Virus record (IMG/VR): IMGVR_UViG_3300001533_002103
Coordinates: 30,793-94,792 of that record
Strand: one strand, 5' to 3'
From: a virus
Length of the DNA stretch: 64,000 nt
A program made the translations under genes and the position numbers. Below the pieces are notes generated by a model, which searched no databases, had not been told where the DNA came from, and saw only the letters and a program-made list of their open reading frames with translations. Shown here in pieces: positions 1 to 64,000 of the stretch; within the stretch, counting starts at the first letter, position 1; each line of letters starts with the position of its first letter.

Positions 1-2613
1 ATATAATTGATCAGATTTAATTGACTCAAACGGAGGTTGAATAATTGATAAGTCATCTATAAAATCATCATCAATTATCTCTGGTGTCTGGTCAACAAAT
101 TGCTTATAATACCAATTTCCCTCTGTATTATCTATAATCTTAATATATTTAAATAAGTAATCTTTCACTAATTTTTGGTCATCATTTTTCTTAATCATTT
201 CTTTTAATTGGTTCTTTAAATCTATAACAGACATTGATAAATGTAATTCAAATAATTGTCCGATATTCATTCTAGATATAATTCCTAATGGATTAATACA
301 TATATCTACATGCTTCCCATTTTCTAAAATAGGCATTCTGTCATGTTTTATAATAGTAGATATAACACCTTTATTTCCATGACGATTTGCAATTTTGTCA
401 CCAACAGACAATTTTCTTTCATATATTCCTCCAATTTCAACTAACATCCCATTAATTCTTTCCCCTTTATTTCTATACTTTCCAGTCCAATTAAATTTAT
501 TCAAGTTCTTTTCTTTAATAATTTCTTCTGCTCGTATTGGAGGAAAATGCTCATTAATAAGTGATATAATTTCTTTTTGTTTTGCTTTTTGTCTGTCAAT
601 TTTTTTCTTTACCCAATCATCAAATTCCATTACTTGTTTACACCAATTATTTGGATATATATTTACTCGTTGTATTAACATATCTTTATCAACAGTTAAT
701 TCTTGTTCATCCTCAAATACTCTTCCAGAATAAGTATAATCATTAGGAACTTTCCTTTTTATAGCAAATACTCCTCCCTTGAATATTCTCTGATTAATAT
801 GTGGCAATGGTCTATAAGTTCCCTTCTGAATAGGACCGAGAACATAATTCGGTGGTAATATAAATGATAAATTTCGATAATGAACACTCCGAAACATTTC
901 TTCTAATCTATCCGAAATTATTAATCCATCTTCATAATTATATCCAAAATAAGGCATTACAGCAGTAAGTAAATTCTTTCCAATATTTATATTACCATCA
1001 TCATCAATAAATGAACTTTTCGCTAAAATGTCTCCCTTTTTAAATCTATCTCCCTTCTTTACTTGTTTATATAAAACATAAAAATTATCAACATAATTGT
1101 TATTAAAATCAATATCTATAATATCGACATCCCCATCATCATATGAGACAATCAAATAATTATTAATAACATTGTTTCTTGTATCAGATACAACTACTCC
1201 ATCCTTTTTTGCTCTAATACAAAACTTTGTATAATCTGAATAAGTTGATTCACACCCCGATTGAATTATTGGCTTATCAAAATTCAATAATTGAATAGCT
1301 TGTCTCATCTGAGATGATGACATTTGTAATCTCGTTTGATCATCATGCTCCAAAAATGGAACGGTAGATACTACAGGAGAAATTATTTGTTTATCCAATT
1401 GTTCATCAGTAAATTTTAAATTTTCATCAAGATTTACATTTGGCAATAAGTTTTGTAATACACCACAATTATCTCGGTCTGGTGTATCCACTGGACATAT
1501 TCTTCCTAACATTGATGAATATACATCTCTTAAATGTGTTGGTACATTTTCTTTTTTAAATCCTCCTGGACCAACCAGACTAGTTCTACATAATTTAGTT
1601 ATTTCATCTAGAGGATTAATTGAAAAATCAAACTGTACAATATCTGAAACATTACAATCAGATAATATTTTTGTTGAATTAATATTAAATAATGGTTTAG
1701 TAGAAGTTCTATTTACTATACATAAATCAAAAATTGATTGAGCAATATGGGATAAAACAATATATTCAAAACATCGTATTCTTTTATTCGTAAATAATAA
1801 ATCACTGTAACTACTTCTGTCTGTTAACACATTTAAAATAGAAATAGATTCATCTCCCTTTATTACCTCCACTAATTCATCTATGACAGAATTCGTCTTA
1901 AAAAACTTTGCTGACATTATATCGATTTTTGGTATTATATCTAATGCATATATTATTGTTTCTCCCTTTTTTAATGGATTGTATGTAGTATACAGTCGAC
2001 CAACTTCTGTAATAAAGTCTTTTCTCTCAAATCCTTCAGAACTTTCATAATATCCCTTTAAATCTAATCTCAATTTTGAAAACATATCTTTATTTACATC
2101 AATAGAATCTAATTGAAAATCATCAAAAATCTTATCTCTATCATATTTACAAAACAATAATAATGCTAATGGAACATGCCCTTTAAGAAAATTCACTTTT
2201 ATAAATGGTAATTCGTTAGTATCTTCTACAAAAATTGTAGCAACATTTGTTTTAAGCTTTATCTGATCTCCCCTAGTTATTATTGGAAGATCATATAATT
2301 GAAAAAATGGTATCTTTCTTCTACCATTTATAATTATATAATTATCTTCTATCAACTTTGGGATATAAACACTTAAATCTAATTCTTGTATGTCTTTAGT
2401 TAATTTTATAATAAAGTTCTCTTTTAAACTCCTAAACAACTCTCCTTGAGAAAGTCGTGCAGGTTTTATTCCTATTTCTTTTATAGTAAATCCAATCTCC
2501 TTTACTGGTTCTAGCATCATTTTTACATTATTTAAGAGATTAGCATATTCTCTTTTTCTAATGTCAAAAATGTTATCTTCTTTTAACTCAAAATTTTTAT
2601 TAATTATATTCAA
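1..2613 (-). CDS. RNA polymerase beta subunit, set 1 (C-terminus beyond window)
   Basis: Second-largest subunit of a multisubunit DNA-dependent RNA polymerase. The frame is open for 871 codons from a TTG at 2613 to the window edge, so the C-terminus is missing. I chose this TTG because AGGAGGA lies 8 nt before it and no ATG is near in frame. Diagnostic beta motifs read in order: CPVDTPDRDNCG (fork/rifampicin-pocket region), VMPYFGYNYEDGLIIS, GDKIANRHGNKGVIS (two active-site lysine regions) and INPLGIISRMNIGQL. It follows the set-1 beta' gene by 21 nt, so the order is beta'-beta, the reverse of bacterial rpoB-rpoC. It is a different protein from the 1371-residue beta subunit elsewhere in the window. 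Family assignment is firm; which phage promoters it serves is unknown. Confidence 0.95.
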   Translation of the reverse strand, partial: MNIINKNFELKEDNIFDIRKREYANLLNNVKMMLEPVKEIGFTIKEIGIKPARLSQGELFRSLKENFIIKLTKDIQELDLSVYIPKLIEDNYIIINGRRKIPFFQLYDLPIITRGDQIKLKTNVATIFVEDTNELPFIKVNFLKGHVPLALLLFCKYDRDKIFDDFQLDSIDVNKDMFSKLRLDLKGYYESSEGFERKDFITEVGRLYTTYNPLKKGETIIYALDIIPKIDIMSAKFFKTNSVIDELVEVIKGDESISILNVLTDRSSYSDLLFTNKRIRCFEYIVLSHIAQSIFDLCIVNRTSTKPLFNINSTKILSDCNVSDIVQFDFSINPLDEITKLCRTSLVGPGGFKKENVPTHLRDVYSSMLGRICPVDTPDRDNCGVLQNLLPNVNLDENLKFTDEQLDKQIISPVVSTVPFLEHDDQTRLQMSSSQMRQAIQLLNFDKPIIQSGCESTYSDYTKFCIRAKKDGVVVSDTRNNVINNYLIVSYDDGDVDIIDIDFNNNYVDNFYVLYKQVKKGDRFKKGDILAKSSFIDDDGNINIGKNLLTAVMPYFGYNYEDGLIISDRLEEMFRSVHYRNLSFILPPNYVLGPIQKGTYRPLPHINQRIFKGGVFAIKRKVPNDYTYSGRVFEDEQELTVDKDMLIQRVNIYPNNWCKQVMEFDDWVKKKIDRQKAKQKEIISLINEHFPPIRAEEIIKEKNLNKFNWTGKYRNKGERINGMLVEIGGIYERKLSVGDKIANRHGNKGVISTIIKHDRMPILENGKHVDICINPLGIISRMNIGQLFELHLSMSVIDLKNQLKEMIKKNDDQKLVKDYLFKYIKIIDNTEGNWYYKQFVDQTPEIIDDDFIDDLSIIQPPFESIKSDQLY

Positions 2614-2634
2614 CTTGGAAATCCTCCTCTATAA

Positions 2635-5349
2635 TTACACCTCTTTTCCTAGTAATAATTTATCAAATATTCCTGAATATGAATCTGGTTTCAACATACT
2701 ATTAATAATATTTTGCCTTGGATTTGAAAATGCAAGTCCCAGAAGCCAACTTTCATATGCAGGAACTGATTGTATACTATGAAATTCCGGTGAATGTTTC
2801 TCTCTATCTTTCATTAATCTCCATTTTTTTCTTCCGACCCACATGAGCTGTGATACAATACATTCATAATGTACATGATATATACTTCTACTAATTCCAT
2901 ATACTTCAAATAAATCTTCTATAATTTCAGAAGGTGTTTTATTTCCAAACCTATGAAAAATTTCACTAGCTCGTGAAAGATCGTTAATAATATCCATTTG
3001 TTTCATTGAATCTGAAGATGAATTATCATCTGTTTGTTTTGTAACAGCAACTCCAGATGTATGAAATGTTCTAAGTGTCAATTGGGTACTTGCTTCTCCT
3101 AATGTTTGAGCAGCAATTATTCCAATAAAAGAACTATTTAAACTCTTATAAAGATCCCCATAACATTTATGACATATCTTATTACTTTTACAGAATATGG
3201 GACTCCTAAGTTGAATTGTTTTATTAATATAATTCTTATAATTATCTTTAGTAATTTTTTCTAATTCACCATTTGTAGTAATATATCTATTGATTAATGA
3301 TTTTGCTTTTCTTTCATTTTTAACAAAAACACTTAAAGTATCTGTAGTTCCACAGTCATCTAAAACAGGATCAATTTGCAAATTAACAGAACTGAATATC
3401 AATTTTCTTGAAAGATATCCAGACCTTCCTGTATTTAATGCAACATCTAATAATCCCTTTCTACTTCCATATGTAGATGTAAAAAATTCTTCTGGTGTTA
3501 GTCCATCTACTAAACTATGTTTAATGGGAGTGTCTAAAATAATCCCTTCAAAATTTGAAATAAAACCCCGAGTTAGAACTATTTGTCGAACCTGATCCCA
3601 ACTCCCTCTAGATCCAGATTCAATCATATATGCATAATTAAAATTTTTACGTAGAAAATTTTCTGTATCTTTACTAGACACTTTATCTAATTGACTTATT
3701 ATTGTGGAATTTTCTTCCTCAGAATACAAGTTATCTCTAATTTCTAATGCATTCTTTATAATAAAAGAGTCTAATGATAATGTTACACCTAATAATGTAG
3801 AATATTTAAATCCAACTCTTTTAATATTATCCAGAGTATTTTTTACAATTTCAACATTATAATTTTCTACAACATCATTTAGTATTTGCAATAATTTTTT
3901 CTTATCTACTATTTCATTTATTAATTGATAATCACTAGGCAAACAATTATTAAATGATCTTCTTCCCTTTGAAATCAATTCCCCTTTACATTCTACTAAA
4001 TCTTGATCTGGAAACATATTTGATGTTAAACTATATATTCCAAGAACTATATCCTGACTTGGAATGAGAGAAATAGATTCATCAGCAGGACTGATAAGAT
4101 TTTTTGTAACTAGGAACTTATCAATTATTTCTTGTTTTGTCTCTTCACTAATTGGAATATAAACAGCCATTTGATCTCCATCAAAATCTGCATTAAATGG
4201 AGAACAGATTAGAGGATGAACTTTAATGACGTGATCTGTTGTAACTTTTATTTTAAATCCAAGTACACTCTGACTATGAAGAGTTGGTTGTCTATTTAAT
4301 AGACAAACTTGATCTTTAGCTAATTCTTCACATATTTCTAATAAATGTGGTTGTTCTTGTTTAATACATAATTCTATATAATCTAATGCCTCATTAAATA
4401 TGCGATCATGACCAATCTCAATTAACTTTTTTGCAATTGGAATATTAAATAATTTTAAAAACATTTGATATGGTAATGCACATTCATCTAAGTTTAATGT
4501 AGGGTCAGGAACAATAATTGCTCTCCCAGAAAAATTTACCCTTTTTCCTAATATATTTCCTCGAACTAATCCACTCTTTTTAGAAAGTTTTTGTATAATA
4601 TGAATATATAATTCATTAACAGCCTTTTGTAATGGAATAAAATATGCATAATATACTCTTCTATCTTTAATATCAATAACTGTTCCTTTTATACTTTCCT
4701 TTTTTGTAAGTATTTGTGTATAGAATCTATTAATTTCATCAAGAGAATGACTATCTTTAGATGCTGATTTAGCTGCTGGTCTAAGATCTGGAGGAAGAAC
4801 AATTACTTCATTTAAAACTAATTTATCAATATTCTCTTTAATAATCTTCCATTCTTCATATCCGTTTTCTAAAAATTCGTCTGCAAAATATCTAACTAAT
4901 TGATCTATAGCATCCAGAGCATACCATTTCTTAACACCGCTTGGAATGTTCTCTTGAGTGGTAGTAGCAACAAATTCATCATCTATCATATACAGGACAC
5001 TATTTTCATCACTAAGAAACAAATTTATATTAGATTTTAATATTGGATCAGCAACTTTATATAATACATCTTTAAACAATGGATTCATAACTGGTAATGG
5101 CAATACTATTTTTGCAAATCTCCTACGTCTTTCCACATTGCTAACAATATCAACACCACATATATTACAAGTACTTCCTTGCTTAGAAATACCATAATAT
5201 GTACCACATTGACAAGTATAATTTTTAATCGGACCAAAAATTTGTTCAGAAAACAGTCCATCTGGATGATAATGTCTTCTATTAATTAACTTTGGAGTTT
5301 TTACTTCTTTGAGATCTTTACAGAAATCATTATCTAGAAAACTTGACAT
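2635..5349 (-). CDS. RNA polymerase beta' subunit, set 1 (904 aa)
   Basis: Largest catalytic subunit of a multisubunit RNA polymerase. Seen in order: GLFSEQIFGP, an N-terminal zinc ribbon (Cys46, Cys48, Cys61, Cys64), switch region GKRVNFSGRAIIVPDP (about 268-283), the Mg-binding catalytic loop NADFDGD (386-392), a bridge-helix segment with SGSRGSWDQVRQI and a trigger-loop segment ending GRSGYLSRKL, then the Cys pair CHKC and the QTLGEASTQLTLRTFH motif. At 904 residues it is well below the roughly 1400 of bacterial beta', but all catalytic elements are there, so it looks compact rather than split. The start ATG has AAGGAG upstream. It sits between a 74-residue protein and the beta gene. Confidence 0.96.
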   Translation of the reverse strand: MSSFLDNDFCKDLKEVKTPKLINRRHYHPDGLFSEQIFGPIKNYTCQCGTYYGISKQGSTCNICGVDIVSNVERRRRFAKIVLPLPVMNPLFKDVLYKVADPILKSNINLFLSDENSVLYMIDDEFVATTTQENIPSGVKKWYALDAIDQLVRYFADEFLENGYEEWKIIKENIDKLVLNEVIVLPPDLRPAAKSASKDSHSLDEINRFYTQILTKKESIKGTVIDIKDRRVYYAYFIPLQKAVNELYIHIIQKLSKKSGLVRGNILGKRVNFSGRAIIVPDPTLNLDECALPYQMFLKLFNIPIAKKLIEIGHDRIFNEALDYIELCIKQEQPHLLEICEELAKDQVCLLNRQPTLHSQSVLGFKIKVTTDHVIKVHPLICSPFNADFDGDQMAVYIPISEETKQEIIDKFLVTKNLISPADESISLIPSQDIVLGIYSLTSNMFPDQDLVECKGELISKGRRSFNNCLPSDYQLINEIVDKKKLLQILNDVVENYNVEIVKNTLDNIKRVGFKYSTLLGVTLSLDSFIIKNALEIRDNLYSEEENSTIISQLDKVSSKDTENFLRKNFNYAYMIESGSRGSWDQVRQIVLTRGFISNFEGIILDTPIKHSLVDGLTPEEFFTSTYGSRKGLLDVALNTGRSGYLSRKLIFSSVNLQIDPVLDDCGTTDTLSVFVKNERKAKSLINRYITTNGELEKITKDNYKNYINKTIQLRSPIFCKSNKICHKCYGDLYKSLNSSFIGIIAAQTLGEASTQLTLRTFHTSGVAVTKQTDDNSSSDSMKQMDIINDLSRASEIFHRFGNKTPSEIIEDLFEVYGISRSIYHVHYECIVSQLMWVGRKKWRLMKDREKHSPEFHSIQSVPAYESWLLGLAFSNPRQNIINSMLKPDSYSGIFDKLLLGKEV

Positions 5350-5353
5350 CTTT

Positions 5354-5578
5354 TTACTCCTTTAAATTTTTTAAAACATGTTCTGCTAATAAACGAAAAT
5401 GTTTTTTTATTTTTTTCGATATGAGTTTATCTATCTCAGGAAGAATAGCATCTACGATACTTTTTGCATCTTGGGATGTAATTGGATTATTTTGTGTTTT
5501 AATTATTTTTTGAACAATTTCATATATTTCTTGTTCTATTTGAGCACTTATTATTTTAATTCCCTCTCCTTTTCCCAT
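5354..5578 (-). CDS. Small helical protein upstream of RNA polymerase set 1
   Basis: A 74-residue Lys/Ile-rich protein that I do not recognise. It looks helical throughout, with a basic stretch KLISKKIKKHFR near residues 52-63. A GGAGAAA site precedes the ATG, and the gene lies 4 nt before the beta' start and 2 nt after the E2-like gene, so it is co-transcribed with both. Its position could suggest a small polymerase-associated subunit, but I see no omega-family motif, and this remains a guess. Confidence 0.75.
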   Translation of the reverse strand: MGKGEGIKIISAQIEQEIYEIVQKIIKTQNNPITSQDAKSIVDAILPEIDKLISKKIKKHFRLLAEHVLKNLKE

Positions 5579-5580
5579 AA

Positions 5581-6501
5581 TTAATTTTCTCCTTCATGAT
5601 AAAATGTTACTACTTCTCCTTTTTTCTGTACTTCTACTGGTCTAAAACTTTTCCAATATGAATTTGAAAAATTCCAAACCTGAAGAATTTTATTTACCAT
5701 TAAAATTGCATCTTCTTTCTTTTGTCCATGAATTAACAATTCCTTAGACCCCACACATATTTTATGGAGATAAGGATCAACATTTGGATGTTTACCAATA
5801 AAAAGAGCATCCATTACTGTATGATTATCATCATATACAAATAGATATTTATTAATTTGAAAACTTTTATCTAATACATTTATTATATAATATATTGCAT
5901 CAGTGTCATAAATAATCATTGGTTTGACTTCATTTGTTATTACTTCAAATTCAGAAGCGTCTTCAAAATATGGTTCTTGTTCTTCATCTATCTGTGGAAC
6001 TTTCCCCCATCCGACATTATCACTACCCTCTATAAAATTTAATAAGGAAGTATTTTTTTGACACTGGTATTCTCTTAAATCATAAGTTCCTAACCAATCT
6101 CTTACTTTATTTCGTAAGTCATCATCCAGTCTTAAATTTCCAGGATATTCTTCTACTATTTTTCTTTTAATTCTATCTGATATTTTTTCATCCCATATTC
6201 TTCTACAATCTTTAGAGAATCTTGTGGTACACATAAGTCCATCTTTATATAGAAGATTATCTAATACATTATAATGACGACCATTTACAAATACATTTTT
6301 TAAGTAGGTTATATTATTAATACTCTCTGTAATTAATGCATAACCATTTACAATAAGCCAACGAGGGCTGATTTTTCTTATGACTTTCCTATTTTTGTTT
6401 AACACCTCTATTTCACGCTGTCGAACAAACTCCTCTGTTCCATCCTTGTTTATTATTTTAAATGGATATATTCTGTCATAAAATACTTCTAAATTAATCA
6501 T
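5581..6501 (-). CDS. E2-like candidate of the ubiquitin-like cassette (306 aa)
   Basis: Candidate ubiquitin-conjugating-enzyme-like protein. The C-terminal half carries DALFIGKHPNVDPYLHKICVG: the HPNV...ICVG arrangement (His238, Cys249) resembles the HPN...C core of E2 enzymes and of bacterial E2-like families (H-P-x-V, then an active Cys in xxICxG). The N-terminal half (about 1-160) is not recognised. The gene starts 1 nt after the second E1/ThiF-like gene stops, inside one run with it, and a GGGGG-type site precedes the ATG. If right, Cys249 would carry the ubiquitin-like thioester. The motif match is short, so it might instead be an unrelated structural protein; the E1 neighbour supports the E2 reading. 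Confidence 0.6.
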   Translation of the reverse strand: MINLEVFYDRIYPFKIINKDGTEEFVRQREIEVLNKNRKVIRKISPRWLIVNGYALITESINNITYLKNVFVNGRHYNVLDNLLYKDGLMCTTRFSKDCRRIWDEKISDRIKRKIVEEYPGNLRLDDDLRNKVRDWLGTYDLREYQCQKNTSLLNFIEGSDNVGWGKVPQIDEEQEPYFEDASEFEVITNEVKPMIIYDTDAIYYIINVLDKSFQINKYLFVYDDNHTVMDALFIGKHPNVDPYLHKICVGSKELLIHGQKKEDAILMVNKILQVWNFSNSYWKSFRPVEVQKKGEVVTFYHEGEN

Positions 6502-6502
6502 T

Positions 6503-7477
6503 CTATGCCCCCTTCGTTACTTCTAATAATTGAACAACTAATTTAGTTTTTGTTGGAATAATACTAACAACAATATCAAAATTACTATGTTCTAATTTAC
6601 TTTGTAATAATGATTGTAATTTGTTTTTCACATCTATTTCTGATTTAAAAAATCCTTTCTTTATCTTTGTTGGAAATGGCCGTTCTTCGTTTGAACCGTC
6701 ATATATCCAAACATCAACCTCTTGATTTTCTTGGAATATTGGACTAATTGAATTTGTAATTCCATAAACTTTATTTTCCAATTGATCATATTCATAAACT
6801 CTATCTTCATAATATTTTTGTAAAAAAGAACTCTCATCTTTCAATTGTTTTACTCCAATATTAGAAGCTATATTATCTTCACTATATATTATATCAATTC
6901 GTTGTTGTCGAAGATATTTTTCTATGGTTAATAGATGTTCATCTATTTTTCCAAAATTTAAACTATATACATGTTCTGAATCACAATATGATTTGAAGTT
7001 ATCACTCATAATTAATTTAGCAGATATTTCTCCAATTCTAATTAAATCATTTTCATCTACATTATCAACATACACACCTCTATAACAAGAATTAATTGGT
7101 GGATTTTTACGAAAATCAAATATTGCAGTATACCCCTCAATAATAGAAATACTAAGAGAAATTTCATTTCCTCTTTGTATAACCTGATCTCTACAATCAA
7201 TAATTACATCTACATCTTTTATTTCTTCAAATTCTACATCCTCATATTTTTTATTAATTATAAAAATCCTATTGTCATTTAAATTCTTTCTCAAACAGTC
7301 CACTTTGGGGTGGTTAATATCTTCTTCTATATAAATTGAATTCTTTAAATTCTTTCTCTTTACTATGTCAAAATCGATTACAATAATCTTTTCAATAACC
7401 GAATATTTTAACAATTCTCGAGAAAAAAATCCACCAAAACTTCCAACACCAATGACAACAACACTTTTAATCGTCAC
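6503..7477 (-). CDS. E1/ThiF-like adenylyltransferase, second copy (324 aa)
   Basis: ThiF/E1-like Rossmann protein that would adenylate the C-terminus of a ubiquitin-like protein. Visible: an N-terminal nucleotide-binding loop GVGSFGG (about 10-16), the acidic end of strand two VIDFDIV followed by KRKNLKN and DINHPK (the usual D-x-D, Arg/Lys and Lys positions of E1/ThiF), and IIDCRDQ near residue 93. There is no CxxC zinc pair. The C-terminal 100 residues are unassigned. The start is GTG, overlapping the 3' end of the preceding 86-aa gene by 4 nt, which suggests translational coupling. It differs clearly from the 224-residue E1-like protein upstream, so the cassette holds two. Confidence 0.8.
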   Translation of the reverse strand: MTIKSVVVIGVGSFGGFFSRELLKYSVIEKIIVIDFDIVKRKNLKNSIYIEEDINHPKVDCLRKNLNDNRIFIINKKYEDVEFEEIKDVDVIIDCRDQVIQRGNEISLSISIIEGYTAIFDFRKNPPINSCYRGVYVDNVDENDLIRIGEISAKLIMSDNFKSYCDSEHVYSLNFGKIDEHLLTIEKYLRQQRIDIIYSEDNIASNIGVKQLKDESSFLQKYYEDRVYEYDQLENKVYGITNSISPIFQENQEVDVWIYDGSNEERPFPTKIKKGFFKSEIDVKNKLQSLLQSKLEHSNFDIVVSIIPTKTKLVVQLLEVTKGA

Positions 7478-7734
7478 TTACAATCACTCTCCTGTTTACT
7501 ATTCAATAAATTAAAAATATCATCTTTCGATTTCATAATAAACTCTACTTCTGACATATCTAGTCTCCCAAGTTTTACAATTTTCATGTCTCCATTATCA
7601 TCTTTTTTATATCTAATAAATTGTAATTTTGGCTTCCCATCATTATACGAAAATATAGAAGCACGTAAAATAGAGGATTCCCCAATTAATTCAACACTAC
7701 CAATTAATTTATCTTTAGAATAATCATACATCAT
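7474..7734 (-). CDS. Small beta-rich protein in the ubiquitin-like cassette
   Basis: An 86-residue protein with alternating strand-like segments (SILRASIFSYNDGKPKLQFI) and a short helical tail; it ends in Cys-Lys. Not recognised with confidence; a PC4/YdbC-like nucleic-acid-binding fold is possible from the layout, but no decisive motif is present. AAGGAGAG precedes the start. It lies just after the hairpin at 7765-7801 and overlaps the second E1-like gene by 4 nt, so it probably opens the second half of the cassette. It lacks a C-terminal Gly and is unlikely to be a second ubiquitin-like modifier. Confidence 0.75.
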   Translation of the reverse strand: MMYDYSKDKLIGSVELIGESSILRASIFSYNDGKPKLQFIRYKKDDNGDMKIVKLGRLDMSEVEFIMKSKDDIFNLLNSKQESDCK

Positions 7735-7764
7735 TCTCTCCTTTCTGAAGCTCTTATGTTAATA

Positions 7765-7801
7765 AGTTCTTGTGTCAATATAAAACATTGACACAAGAAC
7801 T
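7765..7801 (-). terminator. Perfect 15-bp hairpin after the SAP-UBL gene
   Basis: AGTTCTTGTGTCAAT at 7765-7779 is exactly complementary to 7787-7801, with a 7-nt loop. It lies 38 nt after the stop of the SAP-ubiquitin-like gene. No clear T tract follows on the minus strand (TATTAAC comes next), so it may be an inefficient terminator, an attenuator or an mRNA-end stabiliser rather than a standard rho-independent terminator. Confidence 0.6.
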
Positions 7802-7839
7802 CTATCTTAGAATACTAGTCACTACTATTCAAAATTTAA

Positions 7840-8289
7840 TTATAACAACCCCTTTTCACCAGCAGGTTTCAAGAACTCCAATACGTCTCCATCTTTAAGT
7901 ATATATTTATAGTCCTCATTATGTCCGTTTACAAGTGGAGAAGCAAAATCACCAATATTTAAAACCTCTCGAAGTGTATCAGCAACCTCACCGATAGTTT
8001 TTCCAACTACTGCAAATCTATTTGTATTTGCTCCACACGACACCTGAATTGTAGTAGTATAGTGTCCAGTATCCTCAACATCTAACTTGCTAAAGAACTT
8101 CCCCTCAATTTGCTCAATAACATCCTCAGATCTATTATCCTCATTATTACCACCATATTCTTGAGCTTCCAAAATTGCATCTACAATGTCATCCTTTATC
8201 ATACGTGAATAACCAGTTATTTCATATGATCTACACAATTCTCTTAATTCCCTAACCGTTTTTCCTTGAAGTTCTCCTTCTGTATACAT
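7840..8289 (-). CDS. SAP domain fused to ubiquitin-like beta-grasp protein
   Basis: Likely the protein modifier of the cassette. Residues about 8-42 (LQGKTVRELRELCRSYEITG...KDDIVDAIL) match the helix-turn-helix pattern of a SAP domain, which usually binds DNA. Residues about 76-147 look like a beta-grasp ubiquitin-like domain of the ThiS/PRTRC-C type: TTTIQVSCG, then SPLVNG, YKYILKDGDVLEFLKPAGEKG. The sequence ends GEKG-LL, so a Gly (147) is followed by two Leu; such a tail normally needs cleavage to expose Gly before activation, and a JAMM peptidase is encoded two genes upstream. AGGAGGA precedes the ATG. The fusion to SAP is unusual: conjugation could bring targets to DNA. The domain calls are from motif reading. 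Confidence 0.8.
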   Translation of the reverse strand: MYTEGELQGKTVRELRELCRSYEITGYSRMIKDDIVDAILEAQEYGGNNEDNRSEDVIEQIEGKFFSKLDVEDTGHYTTTIQVSCGANTNRFAVVGKTIGEVADTLREVLNIGDFASPLVNGHNEDYKYILKDGDVLEFLKPAGEKGLL

Positions 8290-8298
8290 ATAATCCTC

Positions 8299-8973
8299 CT
8301 ATTGTTTTGCGCTTCTCATTTTTCCATGAGAAGACATGGTTAATACATCAAAATACACTTCACTCTTACCGTAATTTTTATTTACAACGTTATAAAACAT
8401 CATACACATATACGCTGCAACAGATAAATTTGTAAAATATATTTGTGGTTCGGAGTGAAGCAACTCCTCACAGCTAAGTTCTGACGGTAATTTATCTTTT
8501 GGAGATTGAATTTCTGGATGATATTGTGTCAAGCTCGGTGTTATATCCACCCCCCTTTCCCGAACATATAATTGAACATTACCATCTGTTAATTCATTTC
8601 CCCCTGAAATTAACGTAACATTATTTAACTTGCTGCAATAATCTGAAACTATTTTTCTTGTTTTATGATTATCTACTCCCAAAAATACTATATCACCATC
8701 TTCTATCAATTCAGATATATTATTTTCTGTAACAAATGTTGGAATAGATTCGTAATTAACATTTGAAAAGAGTCTTCTAAATTCAGATACTTTTACTTCT
8801 GATTTATTTCCCACATTAGAAAACTCTTGACGCTCTGCTTTACGAGGTTCATATCTCTTTCCATCAATCAATGTAATTTGTTTAGATTGGAAATCTGAAT
8901 AATTTATATATCTACTAATGAAAAGAGATAGTGAAGATCCAATTCCACCCAATCCAATAATTTTAATATTCAT
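8299..8973 (-). CDS. E1/ThiF-like adenylyltransferase, first copy (224 aa)
   Basis: Compact ThiF/E1-like protein resembling the ThiF member of PRTRC cassettes. It shows GLGGIGSS at the N-terminus (ATP/dinucleotide loop), LIDGKRYEPRKAERQEF (Asp and Arg positions that bind ATP), GNKSEVKV (Lys) and FLGVDNHKTR (the GxDn segment). Cys in PSELSCEELL, before the C-terminal helices, is a candidate catalytic Cys for a thioester but cannot be proved. Predicted role: adenylation, and perhaps thioester transfer, of the SAP-ubiquitin-like protein encoded 9 nt downstream. Its start overlaps the end of the JAMM peptidase gene by one base. Confidence 0.85.
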   Translation of the reverse strand: MNIKIIGLGGIGSSLSLFISRYINYSDFQSKQITLIDGKRYEPRKAERQEFSNVGNKSEVKVSEFRRLFSNVNYESIPTFVTENNISELIEDGDIVFLGVDNHKTRKIVSDYCSKLNNVTLISGGNELTDGNVQLYVRERGVDITPSLTQYHPEIQSPKDKLPSELSCEELLHSEPQIYFTNLSVAAYMCMMFYNVVNKNYGKSEVYFDVLTMSSHGKMRSAKQ

Positions 8974-10016
8974 TATATATCTCCCATTGTAAAATACTCA
9001 TCCGTTGGTTCCCAATTACTTTCTATATAATCATCATTAAGTTCTTTAGATTTCAACTTATAATTTTTAAATACACAATGTTCACATGGATTATAATCCT
9101 GTGATATTTGTGGACGAATACTATGAGCAATTGACACTACATGATGAACAGATTTACTTTTTGATTTATTCCCACTTCGATGTGCCAGATTACTCACTAT
9201 TTTTCGTTGAATATTATAATCACCATAGTCACCCCAATAATCAAAATCATAATTAGATTTATCAAAGGTACTAATATTATGATTGACAACTTTTGTCAAC
9301 CATTCAAAGGGATATTTGGACTCATTTTCAGTGGCCTTTATAAAATACTTCTTTGTCAATCTTGAATGATAATATACCTTACGAATTCCAAAAGTACCAT
9401 TTATCTCTTTTTGTTCAGAAAGAGATGTTCTATCAAGTCTAATTGAATCGATATAATCTTCTGGTTCAAGAAGAAATCGTTGACCATTTATAACAATAGA
9501 ACAACTAATAGAAAAATTATTTTCATTTACATTGTCAACATCTCCAAGTGTTATATGTAAACCATCAAAATCCTTTTCATCACTATCATCTACTCCAGAA
9601 TGACTAGCACACATTGATCCATGACTATGAATTGTTCCCAGTAATATATAATTAGGTGGAGTTTCTTGGTTTTTATATTCTAAAGATGCTATTGACACTG
9701 TCTGTTCTGGAACTTTGAAAAGATATTTTTTGGTATTCATATTATAATACATTAATATACCACACTCAGTGTGATATAATTTATAAATATCTCTAAAAAA
9801 TTTCAGCACTTTTGCAAACTGACGTCTTGGTATTTTTTCGACATTTATTTTTGCAAAAGGTTCTACATCTTTAAGAATAGAAATTTTATCAACCTTTGTA
9901 ACACTATTGACAATTCCCATATTTTTTTTTAAAAATATTCCATTCTTTCCAATAATATAACATATATCATCTTTTGGCAAATTACTACTTCCATCATTAA
10001 TGTATACTTTAAACAT
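8973..10016 (-). CDS. JAB/JAMM (Mov34/MPN) metallopeptidase
   Basis: Zinc deubiquitinase-like protease. The complete JAMM signature is present: Glu in HTECGILM (residue 84) and H-S-H-x7-S-x2-D (His130, His132, Ser140, Asp143, in HSHGSMCASHSGVDDSD). The expected role is to trim the two Leu after the C-terminal Gly of the SAP-ubiquitin-like protein, to remove it from targets, or both. The C-terminal 100 residues hold CEHC and an acidic end of unknown role. An ATG exists 12 nt earlier, but it is made by the Shine-Dalgarno sequence ATGGAGGG of the start I chose. The gene overlaps the 800-aa E2-like gene by 8 nt. Confidence 0.92.
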   Translation of the reverse strand: MFKVYINDGSSNLPKDDICYIIGKNGIFLKKNMGIVNSVTKVDKISILKDVEPFAKINVEKIPRRQFAKVLKFFRDIYKLYHTECGILMYYNMNTKKYLFKVPEQTVSIASLEYKNQETPPNYILLGTIHSHGSMCASHSGVDDSDEKDFDGLHITLGDVDNVNENNFSISCSIVINGQRFLLEPEDYIDSIRLDRTSLSEQKEINGTFGIRKVYYHSRLTKKYFIKATENESKYPFEWLTKVVNHNISTFDKSNYDFDYWGDYGDYNIQRKIVSNLAHRSGNKSKSKSVHHVVSIAHSIRPQISQDYNPCEHCVFKNYKLKSKELNDDYIESNWEPTDEYFTMGDI

Positions 10017-12411
10017 TATTCCCTCCATTATTAATTATTCTATCTTCTGGTATTTTCAACAATATCCCAATATTACATTTTACAAACTCCCCTCTATATG
10101 TCGGCTGAAGATAAGTCCTTTTTAAAGATTTACTAGTTGAAATACTAACTCTAGGGATCGGATATCCAATCATATGACGCCTCCCCGAAGTATTACCTAG
10201 TTTATAATCCCAGATAAGTATTTCGAATGATTTGAAACCACGATCCTTAGAAACCTCCACAGTATTGTGATATTGTGCTATGCTACCAATCCCTTGATCC
10301 TCAATGCTTGGCATAGTAACAGGAGTTGGTTCTTTATTAACTATATCAAAATTCTTAAGATTCTCATATGTAATAGTACTTAAATCAGACAAAAGTACAA
10401 GGGGAGACATTGATGTATCAATAAGAAATGCAACAATTCTCAATACCATCTTCTTTGTAAATCCATATACTCGAGTATTTGGAGATATACATACTCCTGC
10501 TCTATTATTTTCATATAATAATGAAACTTTTCTTATTAGAGAAATATTTATTTGAAGGTTATTCAAATTTATATATGGAATATGAAATACTGAAGATTCT
10601 TTATCTTTTACAACAACATAAACAATATCATCTTCTATAATGAAGTCTTCAATCTCAAAAATAGTGGTCATAAAATCTATCCCTTTTTCCCAATCAGCAA
10701 TTACCACTTTATTACCAATATCAAAAGAAATATCTGAACCAAATGTAATAATACGTAATTTTTTATCTTCAATCATCTTCCAAATATGTCCTCTGATTAT
10801 TTCTTCATCTTTTATACTATAAGGTGAAATGTATATAAGTCCATTATATTTTAATATTTCATTAGAATAATTAAGATAAGGACCAATACACCAAACACCC
10901 TTTTCCAAAGAACTCTCTTCTTGTATTATATCTATATCTGTCCTGTAATTAGGTATATCAAGAAAATATGGTCTGTTTTTATCCGATATTGAAAACATAA
11001 GAGACTTACCAAACTCAGATATCTCAATTTTACTAGCAACTCCATGATACATTGTATTACTACTATTATCAAGAACACAATAATTTTTTCCTTCTACAAT
11101 TTGTATTCCTTTAAATCTAATCTTACTTATATCTACTACAGTCATGTCTGTAGTATAATAATACATACGTCCATTGGTGTCATATAACTGAAACCCATCT
11201 CCCCCCGCATATTTGGTAATTTTGTTTATCTCTTTATAAGTAGGATATCCAAACTCCATAATACTAACAATATCCCCAACTTTTACTATTTTTCCATTAC
11301 TTAAAGCTACTTGTTTATATGTATTTTCATCCCCTTTTAAATCAATAATTTTCTTAGCGATGGTTGGAGTGAGTTCTAGTCTAACAAGATTATTTTCTTC
11401 ATCTAAAAGATTTATTATAACTTGAAATTGATCATAATTAAAATATTCAATACGAAACTTTTTACCATCTAATTCAACTTTATCCCCGGATCTAAGTTCT
11501 TCATGTACTACACCATTATTATAATAATGTGAATAAAACTTTTCTTCCATCATTTCGGAATTTGTATTAAGAAGTACAGACTTATTATACTCAATATCAT
11601 GTAACATATTTATACTGTCATTAAATATATCTTCGTTGGAAGAACGTAAATATGAGGTAAATATATTAGTCATAGTGGCTCTTAAACTATCTCTTTTTAT
11701 CCAGGGTACTTGATAAATAAACAAAGGGTTTTTGCTTGTATGATATTGCCATTCAAATAAATTATTTACAAATGGTATATTCTGATAAGCATTATAAGAA
11801 GTTAGAATATCCATATTAAATTCAGTTGACCAAAATGAAGATATTATAGAATCAATATATAGAGAAATCGGTAGATTCTTATCGAGGTCCATTTCACCCA
11901 TACATATGGCACAAGTATTATTTTCTACATTTAATAAATTGGGTTGCAATAGATAATCACTTGAACTAACGATTGGAGATAATCTGTAATAGAGAGAAGT
12001 ATTGTATATATTTTTATTATCTAATAACAACATATACAATATATAAGGAAATGAGAGATTAAATCTATATTTCCGTACTACATCCCTATCGATCATGCTT
12101 TTTGTAATTCCATATTTTTCAATATCTCCATCACGGTCTATTTTATCTAATAATAAACTAAAATTTGCAGTGACTGTTATCGTTCTAATCTGTGGAGGCT
12201 CTTCTATTAATATATATTCCCTCTGTCTTTTTTTCATATAAAATCTACAATTTCTTGGAAGTAATATATTTAAATTTCTATTATCGAAGGTACTACTTAA
12301 TTCCTTTACAAATTGTTTTGTATAAATTAGATTAGATATTTCTTGTCTAGAATCAGATTCAACATCATTTTCAATAAATGTATTACTATTTGTAATTATA
12401 ATTCTTCTCAT
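10009..12411 (-). CDS. Large PRTRC-B-like (E2-like) protein, 800 aa
   Basis: First gene of the conjugation cassette. Residues about 115-200 resemble prokaryotic E2 family D / PRTRC protein B: FNLSFPYILYMLLL, then NTSLYYRLSPIV, then NLLNVENNTCAICMGEM and FWSTEFN, the order hydrophobic Pro-rich strand, PxxNv...C.G, S-x-F/W...F seen in that family. Cys167 or Cys170 is the candidate active Cys. The remaining 560 residues are beta-rich, with repeated segments such as SGDKVELDGKKFRI and VKVGDIVSIMEFG that suggest SH3/KOW-like barrels; this extension makes the protein about three times the usual family size. AGGAG precedes the ATG. Without an alignment the E2 call is tentative, but its place beside JAMM, E1 and a ubiquitin-like protein supports it. 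Confidence 0.65.
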   Translation of the reverse strand: MRRIIITNSNTFIENDVESDSRQEISNLIYTKQFVKELSSTFDNRNLNILLPRNCRFYMKKRQREYILIEEPPQIRTITVTANFSLLLDKIDRDGDIEKYGITKSMIDRDVVRKYRFNLSFPYILYMLLLDNKNIYNTSLYYRLSPIVSSSDYLLQPNLLNVENNTCAICMGEMDLDKNLPISLYIDSIISSFWSTEFNMDILTSYNAYQNIPFVNNLFEWQYHTSKNPLFIYQVPWIKRDSLRATMTNIFTSYLRSSNEDIFNDSINMLHDIEYNKSVLLNTNSEMMEEKFYSHYYNNGVVHEELRSGDKVELDGKKFRIEYFNYDQFQVIINLLDEENNLVRLELTPTIAKKIIDLKGDENTYKQVALSNGKIVKVGDIVSIMEFGYPTYKEINKITKYAGGDGFQLYDTNGRMYYYTTDMTVVDISKIRFKGIQIVEGKNYCVLDNSSNTMYHGVASKIEISEFGKSLMFSISDKNRPYFLDIPNYRTDIDIIQEESSLEKGVWCIGPYLNYSNEILKYNGLIYISPYSIKDEEIIRGHIWKMIEDKKLRIITFGSDISFDIGNKVVIADWEKGIDFMTTIFEIEDFIIEDDIVYVVVKDKESSVFHIPYINLNNLQINISLIRKVSLLYENNRAGVCISPNTRVYGFTKKMVLRIVAFLIDTSMSPLVLLSDLSTITYENLKNFDIVNKEPTPVTMPSIEDQGIGSIAQYHNTVEVSKDRGFKSFEILIWDYKLGNTSGRRHMIGYPIPRVSISTSKSLKRTYLQPTYRGEFVKCNIGILLKIPEDRIINNGGNNV

Positions 12412-12427
12412 AATTATCTCCTATTCA

Positions 12428-12658
12428 TTATAATTCGTCAATAACATCATCCTTTTTTAAATTTAATTTAAACATAAATAATAAATACAAAATCCCAAAA
12501 AACATAAATAATCCAATAAAACTTATAAATTTATTAGGAATAAAGAAAAAGATCAATCCCAATAACATTATCCCAAAAACTGATATCTTCTTTGTTCTAC
12601 TATTAAGTCTATCATAAAACTTTTGTAATGAGTACACTATGTTAAGTATAAAATTCAT
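12428..12658 (-). CDS. Small membrane protein, two transmembrane segments
   Basis: A 76-residue protein with two strongly hydrophobic segments (about 28-40 and 46-65, GIMLLGLIFFFIP and FIGLFMFFGILYLLFMF) and a charged C-terminal tail KKDDVIDEL. It is expected to sit in the host inner membrane. Function unknown. AGGAGG precedes the start, and it lies directly before the ubiquitin-like cassette in the same transcription direction. Confidence 0.75.
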   Translation of the reverse strand: MNFILNIVYSLQKFYDRLNSRTKKISVFGIMLLGLIFFFIPNKFISFIGLFMFFGILYLLFMFKLNLKKDDVIDEL

Positions 12659-12672
12659 TTATTCCTCCTATT

Positions 12673-12978
12673 CTAAATTTTTACTTTAAAACGCAAAGAT
12701 GAAGTATCTAACCATTCAATACGATCTAGTGGTATAGCTCTCCATTCTTGTTTCTCCAAATCATAAACATGAAGTATTTTATTCTTATTAATTAATTTTA
12801 AAATTTTAGGAAGATCAATTTTCTTTGGTTGACTCCTTTTTGGTATTACATCAAAATTCAAAGTACATTTCATCAACCGAATACTTCCATCTGCCTTTGT
12901 AAATCGTATAGAAACTTCCTCTTCATTTTTGAGTTTTTCCAATACATCTATAGCATTATTTAATATATTATCTTCCAT
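12673..12978 (-). CDS. DUF2693-like small protein
   Basis: A 101-residue protein with the pattern VSIRFTKADGSIRLMKCTLNFDVIP, then HVYDLEKQEWRAIPLDRIEWL. This resembles the phage DUF2693 family (an SH3-like/WYL-like small domain: F-x-K-x-DG-x-R...T, then a V-x-D-x-E...WR segment). Such proteins are common in phage genomes, but their role is not settled. Its stop abuts the radical SAM gene's start region on the upstream side and a small membrane protein follows. Confidence 0.75.
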   Translation of the reverse strand: MEDNILNNAIDVLEKLKNEEEVSIRFTKADGSIRLMKCTLNFDVIPKRSQPKKIDLPKILKLINKNKILHVYDLEKQEWRAIPLDRIEWLDTSSLRFKVKI

Positions 12979-14007
12979 CTAATAATTTCTCCTTTCAGTA
13001 TGTATAATTTTATCGTCTAATAAATCTCCATCATCAACGAGTTTTGACATAATCATACATGTATGATTACATCCTTCACAATAATTCTTTTTATCTTCTA
13101 CTATATTTGTAATTAGATTATTACTTAATGAACCATCTTCCATAATATAATCTAACAAATCCATTTTTGGTGTATTAACCCCTCTAATTCGTAAACACAA
13201 TCTAACACTTCCGTCTGCATCAACTGTTAAATTATGAATTCCCTCTTCTAATTTACAATCTAAATTAGATGGAAGAATAGAAAGAGTTTGGTCTACCAAA
13301 TCTTTTCCCATATGAACAAGTAATCCATCATTAAATATCATATCCAACTGTTTAGATAACTCCTCTGAAGGATGCACTAAATCATCTTCATTATAAACAT
13401 TTGCAAAATCATAATATGGATTTTTTGAAATATCGAGAAATGTAATTGAACTGTAGATATTTGCCTCAGACAAATCCTTTACTAATCTCCACAAATGTTT
13501 TACTGTATCATTGGTTACTGTTATTTCAGCAACTAAATCTTTTACATTATTTGAAAACATCCTTGTCATATTCATATGTCCATAGAAACTCTTTTTTACA
13601 ATATCATTATTCTCAAACTTCTTATCATATACTGGATCAACTGATGAACTAAATCCTTCTAATTGTCCAACAACTTCAAATAAAGAAACTATCCTCTCTT
13701 GTATAGCTGGACTATTATTTGAAATTATTGTATAATGTGCTCCAATCTTATGACAATGATTTATTATTTCACTTAAATCATTTCTCAAAAACGGCTCACC
13801 ACCATACCAAATATGAAAACAATTTGGATTATGTTTTTGAAGTCTATTTAATGATTCCAAAATAAATTCAGTAGACATTTCATTTTGATAATAATGCAAC
13901 ATTGATGGATATTCCTCTGGTTTATTTTCTAAGTCCCGAACTATTCCACAATAGCTACATCTTAAATTACAACGACGTGTTAAAATCCAATTAACTATTC
14001 TAACCAT
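12979..14007 (-). CDS. Radical SAM protein with C-terminal Cys cluster
   Basis: Radical S-adenosylmethionine enzyme. WILTRRCNLRCSYCG near residue 7 gives the CxxxCxxC ligands of the [4Fe-4S] cluster; WYGGEPFLR is the GGEP motif that binds SAM. The C-terminal part has a SPASM/twitch-like arrangement: Cys in LDCKLEEG, LTVDADGSVRLCLR, and a final CEGCNHTC, likely binding an auxiliary cluster. That layout is typical of peptide- or protein-modifying radical SAM enzymes rather than of QueE. The substrate cannot be told from the sequence. It precedes two small proteins and the ubiquitin-like cassette, so a peptide-modifying role in that setting is possible. AAGGAGG precedes the start. Confidence 0.85.
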   Translation of the reverse strand: MVRIVNWILTRRCNLRCSYCGIVRDLENKPEEYPSMLHYYQNEMSTEFILESLNRLQKHNPNCFHIWYGGEPFLRNDLSEIINHCHKIGAHYTIISNNSPAIQERIVSLFEVVGQLEGFSSSVDPVYDKKFENNDIVKKSFYGHMNMTRMFSNNVKDLVAEITVTNDTVKHLWRLVKDLSEANIYSSITFLDISKNPYYDFANVYNEDDLVHPSEELSKQLDMIFNDGLLVHMGKDLVDQTLSILPSNLDCKLEEGIHNLTVDADGSVRLCLRIRGVNTPKMDLLDYIMEDGSLSNNLITNIVEDKKNYCEGCNHTCMIMSKLVDDGDLLDDKIIHTERRNY

Positions 14008-14017
14008 AAAATCCTCC

Positions 14018-16210
14018 TTAATGAAATTCTAAATGTTCATCATATTCTAAAGAATCAATTAATACATGAGATACCACTGCAACAGTTTTATCTCCAATAA
14101 GTCTTCTTAATAAAGAAGATACAAAAGCAGAATTTTGACTATCTAATGAATCGAATACTTCATCAAATAATAATATATTAAATGATACGTCATGAAAATG
14201 ACTATATAAATCATGCAACGTCAATATTGTAGCAATATCAATTAATCTCATTTGACCACCAGACAATTTTGTAATATTATCTGCTTTCGTTTCATGATCG
14301 AAAACATTTACTCCAACTTTATCTCGATATTCTTTAGATTTTGTTGCTTTTACAGAATCAAATGATAATAAATATCTACCATTTGATAGGAGTTCTAAGT
14401 AACTTTTTACACGTTCATTCATAAATGGAATTGCATCATCAATTAAAATTGCAGGAATTCCTGTAGATGAAAAACCACTTTTCCAAAATGAATTTATTTT
14501 TTTCTTTCTTTCTTTTTCAATTAATGTTTTATCATATCCATCTATTAAAATAGACAATTCATTTTTTCTTTTATAACTCAATTGTAACGATGAATCATTA
14601 TATTTTGATAATTTTTTCTCTTCAATTAATTTGTTATTTACATCAATAGTAGATTTTAAATTTTGAATTAAATCTACTACATCTTGGACCTTTTTCTCAT
14701 TATTCACTTTCAATTGTAATAATTCATCATATTTATTTTTATCATTTCGTAATTTCTCTTTTTCAATATCTATTTCGTTCTGATATTGAGTATAATGGAA
14801 TTTTGCTTTTTCATTCAACTCATTCAATACATTAGATAGTTTAATATCCAGCTTCGATATTGTACTTGATTCATCTTGTGAAAGCTGTTCTTTTTGATTA
14901 TTCAAGTCTTCTAATTTACTATTGAAAACTTTCGTAATTTCATCATAAGATCCTTTAATTGAATCATATTCATGATGTAGATTTTGAACATCATGATTTA
15001 AATTTAATATCTGTATATTTAATTTGTCAACTTCCTGTTTTAAATACACCTTTGTTGAATCGTCGATTTTCTGTCTACAAGTAGGACAAACCGAAATATC
15101 TTTTTCCATAACATCATGTAAAATATTATCTCTGTCTTTTATTATATGGGAGATATTATTCTCAATTATATTTTCTTTCGATTTAATCTCATTCATTTGC
15201 CTGGTTAATTCATTTTGTTTATCGATTAGCTCTTTAGAAGAATTCTCATAAATTTTTACTATTTCTTCTTTTTTTATCTTTATCTCTTTTTGGAAAAGAT
15301 CTCCCTCTTCTCTTCTTTTCTCCTTCAATTCACTTTCTTTTTCTAATCTTTTTCTATCTATTTCACTTTTAAATGAAATCAACTTTTCATCTAATCGTTG
15401 CATTGAATTACTAACATCAGCAATTTTCTCAAGTCTTCCTACAACTTCTTGTAATTCATTTTTAGCCTTTTCTAAATCCTCATTAGAAGCCTGAATTTTA
15501 TATTTGTTGTTGTGAATTTCTTTTTCTAATATATCTATAATTTTCTTCTTTTCTTCCTCAAATTCCTGTTTTTCTTGATCAAATCTTATAATATCTTGAT
15601 TTACATTATTTAACACTTGTATAGAAGATTCTCTATTCTTTTGAATTTCCACTATAGAATTATCAATATCTTTAATTCTCTTATCTGCTTCCTTATACCA
15701 TTCACCAAATATTTGTAAATCTAAAATTTTTCTAAAAATCTCTTCCTTTTTAGAATCAGTCAAATTTGTGAAAAAATCCTTAACTTTCTGTCCAAAATAT
15801 AACATATTCATAAAAAGATTTTTATGAAGTATTAAGTTTTCTATTTCTTTTACTACATCTGTATGACCAACTTTATATGGTTTATCCTGATTATCTTTAT
15901 AAAGAAAGACATTACTTCCTTTACTACTGTGTTTATGATATCTTTCAACCCTATATGGAATTTCATCAAGTGTAAAATCTACACTTGTAAAACAATTTTT
16001 CTTAACAATATCATTTAAAACATCATCCCCATGATGTCCTTTACTAGTAACCCCATATAATGTGTATGGGATACAATCAAACATACTAGTTTTTCCTGTT
16101 CCATTTGGTCCAGTAATTAAAAGTAAATTACCATTAAATTGTAATTCCATTGGATCAATAAACAGGGTGTAGTTTTCCATATAAATTTTCTTAAATTCTA
16201 TTTTTCTCAT
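14018..16210 (-). CDS. SbcC/Rad50-like recombination ATPase (T4 gp46 type)
   Basis: SMC-like ATPase subunit of a recombination nuclease. Seen: Walker A GPNGTGKTS near residue 34, about 500 residues of Lys/Glu-rich coiled coil, a zinc hook CPTC in the middle (VCPTCRQKID), the ABC signature LSGGQMRLIDIA, and Walker B ILLFDEVFDSLD. With the adjacent Mre11/SbcD-type nuclease it would form the complex that resects DNA ends for recombination-dependent replication. At 730 residues it is somewhat longer than T4 gp46. The two genes are contiguous (the nuclease gene stops one base before this start). Confidence 0.95.
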   Translation of the reverse strand: MRKIEFKKIYMENYTLFIDPMELQFNGNLLLITGPNGTGKTSMFDCIPYTLYGVTSKGHHGDDVLNDIVKKNCFTSVDFTLDEIPYRVERYHKHSSKGSNVFLYKDNQDKPYKVGHTDVVKEIENLILHKNLFMNMLYFGQKVKDFFTNLTDSKKEEIFRKILDLQIFGEWYKEADKRIKDIDNSIVEIQKNRESSIQVLNNVNQDIIRFDQEKQEFEEEKKKIIDILEKEIHNNKYKIQASNEDLEKAKNELQEVVGRLEKIADVSNSMQRLDEKLISFKSEIDRKRLEKESELKEKRREEGDLFQKEIKIKKEEIVKIYENSSKELIDKQNELTRQMNEIKSKENIIENNISHIIKDRDNILHDVMEKDISVCPTCRQKIDDSTKVYLKQEVDKLNIQILNLNHDVQNLHHEYDSIKGSYDEITKVFNSKLEDLNNQKEQLSQDESSTISKLDIKLSNVLNELNEKAKFHYTQYQNEIDIEKEKLRNDKNKYDELLQLKVNNEKKVQDVVDLIQNLKSTIDVNNKLIEEKKLSKYNDSSLQLSYKRKNELSILIDGYDKTLIEKERKKKINSFWKSGFSSTGIPAILIDDAIPFMNERVKSYLELLSNGRYLLSFDSVKATKSKEYRDKVGVNVFDHETKADNITKLSGGQMRLIDIATILTLHDLYSHFHDVSFNILLFDEVFDSLDSQNSAFVSSLLRRLIGDKTVAVVSHVLIDSLEYDEHLEFH

Positions 16211-17215
16211 TTAATCACTCTCCACTACTACTGTATTAGCAATATCAATAGCTTCTATTAAATATTCTTCTTTTTCATCTTGAGGAATATTTTTAATTTC
16301 CATATATCTATTAAATTTTTCCTTTGAATCCATAGATAATGTCAATCCCCTATTTGTTACATCTCTCTCAAATTTATCTATAATTACAAAATCGTTACTA
16401 ATATCATCAACATCAATAATTTCATCTCTTGTGATTCTTACAAAATTTCCATCCTTCTTTTCATGTCGTGCTTTTATAATAGTATCATCTCGATTCTCTT
16501 CAGTAAGATGATATTCAATGTATTTTCTGTAGCCAACACTGGGAATACTCTCTACGGTATCTTCTTCATTATCAATAACTAAAAATCTTTTTTCCTCATT
16601 TTTTTCATTCCAGCTTAACTGTATCAATGATCCAACATAAATAACATTACCCAACTCCTGTGGTTTATGGTAATGTCCTAAAATTACGTGTTTATATCGA
16701 TTTAAATCACGTAATTTAATATCAGAAATAATAGAAATTCCACTACTCAATTGTCCTTCATTTAATCCAAAGTGTGAAAATAAATAATCATATGAATTAC
16801 TTTTTATAGTATCTATCATATCACTTCTCCATGGTACGAAGAACATATTATCAATCACACCCTCTTTATGAAAAGTAGTTACATTTACTTCTGAATCTAA
16901 ACATTTTAGTGCAGAAACTGCATACTTACTCTTTTCAGACATATCATGATTACCGTCTATTACATAAAAATGAATATCTTGATTTTGTCTTATGAAATCC
17001 AACAAACTAGATTGAGCAACAGTATGAATAATACTTTTAGTATCTATTATATCTCCCAAAATAATTATTTTATTAATATTATGTTTTTTCGCGTAATCAA
17101 CTATATTAGTTAAAACATTCATAATAGAAAATAATTGTTCCGAAAGATTTAATTCATTTCCATGTTTTTCTCCAGTAGATGACAGATGTAAATCTGCAAT
17201 TGCTATATATTTCAT
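16211..17215 (-). CDS. SbcD/Mre11-like nuclease (T4 gp47 type)
   Basis: Calcineurin-like metallophosphoesterase, nuclease partner of the SbcC/gp46-like ATPase. Metal-binding motifs in order: IAIADLHLS, IILGDIIDTK, VIDGNHDMS, LFSHFGLNEG, LGHYHKPQ. These are the five phosphodiesterase motifs of the Mre11 family. The C-terminal third would contact the ATPase coiled coil. GGGGAG precedes the ATG. The pair lies in one run with the UvsW-type helicase, as expected for a T4-like recombination module. Confidence 0.94.
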   Translation of the reverse strand: MKYIAIADLHLSSTGEKHGNELNLSEQLFSIMNVLTNIVDYAKKHNINKIIILGDIIDTKSIIHTVAQSSLLDFIRQNQDIHFYVIDGNHDMSEKSKYAVSALKCLDSEVNVTTFHKEGVIDNMFFVPWRSDMIDTIKSNSYDYLFSHFGLNEGQLSSGISIISDIKLRDLNRYKHVILGHYHKPQELGNVIYVGSLIQLSWNEKNEEKRFLVIDNEEDTVESIPSVGYRKYIEYHLTEENRDDTIIKARHEKKDGNFVRITRDEIIDVDDISNDFVIIDKFERDVTNRGLTLSMDSKEKFNRYMEIKNIPQDEKEEYLIEAIDIANTVVVESD

Positions 17216-17229
17216 TTATTCTCCCCAAA

Positions 17230-18630
17230 CTATAATTGTCCAATTATTTTTAATGCTATCTCTTTATTAATCATACCAGACTTACCCTTATGAAATAACA
17301 TAAATTGTATTTTCCATCCTTTCGACTGATAAAATTTATATCTTTGATAAAATGTTTTCTTAATTGTATTACAACCCACATCAACCATATCTATAACATG
17401 AGGTTGTTGTTTTCCATCACTAATTCGTAAAACTCTCCCTGTCATTTGTTCAATATTTGAAATAGGAGAAGTCATAATCAATGTATCTTTTTGTGGAATA
17501 TCTATTCCATCTCGGATTTTTCCTGGAGTAGAAAATACCACTTTATGTTCTAATTGATCTAATTTTGCATTTTCAATAAATTTAGATTTATCATTAAAAT
17601 TTAATTGATCATATAAGTCATTTATTAATTTTATCCTTTCTGATACAAATAAGATATTTCTATTATTCTTAATCAACTTATCTAACAACCCTAAAGATAT
17701 TTTAACTACACTTTTAGATTTTCTTAATAAATTTAAATATCTGCTCCTCTGAAAATTTTTATTCCAATGAAGATACTTGAATCTTTGAGGAGTATCAATT
17801 GAATAGTCAAACAATATAAATGTAACTTTAGCATCCATTGTCCCAGAAGTAGATGTATCCCGGAAAATTTTCCCCAAATGATATTCTAAAATATCTCCAG
17901 TTCCATCATTTCTATATGGGGTTGCACTTAATCCATATACATATTTTGCTGGAATATGGAGAGAACATAAAGAAAAAGTTGGGGCACCAACAGATGTATG
18001 AACTTCATCTGCAATAAATATTCCAATATTGGACTTTTTTAGTTCACTTAAAAATTCTTTTTCCTTTCTTTTTAATAAAGATATAAAAGTCTGAGCAGTT
18101 GATATAATTATATCATGATTTAAATCATCTACAAAACTTTCAGATCTTAATCTAACTATTTGATTATCCTTTACATCCGTAAATTCTTTTAATCTTTCTA
18201 TCCATTGATCTACCAAAGAATCTCGATGAACTAGAATAAATGTTTTCTTTTTTCTTTCGGCAATCATATAAATTGAAATTACAGTTTTACCACTTCCTGG
18301 TATTAGCTGAATCATCCCATGTTCATTATTCATTAAAAACATTATTGCTTTTATTTGAGACTCATTTCTGGGCTCTATATGATGATTTATTTCTATATTT
18401 TGACCAGAAGGAGTATTATCTGTTATACTAGAAGAATATACAAATTTTTGTAGAGGAAAGAACCTTGGAACGATGATTTGATCTTCTATCTCTCTATAAA
18501 ATTTATATGAAATAGATTTTTGACTTTGAAAGTCAAATACTCTTCTAATTAAGAAATCTTTAATTTCTTCTACAAAGGACTCTTTTTTAGGAATATATAT
18601 TCCGTCAAAGCGATTAAATTTATAATCCAT
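17230..18630 (-). CDS. uvsW: UvsW-like superfamily 2 helicase
   Basis: ATP-dependent DNA helicase for branch migration and repair of stalled forks. Motifs: IPGSGKTVISIYM (I), FILVHRDSLVDQW (Ia), FIADEVHTSVG (II, DEVH), GLSATPYRND (III), ILFVSERIKLI (IV), FSTPGKIRDGIDIPQKDTLI (V) and QMTGRVLRIS (VI). At 466 residues with a short N-terminal domain it matches T4 UvsW in size and layout. It sits next to gp46/gp47 homologues. The symbol is by analogy; other SF2 repair helicases of the RapA/XPB-like type remain possible. Confidence 0.88.
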   Translation of the reverse strand: MDYKFNRFDGIYIPKKESFVEEIKDFLIRRVFDFQSQKSISYKFYREIEDQIIVPRFFPLQKFVYSSSITDNTPSGQNIEINHHIEPRNESQIKAIMFLMNNEHGMIQLIPGSGKTVISIYMIAERKKKTFILVHRDSLVDQWIERLKEFTDVKDNQIVRLRSESFVDDLNHDIIISTAQTFISLLKRKEKEFLSELKKSNIGIFIADEVHTSVGAPTFSLCSLHIPAKYVYGLSATPYRNDGTGDILEYHLGKIFRDTSTSGTMDAKVTFILFDYSIDTPQRFKYLHWNKNFQRSRYLNLLRKSKSVVKISLGLLDKLIKNNRNILFVSERIKLINDLYDQLNFNDKSKFIENAKLDQLEHKVVFSTPGKIRDGIDIPQKDTLIMTSPISNIEQMTGRVLRISDGKQQPHVIDMVDVGCNTIKKTFYQRYKFYQSKGWKIQFMLFHKGKSGMINKEIALKIIGQL

Positions 18631-18653
18631 AATACTCCTTCCTAATCATTTAT

Positions 18654-19223
18654 TTATTCTAAATCGGTAGGTTCTAGATCTTCCGCTTTCAGTTCCACAT
18701 AATTATTTTTCGTTTCATATACTCTAACAAATGAAACATCTAATTGTCTTTTCTTCAAACTATTAAATATATAAAAGGCAAAATATTCTGATGTTGGAAT
18801 GGGAAAAGTATGATTAAGAAATCTATGATCAAACTTATTATGAACAACTTCTTGAAGTATATTTTTCAACTTACCAAAATCTATAACCATCCCATTAGAC
18901 AAATTAAGATACCCCTTTACTCCTACTGTTATTTCTACCGTATGCCCATGTAAAAATCCACAAGTTGGATGACCGGGTAAATAATGAGCAATATCAATCG
19001 TAAATGTTCTACATACAGTCATCGAAACTCCCAGTTGCACTTTTGAAAAACAGGAAGGACATAAGAGTAGAACATTTCCTACAGTATTATTATTTGAATT
19101 TCCATCTTTATAATATGGAGTTAAAAATTCTGTTTCAGTGTCACCACAACAACTACATTGATTAATATCCCTAACTTTATCATTTAAATAATTATCCATC
19201 AATCCTTTTTCGATTTTTATCAT
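18654..19223 (-). CDS. queD: QueD-like enzyme with N-terminal degenerate HNH/zinc domain
   Basis: 6-carboxytetrahydropterin synthase family (queuosine/7-deazaguanine pathway). Residues about 70-185 contain the family set: FTIDIAHYLPG (zinc His), PTCGFLHGHTVEI (catalytic Cys and HGH zinc ligands), GMVIDFGKLK, FDHRFLN (catalytic Asp-His), PTSEYFA and VRVYET. The N-terminal 65 residues carry CSCCGDTE...GNVLLLCPSC, laid out like an HNH treble clef but with the catalytic His positions replaced, so probably a structural zinc finger. The fusion is unusual. In phages QueD often helps make modified guanine for genomic DNA; no other Que or Dpd gene lies in this window. It overlaps the topoisomerase A gene by 4 nt. 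Confidence 0.85.
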   Translation of the reverse strand: MIKIEKGLMDNYLNDKVRDINQCSCCGDTETEFLTPYYKDGNSNNNTVGNVLLLCPSCFSKVQLGVSMTVCRTFTIDIAHYLPGHPTCGFLHGHTVEITVGVKGYLNLSNGMVIDFGKLKNILQEVVHNKFDHRFLNHTFPIPTSEYFAFYIFNSLKKRQLDVSFVRVYETKNNYVELKAEDLEPTDLE

Positions 19224-20527
19224 TTCAAAATCTCCTTATATTCTTCTAAAACAAAATTTCCTAAATTATGTAAATTATTATCAACTACTTTTATCTTATT
19301 TTCGAGATCCGAAAGATCTACATTTAATGTTATTAATTTTCTAATTTTATGTTTTCCAATTAATTCCTTCACAGAAGACTCATCTACTCCAGATTTTTTT
19401 GAAATCTCTTTAATCATCATATTTGGTTCCATCTTCTGACTTAATATTTGTAATAAATATGGTTGAATCTTTTTTAAATTCTGAATCTCAACCATTTGAT
19501 TTTGTAATCTATCAAATTCTGTTTTCAACATATTATTACAAACAGAAGAAAAGGAATTAAATGTAGTAATTAACATATCATCTATAGATACTAATCTTAC
19601 ATTCTGATTACCATCAACAACTATATTTTCAAAAGATATCTTTCCTTTAATAGTATCTTCTAACTTCTCTACAAAATCCATATAAATTTTATCTCTATTT
19701 CTTTGTTTTATTACTTCAAATTGGATTTTCGTATTAGTTACAGATAAATCCGTATACGCGATATCTTGTCTTGTAATTTCATCTGAAAATCTATTTAATA
19801 TATTTTCAAATCTTCGTCCTGGTTGCCATGATAGTAAATCTACAATATTATGTTGTGGATCTTTTTTAATTATACCACTTATATCAATTGTAGCTTTCCC
19901 TTTTGTTAGAAGAGTCTCAAGATCTGATTTAGAAGCCTCAATTTTACAATCCGTAATTGGAGAAATTGTTGGCTTTTTATCCTCTATTTTAAGTAGCCAT
20001 AATAATCTTCTATATAAATCTTCAATTTTATAACAAGGAATATAACTCCTATATCCAAAACCAATTCCTTGAGTAAAATCATTTCCCATTAAACATAGAG
20101 GAAACATTGTTGGAAGATATGATGGTTCTTCCTCACCCAACTCATTTCTATACCACTCCACATAATCAATATATTTAAATGATAAGTCATATGTTGACTT
20201 TGCTAATTTACATTCAGTATATCTAGAGGCAGCAGCTGGTTCGGATTCCACTCCAAGATTACATCCAAAATTTCCTTGTCCTTCTAGAAATCCTTGTCGA
20301 ACTAGCTGCACTATAGAAGAATATACTGATGCATGTGGGTGATAATTCCCAATTACATACCCATCTACTCTAGCACTTTTTACTAGATGATCTCTTGCAA
20401 TTTTATATGCAGATAAAAGAATCCTCCTCTCAACTGGTTTTAGACCATCAATAACTAAAGGAAATGCTCTTGATGAATTAATAAATTGCCCATATTCTTT
20501 ATATAATGATGGAACAATATTATCCAA
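19220..20527 (-). CDS. Type II topoisomerase, GyrA/ParC-like subunit (T4 gp52 type)
   Basis: DNA-cleaving subunit of a type IIA topoisomerase. Seen: LKPVERRILLSAYKI, YHPHASVYSSIVQLVRQ, GNFGCNLG and the catalytic Tyr in EPAAASRYTECKLA (about residue 124), followed by the LPTMFPLCLMGNDFTQGIGFG region. At 435 residues it lacks the C-terminal beta-pinwheel of bacterial GyrA, as T4 gp52 does. The start is TTG: GAGGTGATATAA stands just before it and no ATG fits. The ATPase subunit is encoded about 1.4 kb upstream in the same direction. Confidence 0.94.
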   Translation of the reverse strand: MDNIVPSLYKEYGQFINSSRAFPLVIDGLKPVERRILLSAYKIARDHLVKSARVDGYVIGNYHPHASVYSSIVQLVRQGFLEGQGNFGCNLGVESEPAAASRYTECKLAKSTYDLSFKYIDYVEWYRNELGEEEPSYLPTMFPLCLMGNDFTQGIGFGYRSYIPCYKIEDLYRRLLWLLKIEDKKPTISPITDCKIEASKSDLETLLTKGKATIDISGIIKKDPQHNIVDLLSWQPGRRFENILNRFSDEITRQDIAYTDLSVTNTKIQFEVIKQRNRDKIYMDFVEKLEDTIKGKISFENIVVDGNQNVRLVSIDDMLITTFNSFSSVCNNMLKTEFDRLQNQMVEIQNLKKIQPYLLQILSQKMEPNMMIKEISKKSGVDESSVKELIGKHKIRKLITLNVDLSDLENKIKVVDNNLHNLGNFVLEEYKEILK

Positions 20528-20794
20528 TTATATCACCTCTTTCAGAATTTCTTTTTCTTCATCTGTAATCTTCTTATAACCAAATCTAGTAAAGTCTCTA
20601 AAATTATTACTCTTTTTATCTATAAACTTATTTTTTAAAAGAGTACATTGTTCTCTTACAACTCTACTAACTCTATTAGCAATTAATTTCTTTAATTTTT
20701 TAGACTTCCCCCAAGTACAAAATTGGAGCTTGCCCTCATCTCTTTTTTCCAGATAAGGGCAATCTGGACAATCTTTTGTTAAACTTTTTGCCAT
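20528..20794 (-). CDS. Small Cys-rich, basic protein
   Basis: An 88-residue protein with an N-terminal Cys cluster DCPDCPYL...LQFCTWG (three or four possible zinc or iron ligands) and a Lys/Arg-rich remainder. Not recognised. It abuts the TTG start of the topoisomerase A gene with no gap, so the two are probably translated together; AAGGA precedes its ATG. A DNA- or RNA-binding role would fit the charge but is not shown. Confidence 0.75.
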   Translation of the reverse strand: MAKSLTKDCPDCPYLEKRDEGKLQFCTWGKSKKLKKLIANRVSRVVREQCTLLKNKFIDKKSNNFRDFTRFGYKKITDEEKEILKEVI

Positions 20795-20797
20795 AAT

Positions 20798-21160
20798 TTA
20801 TTTTTCCTTCATAAAAGAAAAATTTTTCTCTTTCATTAAAGTAACATTCCAACCCTTATTAAAATTCAGATCTTCATTCTCGGTCACATTGTTGGAAGGA
20901 ACCACTGATTCCTCCCCCTTTGATATTATAATGTCTTCTTTGATTTCTTTCTTCCTTGATAACACATAATCACCGGGTTTTTCCCCACCAACTACTATCT
21001 TCCAACCATCATGTAATAATTCAGGAACCATTTCTTCACCTACACCAGCCCTAACTTCTCCTTGACTTAATAAGTATTTTAAAGAATCCACAATATTCCA
21101 ATCCTCAGATCCTGGAGGAAACTTTGTTCTATTCTCAACCTTGTTTATTAATTCTTCCAT
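20798..21160 (-). CDS. Hypothetical protein, 120 aa
   Basis: Not recognised. The N-terminal half is acidic with the segment PPGSEDWNIVDSLKYLLSQG, then a Gly-rich stretch HDGWKIVVGGEKPGDYVLSRKKE, and a repeat-like Lys-rich end where KEKNFSFMKEK restates an earlier MKEKN. AGGAGAATAAG stands before the ATG. It belongs to the small-gene run between the two topoisomerase subunits. Confidence 0.7.
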   Translation of the reverse strand: MEELINKVENRTKFPPGSEDWNIVDSLKYLLSQGEVRAGVGEEMVPELLHDGWKIVVGGEKPGDYVLSRKKEIKEDIIISKGEESVVPSNNVTENEDLNFNKGWNVTLMKEKNFSFMKEK

Positions 21161-21281
21161 CTTATTCTCCTTTCAATTAAATGTTAATCACTTATTCCAA
21201 ATTCATTATTAATTTGTCTGCTAAAAATTTTTCGTTTACTAATTTACAATGATCTTTCCCACTCTTTATTAGTTCTATTTA

Positions 21282-21863
21282 TTATTTTTTAATAATATAA
21301 TTTTTCTCTTTACATATACTCTTGATTAAGTCGCTAGTCTTCATTGTAGGGGGACCAGAAACCCATAAAGATTTCTTTTCTCTAAAGAAATGTAATCTTT
21401 CAACATTTTCCTCACTATATGGGCACTCCCCACCACTTACCCACTTATCAAACAATTTTGGATGAGGATGAGAATCTGCATCTCTCCTCATTAGTTCTAA
21501 AGTTAATTTATTAGATAAATTATAAAAATATGCCCTTAATATAGAAACTGGAAAGAAATTAAATGAACATTTTTCACCAAATGAACATCTTTCATCAAAT
21601 GAACATCTTTTATCAAATGAACATCCTCTATCAAACGAACATCCTCTATCAAACGAACATTCTTTATCAAACCAACACAATTTACCAAATGAACACAATT
21701 TACCAAATGAAGATCTTTCACCAAATAAAGAGTATCCACCAAATAAACACAATTCACCAAATCTCTCAACATTTGTATAATTTCCTGGAGGACAAAATTT
21801 TGTACCCCAATCCCACCCAACCCTTGGAATATCATCAAATTCCTCTTGTGTAAATACTTTCAT
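21282..21863 (-). CDS. Hexapeptide-repeat protein (CSFxxx repeats)
   Basis: A 193-residue protein whose middle (about 35-100) consists of some eleven six-residue units of the form C/S-S-F-D/G-x-x (CSFDRG, CSFDKR, CSFGEK). A strict period of six suggests a left-handed beta-helix-like solenoid, with one aromatic and one Cys/Ser per turn stacked on a face. The N-terminus (GVDWGTKFCPPG-like) and the C-terminal domain with HPHPKLFDKWVSGGECPYSEENVERLHFF are outside the repeat. Similar Cys-Ser-Phe repeat proteins occur in phages with no known function. GAGAGGA precedes the ATG. The DNA repeat leaves other frames open too; this frame has the good ribosome site. Confidence 0.75.
   Translation of the reverse strand: MKVFTQEEFDDIPRVGWDWGTKFCPPGNYTNVERFGELCLFGGYSLFGERSSFGKLCSFGKLCWFDKECSFDRGCSFDRGCSFDKRCSFDERCSFGEKCSFNFFPVSILRAYFYNLSNKLTLELMRRDADSHPHPKLFDKWVSGGECPYSEENVERLHFFREKKSLWVSGPPTMKTSDLIKSICKEKNYIIKK
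21562..21762 (-). repeat. 18-bp tandem repeat encoding hexapeptides
   Basis: About eleven imperfect 18-bp units with the plus-strand consensus TCAAATGAACATCYTYTA or close variants. Units differ at a few bases, mostly in ways that keep the Phe and Ser/Cys codons, so the array is under protein-level constraint. It lies wholly inside the hexapeptide-repeat gene. Confidence 0.9.
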
Positions 21864-21917
21864 ATTAATCCTCTCTTTAATTAATGTTTATTCTAAATTT
21901 ATTATTAAATTATATTT

Positions 21918-23705
21918 TCAGAACTTGCCTTCTAAAAGTTTTTTCTTTTCTTCAACACTAGAAAATAATCTTGTTAATTTTGCTAAATTTTTTGTATATT
22001 CTACTGGAATTAATTTTCTTGTATCTTCTTTAATCAAACAAAATTTTAATTGATGAGGTGACAATTCTCCCAATCCCTTAAATCTACTAATATGTCTTTT
22101 TTCCTCTATTGCTTTTTTTAGATCTTTTTCATCCCAAAGCGGAATGAATACATTTTTTTCATTAATTGCAAATAATGGTGTTTGTGCAATAAAGAACTTA
22201 CCATCTTTAATAATCTGGGGTAACAATACAGCAAATATCATGGAAAGTAGACTAGTTATATGTGCACCATCTGGATCGGCATCTGAAGCTGCAATAACTT
22301 TACCATATCTAAATCTAGTCATATCAAAATCAGATCCAATTCCAGTCCCCACTGACCTAATTAATTCCTCTATTTCTTTATTCCGTAATATATCTTTTGT
22401 ATTAATAATATTTGGAATTTTTCCTTTTAGGGGAAGAATAGCATGTTGTCTTGGATCTCTACATTGTATTAATCCCCCAGAAGCAGAAACTCCTTCAACT
22501 ATAAATAATTCCCCATTCGGAGAAGTACAGTCTCTCAACTTAGTAAATTTAGTAGATCCCCGTTTTCCATGATTCAACGGTCTCATCTTTCTGGCTTCCA
22601 TTCTTTTTCTATACTGTTCAAATATTGATAAAATACTTTCCAATTGATTTTGATTTTTATCAAAATAATTATTTAATTTAATTATTAATTTATTACCCAA
22701 TTTATCTAAATATGTTTTCCGATTTACTAACTTATCTTTTGTTTGTCCATGAAATTCTGGTTTTATAAGATAAAGACTCAAATAAGCTCGTAAACCACAA
22801 AAACAATCCTGGGCTTGAAAATGATAATCAAGTTTCTTTCCTCTAGATACAAAAATATCTTTTAATATATTATAGAATAAATTTAAGTGGGTTCCTCCTC
22901 CAACTACAGGTAATAAATTTATAGACGTCATTATATTTGATGTAATAGATCCATTTAATGAATAAGTAAATAGTACATTAAATTTTTCTAAATTATCATT
23001 CATATCAATTGAAATCGGGTCTAAACATTCATCATTTTTATTAATACAATACTTTTGAAAATATTCTTCTCTACTAATCTTTATTACTTCTCTTTTCTTA
23101 TCAACATTTAATACAAAAGTTATGTTTGGTAATTCCGCAGAGGCAACTAATAATCTACTTCTAATTCTATTTAAATCTACCTCTGAAGATTCAAATATTT
23201 CTTCATTGGGAATAAACTGAATTTTAGTGGAAAATGGTATATCCCCTTTATATTTATCTATTTTTTTATCTTTTAAAATAGAATTCTCAAATTCAAAAAC
23301 TGCATGTTGACCATCTCGATATATTTCAACTATATAATATTTACTAAGAGCATTAACAGCTACCAAACCAATTCCATGTAATCCTGAGACAATTTGATAA
23401 GCAATTTTTATATGTTGGAATTTTGCCCCAGAAAACATTTTTTCAGATATAATCTGAGGAGTATTATTATCTATCGGAATTCCCCTCCCATTATCCATAA
23501 TACTAAAAGTGTTATCTTTCTTAGAAATATTAATAGCAATAATAGAAGCAAATCCAGCTAAACCCTCATCAAGTGAATTGTCAAGAACTTCTTCTATTAA
23601 GTGAGTTGGGGTATCTGTTTCACCAATATACATCCCCGGATTTAAACGAATATGATCAATTTCGTTTAGCACTGAAATCTGATTTGAATTATATCCTTTT
23701 GACAT
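21918..23705 (-). CDS. Type II topoisomerase, GyrB/ParE-like ATPase subunit
   Basis: ATPase and TOPRIM subunit of the phage type IIA topoisomerase. GHKL ATPase motifs: RLNPGMYIG, EEVLDNSLDEGLAG (the Mg/ATP Glu-Asn), IMDNGRGIPID, and GLHGIGLVAVNALS (ATP lid). The TOPRIM domain has IVEGVSASGG, LPLKGKIPNI and ASDADPDGAHI (the metal Asp triad); it ends with RFKGLGEL. T4 splits this function over gp39 and gp60; here it is one 595-residue chain. It is the first gene after the strong terminator at 23732-23765, so it likely starts a transcription unit. GAGGAG precedes the ATG. Confidence 0.95.
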   Translation of the reverse strand: MSKGYNSNQISVLNEIDHIRLNPGMYIGETDTPTHLIEEVLDNSLDEGLAGFASIIAINISKKDNTFSIMDNGRGIPIDNNTPQIISEKMFSGAKFQHIKIAYQIVSGLHGIGLVAVNALSKYYIVEIYRDGQHAVFEFENSILKDKKIDKYKGDIPFSTKIQFIPNEEIFESSEVDLNRIRSRLLVASAELPNITFVLNVDKKREVIKISREEYFQKYCINKNDECLDPISIDMNDNLEKFNVLFTYSLNGSITSNIMTSINLLPVVGGGTHLNLFYNILKDIFVSRGKKLDYHFQAQDCFCGLRAYLSLYLIKPEFHGQTKDKLVNRKTYLDKLGNKLIIKLNNYFDKNQNQLESILSIFEQYRKRMEARKMRPLNHGKRGSTKFTKLRDCTSPNGELFIVEGVSASGGLIQCRDPRQHAILPLKGKIPNIINTKDILRNKEIEELIRSVGTGIGSDFDMTRFRYGKVIAASDADPDGAHITSLLSMIFAVLLPQIIKDGKFFIAQTPLFAINEKNVFIPLWDEKDLKKAIEEKRHISRFKGLGELSPHQLKFCLIKEDTRKLIPVEYTKNLAKLTRLFSSVEEKKKLLEGKF

Positions 23706-23731
23706 ACTCTCCTCTTTGACTAATATTTTTT

Positions 23732-23765
23732 ATACGTGGGATTTTATAATAAAAATCCCACGTAT
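23732..23765 (-). terminator. Strong rho-independent terminator (works in both directions)
   Basis: A 14-bp stem, ATACGTGGGATTTT at 23732-23745 and its exact complement at 23752-23765, with a 6-nt loop; T-rich tracts lie on both sides. It starts 2 nt after the stop of the VWA gene and separates that unit from the topoisomerase ATPase gene. Confidence 0.9.
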
Positions 23766-23767
23766 TT

Positions 23768-25087
23768 TTATTTTATTTTTACAATTAGACCAACTTTATC
23801 AAGATGATCAAACTTCCCATCTTTCTCTGGAATAACCCAAATTATATTCCTTGGAATTCTCTTTCTATCAACATTATTAATATTATCACAATGACCATCT
23901 GTAAAACATAAGGTAACATCTGAATTTAATTTCTTTGCCCTCTCTAATCCAGGTGTAAGAGTAGTCCCTCCTCTTCCTTTTATATTAAATTGAATATCTT
24001 TTATATTCTTAACTTGATATTCCTTCTGTACTTTTGTATCAACTTCTAAAACATTTAATATAGTATATGGATCATTTTCAATAATATCTTTTATTCCATT
24101 TAGTGCTTCTTTTATATCCTCGTTTATTGATTGACTCATAGATGTATCAATCAAAATAGTAATAGTAAAAGAATAATCTCTAGTTCTTCCAGGGAACGGA
24201 AGTAATAATGGAATTTCATTTTCATCAGCATATGAAAAAACATACATCAACTTTCTGTTTACTCTTGAAAATGACATTTTAAATTTCGTAAGTTTGCTTC
24301 CAACTACTAGTTGTCGTATTATTTTATAATATGGAGCCTTTGGGGGTTCCAACATTCCTCTTACTAACTCAGAAATATATCCTGGAAGTCTTCCTCTATC
24401 TTTAATATTATTAAAGGATTCCCTACTAATTTTTGCTATATTATAATCTATTTTCCTAATAAGTCCACTTAAATCTCCCTTAGTAGATCCTTGTGACCAC
24501 TTACTATGAGAAATTATACATCCCTCATTTGGACATTGTTTCTTATCTCCTTTATGATCTTCCCCTTGATACTTTCCTCCACTTGATCTCTTTTTTGCTT
24601 CAGATAAAAGTTTATAATAATACCATTCAGCACTTCTATCTATTGGGAGACTATATAAATCAGGAAAAATTAAATGATAATCACCACTATTTACTTTTAA
24701 TATTCTTGGTATCTTTGCTTGTATATTTACGACACAATCACAAGCAATCCCATATAAGTAACATATTGACTCTATTCTTGGATCATCTTCTTCATATTTA
24801 TACATTGATAGAATTCCCATTAATCTAGTAAGATGACGATTTATTAAATGAGTTCCTTCATGTTCAAGAAAAGATCTGATATTCGCATCAGATGTTTCAC
24901 TAATCATATTCCAATCATATAATAATATTAATGTTCCATCTTTATTAAAAGTAACAGCAAATGGAGATCCAAAATCACTAGTATTTACCCTTTTAACTTT
25001 AGAGAAGACATAACCCCAGTATATATCATCATACATCATTTTTGATATAATTTCTCGTATTCTATCGTCTTTCATATTATACACCAA
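23768..25087 (-). CDS. Metallopeptidase-like/VWA protein (DUF2201 type)
   Basis: Two parts are visible. Residues about 70-90 have FLEHEGTHLINRH, close to the HExxH zinc-protease motif with H-E-x-x-H and a third His. The C-terminal domain (about 290-439) is VWA-like: TILIDTSMSQS is the MIDAS DxSxS motif, followed by GRGGTTLTPGL and CFTDGHCD. This order matches the DUF2201 'putative metallopeptidase plus VWA-like' family, which pairs with MoxR-type AAA+ ATPases; such an ATPase is encoded 4 nt upstream. The start may be the TTG at 25087 (GGTGG upstream) or the ATG at 25075; I keep the longer form. The role in phage infection is unknown; a remodelling or assembly chaperone is the family-based guess. 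Confidence 0.85.
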   Translation of the reverse strand: MVYNMKDDRIREIISKMMYDDIYWGYVFSKVKRVNTSDFGSPFAVTFNKDGTLILLYDWNMISETSDANIRSFLEHEGTHLINRHLTRLMGILSMYKYEEDDPRIESICYLYGIACDCVVNIQAKIPRILKVNSGDYHLIFPDLYSLPIDRSAEWYYYKLLSEAKKRSSGGKYQGEDHKGDKKQCPNEGCIISHSKWSQGSTKGDLSGLIRKIDYNIAKISRESFNNIKDRGRLPGYISELVRGMLEPPKAPYYKIIRQLVVGSKLTKFKMSFSRVNRKLMYVFSYADENEIPLLLPFPGRTRDYSFTITILIDTSMSQSINEDIKEALNGIKDIIENDPYTILNVLEVDTKVQKEYQVKNIKDIQFNIKGRGGTTLTPGLERAKKLNSDVTLCFTDGHCDNINNVDRKRIPRNIIWVIPEKDGKFDHLDKVGLIVKIK

Positions 25088-25091
25088 TTAA

Positions 25092-26321
25092 CTAACCACC
25101 AGCGGTGTCTACAGCTTTTTCATAAAATTCTTTCTTATATTTATCATTATTTAATAACATACTATTCAATAATTGAAGATAAGTAAATGCTTTTTCCTCT
25201 CTCGGTAATTTATCTATATATGTAGTAAAAACAGTTGCCATATCCACTGGCAAATCTACAAGAAAATTAGCTACATTAGTTAATTCTTTATCTGTATATG
25301 TTGGTCTTGTTGTACTAAGATAAGTACAAAATCCAACTACAATATTACTAAGTCTCCCATTATCATTATCATCAATCATAGTTAATATTTTTCTTCGAAC
25401 CTTATCATATTCAAAGAAAATTTCTTTTGGTTGAATATGTTTCTCTCTCTGTTTAATAAAATCCACAAATATTTGAGTAATATTTAAATTTATTAACCCA
25501 GAGGAAAGACTTTCAATAATATCTAAATTTTCCATAATACCATCACCCCATTCATATTTCCATAGATGATCTGATAATTTATGGAGACTAGCTGGATTAG
25601 AATATACTGATCCTTTTCTCTGAGACTCAAAATCATATACATAATCAGGATTTGTTTGTATGAAATCAATAATCAACGGATGAAAATTTTCACTTATTGC
25701 ATAATCTAAAAACACTCTAGGACTAACTTGAGCATATAAATGTAATTGCCTTCGGAGTCCAGCAGCATCTTCCAAATTATTCATTTTATATTCAGAATCA
25801 TCTGGATTATCTGTAGAAACAACAAACCAACCCTTTGGAAATTTATGTTGATGAATTTGATATTCATCCTGTATTTGCCAAAATAACTGTTGTAATGTAT
25901 GGTCACCTCGTGAAAATTCGTCAATAAGAAAAATTCCATATGTATCCTTATGTTTAGGAATAAATTCCGAATACAACATCTTATATGAATCTACTTCATT
26001 TGATCCAATACTCCTCACTGGAAAGGGTATGAGCATATCATCTTTTAAAAGTACTGGTGACTTTGCTAGAATCAATAAAAATTCTTTATGAAGTTCTTCT
26101 GTTAATTCTTTAACAATTTGACCATTTATAGCAGTCTTTCCAATACCAGCAGCACCTATTATATGAAAAGTCTGTTTCATTACATCTTTTCCACGATCCC
26201 ATGCATTTAATGTATTTTTAATATCCATCTTAATAACTTTTTTTACTTCTGCTATATTTAAAACAGAGATATTTAATTTTTCATAGTACTTTGTTTGTAT
26301 TAGATCAGCTTCTAGTGACAT
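25092..26321 (-). CDS. MoxR-type AAA+ ATPase
   Basis: AAA+ ATPase with Walker A GAAGIGKTAI near residue 45, Walker B GIFLIDEFSRG and a sensor region STDNPDD, followed by LRRQLHLYAQV. MoxR ATPases work with VWA proteins to remodel or insert metal into other proteins; the next gene downstream encodes exactly such a partner. An ATG 12 nt further upstream is part of the GGGGGGA ribosome site for the ATG I chose. 410 residues is typical with a C-terminal lid domain. Confidence 0.88.
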   Translation of the reverse strand: MSLEADLIQTKYYEKLNISVLNIAEVKKVIKMDIKNTLNAWDRGKDVMKQTFHIIGAAGIGKTAINGQIVKELTEELHKEFLLILAKSPVLLKDDMLIPFPVRSIGSNEVDSYKMLYSEFIPKHKDTYGIFLIDEFSRGDHTLQQLFWQIQDEYQIHQHKFPKGWFVVSTDNPDDSEYKMNNLEDAAGLRRQLHLYAQVSPRVFLDYAISENFHPLIIDFIQTNPDYVYDFESQRKGSVYSNPASLHKLSDHLWKYEWGDGIMENLDIIESLSSGLINLNITQIFVDFIKQREKHIQPKEIFFEYDKVRRKILTMIDDNDNGRLSNIVVGFCTYLSTTRPTYTDKELTNVANFLVDLPVDMATVFTTYIDKLPREEKAFTYLQLLNSMLLNNDKYKKEFYEKAVDTAGG

Positions 26322-26364
26322 ATATCCCCCCATAATAATATTAATTCACAGTAACAAAGATTAT

Positions 26365-27264
26365 TTAGAATTCTAAACTATCGAAATCAAACATCTCTTC
26401 TTTTTTCTCTTGTTTTACGGGGCTATCACTTGATTCTTCAGGAACTTGAAATTTTTGATCCTCAGTAACTTCTTGATTAGAAGAAGACAAGTTTTTCTTT
26501 CTCAAGGTAAGAGACAAATCAAACTTTTCTTGAAATGCATCAAGTGTCTTCTTTGATATTTTTAACACATCAAACACTACATTACTTGGCAATTCAATAC
26601 CACGATCTAATTTAAATATTTTTCTTGGTCCGTAATGAGTAGAAATTTCTTGAATAGAAATTTTCGTTACTACTTTCTTATTATTTAAATTCCGTTTTTC
26701 GAAATCTCTATATTTTTCTTCCAATAAAGAAGTAAAATTTTCATTTTGTAATTCTGTTAAATAATCTGCTATACTACTATATTTGATTCCTTTCCCCTTA
26801 ATGAAAATAAATATTGGTTTTTTATCTTCACCAAGTTCTGGAGAACCATGTTCATTACATAAAATTCCAGAAACTATTAGTTGACTCCTACAATCTTTAC
26901 AATATTCAACTGTAGCTCTTTCAGCAGAATTCGCTGGGCATGTTCTCCCTGAAGTTCCAGTATATGGTGCAGAGCCAGACATAAACGAAAAACACTCAAC
27001 TATTTCTTGATTATCATTTCCAAGTCTAATTTTTGCCATAATTGGTTTTACTGTAGTGATAATCATATGAACTTCATTTAAATTATATTTTACTCCTCTA
27101 ACTTGCAGATTTCCAGCCTTCTCCACTATATCAATGTGGTTCTTTCTATCTTGCCCACTAATATAAACGGCATGAAAAAATTCCTCTTCTGGGGGCTTTT
27201 GCTTTTTCCTATCAAACCCCATATCCATTAATTCTTCATAATCTTCTACATTAAAATTATCCAT
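26365..27264 (-). CDS. Candidate single-stranded DNA-binding protein
   Basis: A 299-residue protein with a beta-rich middle, a Cys cluster (CPANSAERATVEYCKDCR...GILCNEHG) that could bind zinc as T4 gp32 does, and a low-complexity linker ending in the acidic, aromatic tail EEMFDFDSLEF. An acidic tail with a final Phe is the hallmark by which SSB proteins recruit partners. The place next to replication genes fits. I see no clear OB-fold signature by eye, so gp32-like is inference. GGGAGG precedes the ATG. Confidence 0.55.
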   Translation of the reverse strand: MDNFNVEDYEELMDMGFDRKKQKPPEEEFFHAVYISGQDRKNHIDIVEKAGNLQVRGVKYNLNEVHMIITTVKPIMAKIRLGNDNQEIVECFSFMSGSAPYTGTSGRTCPANSAERATVEYCKDCRSQLIVSGILCNEHGSPELGEDKKPIFIFIKGKGIKYSSIADYLTELQNENFTSLLEEKYRDFEKRNLNNKKVVTKISIQEISTHYGPRKIFKLDRGIELPSNVVFDVLKISKKTLDAFQEKFDLSLTLRKKNLSSSNQEVTEDQKFQVPEESSDSPVKQEKKEEMFDFDSLEF

Positions 27265-27294
27265 TTAATCCTCCCTTTTAAAAGTTAAAAATAA

Positions 27295-27861
27295 TTATTT
27301 ATTTGGAATTAAACACCAATTTGAATAGTTCCTATCTTCTGGTAACGTCACTATAGAAAACGTATCATTGAACCAACATTTTACTTGTTGATTTAACAAT
27401 TCACTAGAAATAAAACTTCTTTCTTTGAATACCGGTAGATGAATATCTTCATCCACAACCGTAATTGGTTGAATCCGTCTCACTTTGACATCTGTAATCT
27501 CACCAGATATCAACTTAGAATGTGGACAATAAATAATTACTAGCTTATCACCCACCATCCTAAATATTTCATTCTTTAAAAAATATGCATTAGTATCTAA
27601 ATCAAAAGCTGCATCCCCACCCTCCAAAACTCTTTGAATAGAAGTATGTTGTCTACACATCATTCCATTCGGTTTCTCTTTACAAAATTTACATTTTTCT
27701 GTATCTAAAGTATATGTAAATCTTGAATTAAGAAACTTCTCGTCTGTGACTCTACTAAAATATGACAAGATTCTTTTCTTATTTAGTAAAAATTTAACTA
27801 TAGTAATTGGATATACATCTACTTCTAACTTCTCTATAAATGTTTCGGCATTCGTTATCAT
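27295..27861 (-). CDS. Hypothetical protein with Cys/His cluster
   Basis: Not recognised. It has a likely zinc site CKFCKEKPNGMMCRQH (about residues 55-70) and an otherwise beta-strand-rich sequence. The ATG 12 nt earlier is created by the GGAGG ribosome site of the chosen start (GGAGG TTAGT ATG). It follows the 83-aa gene and precedes the SSB-like gene, suggesting a helper role in replication; this is only positional. Confidence 0.75.
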   Translation of the reverse strand: MITNAETFIEKLEVDVYPITIVKFLLNKKRILSYFSRVTDEKFLNSRFTYTLDTEKCKFCKEKPNGMMCRQHTSIQRVLEGGDAAFDLDTNAYFLKNEIFRMVGDKLVIIYCPHSKLISGEITDVKVRRIQPITVVDEDIHLPVFKERSFISSELLNQQVKCWFNDTFSIVTLPEDRNYSNWCLIPNK

Positions 27862-27947
27862 ACTAACCTCCATTTTAATTTTTATTAAAAAAATTCAAAA
27901 AAATCGCATAATTCATCTCTCCAAAAATTTATATATATAGTAATTAA

Positions 27948-28199
27948 TTAAAGCTCTACTTTTGTTGGATTTACATAATTATCTAGATCAATTGTAACAC
28001 TCCCTTTTGGAAATTTAGTTGCTGCAATTATCAACTCTTTTACTCTCAAAGGCATATTTTCATCTGTAACATATAATTGCATCTTTCCTTTTATATTTAT
28101 TGATAATCCATCACCAGTTTGATCTATATTAAATAAATCCCCTTTTTCCATATTCAAAGATACGGAACCCTTTTTAATGATTACTTTTCCATCATCCAT
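27948..28199 (-). CDS. Small beta-rich hypothetical protein
   Basis: An 83-residue protein made of short alternating strands (KVIIKKGSVSLNMEKGDLF, then LSINIKGKMQLYVT) with a C-terminal SVTIDLDNYV. No family recognised. AAAGGAGG precedes the ATG, and the start base overlaps the stop of the upstream 196-aa gene. Confidence 0.75.
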   Translation of the reverse strand: MDDGKVIIKKGSVSLNMEKGDLFNIDQTGDGLSINIKGKMQLYVTDENMPLRVKELIIAATKFPKGSVTIDLDNYVNPTKVEL

Positions 28200-28789
28200 T
28201 ATATTTTCCTCCTTTCTATATTCAAAATTATATCCATTTTCATTCTTTTAGATCTATCACTAAACCAATTAGTTAGATCATCCCTATTATATGTTCTTAA
28301 AAAATCTCTTGTCATCCTTGACAAAACATACACTTTAGTTTGTTCTATAATTTCATGTATAATCTCATTAGAATGCAATTTACAAAATTCATCTAGATTT
28401 ATTTTTCTTAAATCTATATCAAAAAATTGCCAAACACTTGTAATAAAATCTAAACAATCAAACTCTAAAAATTCAATAAAAGAATATACATTATTTATAT
28501 CAACAATACTATCTAAAGATATATTATCAAAAGAAAAATCATTATATACCTCAAAAACTCTAGATAAAATCCTGTTACAAAACATTCTCTGTATAGATAG
28601 ATCTTTATCTGTAATATTATTAATTTCATTCCAATATACTAATTTAAAATTATTATTTCCAATACTCTCTATTATTGATAATATACTATAATCTAGAGAT
28701 GCTTTTTCAAATCTATCTTCTTGCTCTTCATCCTCCACTCCCATAATAAACATAGATCCACCTAATAGTGCTCTTTCAGATGCTTCCAT
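28199..28789 (-). CDS. Hypothetical acidic protein, 196 aa
   Basis: Not recognised. The sequence is acidic and rich in Asp, Ile and Phe, mostly helical, with a more basic C-terminus (FSDRSKRMKMDIILNIERRKI). It begins 1 nt after the stop of RNA polymerase beta (set 2), so it is translated from the same message; a polymerase accessory role is possible but unsupported by motifs. Confidence 0.75.
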   Translation of the reverse strand: MEASERALLGGSMFIMGVEDEEQEDRFEKASLDYSILSIIESIGNNNFKLVYWNEINNITDKDLSIQRMFCNRILSRVFEVYNDFSFDNISLDSIVDINNVYSFIEFLEFDCLDFITSVWQFFDIDLRKINLDEFCKLHSNEIIHEIIEQTKVYVLSRMTRDFLRTYNRDDLTNWFSDRSKRMKMDIILNIERRKI

Positions 28790-28790
28790 T

Positions 28791-31700
28791 TTATGATCCC
28801 TTTCCTAACATCAAAGCTACAAAATAACTATTTAAAAGTTGTAGTGTGGGAGATGTCTTTGGTTTTCTATATTTTCCCTTTCCTGTAAGTATTATATCAG
28901 AAATAATTTCATTTTTAGTCATATGATCATCACTTAATGGACCAAATTCTTCTTCTAATAAATAAGGACAATTATAAGATAAAAGACTATATGTATCTCC
29001 CTCTCCAATTCTTTGACCTCCAAATCTGGCCTTTCCCGCTGTTGGTTGTTGTGTTTTAGCAACAGATGGACCAGTACTTCTAGAAGTTACTTTCATTTCT
29101 CCAATATGTTCCAATTTATTAATATATGTATAACCAATCGGAACTGGAGATTTTGTTTTTACTCCATAATATGGTAAATATAATTGATATGAAGGATTTA
29201 ATTTCAATATCTTAAATGCACTTTGTATCTGTTTATATTTCGGAGATTTAAATGGAGATGCTATAATTGGAACAAATCCATTATTCCTTATTTGTTCCAT
29301 CATTAGATTAAATTTGTCATTACTAAGTCTTGATAAACTTTGGATCATCTTGGCACTGAATTTCTTATTTGGTGAAGTATCTAATGCTGAATATACATTT
29401 CCAAATAATTGAACAATCTTTGTTTTATCTCTCAACTGTAATGATATATTTGCTAATGACTTTGAAATTAAACCAGTATATAATTCATAAAGCTGTCCCA
29501 AATTCATCCTATTAATTAAACCAAGGGGATTAAGAATTATCTCCACTTTGTCTCCCCACGGAGTTCTTGGCATTAAATTATCCTTTTCTATCAAACTTAT
29601 AATTCCCTTATTTCCATATCTATTACATAATTTATCTCCAACATCCACTTTTAATTCTTGTTCAATTTTAAATACAATTAATATTCCTTTTACTGAAATT
29701 CCTCTCACAATATATTTTTCCTTTGGTATCTTCTTATATTTTTTATTTGTTTTTCTGATTAACTCCGTTAATCTAGGAAAAGAATCTTCACTTAAATTAG
29801 AAAACACTTCAATATCGACAATTGTTCCTCCAGGACTCTTCTTAATATATTGTCCAGATACAATACTAATCCCCTCCTCTTCCTCTGATTCCTCATATCC
29901 AATGATTTCATCTATTTCACCAATTGTTTTATTAAATATTATATCCCCCTTTTTTGTTTTATCTCCTATATTTGCCATCGTTATTAATCTATCAGATTTT
30001 GATAAAGTGACTTCTTCAACAATACCATGTAATGAAGTAAGTTTATCATTTTCTACAATACTTTCGCTAAGAACAATTCCATCTTCAAAATTATATCCCC
30101 TATATGGCATAAGAGCAACTAACAACGTTCTTCCCATTGCTATAGTTCCATTTGAAATACAGGCCCCTTCTGCAATAATATTATTTTCTCTAACTTGTTG
30201 TCCCTTTGATACTTTTGGAACAAAGGTACTGAGAGTATTCTTACCGGAACCAGACTTTAAATGTACAGGTGTTATATCAACATTTGACTTCTTTCCGTCT
30301 TTACAAAGAATAGTAATACTATCTTGTTTTACATCTTCTATTTTCCCAGCACACGGAGACTTTTTTATAAAACTATCAGAAAGAACATTTGTTAAAACAT
30401 TTTCATATCCAGATTGCACTGCTGGTGGGGTAGGATTTTTTAATGGAACAATTTGTTTTGCTTGACTTGTTGCCATCATCATCCTTGCTCCATCATTACA
30501 TTCAATAAAAGGAATCATCGATGATGTAGTAGAAAGAATACCAGATCTTTCATTATCGTCTTCATTCTTAGTCATAATCAATCCACGAGAAGAAGTTATA
30601 AGAGCATTTACAGTCAATTGTTGAGAAATACCAATTGTATCTCCCTCTGGTGTATCAACAGGATCAACATTTCCAAAATAACTAGGATCAACACTTCTAT
30701 CCTTTACTTGGATAGCTCTTTTATCTGGTATTCCTGATATTCCTTTCCCGATTGGTGAAATTCTAGTAATAGAAGACATTTCCTCGATTGGATTAGAATA
30801 CTCCATATTAGTTACTAGATCCAAATTTACAAACTGTGACATTAGCTTTTCTGGTTGAATATAAAATTTTGCATCTTTATTTCCAGATAATACTTGTTCT
30901 CGATATTCTGTATATGCACTTAAAATTTGTTTTTGTAATAGATGTACTAAAACCTCTGAATTTCTAATTCGTTGATTTGATAAATCATTTCTTCTTTGAA
31001 AAAATCCAGTTACAACTTTCCTTGACATATATTCCATTATTGTTTCTAAATCTGTTGGTAATTGTTTATTTACTAATACTTGTATAGCAACGGGGTCAAC
31101 AATATTTTCTATACAACTAGAAATTCTTGAAATTGAATTTACTCTTCCTGTCATTTTAATAATCATGTTTTGAAAATACTCTTTACTCCCAAATATACCA
31201 TCAATATCTAAATTACTTATATCTTTTTCTCTTGTAAAACTTTTACATAACTCTTCCTTAAATTCAGAATCTACATTATCAAATATCAAATATTCTGTTG
31301 GGGAAATTTTTATTGCAAATAAATCATCTTTTGTTTTCTTACTACTAATTCGATAAGATAATTTATATCTTTTTAATGTTTCCTCAAAACCAAAAGCAAA
31401 GGATAAAATTACAAATAATGGAATCCAATAAGAACCAATATAAACTCTAAGATATTTTTCAGTCTTAGTTCTTTTGCTTTCTATATGAAAAATAGAAAAA
31501 GAACTTTCAAATTTAGAATCATATGGTTGTGGGAAAGAAATAGGACATACAACAATTTGATTTAACAAACACTTTTTCTGACCACTAACTCTAAATGTAC
31601 CACTAACTGGATCTATTTTAGGAATTGTTATTTCAATATGATGTTCATTTCCAAACTCGTCTTTTAAATTAGCTTTTAAAGTAGACTCATCAGATTTAGC

Positions 31701-32906
31701 AATTTCTCCAGTCTTAATTGGTTTATCAACAATTGTTATACCAACAGTCTTTATTGGAATTTCTTTATTTTCAAGAAGTTTAAAAGTACGTTCTACATCA
31801 TTCTTTAAATTTATTTCAAAATCGACTTGTCTCTTTTTAAAAATATGTTCTGGAGTTTTATGATCTATTCGATCTGGAATACTGGATGACTCTGAAACCA
31901 CATTAGTTGAATAAGATACTGTTTCCTCCGGTTCTAAAATATTATCTACATATTTTTTATCTATAGCTTTTATTGTGATATCTAATTTTTTATCTGGTAT
32001 TTTTTGTGATATCTTTGTGGATTTAGATACATCACTACTAACTTTGTACATTACAGATGTTACAGATATTCTTTTTAATTCATTTTTTGGAACCTCTCCA
32101 GAAATTATTTTTTCAACCTTGTTTTGGTTCTTTTTTAAATAATCTTTTACTGACTCTTTAGTCTTCTTTAAATTCCCTGGTGAAATCTCCTTAGATATAC
32201 TATTTACAACTATATTTGCAGCTTGGTCTATTTCTTCCTTTTCCTGTTCTGTATCTATATCTACTAGGTCAATCCCCTTAATAGATTTCAGATATTGAAA
32301 TACTCTAGAAAATTTGTATACTCCATCTTTTACTAAAAGTCGATAATTAACTATATCTCCCTGAATAAGACACAAAATAAGATCATCAAAAACTATATTT
32401 CCATCTTTCATTTGTCTCATCAAAGGAAAAAATTTTCGATTAATAAAAGTACTAAATTTTTTTGTAACATCTATAGAATAAATTAATATCTTCCGATACT
32501 TTTGTGGAAAAGAAGATATATTACCATCTATAAAACTTGTTAAAAGCATACCAGCTCGTTGTCTATAATTTTGTGGATGATATTTTTCATCCAAAGTATT
32601 AATATAATTCGTTAAATCTAAAAACTCACTCCTATCTTGTGGAAACTTCATATGGGAAGAATATGGTATTAATCCAATCTTCTTATACTCATCTCTAAGT
32701 TTTGTATCCAATCTAGTTCTTGGGATTTTTGTAAGTGGAACAATCACGGTTCTAACATCAGTTCTTCTTATATTTAATTTTAAATAATCATCAACAAATA
32801 AAGAATTTTCTGAAAAATATGCTAATAAATAAGGGTTCTTCCTATCAATTGGAAATCGAATATCTTTTACTAATTGTGTATATTGTTTAATATTTTTAAA
32901 TAACAT
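28791..32906 (-). CDS. RNA polymerase beta subunit, set 2 (1371 aa)
   Basis: Complete beta subunit of the second phage RNA polymerase. Motifs: VDPVDTPEGDTIGISQQL (fork region), MPYRGYNFEDGIVLSESI, VGDKLCNRYGNKGIISLIEK (active-site lysines), NPLGLINRMNLGQLYELY and the C-terminal TAGKARFGGQRIGEGDTYSL...LLEEEFGPLSDD, which contacts beta'. At 1371 residues it is full bacterial size and is not split, unlike the fragmented subunits of phiKZ-like phages. The N-terminal 400 residues contain a Lys/Glu/Ser-rich stretch (about 250-370) that may be an insertion. GGGGGG precedes the ATG and the beta' gene ends 1 nt before it. Confidence 0.96.
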   Translation of the reverse strand: MLFKNIKQYTQLVKDIRFPIDRKNPYLLAYFSENSLFVDDYLKLNIRRTDVRTVIVPLTKIPRTRLDTKLRDEYKKIGLIPYSSHMKFPQDRSEFLDLTNYINTLDEKYHPQNYRQRAGMLLTSFIDGNISSFPQKYRKILIYSIDVTKKFSTFINRKFFPLMRQMKDGNIVFDDLILCLIQGDIVNYRLLVKDGVYKFSRVFQYLKSIKGIDLVDIDTEQEKEEIDQAANIVVNSISKEISPGNLKKTKESVKDYLKKNQNKVEKIISGEVPKNELKRISVTSVMYKVSSDVSKSTKISQKIPDKKLDITIKAIDKKYVDNILEPEETVSYSTNVVSESSSIPDRIDHKTPEHIFKKRQVDFEINLKNDVERTFKLLENKEIPIKTVGITIVDKPIKTGEIAKSDESTLKANLKDEFGNEHHIEITIPKIDPVSGTFRVSGQKKCLLNQIVVCPISFPQPYDSKFESSFSIFHIESKRTKTEKYLRVYIGSYWIPLFVILSFAFGFEETLKRYKLSYRISSKKTKDDLFAIKISPTEYLIFDNVDSEFKEELCKSFTREKDISNLDIDGIFGSKEYFQNMIIKMTGRVNSISRISSCIENIVDPVAIQVLVNKQLPTDLETIMEYMSRKVVTGFFQRRNDLSNQRIRNSEVLVHLLQKQILSAYTEYREQVLSGNKDAKFYIQPEKLMSQFVNLDLVTNMEYSNPIEEMSSITRISPIGKGISGIPDKRAIQVKDRSVDPSYFGNVDPVDTPEGDTIGISQQLTVNALITSSRGLIMTKNEDDNERSGILSTTSSMIPFIECNDGARMMMATSQAKQIVPLKNPTPPAVQSGYENVLTNVLSDSFIKKSPCAGKIEDVKQDSITILCKDGKKSNVDITPVHLKSGSGKNTLSTFVPKVSKGQQVRENNIIAEGACISNGTIAMGRTLLVALMPYRGYNFEDGIVLSESIVENDKLTSLHGIVEEVTLSKSDRLITMANIGDKTKKGDIIFNKTIGEIDEIIGYEESEEEEGISIVSGQYIKKSPGGTIVDIEVFSNLSEDSFPRLTELIRKTNKKYKKIPKEKYIVRGISVKGILIVFKIEQELKVDVGDKLCNRYGNKGIISLIEKDNLMPRTPWGDKVEIILNPLGLINRMNLGQLYELYTGLISKSLANISLQLRDKTKIVQLFGNVYSALDTSPNKKFSAKMIQSLSRLSNDKFNLMMEQIRNNGFVPIIASPFKSPKYKQIQSAFKILKLNPSYQLYLPYYGVKTKSPVPIGYTYINKLEHIGEMKVTSRSTGPSVAKTQQPTAGKARFGGQRIGEGDTYSLLSYNCPYLLEEEFGPLSDDHMTKNEIISDIILTGKGKYRKPKTSPTLQLLNSYFVALMLGKGS

Positions 32907-32907
32907 T

Positions 32908-35900
32908 TTATCCCCCCAATGTGCCAGTCATTACTCGTTCTAAAATACTCGGTTCTGATGGTGCTTCAGAAACTAATCCTGTAGAAATAGATTTTGATAC
33001 ATTTTCAAAAGCAAGACCTTCAACAAAACTAGAACTAAATACAGTCTCCTTTATATTTAATAATACTGGATCCCAAGTAGCACCCAACCTTGCTGGTAAT
33101 TCTAATAAATTCTTATCTCTAAGACAATTACTTAATAATATTTCTAAATGAATTAGATCCATATCTGCCACCGGTGGAGAATACACTTTTAATAATTTGT
33201 TAAATAAATGATCAACATCTTTATATATTTCTCTTCCACCTAACAATCTCTCTACATACAATATCTGTTGCTTCATTTCTTCTGTCTCTAAAGGAATTTC
33301 AATCATTACATTATTGGGTTCGTATAAAAGAATAATCTCCCCTTCCTTTTGCTCCATATTTTGAGTTTCTAATTTTACAGGATAATCCAAAATAATATTA
33401 AACATTAAATCATCAAATTCTATTCTTCCAAGAAGACTTTTAACCCAAATTTTATCTGAATCTATTACAAGATTATCACCAATTTTATAGTTTGACATAT
33501 TAATTGATAATTTACATTTTTTATTACAGATTAAAAAATTTTCATTTTGCTTAATATATTCAGTTAACTTTTCTTCATCTAATAATAATAGTGGGTCACC
33601 AGTTACAACATCCTGTAAAATATCTCTCTTTTTCACTTCAACCTGTGACAAATGAAAAGTTCTCATAATTAATTGGGTTCCTCTTTCCCCAATTATTTGA
33701 GCTGCCAAAAGACCCACATATGGAGTTTTATGAACATGCAATAAATTACCATAACAAGTATGACATATCTTTTTAGATCTACAATATATAGGGCTTTTTA
33801 ATTGAATTACATCTCCAATTTTATGTTCCTCTGGTTTAAATAAAATAATTTTTCCATGATCCAATATATATCTTCCTGTTAATCTCCCCATTACATCCTT
33901 CGTCAATCGTAAATTCAAATATTTCTTAACACCACAATCCTGTATACTTGGAGAAGCTTCTATATTATTCAATAAAAATGCAAGTTTTCTTGATATATAT
34001 CCTGTATCACTAGTATTTATAACCCTATCTATAATACCCTTTCTAGCTCCAGATCCAGCATTAAAATATTCTGTTGGAGTTAATCCATCTGCATATGACC
34101 CCTTAATCGGAGGCAATACATTCCCCTCTGGATCAGATATAATTCCCTTTGAAACTAAAATCTGCATCGTTTGTCCCCATCCCTTTGCAGAACCTGACTC
34201 TATTAAATCAGCTAATCCAGTATCTTTTAAATACTCGGATAATATCTTTTCCATTTGAGATAATAAATTAGCAGCCTCTTCAGTAGAAGCTCCTGTTAAT
34301 TTATCTTTTAATTTATATATCTCATCTGGTAAATCAATTAAGTCTAATGAAATACTGGGAGCCATTATTGTAGAAAATTTAAAACCAAATTTCTCTAATT
34401 TAAAACAACATTCTTTTGCAATATTATCACCATATCGTTCCACTAATGCTAAAGCAATATTATTTGCAACTTTTTTATTGACTGGTTTATCTACAAAGGG
34501 AAAATCATCTGGTAAGCAACTATTAATAATTGCTTTCCCCATTGTGGTCTTATGACCTCTAAAAATAACAGCCACATAAGGATCTGTTGCCATTTCTAAA
34601 TCTTTGTTAAAAACTTCTATAGGAGAATTCTTTTTTGTAATATTTTTTGATAATAAATATAAACCAACACACATTTCTTTAGAAAATTCAAATGTTAATG
34701 TAGTAGAAGATTCTCCACTAAATCCTCTCATCATTTTAGTTCTAGCTTCTTCTTGAGCTTTATCTGTTAAGGGATGGAATATTGCCATTTGATCCCCATC
34801 AAAGTCTGCATTAAATGATCCAACAGAAAGATTACATATTTCTACAACATTTCCCCTAACAATTACTGGTTTAAAAGCTCTATATGAACCAGAATGTAAA
34901 ACTGGATCTCGTTTTGCTAATACAACCCTTCCTATCACAGCATTCTCTGTTGCTTCAAAAAATAAATTATATAACGCTTCTGGTATTTTATCTCCGTCTT
35001 TTATAGATTTTATCACTTGTTGTACACTATCAATAGACAATTCCATTTTAGTAAAAGACTCAACTTCCGTTTTTAGTAACTCTTTATTAACTTTTTCAGA
35101 ATACATTAATTGATGAAGTAAAAATGGATTAAATATACTTACTGCCATTCTAAGAGGTATTCCAATTTCATTCGTCTTCAAATCAGGATTTGGAATAATA
35201 ACCCCTCTCCCAGAAAAATCTACTCGTTTTCCTAATAACTGCGATCTTATTAAACCACTCTTCTTACCAATTTTAGTTCTAATAAAATCGTCATGTTCTA
35301 TAACTGCCAATTGTAAAGAGTAAGAAAGAAGACTAAATAAAGAACCTCCAGATGCACTTTGTACTTGAGATGTTTTTCTCATCAAAGAAATATAAATATC
35401 ATTTAATTGATCATATATCCAATTACCATGTTCATCTTGATAAATTGGACGAAAATCAGGTGGAATTACAGGTATTTTATCTATTGTTAAAGTACCCCTC
35501 TTATATGAACGATCTACCAATTCTATAAATTTATCTCTAGCCGGTGTACCCCCCCTAAACTTTATTTTTGGTAGAAGAGATAAAAACTCAGATATTCCAG
35601 TAACACCACCATCTTCATCAATTACTAATTCCCCATCTGATGATAAAGAAAAATTATTTTCGGTTGATAAAAAATTACTTATTTTTCTATCTAATCTATA
35701 AAGAACTCTAATTATACTTGGATGAATTAAAGTACAATGCAAATTAATAAAAGAATATTTTTCCATTCTACCAGGGGAACCCTCTTCTCCAAAAATACTT
35801 TCAGAAAAAAGTCCTTCTGGATTAAAACCACCCCCTCGAAGAAAAAATTCGGTAGTAGTTACTGGAGTGAGTCCTCTTGTAAAACTATTTATATCTAATA

Positions 35901-35916
35901 ACTGTATTGCCTTCAT
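32908..35916 (-). CDS. RNA polymerase beta' subunit, set 2 (1002 aa)
   Basis: Largest subunit of the second RNA polymerase. Seen: EGLFSESIFG, GKRVDFSGRGVIIPNP (about 229-244), catalytic NADFDGD (369-375), bridge-helix region ESGSAKGWGQTMQIL, trigger-loop region SGARKGIIDRVINTSDTGYISRKL, CHTCYGNLL and QIIGERGTQLIMRTFHLS. The N-terminal zinc ribbon present in the set-1 protein is missing here: only one Cys (61) lies in that region. It is followed immediately by its beta partner. Confidence 0.96.
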   Translation of the reverse strand: MKAIQLLDINSFTRGLTPVTTTEFFLRGGGFNPEGLFSESIFGEEGSPGRMEKYSFINLHCTLIHPSIIRVLYRLDRKISNFLSTENNFSLSSDGELVIDEDGGVTGISEFLSLLPKIKFRGGTPARDKFIELVDRSYKRGTLTIDKIPVIPPDFRPIYQDEHGNWIYDQLNDIYISLMRKTSQVQSASGGSLFSLLSYSLQLAVIEHDDFIRTKIGKKSGLIRSQLLGKRVDFSGRGVIIPNPDLKTNEIGIPLRMAVSIFNPFLLHQLMYSEKVNKELLKTEVESFTKMELSIDSVQQVIKSIKDGDKIPEALYNLFFEATENAVIGRVVLAKRDPVLHSGSYRAFKPVIVRGNVVEICNLSVGSFNADFDGDQMAIFHPLTDKAQEEARTKMMRGFSGESSTTLTFEFSKEMCVGLYLLSKNITKKNSPIEVFNKDLEMATDPYVAVIFRGHKTTMGKAIINSCLPDDFPFVDKPVNKKVANNIALALVERYGDNIAKECCFKLEKFGFKFSTIMAPSISLDLIDLPDEIYKLKDKLTGASTEEAANLLSQMEKILSEYLKDTGLADLIESGSAKGWGQTMQILVSKGIISDPEGNVLPPIKGSYADGLTPTEYFNAGSGARKGIIDRVINTSDTGYISRKLAFLLNNIEASPSIQDCGVKKYLNLRLTKDVMGRLTGRYILDHGKIILFKPEEHKIGDVIQLKSPIYCRSKKICHTCYGNLLHVHKTPYVGLLAAQIIGERGTQLIMRTFHLSQVEVKKRDILQDVVTGDPLLLLDEEKLTEYIKQNENFLICNKKCKLSINMSNYKIGDNLVIDSDKIWVKSLLGRIEFDDLMFNIILDYPVKLETQNMEQKEGEIILLYEPNNVMIEIPLETEEMKQQILYVERLLGGREIYKDVDHLFNKLLKVYSPPVADMDLIHLEILLSNCLRDKNLLELPARLGATWDPVLLNIKETVFSSSFVEGLAFENVSKSISTGLVSEAPSEPSILERVMTGTLGG

Positions 35917-35945
35917 ATAAATTCTCTTTCAAGAGTTAAGATTTA

Positions 35946-36398
35946 TTACTCTCTTTCTTTATGTAATGAAGAAAGATAATTTTTCACTTTAGATATTAGT
36001 TTTGTTGTAAGTGCTTTTTTTACAGCCATTTCATCAGGTTTCGGAATTGGTTTACTAAATTTATTCTGTAATTTAATTAGCTTCACTACCAGTTCTTTTA
36101 AATGATCCTGGTCAATATTTGGACTATCTTTCATTGTATTTGCAACCTTCAATGAAAACGAAATCATTTGTGGATCTTCAATTCCCATACGATTGCAAAT
36201 AGGCATAATTGGGAGCTCTTGCCCCCAGACATTCCTTGCTTTTAAAAAGCACTTAGGATAAGCACCAAATAATCTATTTCGAACTTGTTTTTTAATGATA
36301 GCAGAAACATTATCGAGATATGTATCTGGTGACAAAATGTTACTCACTCTTCTAATTAACTCATTTAAAAGTAGAAGGTTTTGTTCTTGACTATCCAT
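35946..36398 (-). CDS. Hypothetical protein, first gene of RNA polymerase set 2 unit
   Basis: A 150-residue, mostly helical, basic protein that I do not recognise (segments ELIRRVSNILSPDTYLDNV and KQVRNRLFGAYPKCFLKARN). It lies 29 nt before beta' of set 2 and directly after a copy of the shared GAACAAA upstream motif, so it probably opens that transcription unit. A small polymerase subunit or assembly factor is possible on position alone. Confidence 0.75.
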   Translation of the reverse strand: MDSQEQNLLLLNELIRRVSNILSPDTYLDNVSAIIKKQVRNRLFGAYPKCFLKARNVWGQELPIMPICNRMGIEDPQMISFSLKVANTMKDSPNIDQDHLKELVVKLIKLQNKFSKPIPKPDEMAVKKALTTKLISKVKNYLSSLHKERE

Positions 36399-36410
36399 TT
36401 TTAAATCTCC

Positions 36411-36440
36411 TAATTATTTTAAGTATTTGTTCTACTAAAA
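36411..36440 (-). promoter_or_regulatory. Shared upstream motif before the RNA polymerase set 2 unit
   Basis: On the minus strand it reads TAGTAGAACAAATACTTAAA then AATAATTAGGAG. The GAACAAA core plus A-rich tract matches copies before uvsX, nrdJ and three other genes. Candidate phage promoter; the element ends in the ribosome site of the 150-aa gene. Confidence 0.45.
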
Positions 36441-37886
36441 ATCCATTTCCATAATTTTTTTCATTTTCATAAATTCGGTGTCAAGATTACCAGCAAAGAA
36501 ATTTACAAAATAATCAATAGCATCATTCTCTGTTTTAGCTAATGGAATACCAATTAATTTTTTTCCTGTTATAATATGATGAAAATCAGCTCTCGTAATT
36601 CTTCCTATATAATGGGATAATATATTATATCCAATCATTTTTGAATTAAATCCATAAAAATTCTCAAACTTCCCAACCATATTTATATACCTAGTATAAT
36701 TCTTTACAATATATGTTGTCGTAATCGACGGAATAGCATTTGGATAATAATTTAAAAGAAAAAACAAATTTTTATAATTGTTATTAAATACAGATGTAAG
36801 TAAATTATATGTATAAACAGAAAGAACAGCAGTATGTTCGGGAGAAAGAGTCTTAAAATGAATATAAGGAATACTAGTAAGTTTCGATAAAATTGGAAAT
36901 ACAACACATTCCGATAAAGGAGAAATAAACTGTATGCCTGAAACTCTATTTTGAAACTTGACTAATTCATTATCTTCAGCAAGATCACCAATTTTTTTAA
37001 ATTTTTGAGATACATCTTCTTCTATATCATCATATATTTTCCCATACGCAATTCCTTTTAGTCTTCCAAGCGTATCATTATAGGCATATGTCTTTAAATT
37101 ATCTACACTAAGACTATGAATATCTTCTGTTGAGATAGAATCATCATAAATTATAGATCCCTTATAGACCGATCTTAAAAACCATTTTACAGATTCATCA
37201 ACTACACCAACAAAATAAGAAATTGGATTATTATCTTCTTTACAAAGAACTAATATGCTATTTGTAATAAAATTAAATATCTCTATGATATGAGAATCGA
37301 TTGTCTTACATTCCACCATTTTAATATAATTCCACATTGCTTTATCTGTCAAATTATATCGAAATGTTTTGGTTCTTATAATGTTGTACATTTTATATAC
37401 AACATCACTATTTAATACATCTTCCGCTAATCTATTATATATTCTTTTATGTAGAAACATTGGTAGATTTAATCCAGATGTATTAAAAAATATACTATAT
37501 ATTTTCAAGTAGGAAGATAATCTTATAACCAACTTAATCTCATCACTATGAAATAATATCGTTGATTTAGTGATCTTACTCTCGTTTATATATTTGTCAT
37601 AATCATAATTCAAACTATCTAAATATGAATTAACAAAATATTTAATATTATCAATATTTGAATCTAATGTTTTATATCTAAGAGATACATCATTATTATA
37701 AGTTTCAAATAATTCTATCAACCACTTATCAAATTCCTGCCCATGAAATTTTGATAATCTTTCTATAAATTCTGTAACAATAAAGAATTTATTTGTTATT
37801 GAGGATGCTAATAATGTTAAATCAAATTTTTTATCTTCACCTTCTAATGTCCAATTCTTAGATTTATTTTGTATAAACTTAATCAT
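36435..37886 (-). CDS. Hypothetical protein, 483 aa
   Basis: No family recognised. It is helical and rich in Asn, Ile, Tyr and Phe with no signal peptide or clear membrane helix. Its C-terminal 200 residues (from HFKTLSPEHTAVL to NILSHYIGRI) show a faint, by-eye resemblance in order of hydrophobic segments to the 297-aa protein in the baseplate region. Its place just upstream of RNA polymerase set 2 recalls the extra non-beta subunit of some jumbo-phage polymerases, but I see no direct evidence. GGAGGG precedes the ATG; the tandem hairpins at 37964-38029 separate it from upstream genes. Confidence 0.8.
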   Translation of the reverse strand: MIKFIQNKSKNWTLEGEDKKFDLTLLASSITNKFFIVTEFIERLSKFHGQEFDKWLIELFETYNNDVSLRYKTLDSNIDNIKYFVNSYLDSLNYDYDKYINESKITKSTILFHSDEIKLVIRLSSYLKIYSIFFNTSGLNLPMFLHKRIYNRLAEDVLNSDVVYKMYNIIRTKTFRYNLTDKAMWNYIKMVECKTIDSHIIEIFNFITNSILVLCKEDNNPISYFVGVVDESVKWFLRSVYKGSIIYDDSISTEDIHSLSVDNLKTYAYNDTLGRLKGIAYGKIYDDIEEDVSQKFKKIGDLAEDNELVKFQNRVSGIQFISPLSECVVFPILSKLTSIPYIHFKTLSPEHTAVLSVYTYNLLTSVFNNNYKNLFFLLNYYPNAIPSITTTYIVKNYTRYINMVGKFENFYGFNSKMIGYNILSHYIGRITRADFHHIITGKKLIGIPLAKTENDAIDYFVNFFAGNLDTEFMKMKKIMEMDF

Positions 37887-37963
37887 ATATTCCCTCCATT
37901 ATAGTTTTTAACTTCTATTCATTTATTTCACTTTGCAATCTTCTTCACTAAAACAAAGAAAAA

Positions 37964-37998
37964 AATCCTTCTGGGGGTATATACATTCCAGAATGATT
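37964..37998 (-). terminator. Rho-independent terminator
   Basis: An 11-bp stem with one mismatch (37964-37974 with 37988-37998, arms CCAGAAGGATT and AATCATTCTGG on the minus strand) followed by TTTTTTC. It ends the unit whose last gene stops at 38076. Confidence 0.85.
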
Positions 37999-38002
37999 TT
38001 TA

Positions 38003-38029
38003 ATATTAAACTAATTCCAAGTTTAATAT
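38003..38029 (-). terminator. A+T-rich hairpin in tandem with the terminator
   Basis: A 9-bp stem, ATATTAAAC at 38003-38011 with GTTTAATAT at 38021-38029 and a 9-nt loop, just before the stronger hairpin in transcription order. Probably a second part of one termination region. Confidence 0.55.
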
Positions 38030-38075
38030 CAAAAATTAATATATATAGATGTCTTGATAAAAAGTAAAAAAAATA

Positions 38076-38588
38076 TTATCCGTTTACTGCTTTATCTATT
38101 CTCTTTGCAATATTATTCCACCAATTCTCCCACTCATATTGTTTATCACATCCATAATATAACGGAGAAGCAACAACAAATCGTGGTCTATCTTGAGTAC
38201 CAATATCCCACCCACTTACTGTAAATTTATGTTTATTTAAATTATTACATACTTTATTTAAGAACGATTCATTTTTATCATATTTTGGACTGACTCGAAA
38301 TGAAATGTAGGTGACCCATTCTTTATCATGACCCTCACAAGATCCTCGTATTTCAACATTTTTAATTTTATTTAAATCATTTAACCATTTATTCTCTAAA
38401 TGTATATCTACTCCCATCCCATTCCATATTTTTTCTTCTACTTTTCCTGGATATCTTCCACGTCTCCATCCTGGATATTTTCTCTTATTTACTAATTCCC
38501 ATGCAAAAGTTGGAGAAGGTTTTGTTTTGACACCACCCTTTCCCAACTCATGTTGTTCTAAGAATAACAAATAGTTTTTTAATATCAT
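38076..38588 (-). CDS. Hypothetical protein with leader-like N-terminus, 170 aa
   Basis: Not recognised. The first residues MILKNYLLFLEQHELGKGG resemble the L-x-x-YL-x-x-I/L-x-E leader seen on neighbouring proteins. The rest is aromatic- and Gly-rich with five Cys-poor segments, including EIRGSCEGHDKEWVTYISFR and SGWDIGTQDRPRFVVASPLYYG. It is the last gene before the tandem terminators, in the block of baseplate/lysis genes, so a virion protein is likely on context. Confidence 0.75.
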   Translation of the reverse strand: MILKNYLLFLEQHELGKGGVKTKPSPTFAWELVNKRKYPGWRRGRYPGKVEEKIWNGMGVDIHLENKWLNDLNKIKNVEIRGSCEGHDKEWVTYISFRVSPKYDKNESFLNKVCNNLNKHKFTVSGWDIGTQDRPRFVVASPLYYGCDKQYEWENWWNNIAKRIDKAVNG

Positions 38589-38631
38589 TATCTAAATCCT
38601 ATTTTTTAATTACAAATATTTTTTAACTTCT

Positions 38632-39058
38632 CTAAGTATTATACTTAATATAATCTTTCTCTTCCTGTACCTTCTTCTGAAGGGATCTAACTCTCTCGTT
38701 TATTTCAGCTTTACATTTAGCTGGATTTTTTGTTTTGTTGCATTTAGAAAGTCCCTTCTTCAAAATATTTATTTCTTTTGTATACGAATCTAATTTACAT
38801 CTAGCTACACACAACTTTCTTTTATGACCAACTCCATGTACCACACTTCCGTTCACAGATACTTCTACCCGCTTTAGCTTTTTTATATAATGCCCACAAA
38901 CCTGCACCAGCAGCAGCTATTGCACTAGCAACTAATGCGTAAGTACCAGCATCAGATCCACCACTACCAGAATGCGCCCATACATCGTATTCTGAATAAG
39001 TCTCCTGAATAGAATCTAAATAATTATTAATTAATCTATCAACTTTATTATTACTCAT
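38632..39058 (-). pseudogene. Frameshifted member of the membrane/Cys-rich paralogue family
   Basis: Two overlapping frames together match the intact paralogue at 39552-40031. The first frame starts at ATG 39058 (SD AAAGGG) and gives MSNNKVDRLINNYLDSIQE..., a hydrophobic segment TYALVASAIAAAGAGLWALY and CERKCGT, then runs into TAA at 38822-38824. A +1 shift at about 38836 resumes GVGHKRKLCVARC and the SKCNKTKNPAKC end. The paralogue has one extra residue there (CGTYGVG), so two bases seem to be missing. No slippery heptamer is visible. The joined product would be about 141 residues. It may be a real lesion, a sequencing error or an unrecognised programmed shift. Confidence 0.75.
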
Positions 39059-39103
39059 TTTATTATCCCTTTAATTAATTAAATATCTTTTTAAGATACA
39101 AAA

Positions 39104-39496
39104 TTATACTTCTTTTTGCAAATGTTGTATTCCCCTACGTTTCATTATTCTGTTTCGTTTTATATTTTGTTCCTTTATTTTTTTTCTAAAACTAAAAATC
39201 TTTGCATCTACAGATGAGACACATCTTTTCGGATTCTTTTGTTTACTACAAATCTTTTTTAGTCTTTCAAATAACTTAATTTGTTTTTCATAATTTTGTA
39301 TACGACAATCACAAAGACAAATATCTCTTTTCTGACTTACTTCGAATATACCACATTTTCTATTACACTCTTGTAACAGACCACGAATTGTTCTCCAAAT
39401 AAGAAATATTGGTGAAGATATAGGAAGAAGAAGACCAACAATACCAAGAAAAGTTCCAGCTTCTTCTAAAGAATCTCTACCACTAAGATTGTCCAA
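39104..39496 (-). CDS. Membrane/Cys-rich paralogue with a doubtful start
   Basis: Member of the same family: a hydrophobic segment (GIVGLLLPISSPIFLIW), CNRKCG, then ICLCDC and CSKQKNPKRC with charged helices. The given start is TTG (39496), but homology continues upstream in frame: DNKVDILVDNYLDNL (from 39529) mirrors the start MDNKVNILVDSYLDYV of the intact paralogue, without any ATG, GTG or TTG before it. The usual start codon therefore seems lost, although AAGGAAG still stands at the expected place. Translation may begin at the TTG, at a rare ATT, or not at all. Confidence 0.6.
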   Translation of the reverse strand: MDNLSGRDSLEEAGTFLGIVGLLLPISSPIFLIWRTIRGLLQECNRKCGIFEVSQKRDICLCDCRIQNYEKQIKLFERLKKICSKQKNPKRCVSSVDAKIFSFRKKIKEQNIKRNRIMKRRGIQHLQKEV

Positions 39497-39551
39497 ATAA
39501 TTATCAACTAAAATATCAACTTTATTATCTTCCTTATTTAATTACAAATCT

Positions 39552-40031
39552 TTAGTCTGATTTAGCATGTTTTAAAAATATTTTAGATTTTCCAATTTCA
39601 TCTTGTAATTTTCTAATTCTCTTAGTAATACTTGCTTTACACTTAGCAGGATCTTTTGTTTTACTAGATTTAGATAAAGATTTCTTCAACATTGTAATTT
39701 CTTTTTGATTTAAAGGTATTATACATTTTGCAATACATACCTTTCTAGCTTTTCCAACACCATATGTACCACATTTCTTATGACATTGATTTTTAGATGC
39801 TTTAACTTTTCTATATAAAACCATTGCACCAACACCAGCAGCCGCTATTGCAGCCGCTATTAATGCATAACCACCTGCACCAATTCCTCCATCATACTCC
39901 CCAGAAAATGGAGTTACTTTATTTTTAATATCTGAACTAAGATCGCCAAGCCAATCTCCCGCTTCAACAAGAGAACAATCTTCAACATAATCTAAATAAC
40001 TATCAACTAATATATTAACCTTATTATCCAT
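39552..40031 (-). CDS. Membrane/Cys-rich paralogue, intact copy (159 aa)
   Basis: Intact reference member of the four-gene family. Order of parts: leader MDNKVNILVDSYLDYVEDCSLVEAG; an Ala/Gly-rich transmembrane segment (about 52-72); CHKKCGTYGVGKARKVCIAKC; then charged helices with SKTKDPAKCKASITKRIRKLQDEI. The four to six Cys are conserved in all members. The leader ends in LVEAG, like the L-x-E/A sites cut by T4-type prohead protease. Probable virion or membrane-associated protein beside the endolysin gene; function unknown. GGAAAGGAA precedes the ATG. Confidence 0.8.
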   Translation of the reverse strand: MDNKVNILVDSYLDYVEDCSLVEAGDWLGDLSSDIKNKVTPFSGEYDGGIGAGGYALIAAAIAAAGVGAMVLYRKVKASKNQCHKKCGTYGVGKARKVCIAKCIIPLNQKEITMLKKSLSKSSKTKDPAKCKASITKRIRKLQDEIGKSKIFLKHAKSD

Positions 40032-40052
40032 TATACTATTTCCTTTCCTTAA

Positions 40053-40565
40053 TTATTTAATTACAAATCTTCTAACCATAGATATAATTACTTCTTTATT
40101 TACAAACTCTCCAGGACAAGTCAACTCTTTATTACTAGAAACTTCACTATGAAATTTTATCCTATTTGGAGAAATATGAAACATCTTTAACATTGGATTA
40201 ATTAATCTATAAGCTAGAACCTCATAAAGTCTCCTCTCTGGTATTTTAAAATCATAATTTCCTAATAATGCAATATGAATTGCACGATTATTTACGGATG
40301 ACTCAATATCTTTAAAGTCACACATATACACAAAAGGCCTACATGCAATTGGAATATAATCCTCTTTTATTTGTTCTATAACGTAGTGATAATTAATATC
40401 ACCTTGTTTCTTTTCCATAACTCCCTTAAACATTGCAGGAAGTTGATAAGTAGCTGTATCTATTCTAGCTTCTGGCAATTCATATAATTCAGATGTATGA
40501 TGTAAAACAATGAAACCAGTTTTCCTTCTAATTCTTAGAAGAGATGGTCGAAGTGGTATTTTCAT
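40053..40565 (-). CDS. N-acetylmuramoyl-L-alanine amidase (endolysin)
   Basis: Amidase_2/PGRP-type peptidoglycan hydrolase, cutting the bond between MurNAc and L-Ala. Zinc and catalytic positions visible: FIVLHHTSE (His), DINYHYVIEQ, and near the C-terminus IKFHSEVSSNKELTCPGEFV (His...Cys zinc ligands, as in T7 lysozyme's H-x8-C type). At 170 residues it is a single catalytic domain without a wall-binding part. It has no signal peptide, so release through a holin is expected; the next gene upstream encodes a small membrane protein. The ribosome site is weak. Confidence 0.88.
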   Translation of the reverse strand: MKIPLRPSLLRIRRKTGFIVLHHTSELYELPEARIDTATYQLPAMFKGVMEKKQGDINYHYVIEQIKEDYIPIACRPFVYMCDFKDIESSVNNRAIHIALLGNYDFKIPERRLYEVLAYRLINPMLKMFHISPNRIKFHSEVSSNKELTCPGEFVNKEVIISMVRRFVIK

Positions 40566-40585
40566 TGTTTTACATCTATTACTTT

Positions 40586-40927
40586 TTATTCAAATTTGTT
40601 AGCAATTTTTACACTCTTATGAGTTATACCAATTACTCCAAGACCAATTCCAACTCCAAGAATTGCCCTTGCAAGTATAATATGTCCACTAAGGGAAAGA
40701 ATTATAGAAACAAGAATAACCCCTATTGACATCCAAGTTTTCCATCCCTTCATAATTGTATTCTTTATTTCATCAATAGCTTCTACTCCTGAACCAGCCC
40801 CCCATAATCCAAGTGCAACTCCTAATGAAAGAATCTCAGAAGTAATAGAACCAATACCAAGAAATTCCGCTAAACTCGATCCTGCTGCTAGAATTGCACC
40901 AACCCATGTTTTCCAGTTAATAGTCAT
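40586..40927 (-). CDS. Holin-like small membrane protein
   Basis: A 113-residue protein with three to four hydrophobic stretches (WVGAILAAGSSLAEFLGIG, ILSLGVALGLWGAG, WMSIGVILVSIILSLSGHI, ILGVGIGLGVIGI) and a charged C-terminus KSVKIANKFE. Size, hydrophobicity and place just upstream of the endolysin point to a holin, but holins share little sequence, so this is context-based. AAAGGAGG precedes the ATG. Confidence 0.65.
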   Translation of the reverse strand: MTINWKTWVGAILAAGSSLAEFLGIGSITSEILSLGVALGLWGAGSGVEAIDEIKNTIMKGWKTWMSIGVILVSIILSLSGHIILARAILGVGIGLGVIGITHKSVKIANKFE

Positions 40928-40948
40928 AATTAAAAATCCTCCTTTATT

Positions 40949-41278
40949 TTAAAGTTTACTCTTTTTATATTCTTCCCAATTAAACTCTTTTCCATTTTTA
41001 GGAATTTGTTGCAATATATATGGTGGATCTTTGAAATGAAAATCTTTACCATAAATTTGATTATCACCATCCATATCCTCATCATTATAAAACTCTTGAG
41101 ACAACATAGATGCCAGTGACTTAAATCCTTTATCTGTTAATGCTCTTAAAATAAGAATATTTACTTTCGTATTTAAATCTAAATAATCATATGCACCAAA
41201 ATCAAAGTTTCGTATTAATTCAGATATTTGTTCTGCGTTGTCTGTTTTACTAATCCGTTTCAACAATTTATTTACCAT
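40949..41278 (-). CDS. Hypothetical protein, 109 aa
   Basis: Not recognised. Helical N-terminal half (LLKRISKTDNAEQISELIRNFD) and an acidic middle with DEDMDGDNQIYGKDFHFKDPP, then WEEYKKSKL at the end. It lies between the holin-like and PAAR genes; GAAAGGAGA precedes the ATG. A tail-tip or lysis accessory protein is possible from context only. Confidence 0.7.
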   Translation of the reverse strand: MVNKLLKRISKTDNAEQISELIRNFDFGAYDYLDLNTKVNILILRALTDKGFKSLASMLSQEFYNDEDMDGDNQIYGKDFHFKDPPYILQQIPKNGKEFNWEEYKKSKL

Positions 41279-41292
41279 CTAATATTCTCCTT

Positions 41293-41574
41293 TCAATTTA
41301 CAAAAACATTCCCACTCCCATTTACCATTGTCGACCCACAAGAAATTGGATCCCCTATCACTTGTTTCATTTTACCATTGGCATATACATTATGAATCCC
41401 CTCCCCTTGTCCACCGTGGCAAGGAGGAGGACAACAATGTGTAGCCCATTGATCACCAAATCGAGTTACTGGAAGACCATTAGCATATACATTTGGGCTC
41501 CACTCGATCGGGGGACGGGGACCATAACAACCATGTCCTGAACAATTATCACCTTGACGAACAACTCCTGGCAT
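41293..41574 (-). CDS. PAAR-domain spike-tip protein
   Basis: Sharp tip of the baseplate spike. The sequence MPGVVRQGDNCSGHGCYGPRP, repeated NVYANGLPVTRFGD and NVYANGKMKQVIGD segments, and C/H residues (CSGHGC, HCCPPPCHGG) that would bind the metal at the tip match the PAAR fold. I place the start at the ATG giving MPGVVRQGD, the usual family start, with GGGGGTG upstream; a GTG and another ATG lie 9 and 6 nt earlier. The gp5/VgrG-like spike is encoded next upstream. Confidence 0.92.
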   Translation of the reverse strand: MPGVVRQGDNCSGHGCYGPRPPIEWSPNVYANGLPVTRFGDQWATHCCPPPCHGGQGEGIHNVYANGKMKQVIGDPISCGSTMVNGSGNVFVN

Positions 41575-41633
41575 ATACATCACCCCCTTTCAAAATAAAA
41601 TTTAATAACATCCATTTCTCCTTGTTATCTCCA

Positions 41634-42524
41634 TTACGTGTCTCTTCCACCTTCAGGATCCTCTGGTGAACTAGGATTAGCAGGACTACTCATACCACTA
41701 TTCTCCCATACTGCTTGAGCATCAAAATTAATTGTATTTCCAGCTTGTGCATCAAAAACACCACCAGCAGAATGATAAGTAGACCCTCCTGATTTTTTCT
41801 GAATATTTCCAATAGCTTCTTCATTATAATTTGCATCTGTTTTAATTCTTATATCTTCTTTAGCATGCAAATCAAATTTTCCGTCAGTCTTAATTATAAT
41901 ATCGTCTTTAAAATAAGCTTGTAATTTTCTTGAATCAATATCTATATGAAGAAAATCCCCTTTATATGTTCTAATTAATAATTTTTGTTTTCCACTTCTC
42001 TCATCTAACAAGATAGTAGTTTGATTTCCATCTATTGTATATACTGAATCTAAATCCCCTGTTGGTGGTTCTTTTAACTCTCTTTTCTTTCCAGTTATTT
42101 CTACTCTTTCATCATCTGGATCATCAGAAACTACAATACAACGTCCGAAATGAGTTTTTATTACTGTCCATTTATCTTCATAATTAGTTCCTTTCTGATT
42201 CTCTGGAAGTACTTTAGTATTTTCCAAATCTAAAGATCCAAAATAATATGGCCTATTTATATTTCCACACTCAAAAAACACAAATACCCAAGACCCAATT
42301 TTTGGAATATAACTTGTTCCCATATAATGATGTTCACTATCTTCTTCCATATTTCTTCCACCTACTGGATTATTAGCAGGTCTTGCCCAAAGTCCCTTTT
42401 TATCATCTACTAATGGCATTATATCTGGAATCCACAAAAGAACTCTCCCATACTTTTCTTTATCCTTGTTATCCACTATTTTTGCTCTATAAAAACCAAA
42501 TAATGGATCAGTGATTTTTTCCAT
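41634..42524 (-). CDS. Baseplate central spike protein (gp5/VgrG-like)
   Basis: Puncturing spike of a contractile tail. The N-terminal OB-fold is recognisable: FGFYRAKIVDNKDKEKYGRVLLWIPDI, LWARPANNPVGGR, YIPKIGSWVFVFFECGNINRPYYFG. The C-terminal third has strand repeats with KTDGKFDLHAKEDIRIKTDAN and TINFDAQ that fit the triple beta-helix. No lysozyme domain is present, unlike T4 gp5. It would trimerise and carry the PAAR protein. AAGGTG precedes the ATG. Confidence 0.9.
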   Translation of the reverse strand: MEKITDPLFGFYRAKIVDNKDKEKYGRVLLWIPDIMPLVDDKKGLWARPANNPVGGRNMEEDSEHHYMGTSYIPKIGSWVFVFFECGNINRPYYFGSLDLENTKVLPENQKGTNYEDKWTVIKTHFGRCIVVSDDPDDERVEITGKKRELKEPPTGDLDSVYTIDGNQTTILLDERSGKQKLLIRTYKGDFLHIDIDSRKLQAYFKDDIIIKTDGKFDLHAKEDIRIKTDANYNEEAIGNIQKKSGGSTYHSAGGVFDAQAGNTINFDAQAVWENSGMSSPANPSSPEDPEGGRDT

Positions 42525-42533
42525 ATTAACACC

Positions 42534-43427
42534 TTATCTAAAAGTAGATTTGATTATTGACAATAATTTATTAAACTCACCTTCATTTTGTCTAAAAAGA
42601 GAAGTAGATACAATTGAAGTTCCTGGTATATCTGATACCAAAATTAACGAAAAAAATCTAGATACATCTTCTAATGCCGGAAGAAAATCTAATTTAAATC
42701 TTTTCATAACCTGGGAAGAAAATCCATATTGTCTAATACCTGGAAATATTCCAAGTTCAGAAAGGGATCGAATAAATTCTATAATAGAACTAAAATCATA
42801 ACTCAACAATTTATCTTCTTCACTCTTATAATTATATTGAGATATGCTAGAAGATTTTATAAGAAGATTTGGTGAACTTTTTATACCAAAGAAAGAGGAA
42901 AGAATATAACAACTCAATAAAAATTTTAACTTTATATTCTTTTGTGTATAAATTCCCAATAACCCATATTGTTTTCCAAAAAGTCTTATAAATACGGAAA
43001 ACAAAAAACTGATAATAATGGGAGCATACATCTCATTGATTTTAACTTTTCCTTCTAATAATTGCTTAAAATAGTAGCCATAAACTATACAAGAATATAA
43101 GCTTCTTGGTTCTATAAAAGAAATATCAGAAGCATTAAATGGTTTTAGATTAATAATAATATTTTTTGTAGTAGTATTATATGTAACAGGAAGTAAATAC
43201 TTATCAAAAGTCACTATAATAATTTCTTCTCTTTTACTAATACTTGAAATTAATTTAAATATAACATCTTTAGTAAAATGTTTAATCTTTTTATTATGAA
43301 GCATTAGATATGCAAACAATGCTCTGGGTGAATTTTCTTCAACATTATAACTTTTAATCGTAGATTCTGACTCTGATAAAAAATTCTTCGTTCCTCTTAA
43401 TAACTCAAATTTATCTTTTATAACCAT
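42534..43427 (-). CDS. Hypothetical virion/baseplate-region protein, 297 aa
   Basis: Not recognised. Rich in Ile, Leu, Ser and Phe with several hydrophobic stretches (IIISFLFSVFIRLFG, FLLSCYILSSFFGI) that could be membrane-like or a hydrophobic core. Its place between the spike and a leader-bearing membrane protein suggests a tail or injection function. A faint resemblance to the C-terminal part of the 483-aa protein at 36435-37886 is noted. GGGTAATAAA precedes the ATG. Confidence 0.7.
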   Translation of the reverse strand: MVIKDKFELLRGTKNFLSESESTIKSYNVEENSPRALFAYLMLHNKKIKHFTKDVIFKLISSISKREEIIIVTFDKYLLPVTYNTTTKNIIINLKPFNASDISFIEPRSLYSCIVYGYYFKQLLEGKVKINEMYAPIIISFLFSVFIRLFGKQYGLLGIYTQKNIKLKFLLSCYILSSFFGIKSSPNLLIKSSSISQYNYKSEEDKLLSYDFSSIIEFIRSLSELGIFPGIRQYGFSSQVMKRFKLDFLPALEDVSRFFSLILVSDIPGTSIVSTSLFRQNEGEFNKLLSIIKSTFR

Positions 43428-43436
43428 TTTATTACC

Positions 43437-43928
43437 CTATCCCATACTTTCTTCTCTTGCAGCTAAAGCTTTTTCTCTATCCGATATCATTTTAATTTTT
43501 TGATATGAATTATTACGAACTTTTAATTTCTCAATTTTTGCAGTAATTTTTAAAATATGTTTATCAATAGTCTTTCTACACTTCTCTGGATCTTTAGTCT
43601 TTATACATTGAGATCTAGCCCTTTTTAATGCTGCTAATCCTTGATTATATCCACTTAATTCTATTTCTGTTTTACAAAGAGCCTTTTCTGGACCGTGGAG
43701 ATCAATACATGCTCTGTTTGTTCTCGTAGCATAATCTCTCATTATTTTAAAAAATCCTAGAAGCAAACTAGCTATTGCAATATATGGTGATGCTTTTCCT
43801 ACTGCTCCTCCAACTACACCCAAAACACCTTCATCTTTCCATGTATAATCTGTAGTATCATTTATATTATAAATCTCCAAACCACTCTCTTGTAAATTTT
43901 TTCTTTTTGTATTATTTTTGGTTATCAT
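43437..43928 (-). CDS. Membrane/Cys-rich paralogue, distant fourth copy
   Basis: Fourth family member. It has MITKNNTKRKNLQESGLEIYN at the start (ending in LQESG, a possible prohead-protease-like site), a hydrophobic segment GVVGGAVGKASPYIAIASLLLGFF, then conserved Cys (RACIDLH, ALCKTEI) and QCIKTKDPEKCRKTIDKHI, which matches KTKDPAKCKASI of the intact copy. It lies 3.4 kb from the tandem three, next to baseplate genes. GGAGG stands 10 nt before the chosen ATG, which overlaps the preceding stop by one base; a TTG 6 nt earlier is the alternative. Confidence 0.8.
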   Translation of the reverse strand: MITKNNTKRKNLQESGLEIYNINDTTDYTWKDEGVLGVVGGAVGKASPYIAIASLLLGFFKIMRDYATRTNRACIDLHGPEKALCKTEIELSGYNQGLAALKRARSQCIKTKDPEKCRKTIDKHILKITAKIEKLKVRNNSYQKIKMISDREKALAAREESMG

Positions 43929-44317
43929 TACCAAGATACCTCCTCCATTTCCGAAACATCTTTCTCTGGAAAGTTATCTCTACAAATATCAACTATTGTT
44001 GAAAATTTAGGAACAACCACTGTGGATAAATCAAAATCTTCTAAACATGGAACTCCATTAACAAACATTAATAGATAAGCTAGTGTAACATTACCATATT
44101 CATCATATGATAAATAATCAGGTTTATATCGGTACTTTGGTTCAAAATCCTTTTGGATAGAATTCCTCAACAAAAAATATAGATTCTTTTCAATTGTCCA
44201 TAAAGTAGGAGATGGAAATGTATATAGCTTATTAGTAGTTTTATATCTATCAGCAAAACTATCAAGACTATTAGGAAGTCTTGCAAATTCTCTTGCTTCT
44301 TGATCAATTGTAATCAT
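43928..44317 (-). CDS. Possible baseplate wedge protein (gp53-like)
   Basis: A 129-residue protein. The segment KYRYKPDYLSYDEYGNVTLAYLLMFVNG recalls the core of T4 gp53-type baseplate wedge proteins (RPD..S...YG...L..IL..N). Nearby spike and PAAR genes support a baseplate role. The match is by eye over about 30 residues. GTGGGGAAA precedes the ATG. Confidence 0.5.
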   Translation of the reverse strand: MITIDQEAREFARLPNSLDSFADRYKTTNKLYTFPSPTLWTIEKNLYFLLRNSIQKDFEPKYRYKPDYLSYDEYGNVTLAYLLMFVNGVPCLEDFDLSTVVVPKFSTIVDICRDNFPEKDVSEMEEVSW

Positions 44318-44321
44318 AAAA

Positions 44322-44945
44322 TTATTTCCCCACTTCTGCTATACCTGGATAATTGTCTTTAGACCAATTATATAATTCTGAATCGGTAATATTATTAATA
44401 GACATTCTTCTATTTAATAATTCTAAATCTTCTTCATCTAAATAATCTTTATATGTATCTATAAAATATTTATAATCCCCTCTTACTATTCTTATTGGTA
44501 TTTCCAATACTCCATTATGTAACCGTTCATGAAGTGCCTTTACTAATACAGCATATCCCACTTTATTCATATAATGTAATCCCATAGTTTCTTTTGCAAT
44601 ATCAAAAGAAGTGAATCCTTCTTGATCTACTAATTTTTTAGAAACAAGTGTTTTCATTAAAACAAAGAGAGATGGAATATGATGATGTACTTCAACAGTA
44701 CATTCATTTATACTTTCTTTTGTTAACATACATTCACTAATTCCAAGAACTTCAATAATATACTGTTTCCATAATTTATATTCTAAACTACCTCGAAATA
44801 ACTTTTCACAATTTCTAACAAACTTTGTAAATTCCCCTTCATTTTCAAATGACTTTGTTACTAAAGGGAGACGAAATGGATAATTATCACTATATAATTC
44901 TAACCCCTGAACATCTGCTTTAACATCATTAATTTCCTGTTCCAT
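44322..44945 (-). CDS. Hypothetical protein, 207 aa
   Basis: Not recognised. It contains VEVHHHIPSLFVLMKTLV and ALHERLHNGVLEIP; the His-rich segments with an internal Glu resemble an HNH-like or metal-binding layout, but the motif is incomplete. I start it at MEQEINDVK (AAGGAG upstream) rather than at an earlier ATG that overlaps the preceding gene by 38 nt and begins with an Arg-rich tract shared with that gene's end. It lies in the baseplate gene block. Confidence 0.65.
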   Translation of the reverse strand: MEQEINDVKADVQGLELYSDNYPFRLPLVTKSFENEGEFTKFVRNCEKLFRGSLEYKLWKQYIIEVLGISECMLTKESINECTVEVHHHIPSLFVLMKTLVSKKLVDQEGFTSFDIAKETMGLHYMNKVGYAVLVKALHERLHNGVLEIPIRIVRGDYKYFIDTYKDYLDEEDLELLNRRMSINNITDSELYNWSKDNYPGIAEVGK

Positions 44946-44946
44946 A

Positions 44947-46626
44947 TTATTTCTTCTTCTCCTTCTGTAACATACTACCAACAATTCTTAAAACAAAACC
45001 GATTGCAACCAATCCTCCAAGACCAATAAATTGTGGAAGGAATACCATAACTTTCAAAAGAATGATGGCTGCTACAATTATAATGGCAATTGCTACCATT
45101 TCATCACCATGAATATCTGGAATTATTTTATGTCGCTTAATTTGACTTTCTTTTCTATCATACATTCTTGAAAACTCTTTTAATGCATCTTTTGTACCAC
45201 TGATTGCATTAGTCTCTTTTTTGAAGGTTCCAGCAATAGCAATTAATAGAGCTGCTCCATCCAATGATCTGTTGTCTACATTTGGATAACTATTTGATAG
45301 TACTCTTTTAGATAATTCAAATGCTTTATTAAAATCTGGATTTTTCTTTTGAAAATAAGATATAATTTTTTGTGTATTAGTAGATTCTGACACCTTAATC
45401 TTTTTAGATAGATTTATTAGCTTCTGAAAATCCACTTTTTCAAATCCATCTTTTAGATCATCAATAGTTTTCAACATAGTTGATTGATTAAACTTGGATG
45501 ATAAATTATACTCAATCTCCAATAATGGCAAATATGAATCAAGTAATGTACTAGACATTTTGTTCTCCCTTAATTTTTTATGCTCGGAATTAATTATGCT
45601 TTCCCCAATCGTAGTAGATTTCTTTTTTAATCTAAAAAGTGGAGCACTGGAACTTCTTATATCCTCCAAACTATCGAATGCATCCTTTTGACCTTTACCT
45701 ATTGTTGTCTGTAATATGGAATAGGGAATTATACTACACATACCCCCAAATTCTTTCATACAAAAATATAATGTCTTTTGTACTTCATCAGCAACAATAA
45801 TAGAATCCCAACCTAAGCTAAATAATTGTGATATTATTGAAGGACTACGAAAAATATCTTTATCTAAATTAATATAATTAATTAAACAAAAGACTCTCTC
45901 ATATTTCGTTCTTGGAATAATAATACTATCTCTACTCTGTCCACTAATTTGTCTTCTAGTAAATGGGAGTAAACGGTTTAAAACCTTCCACATCCTTCTC
46001 TGAAATATACGTCCCAATTTAACAAGAAGATACTCAATAAATCTTCTATTAGTATCATCTACTAAAGCAGCTACAAGATCTTTAGATGACGTTACTGGAA
46101 CAGGAAAAGCTTTCACTCCTAAGAATACAGCTTGTTTTTCCGAAGACATAACAGTGGTATAAGTCGGCTCTGCACTAATAGACACCATATCGGTTTTTGT
46201 GTCTGGTGTATATCGAATTGTTGATTTTTCTTTTTTCTTCTTTTCTTCTTCCTCTTTTCTCTTCTTTTCTTCCTCTTCTTTTCTCTTTTTTTCTTCCTCT
46301 TTCTTCCTTTCTGCCTCTTCTTTTCTCCTCTTTTCTAACTCAGGATCAGGAAGAGCAGGAAGATTAACATCAGTTGTCCCAGGATCTCCCCTTTTATTTG
46401 GATCTACTTCTTGAATATATTCAGTACCCTCTTTTAAATATAAATTTCTCCCTCTTAATTGGTAAGCAACCCCAGATCTTTTACTAGAAGTAATAACACT
46501 CTCTACATCATATATTAATATAAATCTCTCTACTGCTTTTGCCGTCAAAACAATAGTAGATGTAGATAATCCAGTATCAGTTAATAATGGATACAAAATA
46601 ATATTACTTCTTGGTTTTTGTGCCAT
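44947..46626 (-). CDS. Large protein with charged repeat and C-terminal membrane segments
   Basis: A 559-residue protein of unknown family. Residues about 95-145 form a Lys/Glu/Arg-rich single helix with near-exact repeats of KRKEEEEKK. The C-terminal 60 residues have two hydrophobic segments (MVAIAIIIVAAIILLKVMVFLP and GLGGLVAIGFVLRIVG) and end in KEKKK. A long charged helix plus membrane anchor suggests a tail, injection or membrane-contact protein. The middle contains FIEYLLVKLGRIFQRRMWKVLNRLLP, amphipathic and basic. AGGAAAAATATAAT precedes the ATG. Confidence 0.75.
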   Translation of the reverse strand: MAQKPRSNIILYPLLTDTGLSTSTIVLTAKAVERFILIYDVESVITSSKRSGVAYQLRGRNLYLKEGTEYIQEVDPNKRGDPGTTDVNLPALPDPELEKRRKEEAERKKEEEKKRKEEEEKKRKEEEEKKKKEKSTIRYTPDTKTDMVSISAEPTYTTVMSSEKQAVFLGVKAFPVPVTSSKDLVAALVDDTNRRFIEYLLVKLGRIFQRRMWKVLNRLLPFTRRQISGQSRDSIIIPRTKYERVFCLINYINLDKDIFRSPSIISQLFSLGWDSIIVADEVQKTLYFCMKEFGGMCSIIPYSILQTTIGKGQKDAFDSLEDIRSSSAPLFRLKKKSTTIGESIINSEHKKLRENKMSSTLLDSYLPLLEIEYNLSSKFNQSTMLKTIDDLKDGFEKVDFQKLINLSKKIKVSESTNTQKIISYFQKKNPDFNKAFELSKRVLSNSYPNVDNRSLDGAALLIAIAGTFKKETNAISGTKDALKEFSRMYDRKESQIKRHKIIPDIHGDEMVAIAIIIVAAIILLKVMVFLPQFIGLGGLVAIGFVLRIVGSMLQKEKKK

Positions 46627-46652
46627 ATTATATTTTTCCTCAGTAATGACTT

Positions 46653-47606
46653 TTATAACATAAATGAATCTAATTTTTGGACATCAAAAGGTCGAACTAA
46701 AGTACATGGATCTTTTTCACAATAACTCTTATAAGGACAAAAATCGCATTGACTTCCATTAATTGCTATTGGTTCAGGAACAGATTTCTTCTCTATTGAA
46801 TCTCTTAATATTAAAGCTCTTTCTAATAGTTTTTTCCCAACCTCAAGGTCAACTGGAATATCATATGGAATTATTGATTTTAAATTTCTATGAACATATA
46901 TAATTGTAACATACTCTATATTATAATCATATTCATTGTTTAAAATAGTAGCATAAATAAGACCTTGTTCATAATGTGTCTTATCATATTGTTTTTTATA
47001 TTTATCTGAATCCATTGACTTAATTTCACACATATGATTTGATTCTATAGCATCACATCTTCCCTTCACTTTATATTTTTCACTTACTATTGTTTTTTCT
47101 ACTTCTGAAAAACCATATATACTTTGAATTACATTATGAATTGTTTTCCCAACTTCTTGAATTAAATATAAATATGAGAATTTAAACATTTTCCTCACAT
47201 CAACAACATATTTCAATCTAGAATAATATGTTGCTCTTATACAATTAACAAGTTCAGAAACTGAAATATATGGACGTTCATAACTTTGAATTCTCTTATA
47301 ATCATCAATTAACCTAGTTCTCATTAATTCTTCAAATCTATTAACATCAAATCCATTTTGAATAGTCATTTTCCTCCTATGCCTCTTCTTTCTTTGTTTT
47401 CCTACTTCTTCACTTTCTTTCACTAATTTCTTTGTTTTCTGAATTACTTCTTTCTTCTTAGATGATAAAATCAAATTCTCTAACTGACTATTTATATCTA
47501 CCTCTTGTTTTTTAATAATTGGTAAATTTTTTTGATGTAATGAATAGACCTTATGTTTTTCAAGATAATCAAAAAGTTTCTCGTATTCGCGAATAAGATG
47601 TCCCAT
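46653..47606 (-). CDS. Cas4-like PD-(D/E)XK nuclease with Fe-S Cys
   Basis: RecB/Cas4-family exonuclease. YISVSELVNCIRATYYSR places the first Cys; the nuclease core reads VKGRCDAIE (Asp) and CEIKSMD (E-x-K) with a downstream YEQGLIYATIL (QxxxY); the C-terminus ends CDFCPYKSYCEKDPC, the remaining iron-sulphur ligands. Such proteins process DNA ends. The N-terminal 95 residues are a Lys-rich coil not found in minimal Cas4. No CRISPR array or other cas gene is present in the window, so a recombination or packaging role fits better. Confidence 0.85.
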   Translation of the reverse strand: MGHLIREYEKLFDYLEKHKVYSLHQKNLPIIKKQEVDINSQLENLILSSKKKEVIQKTKKLVKESEEVGKQRKKRHRRKMTIQNGFDVNRFEELMRTRLIDDYKRIQSYERPYISVSELVNCIRATYYSRLKYVVDVRKMFKFSYLYLIQEVGKTIHNVIQSIYGFSEVEKTIVSEKYKVKGRCDAIESNHMCEIKSMDSDKYKKQYDKTHYEQGLIYATILNNEYDYNIEYVTIIYVHRNLKSIIPYDIPVDLEVGKKLLERALILRDSIEKKSVPEPIAINGSQCDFCPYKSYCEKDPCTLVRPFDVQKLDSFML

Positions 47607-47615
47607 CTAAATGTT

Positions 47616-48164
47616 TCATACTAATTGCACAGCAAGCTCTACCAAATTATCTCTTAGAATTTTATAAGCATCTTCAATTATTCTACCTGTCCAATCATTT
47701 AGTCGTTTATAATTAGATGACTCACTTATAGTTCGTTGTATAAGTAAATTATCAACAGCCATAGAAAAAGCTTTCTCTCTAATCTTATTTTGTATTGTTT
47801 CCTCTATATTATCGACCTCTCCATTTTCAACAAGCTTCTTAACTTCTGTTTTGATCTTTTGACGAGACTTCTCATTAACTACTAATTTCTGACAATTCTC
47901 TCTAGCTATTTTAGCACTATTACGAGCTAATTTATATAAGCTTTTTGTATTATCTACCACCTCATCTAATGGACTGGGCGAAAAATTTATAAGACCAAAC
48001 ATCTCAATTAGAGTAGAAATTAAAGCTCCCTTTACAGATATATACTCCTTTAATACATTAGGACAACATACATCTTCTAATTGCACAACTGGCTTTCCAA
48101 AAAAGATATAATCCAATGCATAAAAGTTTTCCAGAACTCTAATTTTAGAATTTTTTGTTAACAT
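47616..48164 (-). CDS. Hypothetical helical protein, 182 aa
   Basis: Not recognised. Mostly long charged helices (KSLYKLARNSAKIARENCQKL and NEKSRQKIKTEVKKLV) with a possible amphipathic C-terminus. AGGAGGG precedes the ATG. It lies between the Cas4-like nuclease and the KhpA-like gene, 9 nt and 19 nt away respectively. Confidence 0.75.
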   Translation of the reverse strand: MLTKNSKIRVLENFYALDYIFFGKPVVQLEDVCCPNVLKEYISVKGALISTLIEMFGLINFSPSPLDEVVDNTKSLYKLARNSAKIARENCQKLVVNEKSRQKIKTEVKKLVENGEVDNIEETIQNKIREKAFSMAVDNLLIQRTISESSNYKRLNDWTGRIIEDAYKILRDNLVELAVQLV

Positions 48165-48183
48165 AATTAAACCCTCCTAATAA

Positions 48184-48480
48184 TTATTTTTGTTTATATG
48201 AAAAATTTGAATTCTCATCTTCGAGTACCTCTATTAATACTCTTTTTGGATCTTCAGGAAAATGAGTATTCTTAATTGCAAGACAAAGAACTTTTAAAGC
48301 ATCTACTGTCCTTCCATGTTTTCCTATTATCTTACCTACATCTTCTTGAGATGTCTGTATATACACAATTATAGCTTTTGTAGAAACATTAGTATCTACT
48401 TTTACATCTTCTGGTTTATCAACAATCTTCTTAATAGTTGATTCAACATAATCCGTCAATATATCTGATATTCCGCCCAT
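48184..48480 (-). CDS. KH-domain RNA-binding protein (KhpA-like)
   Basis: A 98-residue single type-II KH-domain protein. IIVYIQTSQEDVGKIIGKHGRTVDALKVLC holds the GxxG loop (GKHG) and the IGK-x-GRT-x-DAL pattern of bacterial KhpA/YlqC. In bacteria this protein, with KhpB, binds RNA and affects growth; a phage copy is unexpected and could steer host or phage mRNAs. GAAGGGAG precedes the ATG, and a copy of the GAACAAA upstream motif lies 40-65 nt before it. Confidence 0.85.
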   Translation of the reverse strand: MGGISDILTDYVESTIKKIVDKPEDVKVDTNVSTKAIIVYIQTSQEDVGKIIGKHGRTVDALKVLCLAIKNTHFPEDPKRVLIEVLEDENSNFSYKQK

Positions 48481-48520
48481 TTTTTTGTTCTCCCTTCAGT
48501 TAAATTATTTCTCATCACAC

Positions 48521-48545
48521 ATTATACTTTTTATTTTGTTCTACC
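48521..48545 (-). promoter_or_regulatory. Shared upstream motif before the KhpA-like gene
   Basis: Minus strand: GGTAGAACAAAATAAAAAG followed by TATAAT. The core GAACAAA and A tract match the other copies, and TATAAT resembles a -10 box. It also pairs with TTTGTTCC just upstream (48546-48557) to form a small bulged hairpin. Confidence 0.45.
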
Positions 48546-48563
48546 TTTTGGAACAAATCAATA

Positions 48564-49832
48564 CTAATCTTCTGCAATAAATGTATATTTATTTATAATT
48601 TCTTGATCTATTGATTCTTTAACAGCCATATCATAATGCTCTTTAAAAGACTTATCTTCATTATATAAAATTTTGGCATCTTTTGTTCTAAATTTCTTAT
48701 CTGGTAATGATATTAAATAGTTCCATGCTCCGGTTGTAAGTTTCCCTGTTGTTGACAGAAATCTATAATTAGTCCAAAAGTTTGAAAAACCAGTAACAAA
48801 ATTACCAACTAAATCTACTGAAACATTTGGAGAAAATAATTTATTTTTTACAGTCTTTGCGGCAGCAACAAAACCATCAAATCCATATCCCTTTTCACCT
48901 GTTAAAGCTTCCCTAATTTTCAATTCAATTAGTTGAAATGCATTAAATCGTAATGTAGTACCACCGGGCATATCTTTTCCAGTAGTCATAAATTTTAATT
49001 CCTTTGGTGCAGTAAACATACCAAGATTCATTACATCACGTAATTGATTAACAGCAATAAAAGATATATTATATTTTGCACACTTAGCAACATATTTTGG
49101 AATTAAAATTGATAACATACGAGCTTTATATCCAATGACAGAATTTATATCATCAACTTCTCTCTCTTTTTGAGACAAAGTATTTGCTATACTATCCCAG
49201 ATAACAACTGATGGTTTATCAATAATTCCTCTCTTCTCTTTAAAAAGACACAATCCCTCTAAGAATTTAAAAACCTTTTCAACAGTAACATCAGTATATG
49301 GTTTAATTTTTGGATTTCTAACTCCTAAATTTGATAATCTTAAAGTGGTAGTTGCCTCTTCAGAGTCAAGATATGATGTCAATATTTCTCCATTATAAAA
49401 TCTTTGACCATTACCCATAGCTTGAATAGCAAGCATTGATTTTCCAGATCCTGGTTGTCCTACTATAATATTCATTCCTCCCACAACAAAACCACCACCA
49501 AGAATAGCATCTAAAATATCTATCCCTGTTGGTATAGTAGCTTTCAATCCACTATCAGCAACAATGTCTGCTTTATTTTTTAGAAATTCACCAAACTCTT
49601 CATATAAATCATTTGATGTAACAACATCTTTCCCTTTTTTCTTTTGTTTTGTTTGTTCTTCCTTTGATTCTTTCTTATCTGTATCATCTATCTTTATACT
49701 TTCTTCAATTTCTTTTAATTCATCTTTAGAAATAACAGCCGGTGCAATATTATCTTCTTCACTTATCACTAAATCTCCCTCTTCGTCATTTAACGATTCT
49801 ACTACTTCTTCATTTATTTCGTCCACCATCAT
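48564..49832 (-). CDS. uvsX: UvsX/RecA-like recombinase
   Basis: Strand-exchange ATPase. IIVGQPGSGKSMLAIQAM is the Walker A; EILTSYLDSEEATTTLRLSNLG, VVIWDSIANTLSQKE (Walker B) and FIAVNQLRDVM with KELKFMTTGKDMPGGTTLRF are RecA/UvsX core motifs. The first 75 residues are acidic and Lys/Glu-rich, an extension not found in T4 UvsX. It should act with UvsW and the gp46/47-like complex. GGGAG precedes the ATG and a shared upstream motif lies about 25-50 nt before the start. Confidence 0.93.
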   Translation of the reverse strand: MMVDEINEEVVESLNDEEGDLVISEEDNIAPAVISKDELKEIEESIKIDDTDKKESKEEQTKQKKKGKDVVTSNDLYEEFGEFLKNKADIVADSGLKATIPTGIDILDAILGGGFVVGGMNIIVGQPGSGKSMLAIQAMGNGQRFYNGEILTSYLDSEEATTTLRLSNLGVRNPKIKPYTDVTVEKVFKFLEGLCLFKEKRGIIDKPSVVIWDSIANTLSQKEREVDDINSVIGYKARMLSILIPKYVAKCAKYNISFIAVNQLRDVMNLGMFTAPKELKFMTTGKDMPGGTTLRFNAFQLIELKIREALTGEKGYGFDGFVAAAKTVKNKLFSPNVSVDLVGNFVTGFSNFWTNYRFLSTTGKLTTGAWNYLISLPDKKFRTKDAKILYNEDKSFKEHYDMAVKESIDQEIINKYTFIAED

Positions 49833-49855
49833 AATTCTCCCTATTTTTATTGGTT

Positions 49856-49880
49856 ATTATTTTTATATTTGTTCTATATA
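49856..49880 (-). promoter_or_regulatory. Shared upstream motif before uvsX
   Basis: Minus strand: TATATAGAACAAATATAAAA followed by ATAAT. Nearly identical to the copy before nrdJ over 17 bases (TAGAACAAATATAAAAA). Candidate phage promoter, ending 23 nt from the ATG. Confidence 0.55.
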
Positions 49881-49902
49881 ATAGAGGTGAAAGACAACTT
49901 TT

Positions 49903-50349
49903 TTATGATTTTTCTCCACTCTGAAGAGCTAAATATTTTTCCTTTTCTTCCAAAAGTTTTTCATTTGAAGAAACAATCTCTAAATTATTCTCTTTAGAAT
50001 CTAAAGTTTTTTGGAATGCATTAACTCTTTTAGCTAATTTCCTAATATCAAATAAATCTTCTAAATCATCTGTATCCTTATTTATTATCTTTCTCCTAAT
50101 TTCAATTTCATCTTTTAAACTCTTTGTAACTTCTTTTCTCATTTCTAATAATGCCTTAAACATTTCTGTAGTGGCTTTTACTTTTTCCTCAAAAACCCAT
50201 CTACTTTTATAAGATAATTCATCAGGAAATAATGTATCTATTTTTTTAGATAAAGTTTCAAGATCACTAATCATGACCCCAACAGAATCTCTTACTGTTT
50301 TTATCTCATTTAATAAAGATTCTATTTTATCACTTTCTAATTCTTCCAT
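49903..50349 (-). CDS. Coiled-coil hypothetical protein, 148 aa
   Basis: Almost entirely heptad-like charged helix, with TEMFKALLEMRKEVTKSLKDEIEIRR and ETLSKKIDTLF-type segments; a scaffold or structural role is possible. Not recognised. GGGAGATTATA precedes the ATG. It ends 70 nt before the uvsX start and its own start overlaps the small ORF upstream by 20 nt. Confidence 0.75.
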   Translation of the reverse strand: MEELESDKIESLLNEIKTVRDSVGVMISDLETLSKKIDTLFPDELSYKSRWVFEEKVKATTEMFKALLEMRKEVTKSLKDEIEIRRKIINKDTDDLEDLFDIRKLAKRVNAFQKTLDSKENNLEIVSSNEKLLEEKEKYLALQSGEKS

Positions 50350-50518
50350 TATAATCTCCCTTACTAATATAAATATAATAAATGATATATATTATTAATC
50401 TTTTAAATATGTATCCATCAAGAACCTCATGTGCACAAAAAAAATTTCTTTGTTTGATTAATAATGATGCTAATTTCAATCTCAAAAATATTCTTTCTAA
50501 TCTCAATAAAGTATTCAT
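50330..50518 (-). CDS. Small hypothetical protein, 62 aa
   Basis: A basic 62-residue ORF (RLERIFLRLKLASLLIKQRN at the start, an Ile/Tyr-rich hydrophobic end). GGAGG stands 10 nt before its ATG. It overlaps the following gene's start by 20 nt. The composition is unremarkable, so this could be spurious; the ribosome site and the lack of another candidate between 50350 and 50545 favour it. Confidence 0.45.
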   Translation of the reverse strand: MNTLLRLERIFLRLKLASLLIKQRNFFCAHEVLDGYIFKRLIIYIIYYIYISKGDYNGRIRK

Positions 50519-50545
50519 AGTTATTTAACCTCCAATTTATTGAAA

Positions 50546-50857
50546 TTATTTTTCTGATAAGATCCAGTACTTAAAATGTAAAGGGGTAACTTCCTCTCCC
50601 ATTTCATTATCCTTACCAATATAGACAGATGTATATTCATCTACTTTGAACTTTATTCCACCCTTCCCACTAATAAATTCTTTTCCAATAGCTGACTTAG
50701 CAAATTCAATCATATCATTTATTTTTGTTTTTGGAAGTGGATCAAATGCTATATGGTCATAATATCCATAATCACTATGTGGAGGTCCAAATCCATCTTT
50801 CACTACTAAATTTGGATCTTGCTTTTCAAACCACTTAATTAATTCTCCTAGTGTCAT
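50546..50857 (-). CDS. Conserved phage small protein (GF-PHS-Y family)
   Basis: A 103-residue protein with MTLGELIKWFEKQDPN at the start, then GFGPPHSDYGYYDHIAFDPLP and AIGKEFISGKGGIKF. I recognise this layout (LGEL...W...P, GFG-PHS-xxG-YY, G-KGG) from a widespread small protein family of tailed phages; no function is known. AAGGAGAATAGGAA precedes the ATG. Confidence 0.8.
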   Translation of the reverse strand: MTLGELIKWFEKQDPNLVVKDGFGPPHSDYGYYDHIAFDPLPKTKINDMIEFAKSAIGKEFISGKGGIKFKVDEYTSVYIGKDNEMGEEVTPLHFKYWILSEK

Positions 50858-50876
50858 TTCCTATTCTCCTTATAAT

Positions 50877-51107
50877 TTATACTCTACTATTCAATATAAT
50901 AGTTGGTATAAAATCAGTTTCCTCATTATCAAATAACTGAACAAGCTTAGTAAAAAGAGGATCAGAAGACATCATAAAACCCTCATATATAACTGGGAAT
51001 GGATTTTCTTCAACCAATTGATTATCAATAACTTCAATCCTTGCACATCTACGATTACTATCATTAAATACTGCTTGTTCTACAACATTAAAAGAATACT
51101 TCTTCAT
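50877..51107 (-). CDS. Hypothetical protein, 76 aa
   Basis: Short protein, beta-rich, MKKYSFNVVEQAVFNDSNRR at the start. The ATG 30 nt further upstream is not used in my call because GGGGGA lies just before this one (GGGGGAAATAAATATG). Not recognised. Confidence 0.65.
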   Translation of the reverse strand: MKKYSFNVVEQAVFNDSNRRCARIEVIDNQLVEENPFPVIYEGFMMSSDPLFTKLVQLFDNEETDFIPTIILNSRV

Positions 51108-51129
51108 ATTTATTTCCCCCATTTCGCTA

Positions 51130-51342
51130 TTATCCATGAAGTATTTCCATTTGTCCAGTTATATCTGAACCTGTTCTATATTTTCCCTTTTCAACAAAAT
51201 TGCCTTCTTTATCTACATATAAACAAACAAACTCTCCTTTTCTATTTTTGTTTGTTCCTTGACATGTAAGATTTAATCCCTCTGAAATATATGGACAATT
51301 CGATGAAAATGGACATACGTCCCCCTCTTTTAATCTTATCAT
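51130..51342 (-). CDS. Small Cys-rich phage protein
   Basis: A 70-residue protein with MIRLKEGDVCPFSSNCPYI, LTCQGTNKNR and FVCLYV; four Cys could bind zinc or iron. Similar short Cys-rich proteins are common in tailed phages. The start chosen has AAGGAG 8 nt upstream; an earlier ATG would add 12 residues with no ribosome site. Confidence 0.7.
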   Translation of the reverse strand: MIRLKEGDVCPFSSNCPYISEGLNLTCQGTNKNRKGEFVCLYVDKEGNFVEKGKYRTGSDITGQMEILHG

Positions 51343-51394
51343 TTTCTTTTCTCCTTCCATAATTACTAAGTCTAACATGATTACCTATGTGTTA

Positions 51395-51613
51395 TTATGT
51401 AAACTTAATTTCACCTGCAAAAATTTCTATTGGAACTGGAACCCAATAATTAGAAAAGACTATTACACTATCTTCTTTTGATTCAGGTCCAATAGCTGGA
51501 GCATCATTAATATCTGATGTTATATATTCTTTCCCTCTTTCTGCTTTAAAATGGTTTCCTATTTTGTCATATACTTCATAATCTTTAATACAAATTCTCT
51601 TATATGTTTTCAC
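51395..51613 (-). CDS. Small hypothetical protein, 72 aa
   Basis: Short beta-rich protein (KRICIKDYEVYDKIGNHFKAERGKE...). The start is GTG, with AAAGGAG ideally placed before it. Not recognised. Confidence 0.65.
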   Translation of the reverse strand: MKTYKRICIKDYEVYDKIGNHFKAERGKEYITSDINDAPAIGPESKEDSVIVFSNYWVPVPIEIFAGEIKFT

Positions 51614-51715
51614 TTTATCTCCTTTTATATATTGGGTGATTTTATGTTATTCATTTTAAAAGTTCAACAAGTTCCCTTTCAACTCCTATTATTGAAATTA
51701 CTATACAATTAATTT

Positions 51716-52027
51716 CTATTCAATAGTATGATTATTTTCATCACACCAATCTAGCCATTCTTTTTCAGATGATAATTCCAATCCATATAAAACTATATCT
51801 TTTCTATCTTCTGCCAACTGAACGGATAATCTTCCACTCGTAACATACTTACATTTGTTACGTACCAAATCTTTATATAATTCTTTAAATAACTCATATA
51901 TTTCATCACTGTTTGGTATATGTTTTATATATTTATTATCAGAATTGGGAGACATCCATTTCCAATTCATCATATAAAATATTGGACTTAAACTATGACC
52001 AGCTATTTTCGGATCTAAAAATACCAT
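51716..52027 (-). CDS. Hypothetical protein, 103 aa
   Basis: Not recognised. Segments MNWKWMSPNSDN and VTSGRLSVQLAEDRKDIVLYGLEL; acidic C-terminus with WLDWCDENNHTIE. AAAAAGG precedes the ATG. It follows the 57-aa ORF by 19 nt in the same direction. Confidence 0.65.
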   Translation of the reverse strand: MVFLDPKIAGHSLSPIFYMMNWKWMSPNSDNKYIKHIPNSDEIYELFKELYKDLVRNKCKYVTSGRLSVQLAEDRKDIVLYGLELSSEKEWLDWCDENNHTIE

Positions 52028-52046
52028 TCTACTATACCTTTTTATA

Positions 52047-52220
52047 TTAACTTTTTATATCCTCTAAAAGAGAATCTATTATTATATATGCTTCTTTTAA
52101 TATTCTTTTTCTTTGTTTCTTAGATAAATATACTTTAGATATAGAATCTACTTGATTTCTTTCTTCCTCTAAAAGATTTTTAACTTTACTAAGCTTCTTT
52201 ACAACAAAATCCTTTTCCAT
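52047..52220 (-). CDS. Small basic helical protein, 57 aa
   Basis: Short ORF reading MEKDFVVKKLSKVKNLLEEE, then RNQVDSISKVYLSKKQRKRI and a helical end. AGGAG lies 12 nt before the ATG. The charge pattern (basic middle, amphipathic ends) looks protein-like rather than random for such A+T-rich DNA. It fills the gap between nrdJ and the 103-aa gene. No family recognised. Confidence 0.7.
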   Translation of the reverse strand: MEKDFVVKKLSKVKNLLEEERNQVDSISKVYLSKKQRKRILKEAYIIIDSLLEDIKS

Positions 52221-52238
52221 TTTTAAACATATCTCCTA

Positions 52239-55200
52239 TTAAATTTCACATGCACCACTACTACATTTTACATCTTCTTCTACTAAAGAATTACTATGAC
52301 TGTCTTCTTTTATATGTTGTAATAATTCTTTCTTTGTTAGTCTATTCAATATTTGATTTCCTCTTGATCCATCAACATAAACAGTAACTCCTTTTAAATC
52401 TTTCACATATTCCAAAAGAAGATCATTTAATTGTTCTGGTGTTGTACCCTTTGGTAAATTAATAGTTTTTGATACTGCTCCATCTACATATTTTTGTACA
52501 ATACTTTGTACCTCAAAATGATCTTGTGGTCTTAAATCATCAGTATCAACATACCATTCGGGAATATCTTTTCCACTTTCTAATATTTTTTTATATAAAG
52601 GATGAATATAAGTTCTTGAACTAACTCTATCATCTCTTCTATATGCTTTCGAAAATAGTGGTTCAATTCCTCCAGTTACCTCAGGAAGCAAACTTATAGT
52701 TCCCGTTGGGGCAAAGGCCATTCCGGTTACACACCTTACTCCTTTATTCTTAATATCCATTCTTAATGACACAGGTAGCTTTCTAATGAAAGAAGCTTTA
52801 GTATATTGTATTGGATCAAATTTTGGAAATGCTCCTTTCTCTACTGATAATTCTACTAATGATTGATAAACTGTATCCCTAATCACTCTCATTAACTTAT
52901 CTATTTCCTGAATAGCTTTGTCTGATCCATATCTGACTTGTTTTGAAAATAGATATTCTGCAAGACCCATTACTCCAATTCCAATCCGTCTAGAATTATG
53001 TGCTTTAACATCTATCTTATCTATTTCATATTTGTTTACATCTATTACATCATCTAAGAATCTAACTGCAAGTCTAATTGTATTCTCTAGTTTCTTCCAG
53101 TTTGTATTTATATTACCAGTGACGAAATTTGGCAGTACTAGCGAGCCAAGGTCGCATACTTCATGATTAGAAAGCGTTGCCTCTCCACAATTTCGATTAT
53201 TTACAAAATTTAATTTTGGTCTTCCATTTTTAGTTTTCGTTTCTTTTGTAAAGGTATAAAAATTATGATATTTATCAACAGTACCATTATAAACATCTTC
53301 ATATCCATCTTCTTCAATTCTTACAACTTTATAGTTTATACTTGACTCTGCAAATTTTATAAAATCTTTATAATAATTGAAAAAATACTTATTTGGTGAT
53401 TTATATTTATCACTAAATAATTGACATGATACATTGTTTTTCTTACATTCACCCTCTAATTCATATCTGAGTGGAATTCTCCTTAATTTATCTTTTAACT
53501 TTCTATATATATCTACAACGAAAAGTCTTCTCTTTTTTGCATCATTTAAATAATAGGATATAGTTTTCTTTCTTTTATAATTAGACTTATTGAAACAAGT
53601 CTTGCTACAAAAAGATCTTTCTCTTCCACCCCATGGTACAGTAAATGTTTTTCCACAATACTCACAGACTTTATTAACTTTTATTCCCCCATCAAAATAA
53701 ATATCTAAGTCAGTATTCTTTTTCAATATCATATACTTTTTATATTCTTTAGTTTCTGTTCCTTCAATATAATTTAATGTAGTCTTCCTCATACACTTAT
53801 CGATAAAGTTAGTTAAACTACCATCCTCCTTCCAAATATAATATCCAGTAGAATATCTCCCTTTACAAAAATTTCCCCATTCTGTTATAGAAGGACGTCT
53901 CCCAAGATCTTCGATATATCGAACAGTAATATCAATCATTTGACTTCTCGTATAACCAAATGAGTTTGGATTCTTATCTTTAAGAAATTTATGACTCTTA
54001 AAATAGTTCTTTTCTGGAAATCTTCTCATTGGATTATTATCACCATACATATCTTTTTTATGGAAATTGTCATGACCTACTTTTGACATTACTTCTAAAT
54101 TATTTGGATTATTATCTCGATAATCATAATTAATATGATGAACCACTTCTTCTTTATTTAACTTCCGTCCAACTTTAAACTCAGCAATTACTCGATGTTC
54201 TGCTACATTTTGTTGAAAACCGTTTGTCATCCAAGTATATTCTTGTTTATTATTTCCACTTTGAATTACATCTTTCAAACGAGAGTCATACTTAATCATA
54301 TGATGAAGACGATCATCTGATTTTAAATCTTTTAACATTTTTTCAGACCCATCAAACATTATAATCTTATGGGTCTCATTCCCCCTAATAAATGACCCAT
54401 CATCAAGATATACTTTTAGAATTTTATGGTTCTTTCCAGTAACTCTTGGATTCCTCATCATACTAACTGCAATATTATTATTATCATCTTTACAAAAAAC
54501 AGGAACATCTTTTCCTTCATCAACTAATTGTTTAAAAGACACTTCTCCTCTACCATCCGCAACAGCTACAAGAGTATCTCCAGTCATACAAGGATTAGTA
54601 CTAACGACTGGATCATAATAATAACTATTATTCTTAGTTAAATTAGAAAAATTTAAGATACCTGGTTCTGCGCATTTTACTGCATTCTGTAATATTGCAT
54701 TCCATAACACCCTTGCTTTAACAGTTCCATAACTTCTTTGTTTAAACTTATATTCCCATAAATCATCTTTCTCTACAGCTTCTAAAAAATCATTATTAAT
54801 TGCAACAGAGATATTATAATAAGATAATCTTCCATCAACTAATTTAGCATTAATAAAATCTAAAACCTCTGGATGACTAATATCTACACATGCTAATCCA
54901 GCAGCCCTTCTTGATCCTCCCGATTCAATAGTTTTGGCAGTAAAGTCAGATGCTTCTAAAAAAGATACAAGACCAGAAGCAGGTCCACCTTTACCCAAAA
55001 TTGGATCTCCTTTTGGTCTTATATTAGAAAAGTTACAACCAACACCCCCACCACTTGACCATAATATTAATGTCTCTTTTAAATAATTTCCAATCTCTTC
55101 TATACTATCTCCAATAGGTAATACATAACAATTAAAAAGAGATCCTCTAGGTCTTCCACTATTTCTTAAAATTCTACCAGCCGGAATAAAATCCATATCA

Positions 55201-55391
55201 TAAATCATTTCATGAAATTTATCTCTATACTCTAATTTCTTGACCCCTTCAGCATTAGAAATTGTATCAGCAACTCTTAGAGAACATTTTTCCCAATTCT
55301 CCCCCTCCATAAAATATCTAGATTTTGCTACTATTTCAGCTGATTCAGATAACTTTCCATTAGAGTATTCTATATTAAATGTATCATCCAT
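52239..55391 (-). CDS. nrdJ: Ribonucleotide reductase, B12-dependent class II type, interrupted by an intein
   Basis: Makes deoxyribonucleotides. The host protein shows NCYVLPIGDSIEEI, GGGVGCNFSNIRPKG, GGSRRAAGLACVDISHPEV, NPCGEATLSNHEVCDLGS, PTGTISLLPEVTGGIEPLF and a C-terminal CSSGACEI pair that would be reduced by thioredoxin (encoded 1.6 kb upstream). These match class II (adenosylcobalamin) enzymes. The catalytic NPCGE is split by a 467-residue intein (codons 268-734); mature length is about 583 residues. AGGAG precedes the ATG. Confidence 0.92.
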   Translation of the reverse strand: MDDTFNIEYSNGKLSESAEIVAKSRYFMEGENWEKCSLRVADTISNAEGVKKLEYRDKFHEMIYDMDFIPAGRILRNSGRPRGSLFNCYVLPIGDSIEEIGNYLKETLILWSSGGGVGCNFSNIRPKGDPILGKGGPASGLVSFLEASDFTAKTIESGGSRRAAGLACVDISHPEVLDFINAKLVDGRLSYYNISVAINNDFLEAVEKDDLWEYKFKQRSYGTVKARVLWNAILQNAVKCAEPGILNFSNLTKNNSYYYDPVVSTNPCMTGDTLVAVADGRGEVSFKQLVDEGKDVPVFCKDDNNNIAVSMMRNPRVTGKNHKILKVYLDDGSFIRGNETHKIIMFDGSEKMLKDLKSDDRLHHMIKYDSRLKDVIQSGNNKQEYTWMTNGFQQNVAEHRVIAEFKVGRKLNKEEVVHHINYDYRDNNPNNLEVMSKVGHDNFHKKDMYGDNNPMRRFPEKNYFKSHKFLKDKNPNSFGYTRSQMIDITVRYIEDLGRRPSITEWGNFCKGRYSTGYYIWKEDGSLTNFIDKCMRKTTLNYIEGTETKEYKKYMILKKNTDLDIYFDGGIKVNKVCEYCGKTFTVPWGGRERSFCSKTCFNKSNYKRKKTISYYLNDAKKRRLFVVDIYRKLKDKLRRIPLRYELEGECKKNNVSCQLFSDKYKSPNKYFFNYYKDFIKFAESSINYKVVRIEEDGYEDVYNGTVDKYHNFYTFTKETKTKNGRPKLNFVNNRNCGEATLSNHEVCDLGSLVLPNFVTGNINTNWKKLENTIRLAVRFLDDVIDVNKYEIDKIDVKAHNSRRIGIGVMGLAEYLFSKQVRYGSDKAIQEIDKLMRVIRDTVYQSLVELSVEKGAFPKFDPIQYTKASFIRKLPVSLRMDIKNKGVRCVTGMAFAPTGTISLLPEVTGGIEPLFSKAYRRDDRVSSRTYIHPLYKKILESGKDIPEWYVDTDDLRPQDHFEVQSIVQKYVDGAVSKTINLPKGTTPEQLNDLLLEYVKDLKGVTVYVDGSRGNQILNRLTKKELLQHIKEDSHSNSLVEEDVKCSSGACEI
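53190..54590 (-). other. Intein with HNH homing endonuclease in nrdJ
   Basis: Begins at Cys268 (CMTGDTLVAVADG, block A) and ends at Asn734 (NFVNNRN) with Cys735 as +1 residue; excision restores NP-CGE. Block B is GNETHKIIMFDG; block F is VYNGTVDKYHNFYTF. The middle has an HNH endonuclease, VVHHINYDYRDNNPNNLEV (about 416-434), and a Cys4 zinc finger, CEYCGK...FCSKTC (576-599). The penultimate residue is Arg instead of the usual His, so splicing efficiency is uncertain. Confidence 0.93.
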
Positions 55392-55417
55392 TAAACATTT
55401 ACTCCTCTTTTCAAATA

Positions 55418-55443
55418 ATTAATTTTTATATTTGTTCTATAAA
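55418..55443 (-). promoter_or_regulatory. Shared upstream motif before nrdJ
   Basis: Minus strand: TTTATAGAACAAATATAAAA followed by ATTAAT. Shares 17 consecutive bases with the uvsX copy. Ends about 26 nt before the nrdJ ATG. Confidence 0.55.
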
Positions 55444-55453
55444 AAAGGAAATA

Positions 55454-55642
55454 TCATCTATTTTTATATATTCCTGATTCGTATCTATTATATAAATTAG
55501 ATACTAAAGTTCGTTTTCCAAGTACAAATTTTAATATTGTTTTAATCTTATCACATAATTTGTTTAAAGATTCATATAGTTTAGTTCTTTTTAATGTTTG
55601 GAAAAAATCATAAGATATAAAAGATTTGTTACTAAAGTAAAT
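55454..55642 (-). CDS. Possible small ORF with ATT start, 62 codons
   Basis: An open frame of 62 codons (segments YDFFQTLKRTKLYESLNKLC, KTILKFVLGKRT) lies between the epimerase and nrdJ. No ATG, GTG or TTG exists in frame; ATT at 55642 follows GAGGAG by 4 nt, so a rare ATT start is possible. The basic, helical composition looks coding. It could instead be a 3' remnant of a lost gene. Confidence 0.35.
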   Translation of the reverse strand: MYFSNKSFISYDFFQTLKRTKLYESLNKLCDKIKTILKFVLGKRTLVSNLYNRYESGIYKNR

Positions 55643-55656
55643 AGATCTCCTCTAAA

Positions 55657-56661
55657 TTAACATTTCATATTATTTAGTAAGAAGTTATCTAAGTTAATTT
55701 TTACATAATCATAATACCATTCTATAAACTTTTTAACACCTTTTTCAATAGATGTTTTTGGATTATAATTTAACATCTGAATTGTTTTAGATATATTTGC
55801 AAAAGTTTCTGGAACATCTCCAGGCTGCATAGGTAGGAAGTCCTTCTCTGCTTCAATCCCTAATTCATCTTCAATTATCTTAATAAGATCCATAAGCTCG
55901 ACTGTTTCTGAACTAGCAATATTAAAGATTTCATATTTGAAAGGATGATCTAATGCAGAAATAGTTCCATTTACAACATCATCTATATAAGTAAAGTTTC
56001 TTCTCATTTTGCCATAATTATAAACACTAATTCGATTACCATGTAATATCGCGTCAGTAAATAGAAAAAGAACCATATCAGGTCTTCCCCATGGTCCATA
56101 AACTGTAAAATATCTTAAACCAGTTAAAGGAATATTAAAGAGATTACTATATGTATAAGCCATTAATTCATTACATTTCTTAGTTGCTCCATAAAGAGAA
56201 ATTGGTTTATCTACATTATCATTTATATCAAATGGCAAATCTTTATTATTTCCATATACGGATGATGATGATGCATAAACAAAATTAGTTAAAGGATATT
56301 TTCTTGCAACTTCTAACATATTTAAAAATCCTTTTATATTAGCTTCCTCATAAACAAAAGGATTTTCTATTGAATATCTAACCCCAGCTTGTGCTGCTAG
56401 ATGACAAACTTTATCTATTTTATTTCGAGAAAATATATTTTCCAATAAAGTAATATTTGCTATATCTCCATAATAGAAAGTAAAATTATATTCATGAATT
56501 AATTTTAGGAGTCTTTTTTCTTTTAATTTTACATTGTAATATGGATTAAGATTGTCTATACCAATTACTTTATTTCCTCTCTCTAATAAAGCTTTTGCAA
56601 CATGAAAACCAATAAATCCAGCAACCCCAGTAACAAATATAGTCTCTCTTTCTTTAATCAT
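55657..56661 (-). CDS. NAD-dependent sugar epimerase (UDP-glucuronate 4-epimerase type)
   Basis: Extended short-chain dehydrogenase. N-terminal Rossmann VTGVAGFIGFHVAKALLERG, VIGIDNLNPYYNVKLKEKRL (the segment typical of UDP-glucuronate/UDP-glucose epimerases), VYASSSSVYGNN and YGATKKCNE (Ser, Tyr, Lys catalytic triad), then YGPWGRPDM. Likely changes sugar nucleotides for surface or virion glycans. The exact substrate is not certain. Neighbouring methyltransferase, kinase-like and heptose-epimerase genes suggest a glycan-modifying set. AGGGGAA precedes the ATG. Confidence 0.88.
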   Translation of the reverse strand: MIKERETIFVTGVAGFIGFHVAKALLERGNKVIGIDNLNPYYNVKLKEKRLLKLIHEYNFTFYYGDIANITLLENIFSRNKIDKVCHLAAQAGVRYSIENPFVYEEANIKGFLNMLEVARKYPLTNFVYASSSSVYGNNKDLPFDINDNVDKPISLYGATKKCNELMAYTYSNLFNIPLTGLRYFTVYGPWGRPDMVLFLFTDAILHGNRISVYNYGKMRRNFTYIDDVVNGTISALDHPFKYEIFNIASSETVELMDLIKIIEDELGIEAEKDFLPMQPGDVPETFANISKTIQMLNYNPKTSIEKGVKKFIEWYYDYVKINLDNFLLNNMKC

Positions 56662-56687
56662 TTTAATTCCCCTAATTACAAAATATT

Positions 56688-57008
56688 CTATTGTTCAATT
56701 AGTGTATTAAGATATTCTTTTATTTTCCCTTTTGTTACTACTCCAATACTTCTGGATACCAACTGTTTATCTTTAAAAAATAACAATGTTGGTATAGCAC
56801 TAACACTATAATCTTTTGCTATTGATGGATACAATTCTATATTAACAGATATGAAATTTACTTTTGAACCATATTCTTGATGTAAATCTGTTAGAATAGG
56901 ATTAAGAATTAAACAAGGTTGACACCATGGTGCCCATAAATCAACAATACTAGGTTTATCTGATTCTAATACTTCTTTCTGAAATTGGTCTTGTGTGATT
57001 TGATTCAT
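56688..57008 (-). CDS. trxA: Thioredoxin
   Basis: A 106-residue thioredoxin with the active site WAPWCQPC (about 26-33), cis-Pro segment SAIPTLLFFKD and a final KEYLNTLIEQ. The dipeptide between the Cys is Gln-Pro rather than the common Gly-Pro. It would reduce the C-terminal Cys pair of the ribonucleotide reductase encoded downstream. AAGGAGAATAGA precedes the ATG. Confidence 0.95.
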   Translation of the reverse strand: MNQITQDQFQKEVLESDKPSIVDLWAPWCQPCLILNPILTDLHQEYGSKVNFISVNIELYPSIAKDYSVSAIPTLLFFKDKQLVSRSIGVVTKGKIKEYLNTLIEQ

Positions 57009-57021
57009 TCTATTCTCCTTT

Positions 57022-57315
57022 TTATTTATGAATTTTTTTATGTGTTCTAATATCCTTCTCCATCTCTTTTTTACTCTTTCCCTCTCCTCTCCAATATGTA
57101 GAATTCAAAGCTTCATCTCTAACAGAAGCACAAAAACCTTCTGGATTTCCAATTTTTCCTTCTATTTCTTTTATACATTTATCCCACCAACCTTTAGTTT
57201 TAGGATCTCCACCAATAGATTTTGCAAACTTTTTTACAGATGATTGATCCCACCCTTTTGGATACTTTTCAAATCCAGCTTCTTGAATACTGGATAAATA
57301 TTTTTCTAGTAACAT
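57022..57315 (-). CDS. Small phage protein with leader-like N-terminus, 97 aa
   Basis: Starts MLLEKYLSSIQEAGFEKYPKG; the leader L-x-x-YL-x-x-IQE|AG is like the capsid-targeting peptides of T4 internal proteins (MKTYQEFIAE|A). The rest has WWDKCIKEIEGKIGNPEGFCASVRD and STYWRGEGKSKKE, a layout found in many tailed-phage small proteins (K-C-...-P-x-F-CA...WRG). Possible packaged virion protein; function unknown. GGGAG precedes the ATG. Confidence 0.75.
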   Translation of the reverse strand: MLLEKYLSSIQEAGFEKYPKGWDQSSVKKFAKSIGGDPKTKGWWDKCIKEIEGKIGNPEGFCASVRDEALNSTYWRGEGKSKKEMEKDIRTHKKIHK

Positions 57316-57316
57316 A

Positions 57317-57973
57317 TTATTTTCTCCCCACTTTAGAATATAATATTAGATCCCTCTTTCCTTCATGAATAACTTTAACTAATCTAAATCCATTCATACT
57401 AAATAATTTTGTATAGTATTCAGTATTTTTATTTTTCCCTTTTCTGGATCTAACAATAAAGTTTTTACTAATCTTACATAACTCTTTAATTAAAATATTT
57501 TGAACATTTATTGATTCCGGTGTCATCTTTCCATATTTATGTTTACCAATATGATAAAGAATAGCAAGAGCAAATACATAATCAAATGGACCCAATTTTG
57601 AATAGTCCACATCGGAAACATCTTGATTTATAAAAGATACATTATCATATAGTTTATTATGTTTATTTTCAAAATATTCTCGTACAAAAAAAGTTTGAGA
57701 AAAGAACTTCTTGGATAACTCAACTCCTATTACTTTTTTTGCTCCATATAGAGATGACATTATTGAAAAATAACCAGCATTACATCCCAAGTCAAGAATA
57801 TTCATATTTTCAAAATTTGGAGGAAGTAATGTAGTAAGTTTTTTCCACAGTGATTCCCCAGAGTTAACATTTTCATATCGTCCACCTTTTGTAGATATAA
57901 CTCCATCAAAGTTTATTCTTTAATACCAGGGTTTTAATTCTTGAACTCTTTTTTTAATATAATCTTTATTCAT
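57317..57973 (-). pseudogene. SAM-dependent methyltransferase with in-frame TAA at codon 18
   Basis: The frame opens with ATG 57973 as MNKDYIKKRVQELKPWY, meets TAA at 57922-57920, then goes on in the same frame with RINFDGVISTKGGRYENVNS, GESLWKKL and LPPNFENMNILDLGCNAGYFS (SAM-binding motif I), VIGVELS and FDYVFALAILYHIG. Related methyltransferases have PWYQ-x-I-x-FDG, so TAA sits where CAA (Gln) is expected: a one-base change. TAA is a normal stop in this genome, so a nonsense mutation is the simplest reading. The part from ATG 57805 still encodes the Rossmann core and could be made alone. Confidence 0.8.
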
Positions 57974-57976
57974 TAC

Positions 57977-58663
57977 TTAATACCTTAATTCTGGAGCGTT
58001 AGTTATTAATTTCTTTCTCTCATCCCAATTCCATTTCCTTTTTTCTATTTTCTCCATGATATTATTAATATCTCTATGTTTAGAATAAGCATTTAAAAAT
58101 AACATTATTCTTTCTCTTTCTCTTATTCTTTTAAGAACAATTTGTACTATAGAATCATCTGGATTAGTACTTGTCTTTAATCTATCGTGATCAATTATAT
58201 ATACTCTTTTATTGGGTGTATATATAGCATTAGTAGAACTGAATTCACTATTTATCAGAAACCCCCCTGATTCTAAATCTTTAACTTTATTTAACCTACC
58301 AATCAAGTCTCCTGATTTAATGAATACATCTGCTATATTCCATACTTTACCTAACATTACTCCCTCAACCCATTTAGAAAATTTAAATGGTTGTTGTATT
58401 AATATTATCTCTGGAATTTCAATGTCATGATTAAAGGCTATTGTTTGAAGTCTATTTATAGTATCGGGAAATTTAATATCTAATCTTATTGAAGAACCAT
58501 TCTTTATACTGACTTTGTATGTCTTTATCTTTCCATTTTTTTTATTACATATTCTATCTACTTTAATAACTTCTTCATATAATCTTTCTCTTACAATCTC
58601 TTTAATTGATGAAAATAGTTTCTTCTTTATATCTAATGGAACTACTTTAAAAAGATCATCCAT
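57977..58663 (-). CDS. Protein-kinase-fold protein (aminoglycoside/LPS-kinase-like)
   Basis: A 228-residue protein. FKFSKWVEGVMLGKVW resembles the hinge region of small-molecule kinases (S-x-W-V-x-G), followed by DLIGRLN, GGFLINSEFSSTNAIYT and VYIIDHDRL, the usual order of catalytic loop (N) and DxD-like metal motif. The expected HxD loop is not canonical (NSEFSSTN), so activity is uncertain. It is followed directly by the damaged methyltransferase. A sugar or lipid phosphorylation role is inferred. Confidence 0.6.
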   Translation of the reverse strand: MDDLFKVVPLDIKKKLFSSIKEIVRERLYEEVIKVDRICNKKNGKIKTYKVSIKNGSSIRLDIKFPDTINRLQTIAFNHDIEIPEIILIQQPFKFSKWVEGVMLGKVWNIADVFIKSGDLIGRLNKVKDLESGGFLINSEFSSTNAIYTPNKRVYIIDHDRLKTSTNPDDSIVQIVLKRIRERERIMLFLNAYSKHRDINNIMEKIEKRKWNWDERKKLITNAPELRY

Positions 58664-58666
58664 TTT

Positions 58667-59068
58667 TTATTTTACCTTTCCTTTAAATAATAAATATTCT
58701 TGATTTTTCCTATCTCCACTCTTTCTAATTACATGTGTATTTACAAAATGATATATTCCTTTTAATAATGTTCCTTTAAAATCTACAACAATATGACTTA
58801 CAGTAAATTTTATGACATCACATTTTCCTCCATCAATTTTTGTAAGTGTACCAGCTCCATATTGCCCAGATTTAATAGTCCCTGTAAATAATGCATTCCT
58901 CTTACTATGGTCATTAGTTTTTATGGCTAGAACTTTTGTACCAGTATTCTTTGGAATAGTTCTACATGCAAAAGATGCCCATTTAGAGGATGAAGGTTTC
59001 TCAAACCTAATATCATAATGTTTACCTGCTCTTTTAGCAAGATGTTCTACTAATATAAAATCAGCCAT
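58667..59068 (-). CDS. LigD-type 3'-phosphoesterase domain, stand-alone
   Basis: Matches the phosphoesterase (PE) domain of bacterial DNA ligase D: FILVEHLAKRAGKHYDIRFE (E-H-x7-HYDxR), SSKWASFACRTIP, NDHSKRNALFTGTI and GQYGAGTLTKIDGG. It would trim 3' phosphates or ribonucleotides at DNA ends. Here it is a single 133-residue protein without ligase or polymerase parts. The start overlaps the upstream gene by 8 nt. Confidence 0.88.
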   Translation of the reverse strand: MADFILVEHLAKRAGKHYDIRFEKPSSSKWASFACRTIPKNTGTKVLAIKTNDHSKRNALFTGTIKSGQYGAGTLTKIDGGKCDVIKFTVSHIVVDFKGTLLKGIYHFVNTHVIRKSGDRKNQEYLLFKGKVK

Positions 59069-59333
59069 TATTTTGTTTCCATATTTTAAAATCTTTTAAT
59101 AGTTCTTCTAATTCCTCTTTACTTTCTATAAATCTATCATAATGGTCACAATAATGAAAGTCAATAGATAATGTAATTGGAAATGGTTTTGAAAATAAAG
59201 AGAAACCATCTATTATTCCATCAAAAGATGATGAACTAACAATTGTTGTACCCCCAATATGATATGCTATACATTGTTCTTTTATACATGGTCCTCCCAC
59301 TTGTGGACAAAACTTTGATAAATTAGATTCCAT
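59061..59333 (-). CDS. Small Cys-rich protein, 90 aa
   Basis: The N-terminus FCPQVGGPCIKEQCIAYH holds four metal-ligand candidates (three Cys, one His), a pattern seen in small phage proteins of unknown role. The remainder is partly hydrophobic, then HYCDHYDRFIESKEELEELL. GAGGGGA precedes the ATG. Confidence 0.75.
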   Translation of the reverse strand: MESNLSKFCPQVGGPCIKEQCIAYHIGGTTIVSSSSFDGIIDGFSLFSKPFPITLSIDFHYCDHYDRFIESKEELEELLKDFKIWKQNNG

Positions 59334-59351
59334 TATCCCCTCTATTATTTT

Positions 59352-59819
59352 TTAAATAGTTTTCATCATTTGAGCAAGTCCGTATGCATCTGCAAGATTA
59401 TCATCATTAAATTCTACTCCCCATTTCTTATATACGTTTAGTAACATTAAGTCTTTCTTGGAGTTTCCTTTTCCAGACACAAACTTCTTAAGTTGAGTGG
59501 GGGGAATGATAGAATAATCAATTCCCTTATTCCAAAGAGATAGACGTAAATGATAATGAAGTCCACTCAACTCTAACATACTCTGTCCTCTAGAACCAAA
59601 ACTTAATCCTTCAATACCAATCTTACATATAGTAGAATCTGTACATAATGGAAGAATTGATTCTACAACTAAAATATTTGTAATAGTATTAATTCTATCC
59701 TCAATAATATCTTTAGAAGATGTGGGTATTGTTAATTGCCTTATTATTGTATCTTCTTCATTAAGTATAATAAATCCAGTATGTGCTAATGATGGATCTA
59801 TTCCAATATAATAATTCAT
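59352..59819 (-). CDS. ruvC: RuvC-like Holliday-junction resolvase
   Basis: RNase H-fold resolvase. MNYYIGIDPSLAHTGFIIL gives the first Asp, KIGIEGLSFG the Glu, and DNLADAYGLAQM the last Asp pair, the acidic tetrad of RuvC; PPTQLKKFVSGKGNSKKD is the basic loop. An ATG 27 nt upstream lies in the CCA end of the tRNA gene, so I take this one, with AAAGGGGG before it. Fits T4-like recombination genes elsewhere. Confidence 0.9.
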   Translation of the reverse strand: MNYYIGIDPSLAHTGFIILNEEDTIIRQLTIPTSSKDIIEDRINTITNILVVESILPLCTDSTICKIGIEGLSFGSRGQSMLELSGLHYHLRLSLWNKGIDYSIIPPTQLKKFVSGKGNSKKDLMLLNVYKKWGVEFNDDNLADAYGLAQMMKTI

Positions 59820-59845
59820 TATATAATCCCCCTTTAATTTATACA

Positions 59846-59922
59846 TGGAGCGGGAAGGCAGAATTGAACTACCATCTTCAACTTGGAGAGCTGATGTTTT
59901 ACCAAATTAAAACTATTCCCGC
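59846..59922 (-). tRNA. tRNA-Gly (anticodon UCC), CCA encoded
   Basis: A 77-nt cloverleaf with all four arms: acceptor GCGGGAA/UUCCCGC, D arm GUUU/AAAC, anticodon stem UCAGC/GUUGA with loop UCUCCAA, T arm GGUAG/CUGCC with UUCAAUU, discriminator U and encoded CCA. Discriminator U is normal for bacterial tRNA-Gly. Position 33 is C instead of the near-universal U. UCC reads GGA and GGG, codons that suit this A+T-rich genome. Confidence 0.93.
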
Positions 59923-59939
59923 ATTAATCAATACTTTCT

Positions 59940-60653
59940 CTATCCTATACTAATTGTTACATTGGGTAATGAACCAACAGTGAGTTTTTCTATTAGATCT
60001 CGTTTACCCTCTTTACTTTCCTCATAAATTTCTTTTGTTAATGGTATTTCCCCAAATGGAGTTCTTACATTTTCATATTTAGTTCTAATCTTTCCAATAT
60101 AGAGTCCAATATCATAAGCAGCAAACTTTAAGAAATATACCTGTATATCATTTGGAATTCCAGAAAAATCTGGTGGTTGTTCTCTTTCATATAATACTGT
60201 ACAATAATCTTCTCCAGGAGTAGGAGTAATCCTTAATATATTTGGATGTTCAAACTCAAATGTATAATCATAACTTGAAAAATGTTTAACCATTGTAGAA
60301 TTATGAACGTCTAATGCCCATTGACGTAAATCTGTAGGTTGAGAAAATGCTCCAAATGGTGGGTGCCCAAAGAAATATAAATTCCCCTGAGAATATATAA
60401 CATCAATAACATTTAATATTTCAAGATTATCTGGTTCTGTTAAATACCATTCATTTTCTATATTAGTAACTTTATTAGAAGCTAATGATAAATTTAATAC
60501 TATTTTTCTTTTTTGTGGCATATAGTGGGAAAATTCTTTAAGTGTATAATCTTTTATATATTGTAATATTTCTTCATCTTTTAATTCTACTTGGGCATAC
60601 GGAAAACCAAAGTAATCTTTAACAAATGTTAATACTCTTGTTGAATTAAGCAT
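59940..60653 (-). CDS. Possible neck/structural protein, 237 aa
   Basis: No signal or catalytic motif. The pattern MLNSTRVLTFVKDYFGFP...ELKDEEILQYIKDYTLKEFSHYMP and YLTEPDNLEILNVIDVIY, GHPPFGAFSQPTDL, then YDIGLYIGKIRTKYE resembles structural (neck/head-completion) proteins of large T4-like phages, from memory and by eye. Other nearby genes are not virion genes, so the call is weak. AAAGGAAA precedes the ATG. Confidence 0.45.
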   Translation of the reverse strand: MLNSTRVLTFVKDYFGFPYAQVELKDEEILQYIKDYTLKEFSHYMPQKRKIVLNLSLASNKVTNIENEWYLTEPDNLEILNVIDVIYSQGNLYFFGHPPFGAFSQPTDLRQWALDVHNSTMVKHFSSYDYTFEFEHPNILRITPTPGEDYCTVLYEREQPPDFSGIPNDIQVYFLKFAAYDIGLYIGKIRTKYENVRTPFGEIPLTKEIYEESKEGKRDLIEKLTVGSLPNVTISIG

Positions 60654-60695
60654 CTTTTATTTTCCTTATATTTTATTAATATGTTACTTCATTAA

Positions 60696-61853
60696 TTAGG
60701 TAGATTCACTTAAATTATTCTTCTCAAAGAATAGAATATCAAAATAATTTTCTTCAAAGTCCATACCAAATCTTCCCAGAGTAGAAGATAAAACATCTGC
60801 TGTAGATAATGTATTATTTTCTATGATATTTATAATACTATTCCTCTTATCTATCATTTCAGTAGATGGTGGATCATCTAAAACTCTTGAAAGGATTTCA
60901 AAAGAAATCAACTTCATATTTCTAGATACTCTTTGATTATTCTTTTCTTCCTCTACAATACTATTTATGTATTTGTTCTTCTGATCTATAGAACTCATAT
61001 CAAATATGTCTCTATTAGATTGTATATTATCATAGAGATTTTTCATACTTCCACCAATCATCTTATTAATCGTATCAAAATTGTCTACAAATCTTTTTGC
61101 ACCAATACCATTTACACCCTTAATATTATCTGAAGAATCTCCAATAATAGATAATGCTAAAGAAACATATTCTGGTGATATATTAGACTTTGTTTTTAGA
61201 AAATGATCCATAACATTTCCTTGTCTTAAAATCTTTTTATAATTAGAACCTTTATTATATATAAAACAATGATCTATAGATATACATTGAAAAAAGTCAT
61301 GATCATTTGAATATATTAGTTGTGCAGTATCATCATTAATCTTTACTAAATTTCTAGTAATAAGATAATATGGTACAAAGTCTGCTTCTAAATTTGTTAG
61401 TCTTATTACTTTAATAGATGGAATCTTATTACATACACTTTCCATTAATGAATAATTACTTCGAAGAACTTCAAAGAATGTATCTATATCAGTTAATGGT
61501 AGTCCAAAAAAATCTCCAATCTTTCTATTCCTTTTATATTCTTTATCAATATTTTGATGATAGAAAGATGAACCATTTTCTAAAAATATATAAAAGTTTA
61601 TATGTATATCTCTCTTAATTGAATATATTTTATGAAAAGATAAAAAAGACAAGAGAGATGTAAATACAGATGTATCTATAATTTTACCTCTTGAATTATC
61701 TAATATATTAAGTACTGCATGTTCCATATATGTTGTTTGTAATGTATTCTTTAAATCTAAATATATGTTTAAGGTTTTATAATTTCCATATGCTAAAACT
61801 TCATCTAAAACAGAATATGTTGGGTAGTATGGTAGTAAACTACTAGGATGCAT
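60696..61853 (-). CDS. 5'-3' exonuclease / flap endonuclease (T4 RNase H-like)
   Basis: FEN-1-family nuclease that removes RNA primers. YSNDHDFFQCIS gives two metal Asp and LSIIGDSSDNIKGVNGIGAKRFV the C-terminal Asp plus helix-3-turn-helix DNA-binding motif. The N-terminal PIN core holds LDLKNTLQTTYMEHAVLNILDNSRG. At 385 residues it is longer than T4 Rnh (305). GGAGG precedes the ATG. Confidence 0.88.
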   Translation of the reverse strand: MHPSSLLPYYPTYSVLDEVLAYGNYKTLNIYLDLKNTLQTTYMEHAVLNILDNSRGKIIDTSVFTSLLSFLSFHKIYSIKRDIHINFYIFLENGSSFYHQNIDKEYKRNRKIGDFFGLPLTDIDTFFEVLRSNYSLMESVCNKIPSIKVIRLTNLEADFVPYYLITRNLVKINDDTAQLIYSNDHDFFQCISIDHCFIYNKGSNYKKILRQGNVMDHFLKTKSNISPEYVSLALSIIGDSSDNIKGVNGIGAKRFVDNFDTINKMIGGSMKNLYDNIQSNRDIFDMSSIDQKNKYINSIVEEEKNNQRVSRNMKLISFEILSRVLDDPPSTEMIDKRNSIINIIENNTLSTADVLSSTLGRFGMDFEENYFDILFFEKNNLSEST

Positions 61854-61874
61854 AAAAGACCTCCAATATTGTTA

Positions 61875-61900
61875 TATTCATATTTTTTATTTTGTTCACT
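61875..61900 (-). promoter_or_regulatory. Shared upstream motif before the flap endonuclease gene
   Basis: Minus strand: AGTGAACAAAATAAAAAATA then TGAATA. Belongs to the GTGAACAAAATAAAAA sub-form shared with the copy at 63931-63956. It lies 22-47 nt before the ATG. Confidence 0.45.
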
Positions 61901-61924
61901 ATTTAATACCTTCTCCTCTAATAA

Positions 61925-62917
61925 TTATTTAAGGACTTTGGGTTCTTCATTACCGATTAAATAATTCTCTATATAGTCTTTTATAGACTCTTTTAATGGA
62001 GTAAATGTAACAGTTGATCCCCAAGTATCATTTAATTTTTCATTATTTGAACAAGTATAATATTGATATCTTGGTAATAATGAAGTAGGAATTGGAGTTA
62101 ATTGTATTGTTGGATCATGATGTAAAGTAACGTCAGCAACATAATTAATTATATCATACCAAGAATAACTTTTCCCACTCCCTACATTAAATAATCCATT
62201 ATAATCCTTATGATGTAGAAAAAATAATACTATTTCAACCAGATCTTTTATATATATAAAATCTCTTTCCATCTTAAATTTACAATCTGTTGAAGGAGGA
62301 AAATATACTTCTGTTTGTTTACCTTTTATCATATCATTATATGCCCTATATATTTTACTTGACATATTTCCCTTATGATATTCATTCGGACCAAAAACAT
62401 TAAAGAATTTTAAACCAACAATATGATTAAATCTATTTTTACGATGATTGTCGAGATCTATTAAATGTTTAGAATAAGCATATTCTGTTAATGGTCTTAA
62501 CAATTGAAGACTATATTCATTATCAATAAATAATCCATTCATTGGATTACCATATGTTGCAGCACTAGATGCATATATAATTCTACATGAGTCAGGATTT
62601 TTATCATGAAATTCTAATAATCTTTTTGTATAATAGAAATTATTTTGAAACATAGTATTAGCATCCGATGTTAGTGTATCAGTCTGTGCTCCCATATGAA
62701 TAATACTATGTAGTCGTTCATCGAATTTATGATTTTCTAATTTCTCTATAAAATCTTCTGGAGTAATTAAATCCTCAAATTTTAATGGAACTAAATTTTT
62801 CCATTTTCCACTATCATCCATTCTATCTACTATTAGTATGTCGTTATATTTAGCTTTATTTAACTTCCATATTATTGCACTTCCAATAAAACCAGATCCT
62901 CCTGTTACAACAATCAT
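61925..62917 (-). CDS. hldD: ADP-L-glycero-D-manno-heptose 6-epimerase-like (HldD)
   Basis: Short-chain dehydrogenase matching HldD/RfaD. VTGGSGFIGSAIIWKLN (NADP binding), LIVDRMDDSGKWKNL (the family's D-x-L-x-x-G-x-K-x-x-NL segment), IIHMGAQTDT, IYASSAATYGN and LTEYAYSKHL (Tyr-Lys), FNVFGPNEYHKGNMSS and ERDFIYIKDLVE. The enzyme makes L-glycero-D-manno-heptose for LPS inner core. Its presence hints at a Gram-negative host whose surface is remodelled. GGAGAAATAAAAA precedes the ATG. Confidence 0.9.
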   Translation of the reverse strand: MIVVTGGSGFIGSAIIWKLNKAKYNDILIVDRMDDSGKWKNLVPLKFEDLITPEDFIEKLENHKFDERLHSIIHMGAQTDTLTSDANTMFQNNFYYTKRLLEFHDKNPDSCRIIYASSAATYGNPMNGLFIDNEYSLQLLRPLTEYAYSKHLIDLDNHRKNRFNHIVGLKFFNVFGPNEYHKGNMSSKIYRAYNDMIKGKQTEVYFPPSTDCKFKMERDFIYIKDLVEIVLFFLHHKDYNGLFNVGSGKSYSWYDIINYVADVTLHHDPTIQLTPIPTSLLPRYQYYTCSNNEKLNDTWGSTVTFTPLKESIKDYIENYLIGNEEPKVLK

Positions 62918-62934
62918 TTTTTATTTCTCCTATT

Positions 62935-63141
62935 CTATATAATTCTTCCCCATTTTATTTTTTCCCATATTCTTTCATGGAAGTAATAGAAAATCATTTT
63001 TGTTATTACTTCCAACCCACCGACCTCTAAAGTTAATATTATTTTAGATGTAAATATATACACTATTGACATAGTACATAAAGTAGCAGACACTCTCCAT
63101 GTTAATGCCTTTAGAAAACTTCTTTTTTTAAAGTCAATCAT
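62935..63141 (-). CDS. DUF2061 membrane protein
   Basis: A 68-residue protein with two hydrophobic segments and the DUF2061 pattern RSFLKALTWRVSATLCTM, then EVITKMIFYYFHERIWEKIKWG (K-x-x-x-YY-x-HER-x-W). Function unknown; found in bacteria and large phages. Its ATG overlaps the TGA of the 57-aa gene upstream (ATGA), indicating translational coupling. Confidence 0.85.
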   Translation of the reverse strand: MIDFKKRSFLKALTWRVSATLCTMSIVYIFTSKIILTLEVGGLEVITKMIFYYFHERIWEKIKWGRII

Positions 63142-63311
63142 TTATCATTAATCTCCTCATATTTCCATCCTTTTCTATTAAAATAACTTTTAAGATTTGA
63201 TAATCTTTTATTTATGGACCATGAGAGTATTGGGGCAGCCTGAACAATAATATCATCCTTAACAATAATACCTGCACAGAAATAAGAAGATGTAATTCTA
63301 ATAGTTTTCAC
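63138..63311 (-). CDS. Small conserved phage protein, 57 aa
   Basis: Short ORF starting GTG inside the end of the upstream gene (TGTGAAAAC), reading VKTIRITSSYFCAGIIVKDD, then APILSWSINKRLSNLKSYF and GWKYEEI. The order YFCAGI, V-x-x-APIL-x-W, then a basic helix and GW is a widespread small phage protein family of unknown role. It overlaps the DUF2061 start (ATGA). Confidence 0.85.
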   Translation of the reverse strand: MKTIRITSSYFCAGIIVKDDIIVQAAPILSWSINKRLSNLKSYFNRKGWKYEEINDK

Positions 63312-63717
63312 AACACTTTTCCAATCTTCTTTTTAATCTCTTAATTCCTTTATTTGATTTAATTACTTCATTTCTCATTTCTAAATATCTTAATTGAAAA
63401 TAATTAGATTCGGTTCTAAAAGAGGGAGGAAGATCCATATCAGATCTTACATTACTAAATACACGACCCTGTGTTTTTGGTAAAACTGGAGATAACTTTA
63501 TGGGTGGTTCTTTGATATCATATTTGATTGGTTTACTTTCCTCTATTTCTACTTCATTATCAATATATTGAGGTATATCAATATGAATTAATTGAGTTGA
63601 ATTTTTGTCCTTAACAACAATTCCTATTGTATTTGGATAATTCTTTCCATATATATAACAATCAGCATTTTGGGAAAATTTCTCTAACTGTTCTATTAAT
63701 TCTTTTACTTTACACAT
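63298..63717 (-). CDS. Hypothetical protein, 139 aa
   Basis: Start MCKVKELIEQLEKFSQNADCYI with GAGGAG upstream; an earlier ATG would overlap the 46-aa gene and is rejected. The first 60 residues (VKELIEQL...DC-x-I-x-G...IGIVVKD) look like the small phage family that pairs a helix with beta strands. The C-terminus is basic (RLKRRLEKC). Not assigned a function. Confidence 0.75.
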   Translation of the reverse strand: MCKVKELIEQLEKFSQNADCYIYGKNYPNTIGIVVKDKNSTQLIHIDIPQYIDNEVEIEESKPIKYDIKEPPIKLSPVLPKTQGRVFSNVRSDMDLPPSFRTESNYFQLRYLEMRNEVIKSNKGIKRLKRRLEKCCENY

Positions 63718-63845
63718 TTTCTCTCCTCTAATATAAATTTCTTTGCAGCTTGTCTTTCTTGTTTTGATACTAACCTTTTTAAAAATTTCAGATGTCTCCA
63801 CCATTCAGGTGGTTTAACTAATGTATCTTTTCTTACGTGTGCCAT
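63705..63845 (-). CDS. Small conserved phage protein, 46 aa
   Basis: MAHVRKDTLVKPPEWWRHLK, then FLKRLVSKQERQAAKKFI and a Cys/Lys end. The PPEWW-x-HL...KR-x-x-x-KxER-x-AAK pattern is a frequent tiny protein of tailed phages, of unknown role. AGGAGG precedes the ATG; the end overlaps the next gene start by 13 nt. Confidence 0.85.
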   Translation of the reverse strand: MAHVRKDTLVKPPEWWRHLKFLKRLVSKQERQAAKKFILEERKCVK

Positions 63846-63916
63846 TGTATCCTCCTTATTTTAAAATATTTGAAGATAACCACCCCCTTTCCATAATAAG
63901 TTATTAAATAAGACAT
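63833..63916 (-). CDS. Doubtful tiny ORF, 27 aa
   Basis: ATG 63916 follows AAAGGA by 8 nt and encodes MSYLITYYGKGVVIFKYFKI and a short basic end, overlapping the start and ribosome site of the next gene. Too short to judge; listed only because of the ribosome site. Confidence 0.25.
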   Translation of the reverse strand: MSYLITYYGKGVVIFKYFKIRRIQWHT

Positions 63917-63930
63917 CAAAATTTTCCTTT

Positions 63931-63956
63931 GTCTATTTTTATTTTGTTCACCAATC
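63931..63956 (-). promoter_or_regulatory. Shared upstream motif before the first small genes
   Basis: Minus strand: GATTGGTGAACAAAATAAAA then ATAGAC. Same GTGAACAAAATAAAAA sub-form as at 61875-61900. It is followed by the 46-aa gene 86 nt on; the rest of 63846-64000 holds no convincing gene. Confidence 0.4.
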
Positions 63957-64000
63957 TAGTTGTATTGATCATAATATTACCAAATAAAGTACAAAAAAAA

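Follow-up and report, generated by a model that had tools for sequence, protein, structure and literature searches.

The uncultured tailed phage described here and fifty or more of its relatives possess a gene set for ubiquitin-like tagging that is complete and seemingly doubled: a tag, two activating enzymes (E1), two conjugating enzymes (E2) and a tag remover. This cassette very probably encodes a reversible ubiquitin-like conjugation system composed of two E1-E2 modules. Bacterial ubiquitin-like conjugation is known mainly from plasmid-borne cassettes with no assigned role and by anti-phage defence. No ubiquitin-like cassette of a phage was found in the literature searched, a set that lies largely outside subscription journals and preprints. 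For viruses of microbes, ubiquitin-like tagging may be a tool of their own as well as a host defence that they face.

The window, the whole 64,000-nucleotide stretch that was analysed, comes from a contig with terminase, baseplate wedge and tail genes. An earlier note had described seven co-directional cassette genes next to a phage RNA polymerase. All seven open reading frames are present on the minus strand between 5581 and 12411, and the neighbour is rpoC, encoding the beta' subunit. Shine-Dalgarno-like sequences precede most of the seven starts, and the gene junctions range from -20 to +16 bases, with one 105-base gap as the sole exception. The genes are an operon that runs into rpoC. Members and neighbours other than the core enzymes and tag are:

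2635-5349, minus strand: phage RNA polymerase beta', 904 aa, at the operon end (PHROG RNAP families; NADFDGDQM motif)
5354-5578, minus strand: 74-aa protein that separates the cassette from rpoC, kept in 45 of 58 rpoC loci
7474-7734, minus strand: 86-aa protein, an optional cassette member (of the 58 rpoC loci whose upstream sequence is long, 9 have a homologue)
12428-12658, minus strand: 76-aa protein with many hydrophobic residues, restricted to this phage (none of the fetched loci has a homologue)
12673-12978, minus strand: WYL_2/Sm-like protein, a conserved upstream neighbour (Pfam WYL_2 1e-11; 53 of 58 rpoC loci)
12979-14007, minus strand: radical SAM protein, a conserved upstream neighbour (Pfam Radical_SAM 2.7e-11; 50 of 58 rpoC loci)

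A gene at 18654-19223 looks PTPS/QueD-like by eye.

Use of a ubiquitin-like protein (UBL) with a JAB peptidase in tail assembly has been proposed for lambda TAPI/TAPK. The phage setting and the joint presence of a JAMM peptidase and a UBL would suit such a role here, but it is very improbable: the cassette is located in an RNAP/SbcCD-like region, outside the tail module, and includes E1s and E2s, with which we know of no described TAPI locus.

Related loci were retrieved from IMG/VR with an rpoC query and a five-sequence JAMM query; scans of IMG/VR with single-protein queries, either JAMM alone or ThiF-A alone, found nothing. The cassette adjoins rpoC in 51 of the 58 related loci that have enough upstream sequence. 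Dozens of contigs repeat the order radical SAM, WYL, E2-D, JAMM, ThiF-A, UBL, ThiF-B, E2, 74-aa protein and rpoC, and the average gene identity of these contigs to one another is 27-61%. Because this order recurs across such diverged contigs, the cassette is not a chance assembly. Distances among cassette genes track those of rpoC (r 0.60-0.81). A near-constant E1-E2-JAMM set that is inherited with RNA polymerase throughout a diverse phage lineage would be part of phage core biology.

This pattern bears on what the system is for. The phage might label or de-label host defence proteins, for example those of CBASS- or Bil-type conjugation, a purpose that is compatible with conjugation. Bacteria are known to use UBL conjugation against phages (PMC10097602), and ThiF-B resembles the CBASS Cap2 E1. 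However, near-universal presence and inheritance with rpoC are unlike typical accessory anti-defence genes, and PADLOC matches none of JAMM, ThiF-A and the two E2s, with one weak match (0.02) for the UBL. An anti-defence purpose is accordingly unlikely.

Module A consists of a UBL, a JAMM peptidase, the E1 ThiF-A and an 800-aa protein that begins with a Prok-E2 family D (E2-D) domain:

7840-8289, minus strand: UBL, 149 aa (Pfam Rho_N 9e-12, ThiS 0.0085)
8299-8973, minus strand: ThiF-A, E1-like adenylyltransferase, 224 aa, with Arg48, Lys57, Asp101 and Cys168 (8470-8472) (Pfam ThiF 3.8e-18; PRTRC_ThiF 1.2e-7)
8973-10028, minus strand: JAMM/JAB metallopeptidase, 351 aa, with E88 (9765-9767) and the H134 to D147 motif (9588-9629) (NCBIfam PRTRC_A E 6.8e-8, below cut-off)
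10009-12411, minus strand: 800-aa protein with an N-terminal E2-D domain (about residues 25-250) and predicted catalytic Cys170 (11902-11904)

The JAMM protein is the predicted processing and deconjugating enzyme. It has the full motif that had been read from this DNA, with E88 preceding H134-S135-H136-x7-S144-x2-D147. Among 108 homologues the Glu, both His, S144 and the Asp are 100% conserved and the middle Ser is 97% conserved. In the ThiF-A family the GxGxxG motif, an Asp, the Arg, Lys and Asp residues and the candidate thioester Cys168 are all kept (74/74). The ThiF-A of the window deviates from its family by D39 to K and N45 to K changes, which count against conjugation.

The UBL consists of a Rho_N-type helical domain (residues 6-43), a linker, a beta-grasp domain (about residues 75-147) and a C-terminal GEKG with a removable LL. 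Its C-terminus reads PAGEKG-LL (GEKG-LL in the earlier note). K146 and G147 never vary among 65 homologues; the chain stops exactly at the Gly in 40 of them and at Gly plus Cys in 16. The fold is supported by matches of relatives to ThiS (20/31) and TGS (20/31), and a profile-profile comparison with the PRTRC_C set (P 7e-4) aligns the two up to the terminal (A)GxKG. Pfam scans of the window protein and its relatives give no Prok_Ub match.

UBL, ThiF and JAMM proteins are also found together in sulfur-transfer pathways, which counts against conjugation. Here, a ThiS- or CysO-like UBL could be thiocarboxylated after adenylation by ThiF-A, with the JAMM protein working like a CysO peptidase and a modified nucleotide, tRNA or metabolite as the product. 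The sulfur-transfer relatives of all three proteins, the single terminal Gly of the UBL, the encoded Cys that follows it in some homologues, the upstream radical SAM gene and the PTPS/QueD-like gene are in keeping with this pathway. It is nevertheless quite improbable, since two E2-type proteins with an invariant Cys are maintained, searches of the cassette genes and of neighbouring genes gave no rhodanese or cysteine desulfurase, and the PDB E1 matches of ThiF-B include Cap2 and UBA5 besides MoeB/ThiF.

Conjugation is supported by the invariance of catalytic residues across dozens of diverged homologues, and by the identity of the E2-D domain, which is established by profile-profile comparison and by position upstream of JAMM. 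The first of two proteins proposed earlier as E2-like, the 800-aa protein, proves to have a Prok-E2_D domain at its N-terminus (hhalign probability 99.2, P 7e-20, 196 columns). In this comparison an alignment of the 800-aa family was the query, and the reference was a set of 24 standalone E2-D sequences that includes the Pelobacter PRTRC_B; an earlier comparison with only four E2-D sequences was weak. In other loci, the HMM matches standalone E2-D genes directly upstream of JAMM at 1e-16 to 1e-7. Cys170 is kept in 54 of 54 homologues. No majority His column follows it within the E2 domain, either in these 54 sequences or in the 24-sequence E2-D set. About 550 residues of unassigned sequence are fused behind the domain. 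When this protein and the 306-aa protein of module B are scanned directly against Pfam, PHROG and NCBIfam, the results are empty or weak, so such scans would miss both E2s.

Module B consists of a second E1-like protein, ThiF-B, and a UBC-type E2. Among the bacterial PRTRC-like loci that were inspected, none showed it.

5581-6501, minus strand: 306-aa UBC-type E2, C-terminal domain at residues about 180-306, with H238-P-N...C249
6503-7477, minus strand: ThiF-B, 324 aa, an E1-like Rossmann domain plus a C-terminal domain (Pfam ThiF 1.9e-10; CBASS E1-E2 models 2e-9)

The 306-aa protein is the second proposed E2, and both motif and profile bear this out. It has an HPN-x8-C signature whose H, P, N and C are invariant in one family alignment (A4, with members chosen by H.N...C), and H and C are present in all sequences of another (A8). 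HPN..C occurs in 52 of 65 family members and in 5 of 3683 other ORFs. The family profile has just three PDB matches at E<=10, all of them ubiquitin E2s (5nkz, 1yrv and 6xod), with HPN and Cys in register. The family HMM reaches a 588-aa distant homologue in locus L086 (E 2e-4), whose counterpart in L079 matches Pfam UQ_con at 2.3e-4. Half of the structure model is of low confidence; the C-terminal half (pLDDT about 90) is a beta-meander plus helix. Foldseek places Ubc13, UBE2S, Ube2N and UBE2L6 in the top 50, all at E >= 0.45, a fold match that is not significant; motif and profile are what support an E2 fold. Profile-profile comparison suggests a duplication, and the N-terminal half is perhaps a diverged second copy (HYN...C). 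A search of genome contigs with the conserved HPN-E2 peptide pattern gave no match.

As the earlier note proposed, ThiF-A and ThiF-B are two different E1/ThiF-like proteins, both matched by Pfam ThiF. ThiF-B keeps Lys58, Asp94 and Asp97; the Arg finger (NLxRQ) is replaced, mainly by N-S/T. Lacking this conserved Arg of active E1s, it may be a pseudo-enzyme, a point that counts against conjugation. An AF2 model (pLDDT 79) has Foldseek matches to ThiF, MccB, UBA5 and Cap2. The C-terminal domain (residues 253-324; 6506-6721) has a predicted beta-beta-alpha-beta-beta order. Its profile is not significantly similar to UBL or PRTRC_C, so its beta-grasp nature is a matter of predicted topology. The family ends in -TG[AG]A, with Ala as the final residue in 64 of 67 members. 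Overlap with the next gene does not explain this residue: the family draws on all four Ala codons, and the pattern also holds where there is no overlap. Two distant relatives (L079 and L086) have a separate 92-95 aa protein ending in GTA or SSA between the second E1 and the E2. These proteins may be the freed C-terminal domain of ThiF-B, a link drawn from gene position and tail and not from sequence similarity.

A two-module structure is supported by patterns of loss and co-evolution. Locus L066 keeps module A and lacks module B and L054 the reverse, showing that the modules can be lost separately. Distances of ThiF-B correlate with those of the 306-aa E2 at r 0.85 and with those of ThiF-A at 0.64. 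Both observations argue against a single heterodimeric E1 of the kind represented by NAE1/UBA3 and SAE1/UBA2, in which ThiF-A would be the active subunit and ThiF-B an inactive partner whose beta-grasp domain recruits E2s, with one UBL feeding both. Loss of the Arg finger with retention of the nucleotide-site Lys and Asp, the modelled beta-grasp topology and the shared operon would all fit this arrangement. It is compatible with conjugation, and rather doubtful. Module B might also work independently, as a conjugation system in its own right: the C-terminal beta-grasp domain of ThiF-B, with its conserved final Ala, would serve as the modifier and be passed to the eukaryotic-type HPN E2. The lineage would then run two systems in parallel, one with a tag that carries a nucleic-acid-binding domain and is aimed at the phage's own RNA polymerase. 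This is a tentative possibility.

In the proposed two-module mechanism, any UBL that carries a tail would be trimmed back to its C-terminal Gly by the JAMM protein. ThiF-A would adenylate this Gly and take the UBL as a thioester on Cys168, after which the E2-D domain would receive it on Cys170 and transfer it to target lysines, with the 550-residue extension perhaps selecting targets. The JAMM protein could also take the UBL off again. In module B, ThiF-B with its own beta-grasp-like domain would be paired with the 306-aa E2. We infer this chemistry, the direction of transfer and the attachment to proteins. Two features suggest targets in the phage transcription or DNA machinery: the cassette is co-transcribed with rpoC, and the modifier carries a nucleic-acid-type Rho_N domain. 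No E3 and no target is seen in the cassette analysis, which counts against conjugation.

Module A is most like PRTRC systems and operon type 6d of Iyer 2006, reportedly a UBL, JAB, E1, E2-D and helical protein on plasmids and other mobile elements. Homologues of ThiF-A, JAMM and E2-D exist in these systems, the UBL there has a GTKG-type end, and JAMM, a ThiF-family E1 and E2-D are adjacent as in the phage, which likewise has UBL, JAB, E1 and an E2 with a conserved Cys in one operon. The E2s of type 6d are said to have an absolutely conserved His downstream of the Cys; its absence from the phage E2-D counts against conjugation. Scores against PRTRC_A (TIGR03735; 32.3 bits, cut-off 101.8) and PRTRC_ThiF (TIGR03736; 31.3 bits, cut-off 144.75) fall short, and PRTRC_B/Prok-E2_D is recognized by hhalign and not by a direct Pfam scan. 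With partner-gene queries from Pelobacter and Priestia, single-sequence searches found no homologue of Pelobacter ParB, PRTRC_E or the adjacent 367-aa protein (in the PRTRC_F position) in the window or rpoC loci. The phage E1s form a separate group (100/100 support). The phage also differs in fusing E2-D to 550 aa and the UBL to Rho_N, and in having module B.

Among defence models, ThiF-B is closest to the Cap2-type E1 of CBASS Cap2/Cap3. Cap3 is a JAMM protein and Cap2 an E1-E2 fusion, whereas the phage E1 and E2 are separate genes; no cassette gene belongs to a CD-NTase or effector family, and only ThiF-B matches the Cap2 E1. CBASS CD-NTases are conjugated via a C-terminal Gly or Ala (PMC10097602), and the terminal Ala of ThiF-B would allow the same. 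Bil operons have the same UBL, E1, E2 and JAMM gene set and an E2 with a CEHH motif (PMC11354881). Neither phage E2 family has conserved E/H/H after the Cys, and here the system is on the phage side. The 306-aa family resembles eukaryotic UBC-type E2s (UQ_con) in having HPN and then Cys, with 8 residues between in most members, and differs in its small, divergent domain, on proteins of mostly 107-180 aa. An HPN-type E2 in phages bears on the origin of the eukaryotic E2 active site.

A megablast search with this phage found no match among known phages, and the closest cultured-phage rpoC is ~30% identical. Matches to an Acinetobacter 'phage' (MD-2021a) are bacterial moeB on contigs that look chromosomal. 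Cassettes with E2-D, JAMM and ThiF, 27-33% identical to that of the window, are present in Bacillus phage KLEB27-3 (gp194-199), Vibrio phages D69/D148/D181 and Salmonella phage Arash. The ThiF-B and HPN-E2 pair was not noticed among their cassette neighbours, and rpoC is absent among the neighbours shown. The seven proteins with their invariant modifier C-terminus, and the tandem UBL of KLEB27-3, make the system directly testable. KLEB27-3 gp199 contains four UBL units (Prok_Ub 5e-27), and Vibrio phage D69 has three; such tandem arrangements, which speak for conjugation, would need a processing peptidase.

By its gene content, the source record is a true tailed phage, because the 97,212-base IMG/VR record, of which the window covers bases 30793-94792, encodes the terminase large subunit, baseplate wedge, tape measure and baseplate-hub families as well as topoisomerase II, a UvsX-like recombinase and ribonucleotide reductase. 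Megablast found no named phages close to it. The large subunit of its ribonucleotide reductase (1050 aa, 52239-55391) carries an HNH-endonuclease-like insertion around residues 380-660 that is probably an intein. Three RNA polymerase genes are present:

2635-5349, - strand, first beta' gene (rpoC, 904 aa), with the catalytic motif NADFDGDQM
28791-32906, single beta gene
32908-35916, second beta' gene (1002 aa), with the catalytic motif NADFDGDQM

Among named phages, the best full-length matches to rpoC reach only ~29-31% identity. Upstream of it on the - strand, the gene order is radical SAM, WYL_2, a 76-aa protein, an 800-aa protein, JAMM, ThiF-A, UBL, an 86-aa protein, ThiF-B, a 306-aa protein and a 74-aa protein. 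The arrangement is as in one operon, since nearly all junctions overlap or are at most 16 bases long (a single gap is 105) and Shine-Dalgarno-like sequences precede most gene starts. The radical SAM protein (12979-14007), which is conserved upstream of the cassette, matches viperin models (PADLOC, 9e-13; NCBIfam, 43.6 bits against a cut-off of 180), but is probably a general radical SAM protein only.

The cassette is best explained as reversible ubiquitin-like conjugation by two E1-E2 modules:

10009-12411, - strand, 800-aa protein with N-terminal E2-D domain (module A)
8973-10028, - strand, JAMM peptidase (module A)
8299-8973, - strand, E1-like ThiF-A (module A)
7840-8289, - strand, UBL (module A)
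6503-7477, - strand, E1-like ThiF-B (module B)
5581-6501, - strand, 306-aa candidate E2 (module B)

Functional residues of module A are strictly conserved. The JAMM active-site E, H, H, S and D are present in 100% of 108 homologues, and the GxGGxG, D37, R48, Q49, K57, D101 and C168 of ThiF-A are invariant in 74. The UBL consists of an N-terminal Rho_N domain followed by a beta-grasp domain; among its relatives, 20/31 match ThiS and 20/31 match TGS. K-G is invariant in 65 relatives. Forty of these stop exactly there, 16 of 65 add one encoded Cys to the terminal Gly (for example, L016, L026 and L052), and the window UBL carries LL. The 800-aa protein has no Pfam match. Its N-terminal profile aligns with standalone E2-D proteins (P 7e-20, 196 columns), whose genes lie directly upstream of JAMM in other loci, and its Cys170 is invariant in the family.

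CBASS E1-E2 models match ThiF-B and not ThiF-A. ThiF-B retains Lys58, Asp94, Cys95 and Asp97, whereas the Arg finger is lost. Its AlphaFold2 model (mean pLDDT 79) contains an E1 domain (best Foldseek match ThiF, 2e-8) and a beta-beta-alpha-beta-beta C-terminal domain. The family ends in -E-T-G-[AG]-A, with Ala last in 64/67 and Gly third from last in 59/67. All four Ala codons are used for the terminal residue, which is kept with or without overlap of the next gene. The nucleotidyltransferases of CBASS undergo conjugation via a Gly or Ala at their C-terminus (PMC10097602), so a ThiF-B-type end could be activated; by this analogy, we infer that it may be in this phage. ThiF-B may act as an E1 in its own right, pair with ThiF-A or tag itself.

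HPN-x4-10-C occurs in 52 of 65 unique members of the 306-aa family versus 5 of 3683 other ORFs; alignment members were initially picked by an H.N...C motif, and the independent part of this figure is the P of HPN plus members later added by HMM. Against the PDB, the family profile has only three matches at E up to 10. All are ubiquitin E2s (E 0.05-1), with HPN and Cys in register. In the AlphaFold2 prediction, confidence is restricted to the C-terminal half, and Foldseek lists Ubc13, UBE2S, Ube2N and UBE2L6, none significantly. Of the five non-family ORFs, three encode additional E2-like proteins, in L079, L083 and L086. These loci instead carry a consecutive 500-600-aa E2 (HPN..VC[LM]G; Pfam UQ_con 2.3e-4 in L079), E1 and JAMM. 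L079 and L086 have a second set, E1-B, a 92-95-aa protein and E2, adjoining rpoC. L083 also encodes (853-1563) a 237-aa protein with a helix-turn-helix-like N-terminus and the end ...IEKIDKGA, which may be a further modifier that carries a nucleic-acid-binding domain.

Searching IMG/VR with rpoC yielded 80 loci, and a five-sequence JAMM alignment yielded a further 80, on partly shared contigs. Upstream sequence of 8.5 kb or more is available for 58 of the rpoC loci, and 51 of these contain JAMM, ThiF-A, UBL, the E2-D protein, ThiF-B and the 306-family E2. Locus L066 keeps module A without ThiF-B and the 306-family E2; L054 keeps these two without module A. Pairwise distances of cassette genes correlate with those of rpoC (Mantel r 0.60-0.81; 0/999 permutations as high), and ThiF-B and the 306-family E2 give the tightest correlation of all pairs (0.85). 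As read from these comparisons, the cassette and rpoC are long co-inherited, with two units within the cassette.

The ThiF-A tree unites the phage sequences in one group (support 100/100), apart from the other PRTRC-like E1s of bacteria and viruses. The group also includes five viral contigs with no rpoC in the stretch examined and another five that are assigned to archaeal, Falkowbacteria, Lentisphaerota or Planctomycetota genomes. One of the latter, L174, has both rpoC and ThiF-B; the simplest reading is that it is phage DNA binned with cellular contigs. Among the genome-derived PRTRC-like loci examined, this phage-like contig alone has module B within 10 kb of JAMM.

The proposed order of events is borrowed from known E1-E2-JAMM cascades; what the analysis itself shows is gene content, homology and residue conservation. 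UBL/E1/E2/JAMM operons as a kind have been described (Iyer et al. 2006, PMC1779556), as have the PRTRC families. The cassette would function like a PRTRC-type system rather than belong to PRTRC proper, because it scores below the family cut-offs (JAMM matches NCBIfam PRTRC_A at E 6.8e-8, with a score far under cut-off) and a single-sequence search of the window and the rpoC loci found no homologue of the Pelobacter ParB or PRTRC_E. Public records hold phage copies of the E2-D/JAMM/E1 trio, one annotated 'PRTRC_A domain', and no paper on these copies turned up in the literature searched. As far as checked, what is new here is that E1 and E2 are doubled, that one E2 is of HPN type, that the UBL is joined to Rho_N and that the cassette is tied to rpoC.

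Two cultured phages encode tandem PRTRC_C-like UBLs, with four units in KLEB27-3 (L002, 3718-4425) and three in D69 (L003, 4304-5095); these are natural polyubiquitin-like precursors. At the left end of another record (L250, 57-3388), at least seven short tandem genes consist of DPEVRK/WAYxYC repeats.
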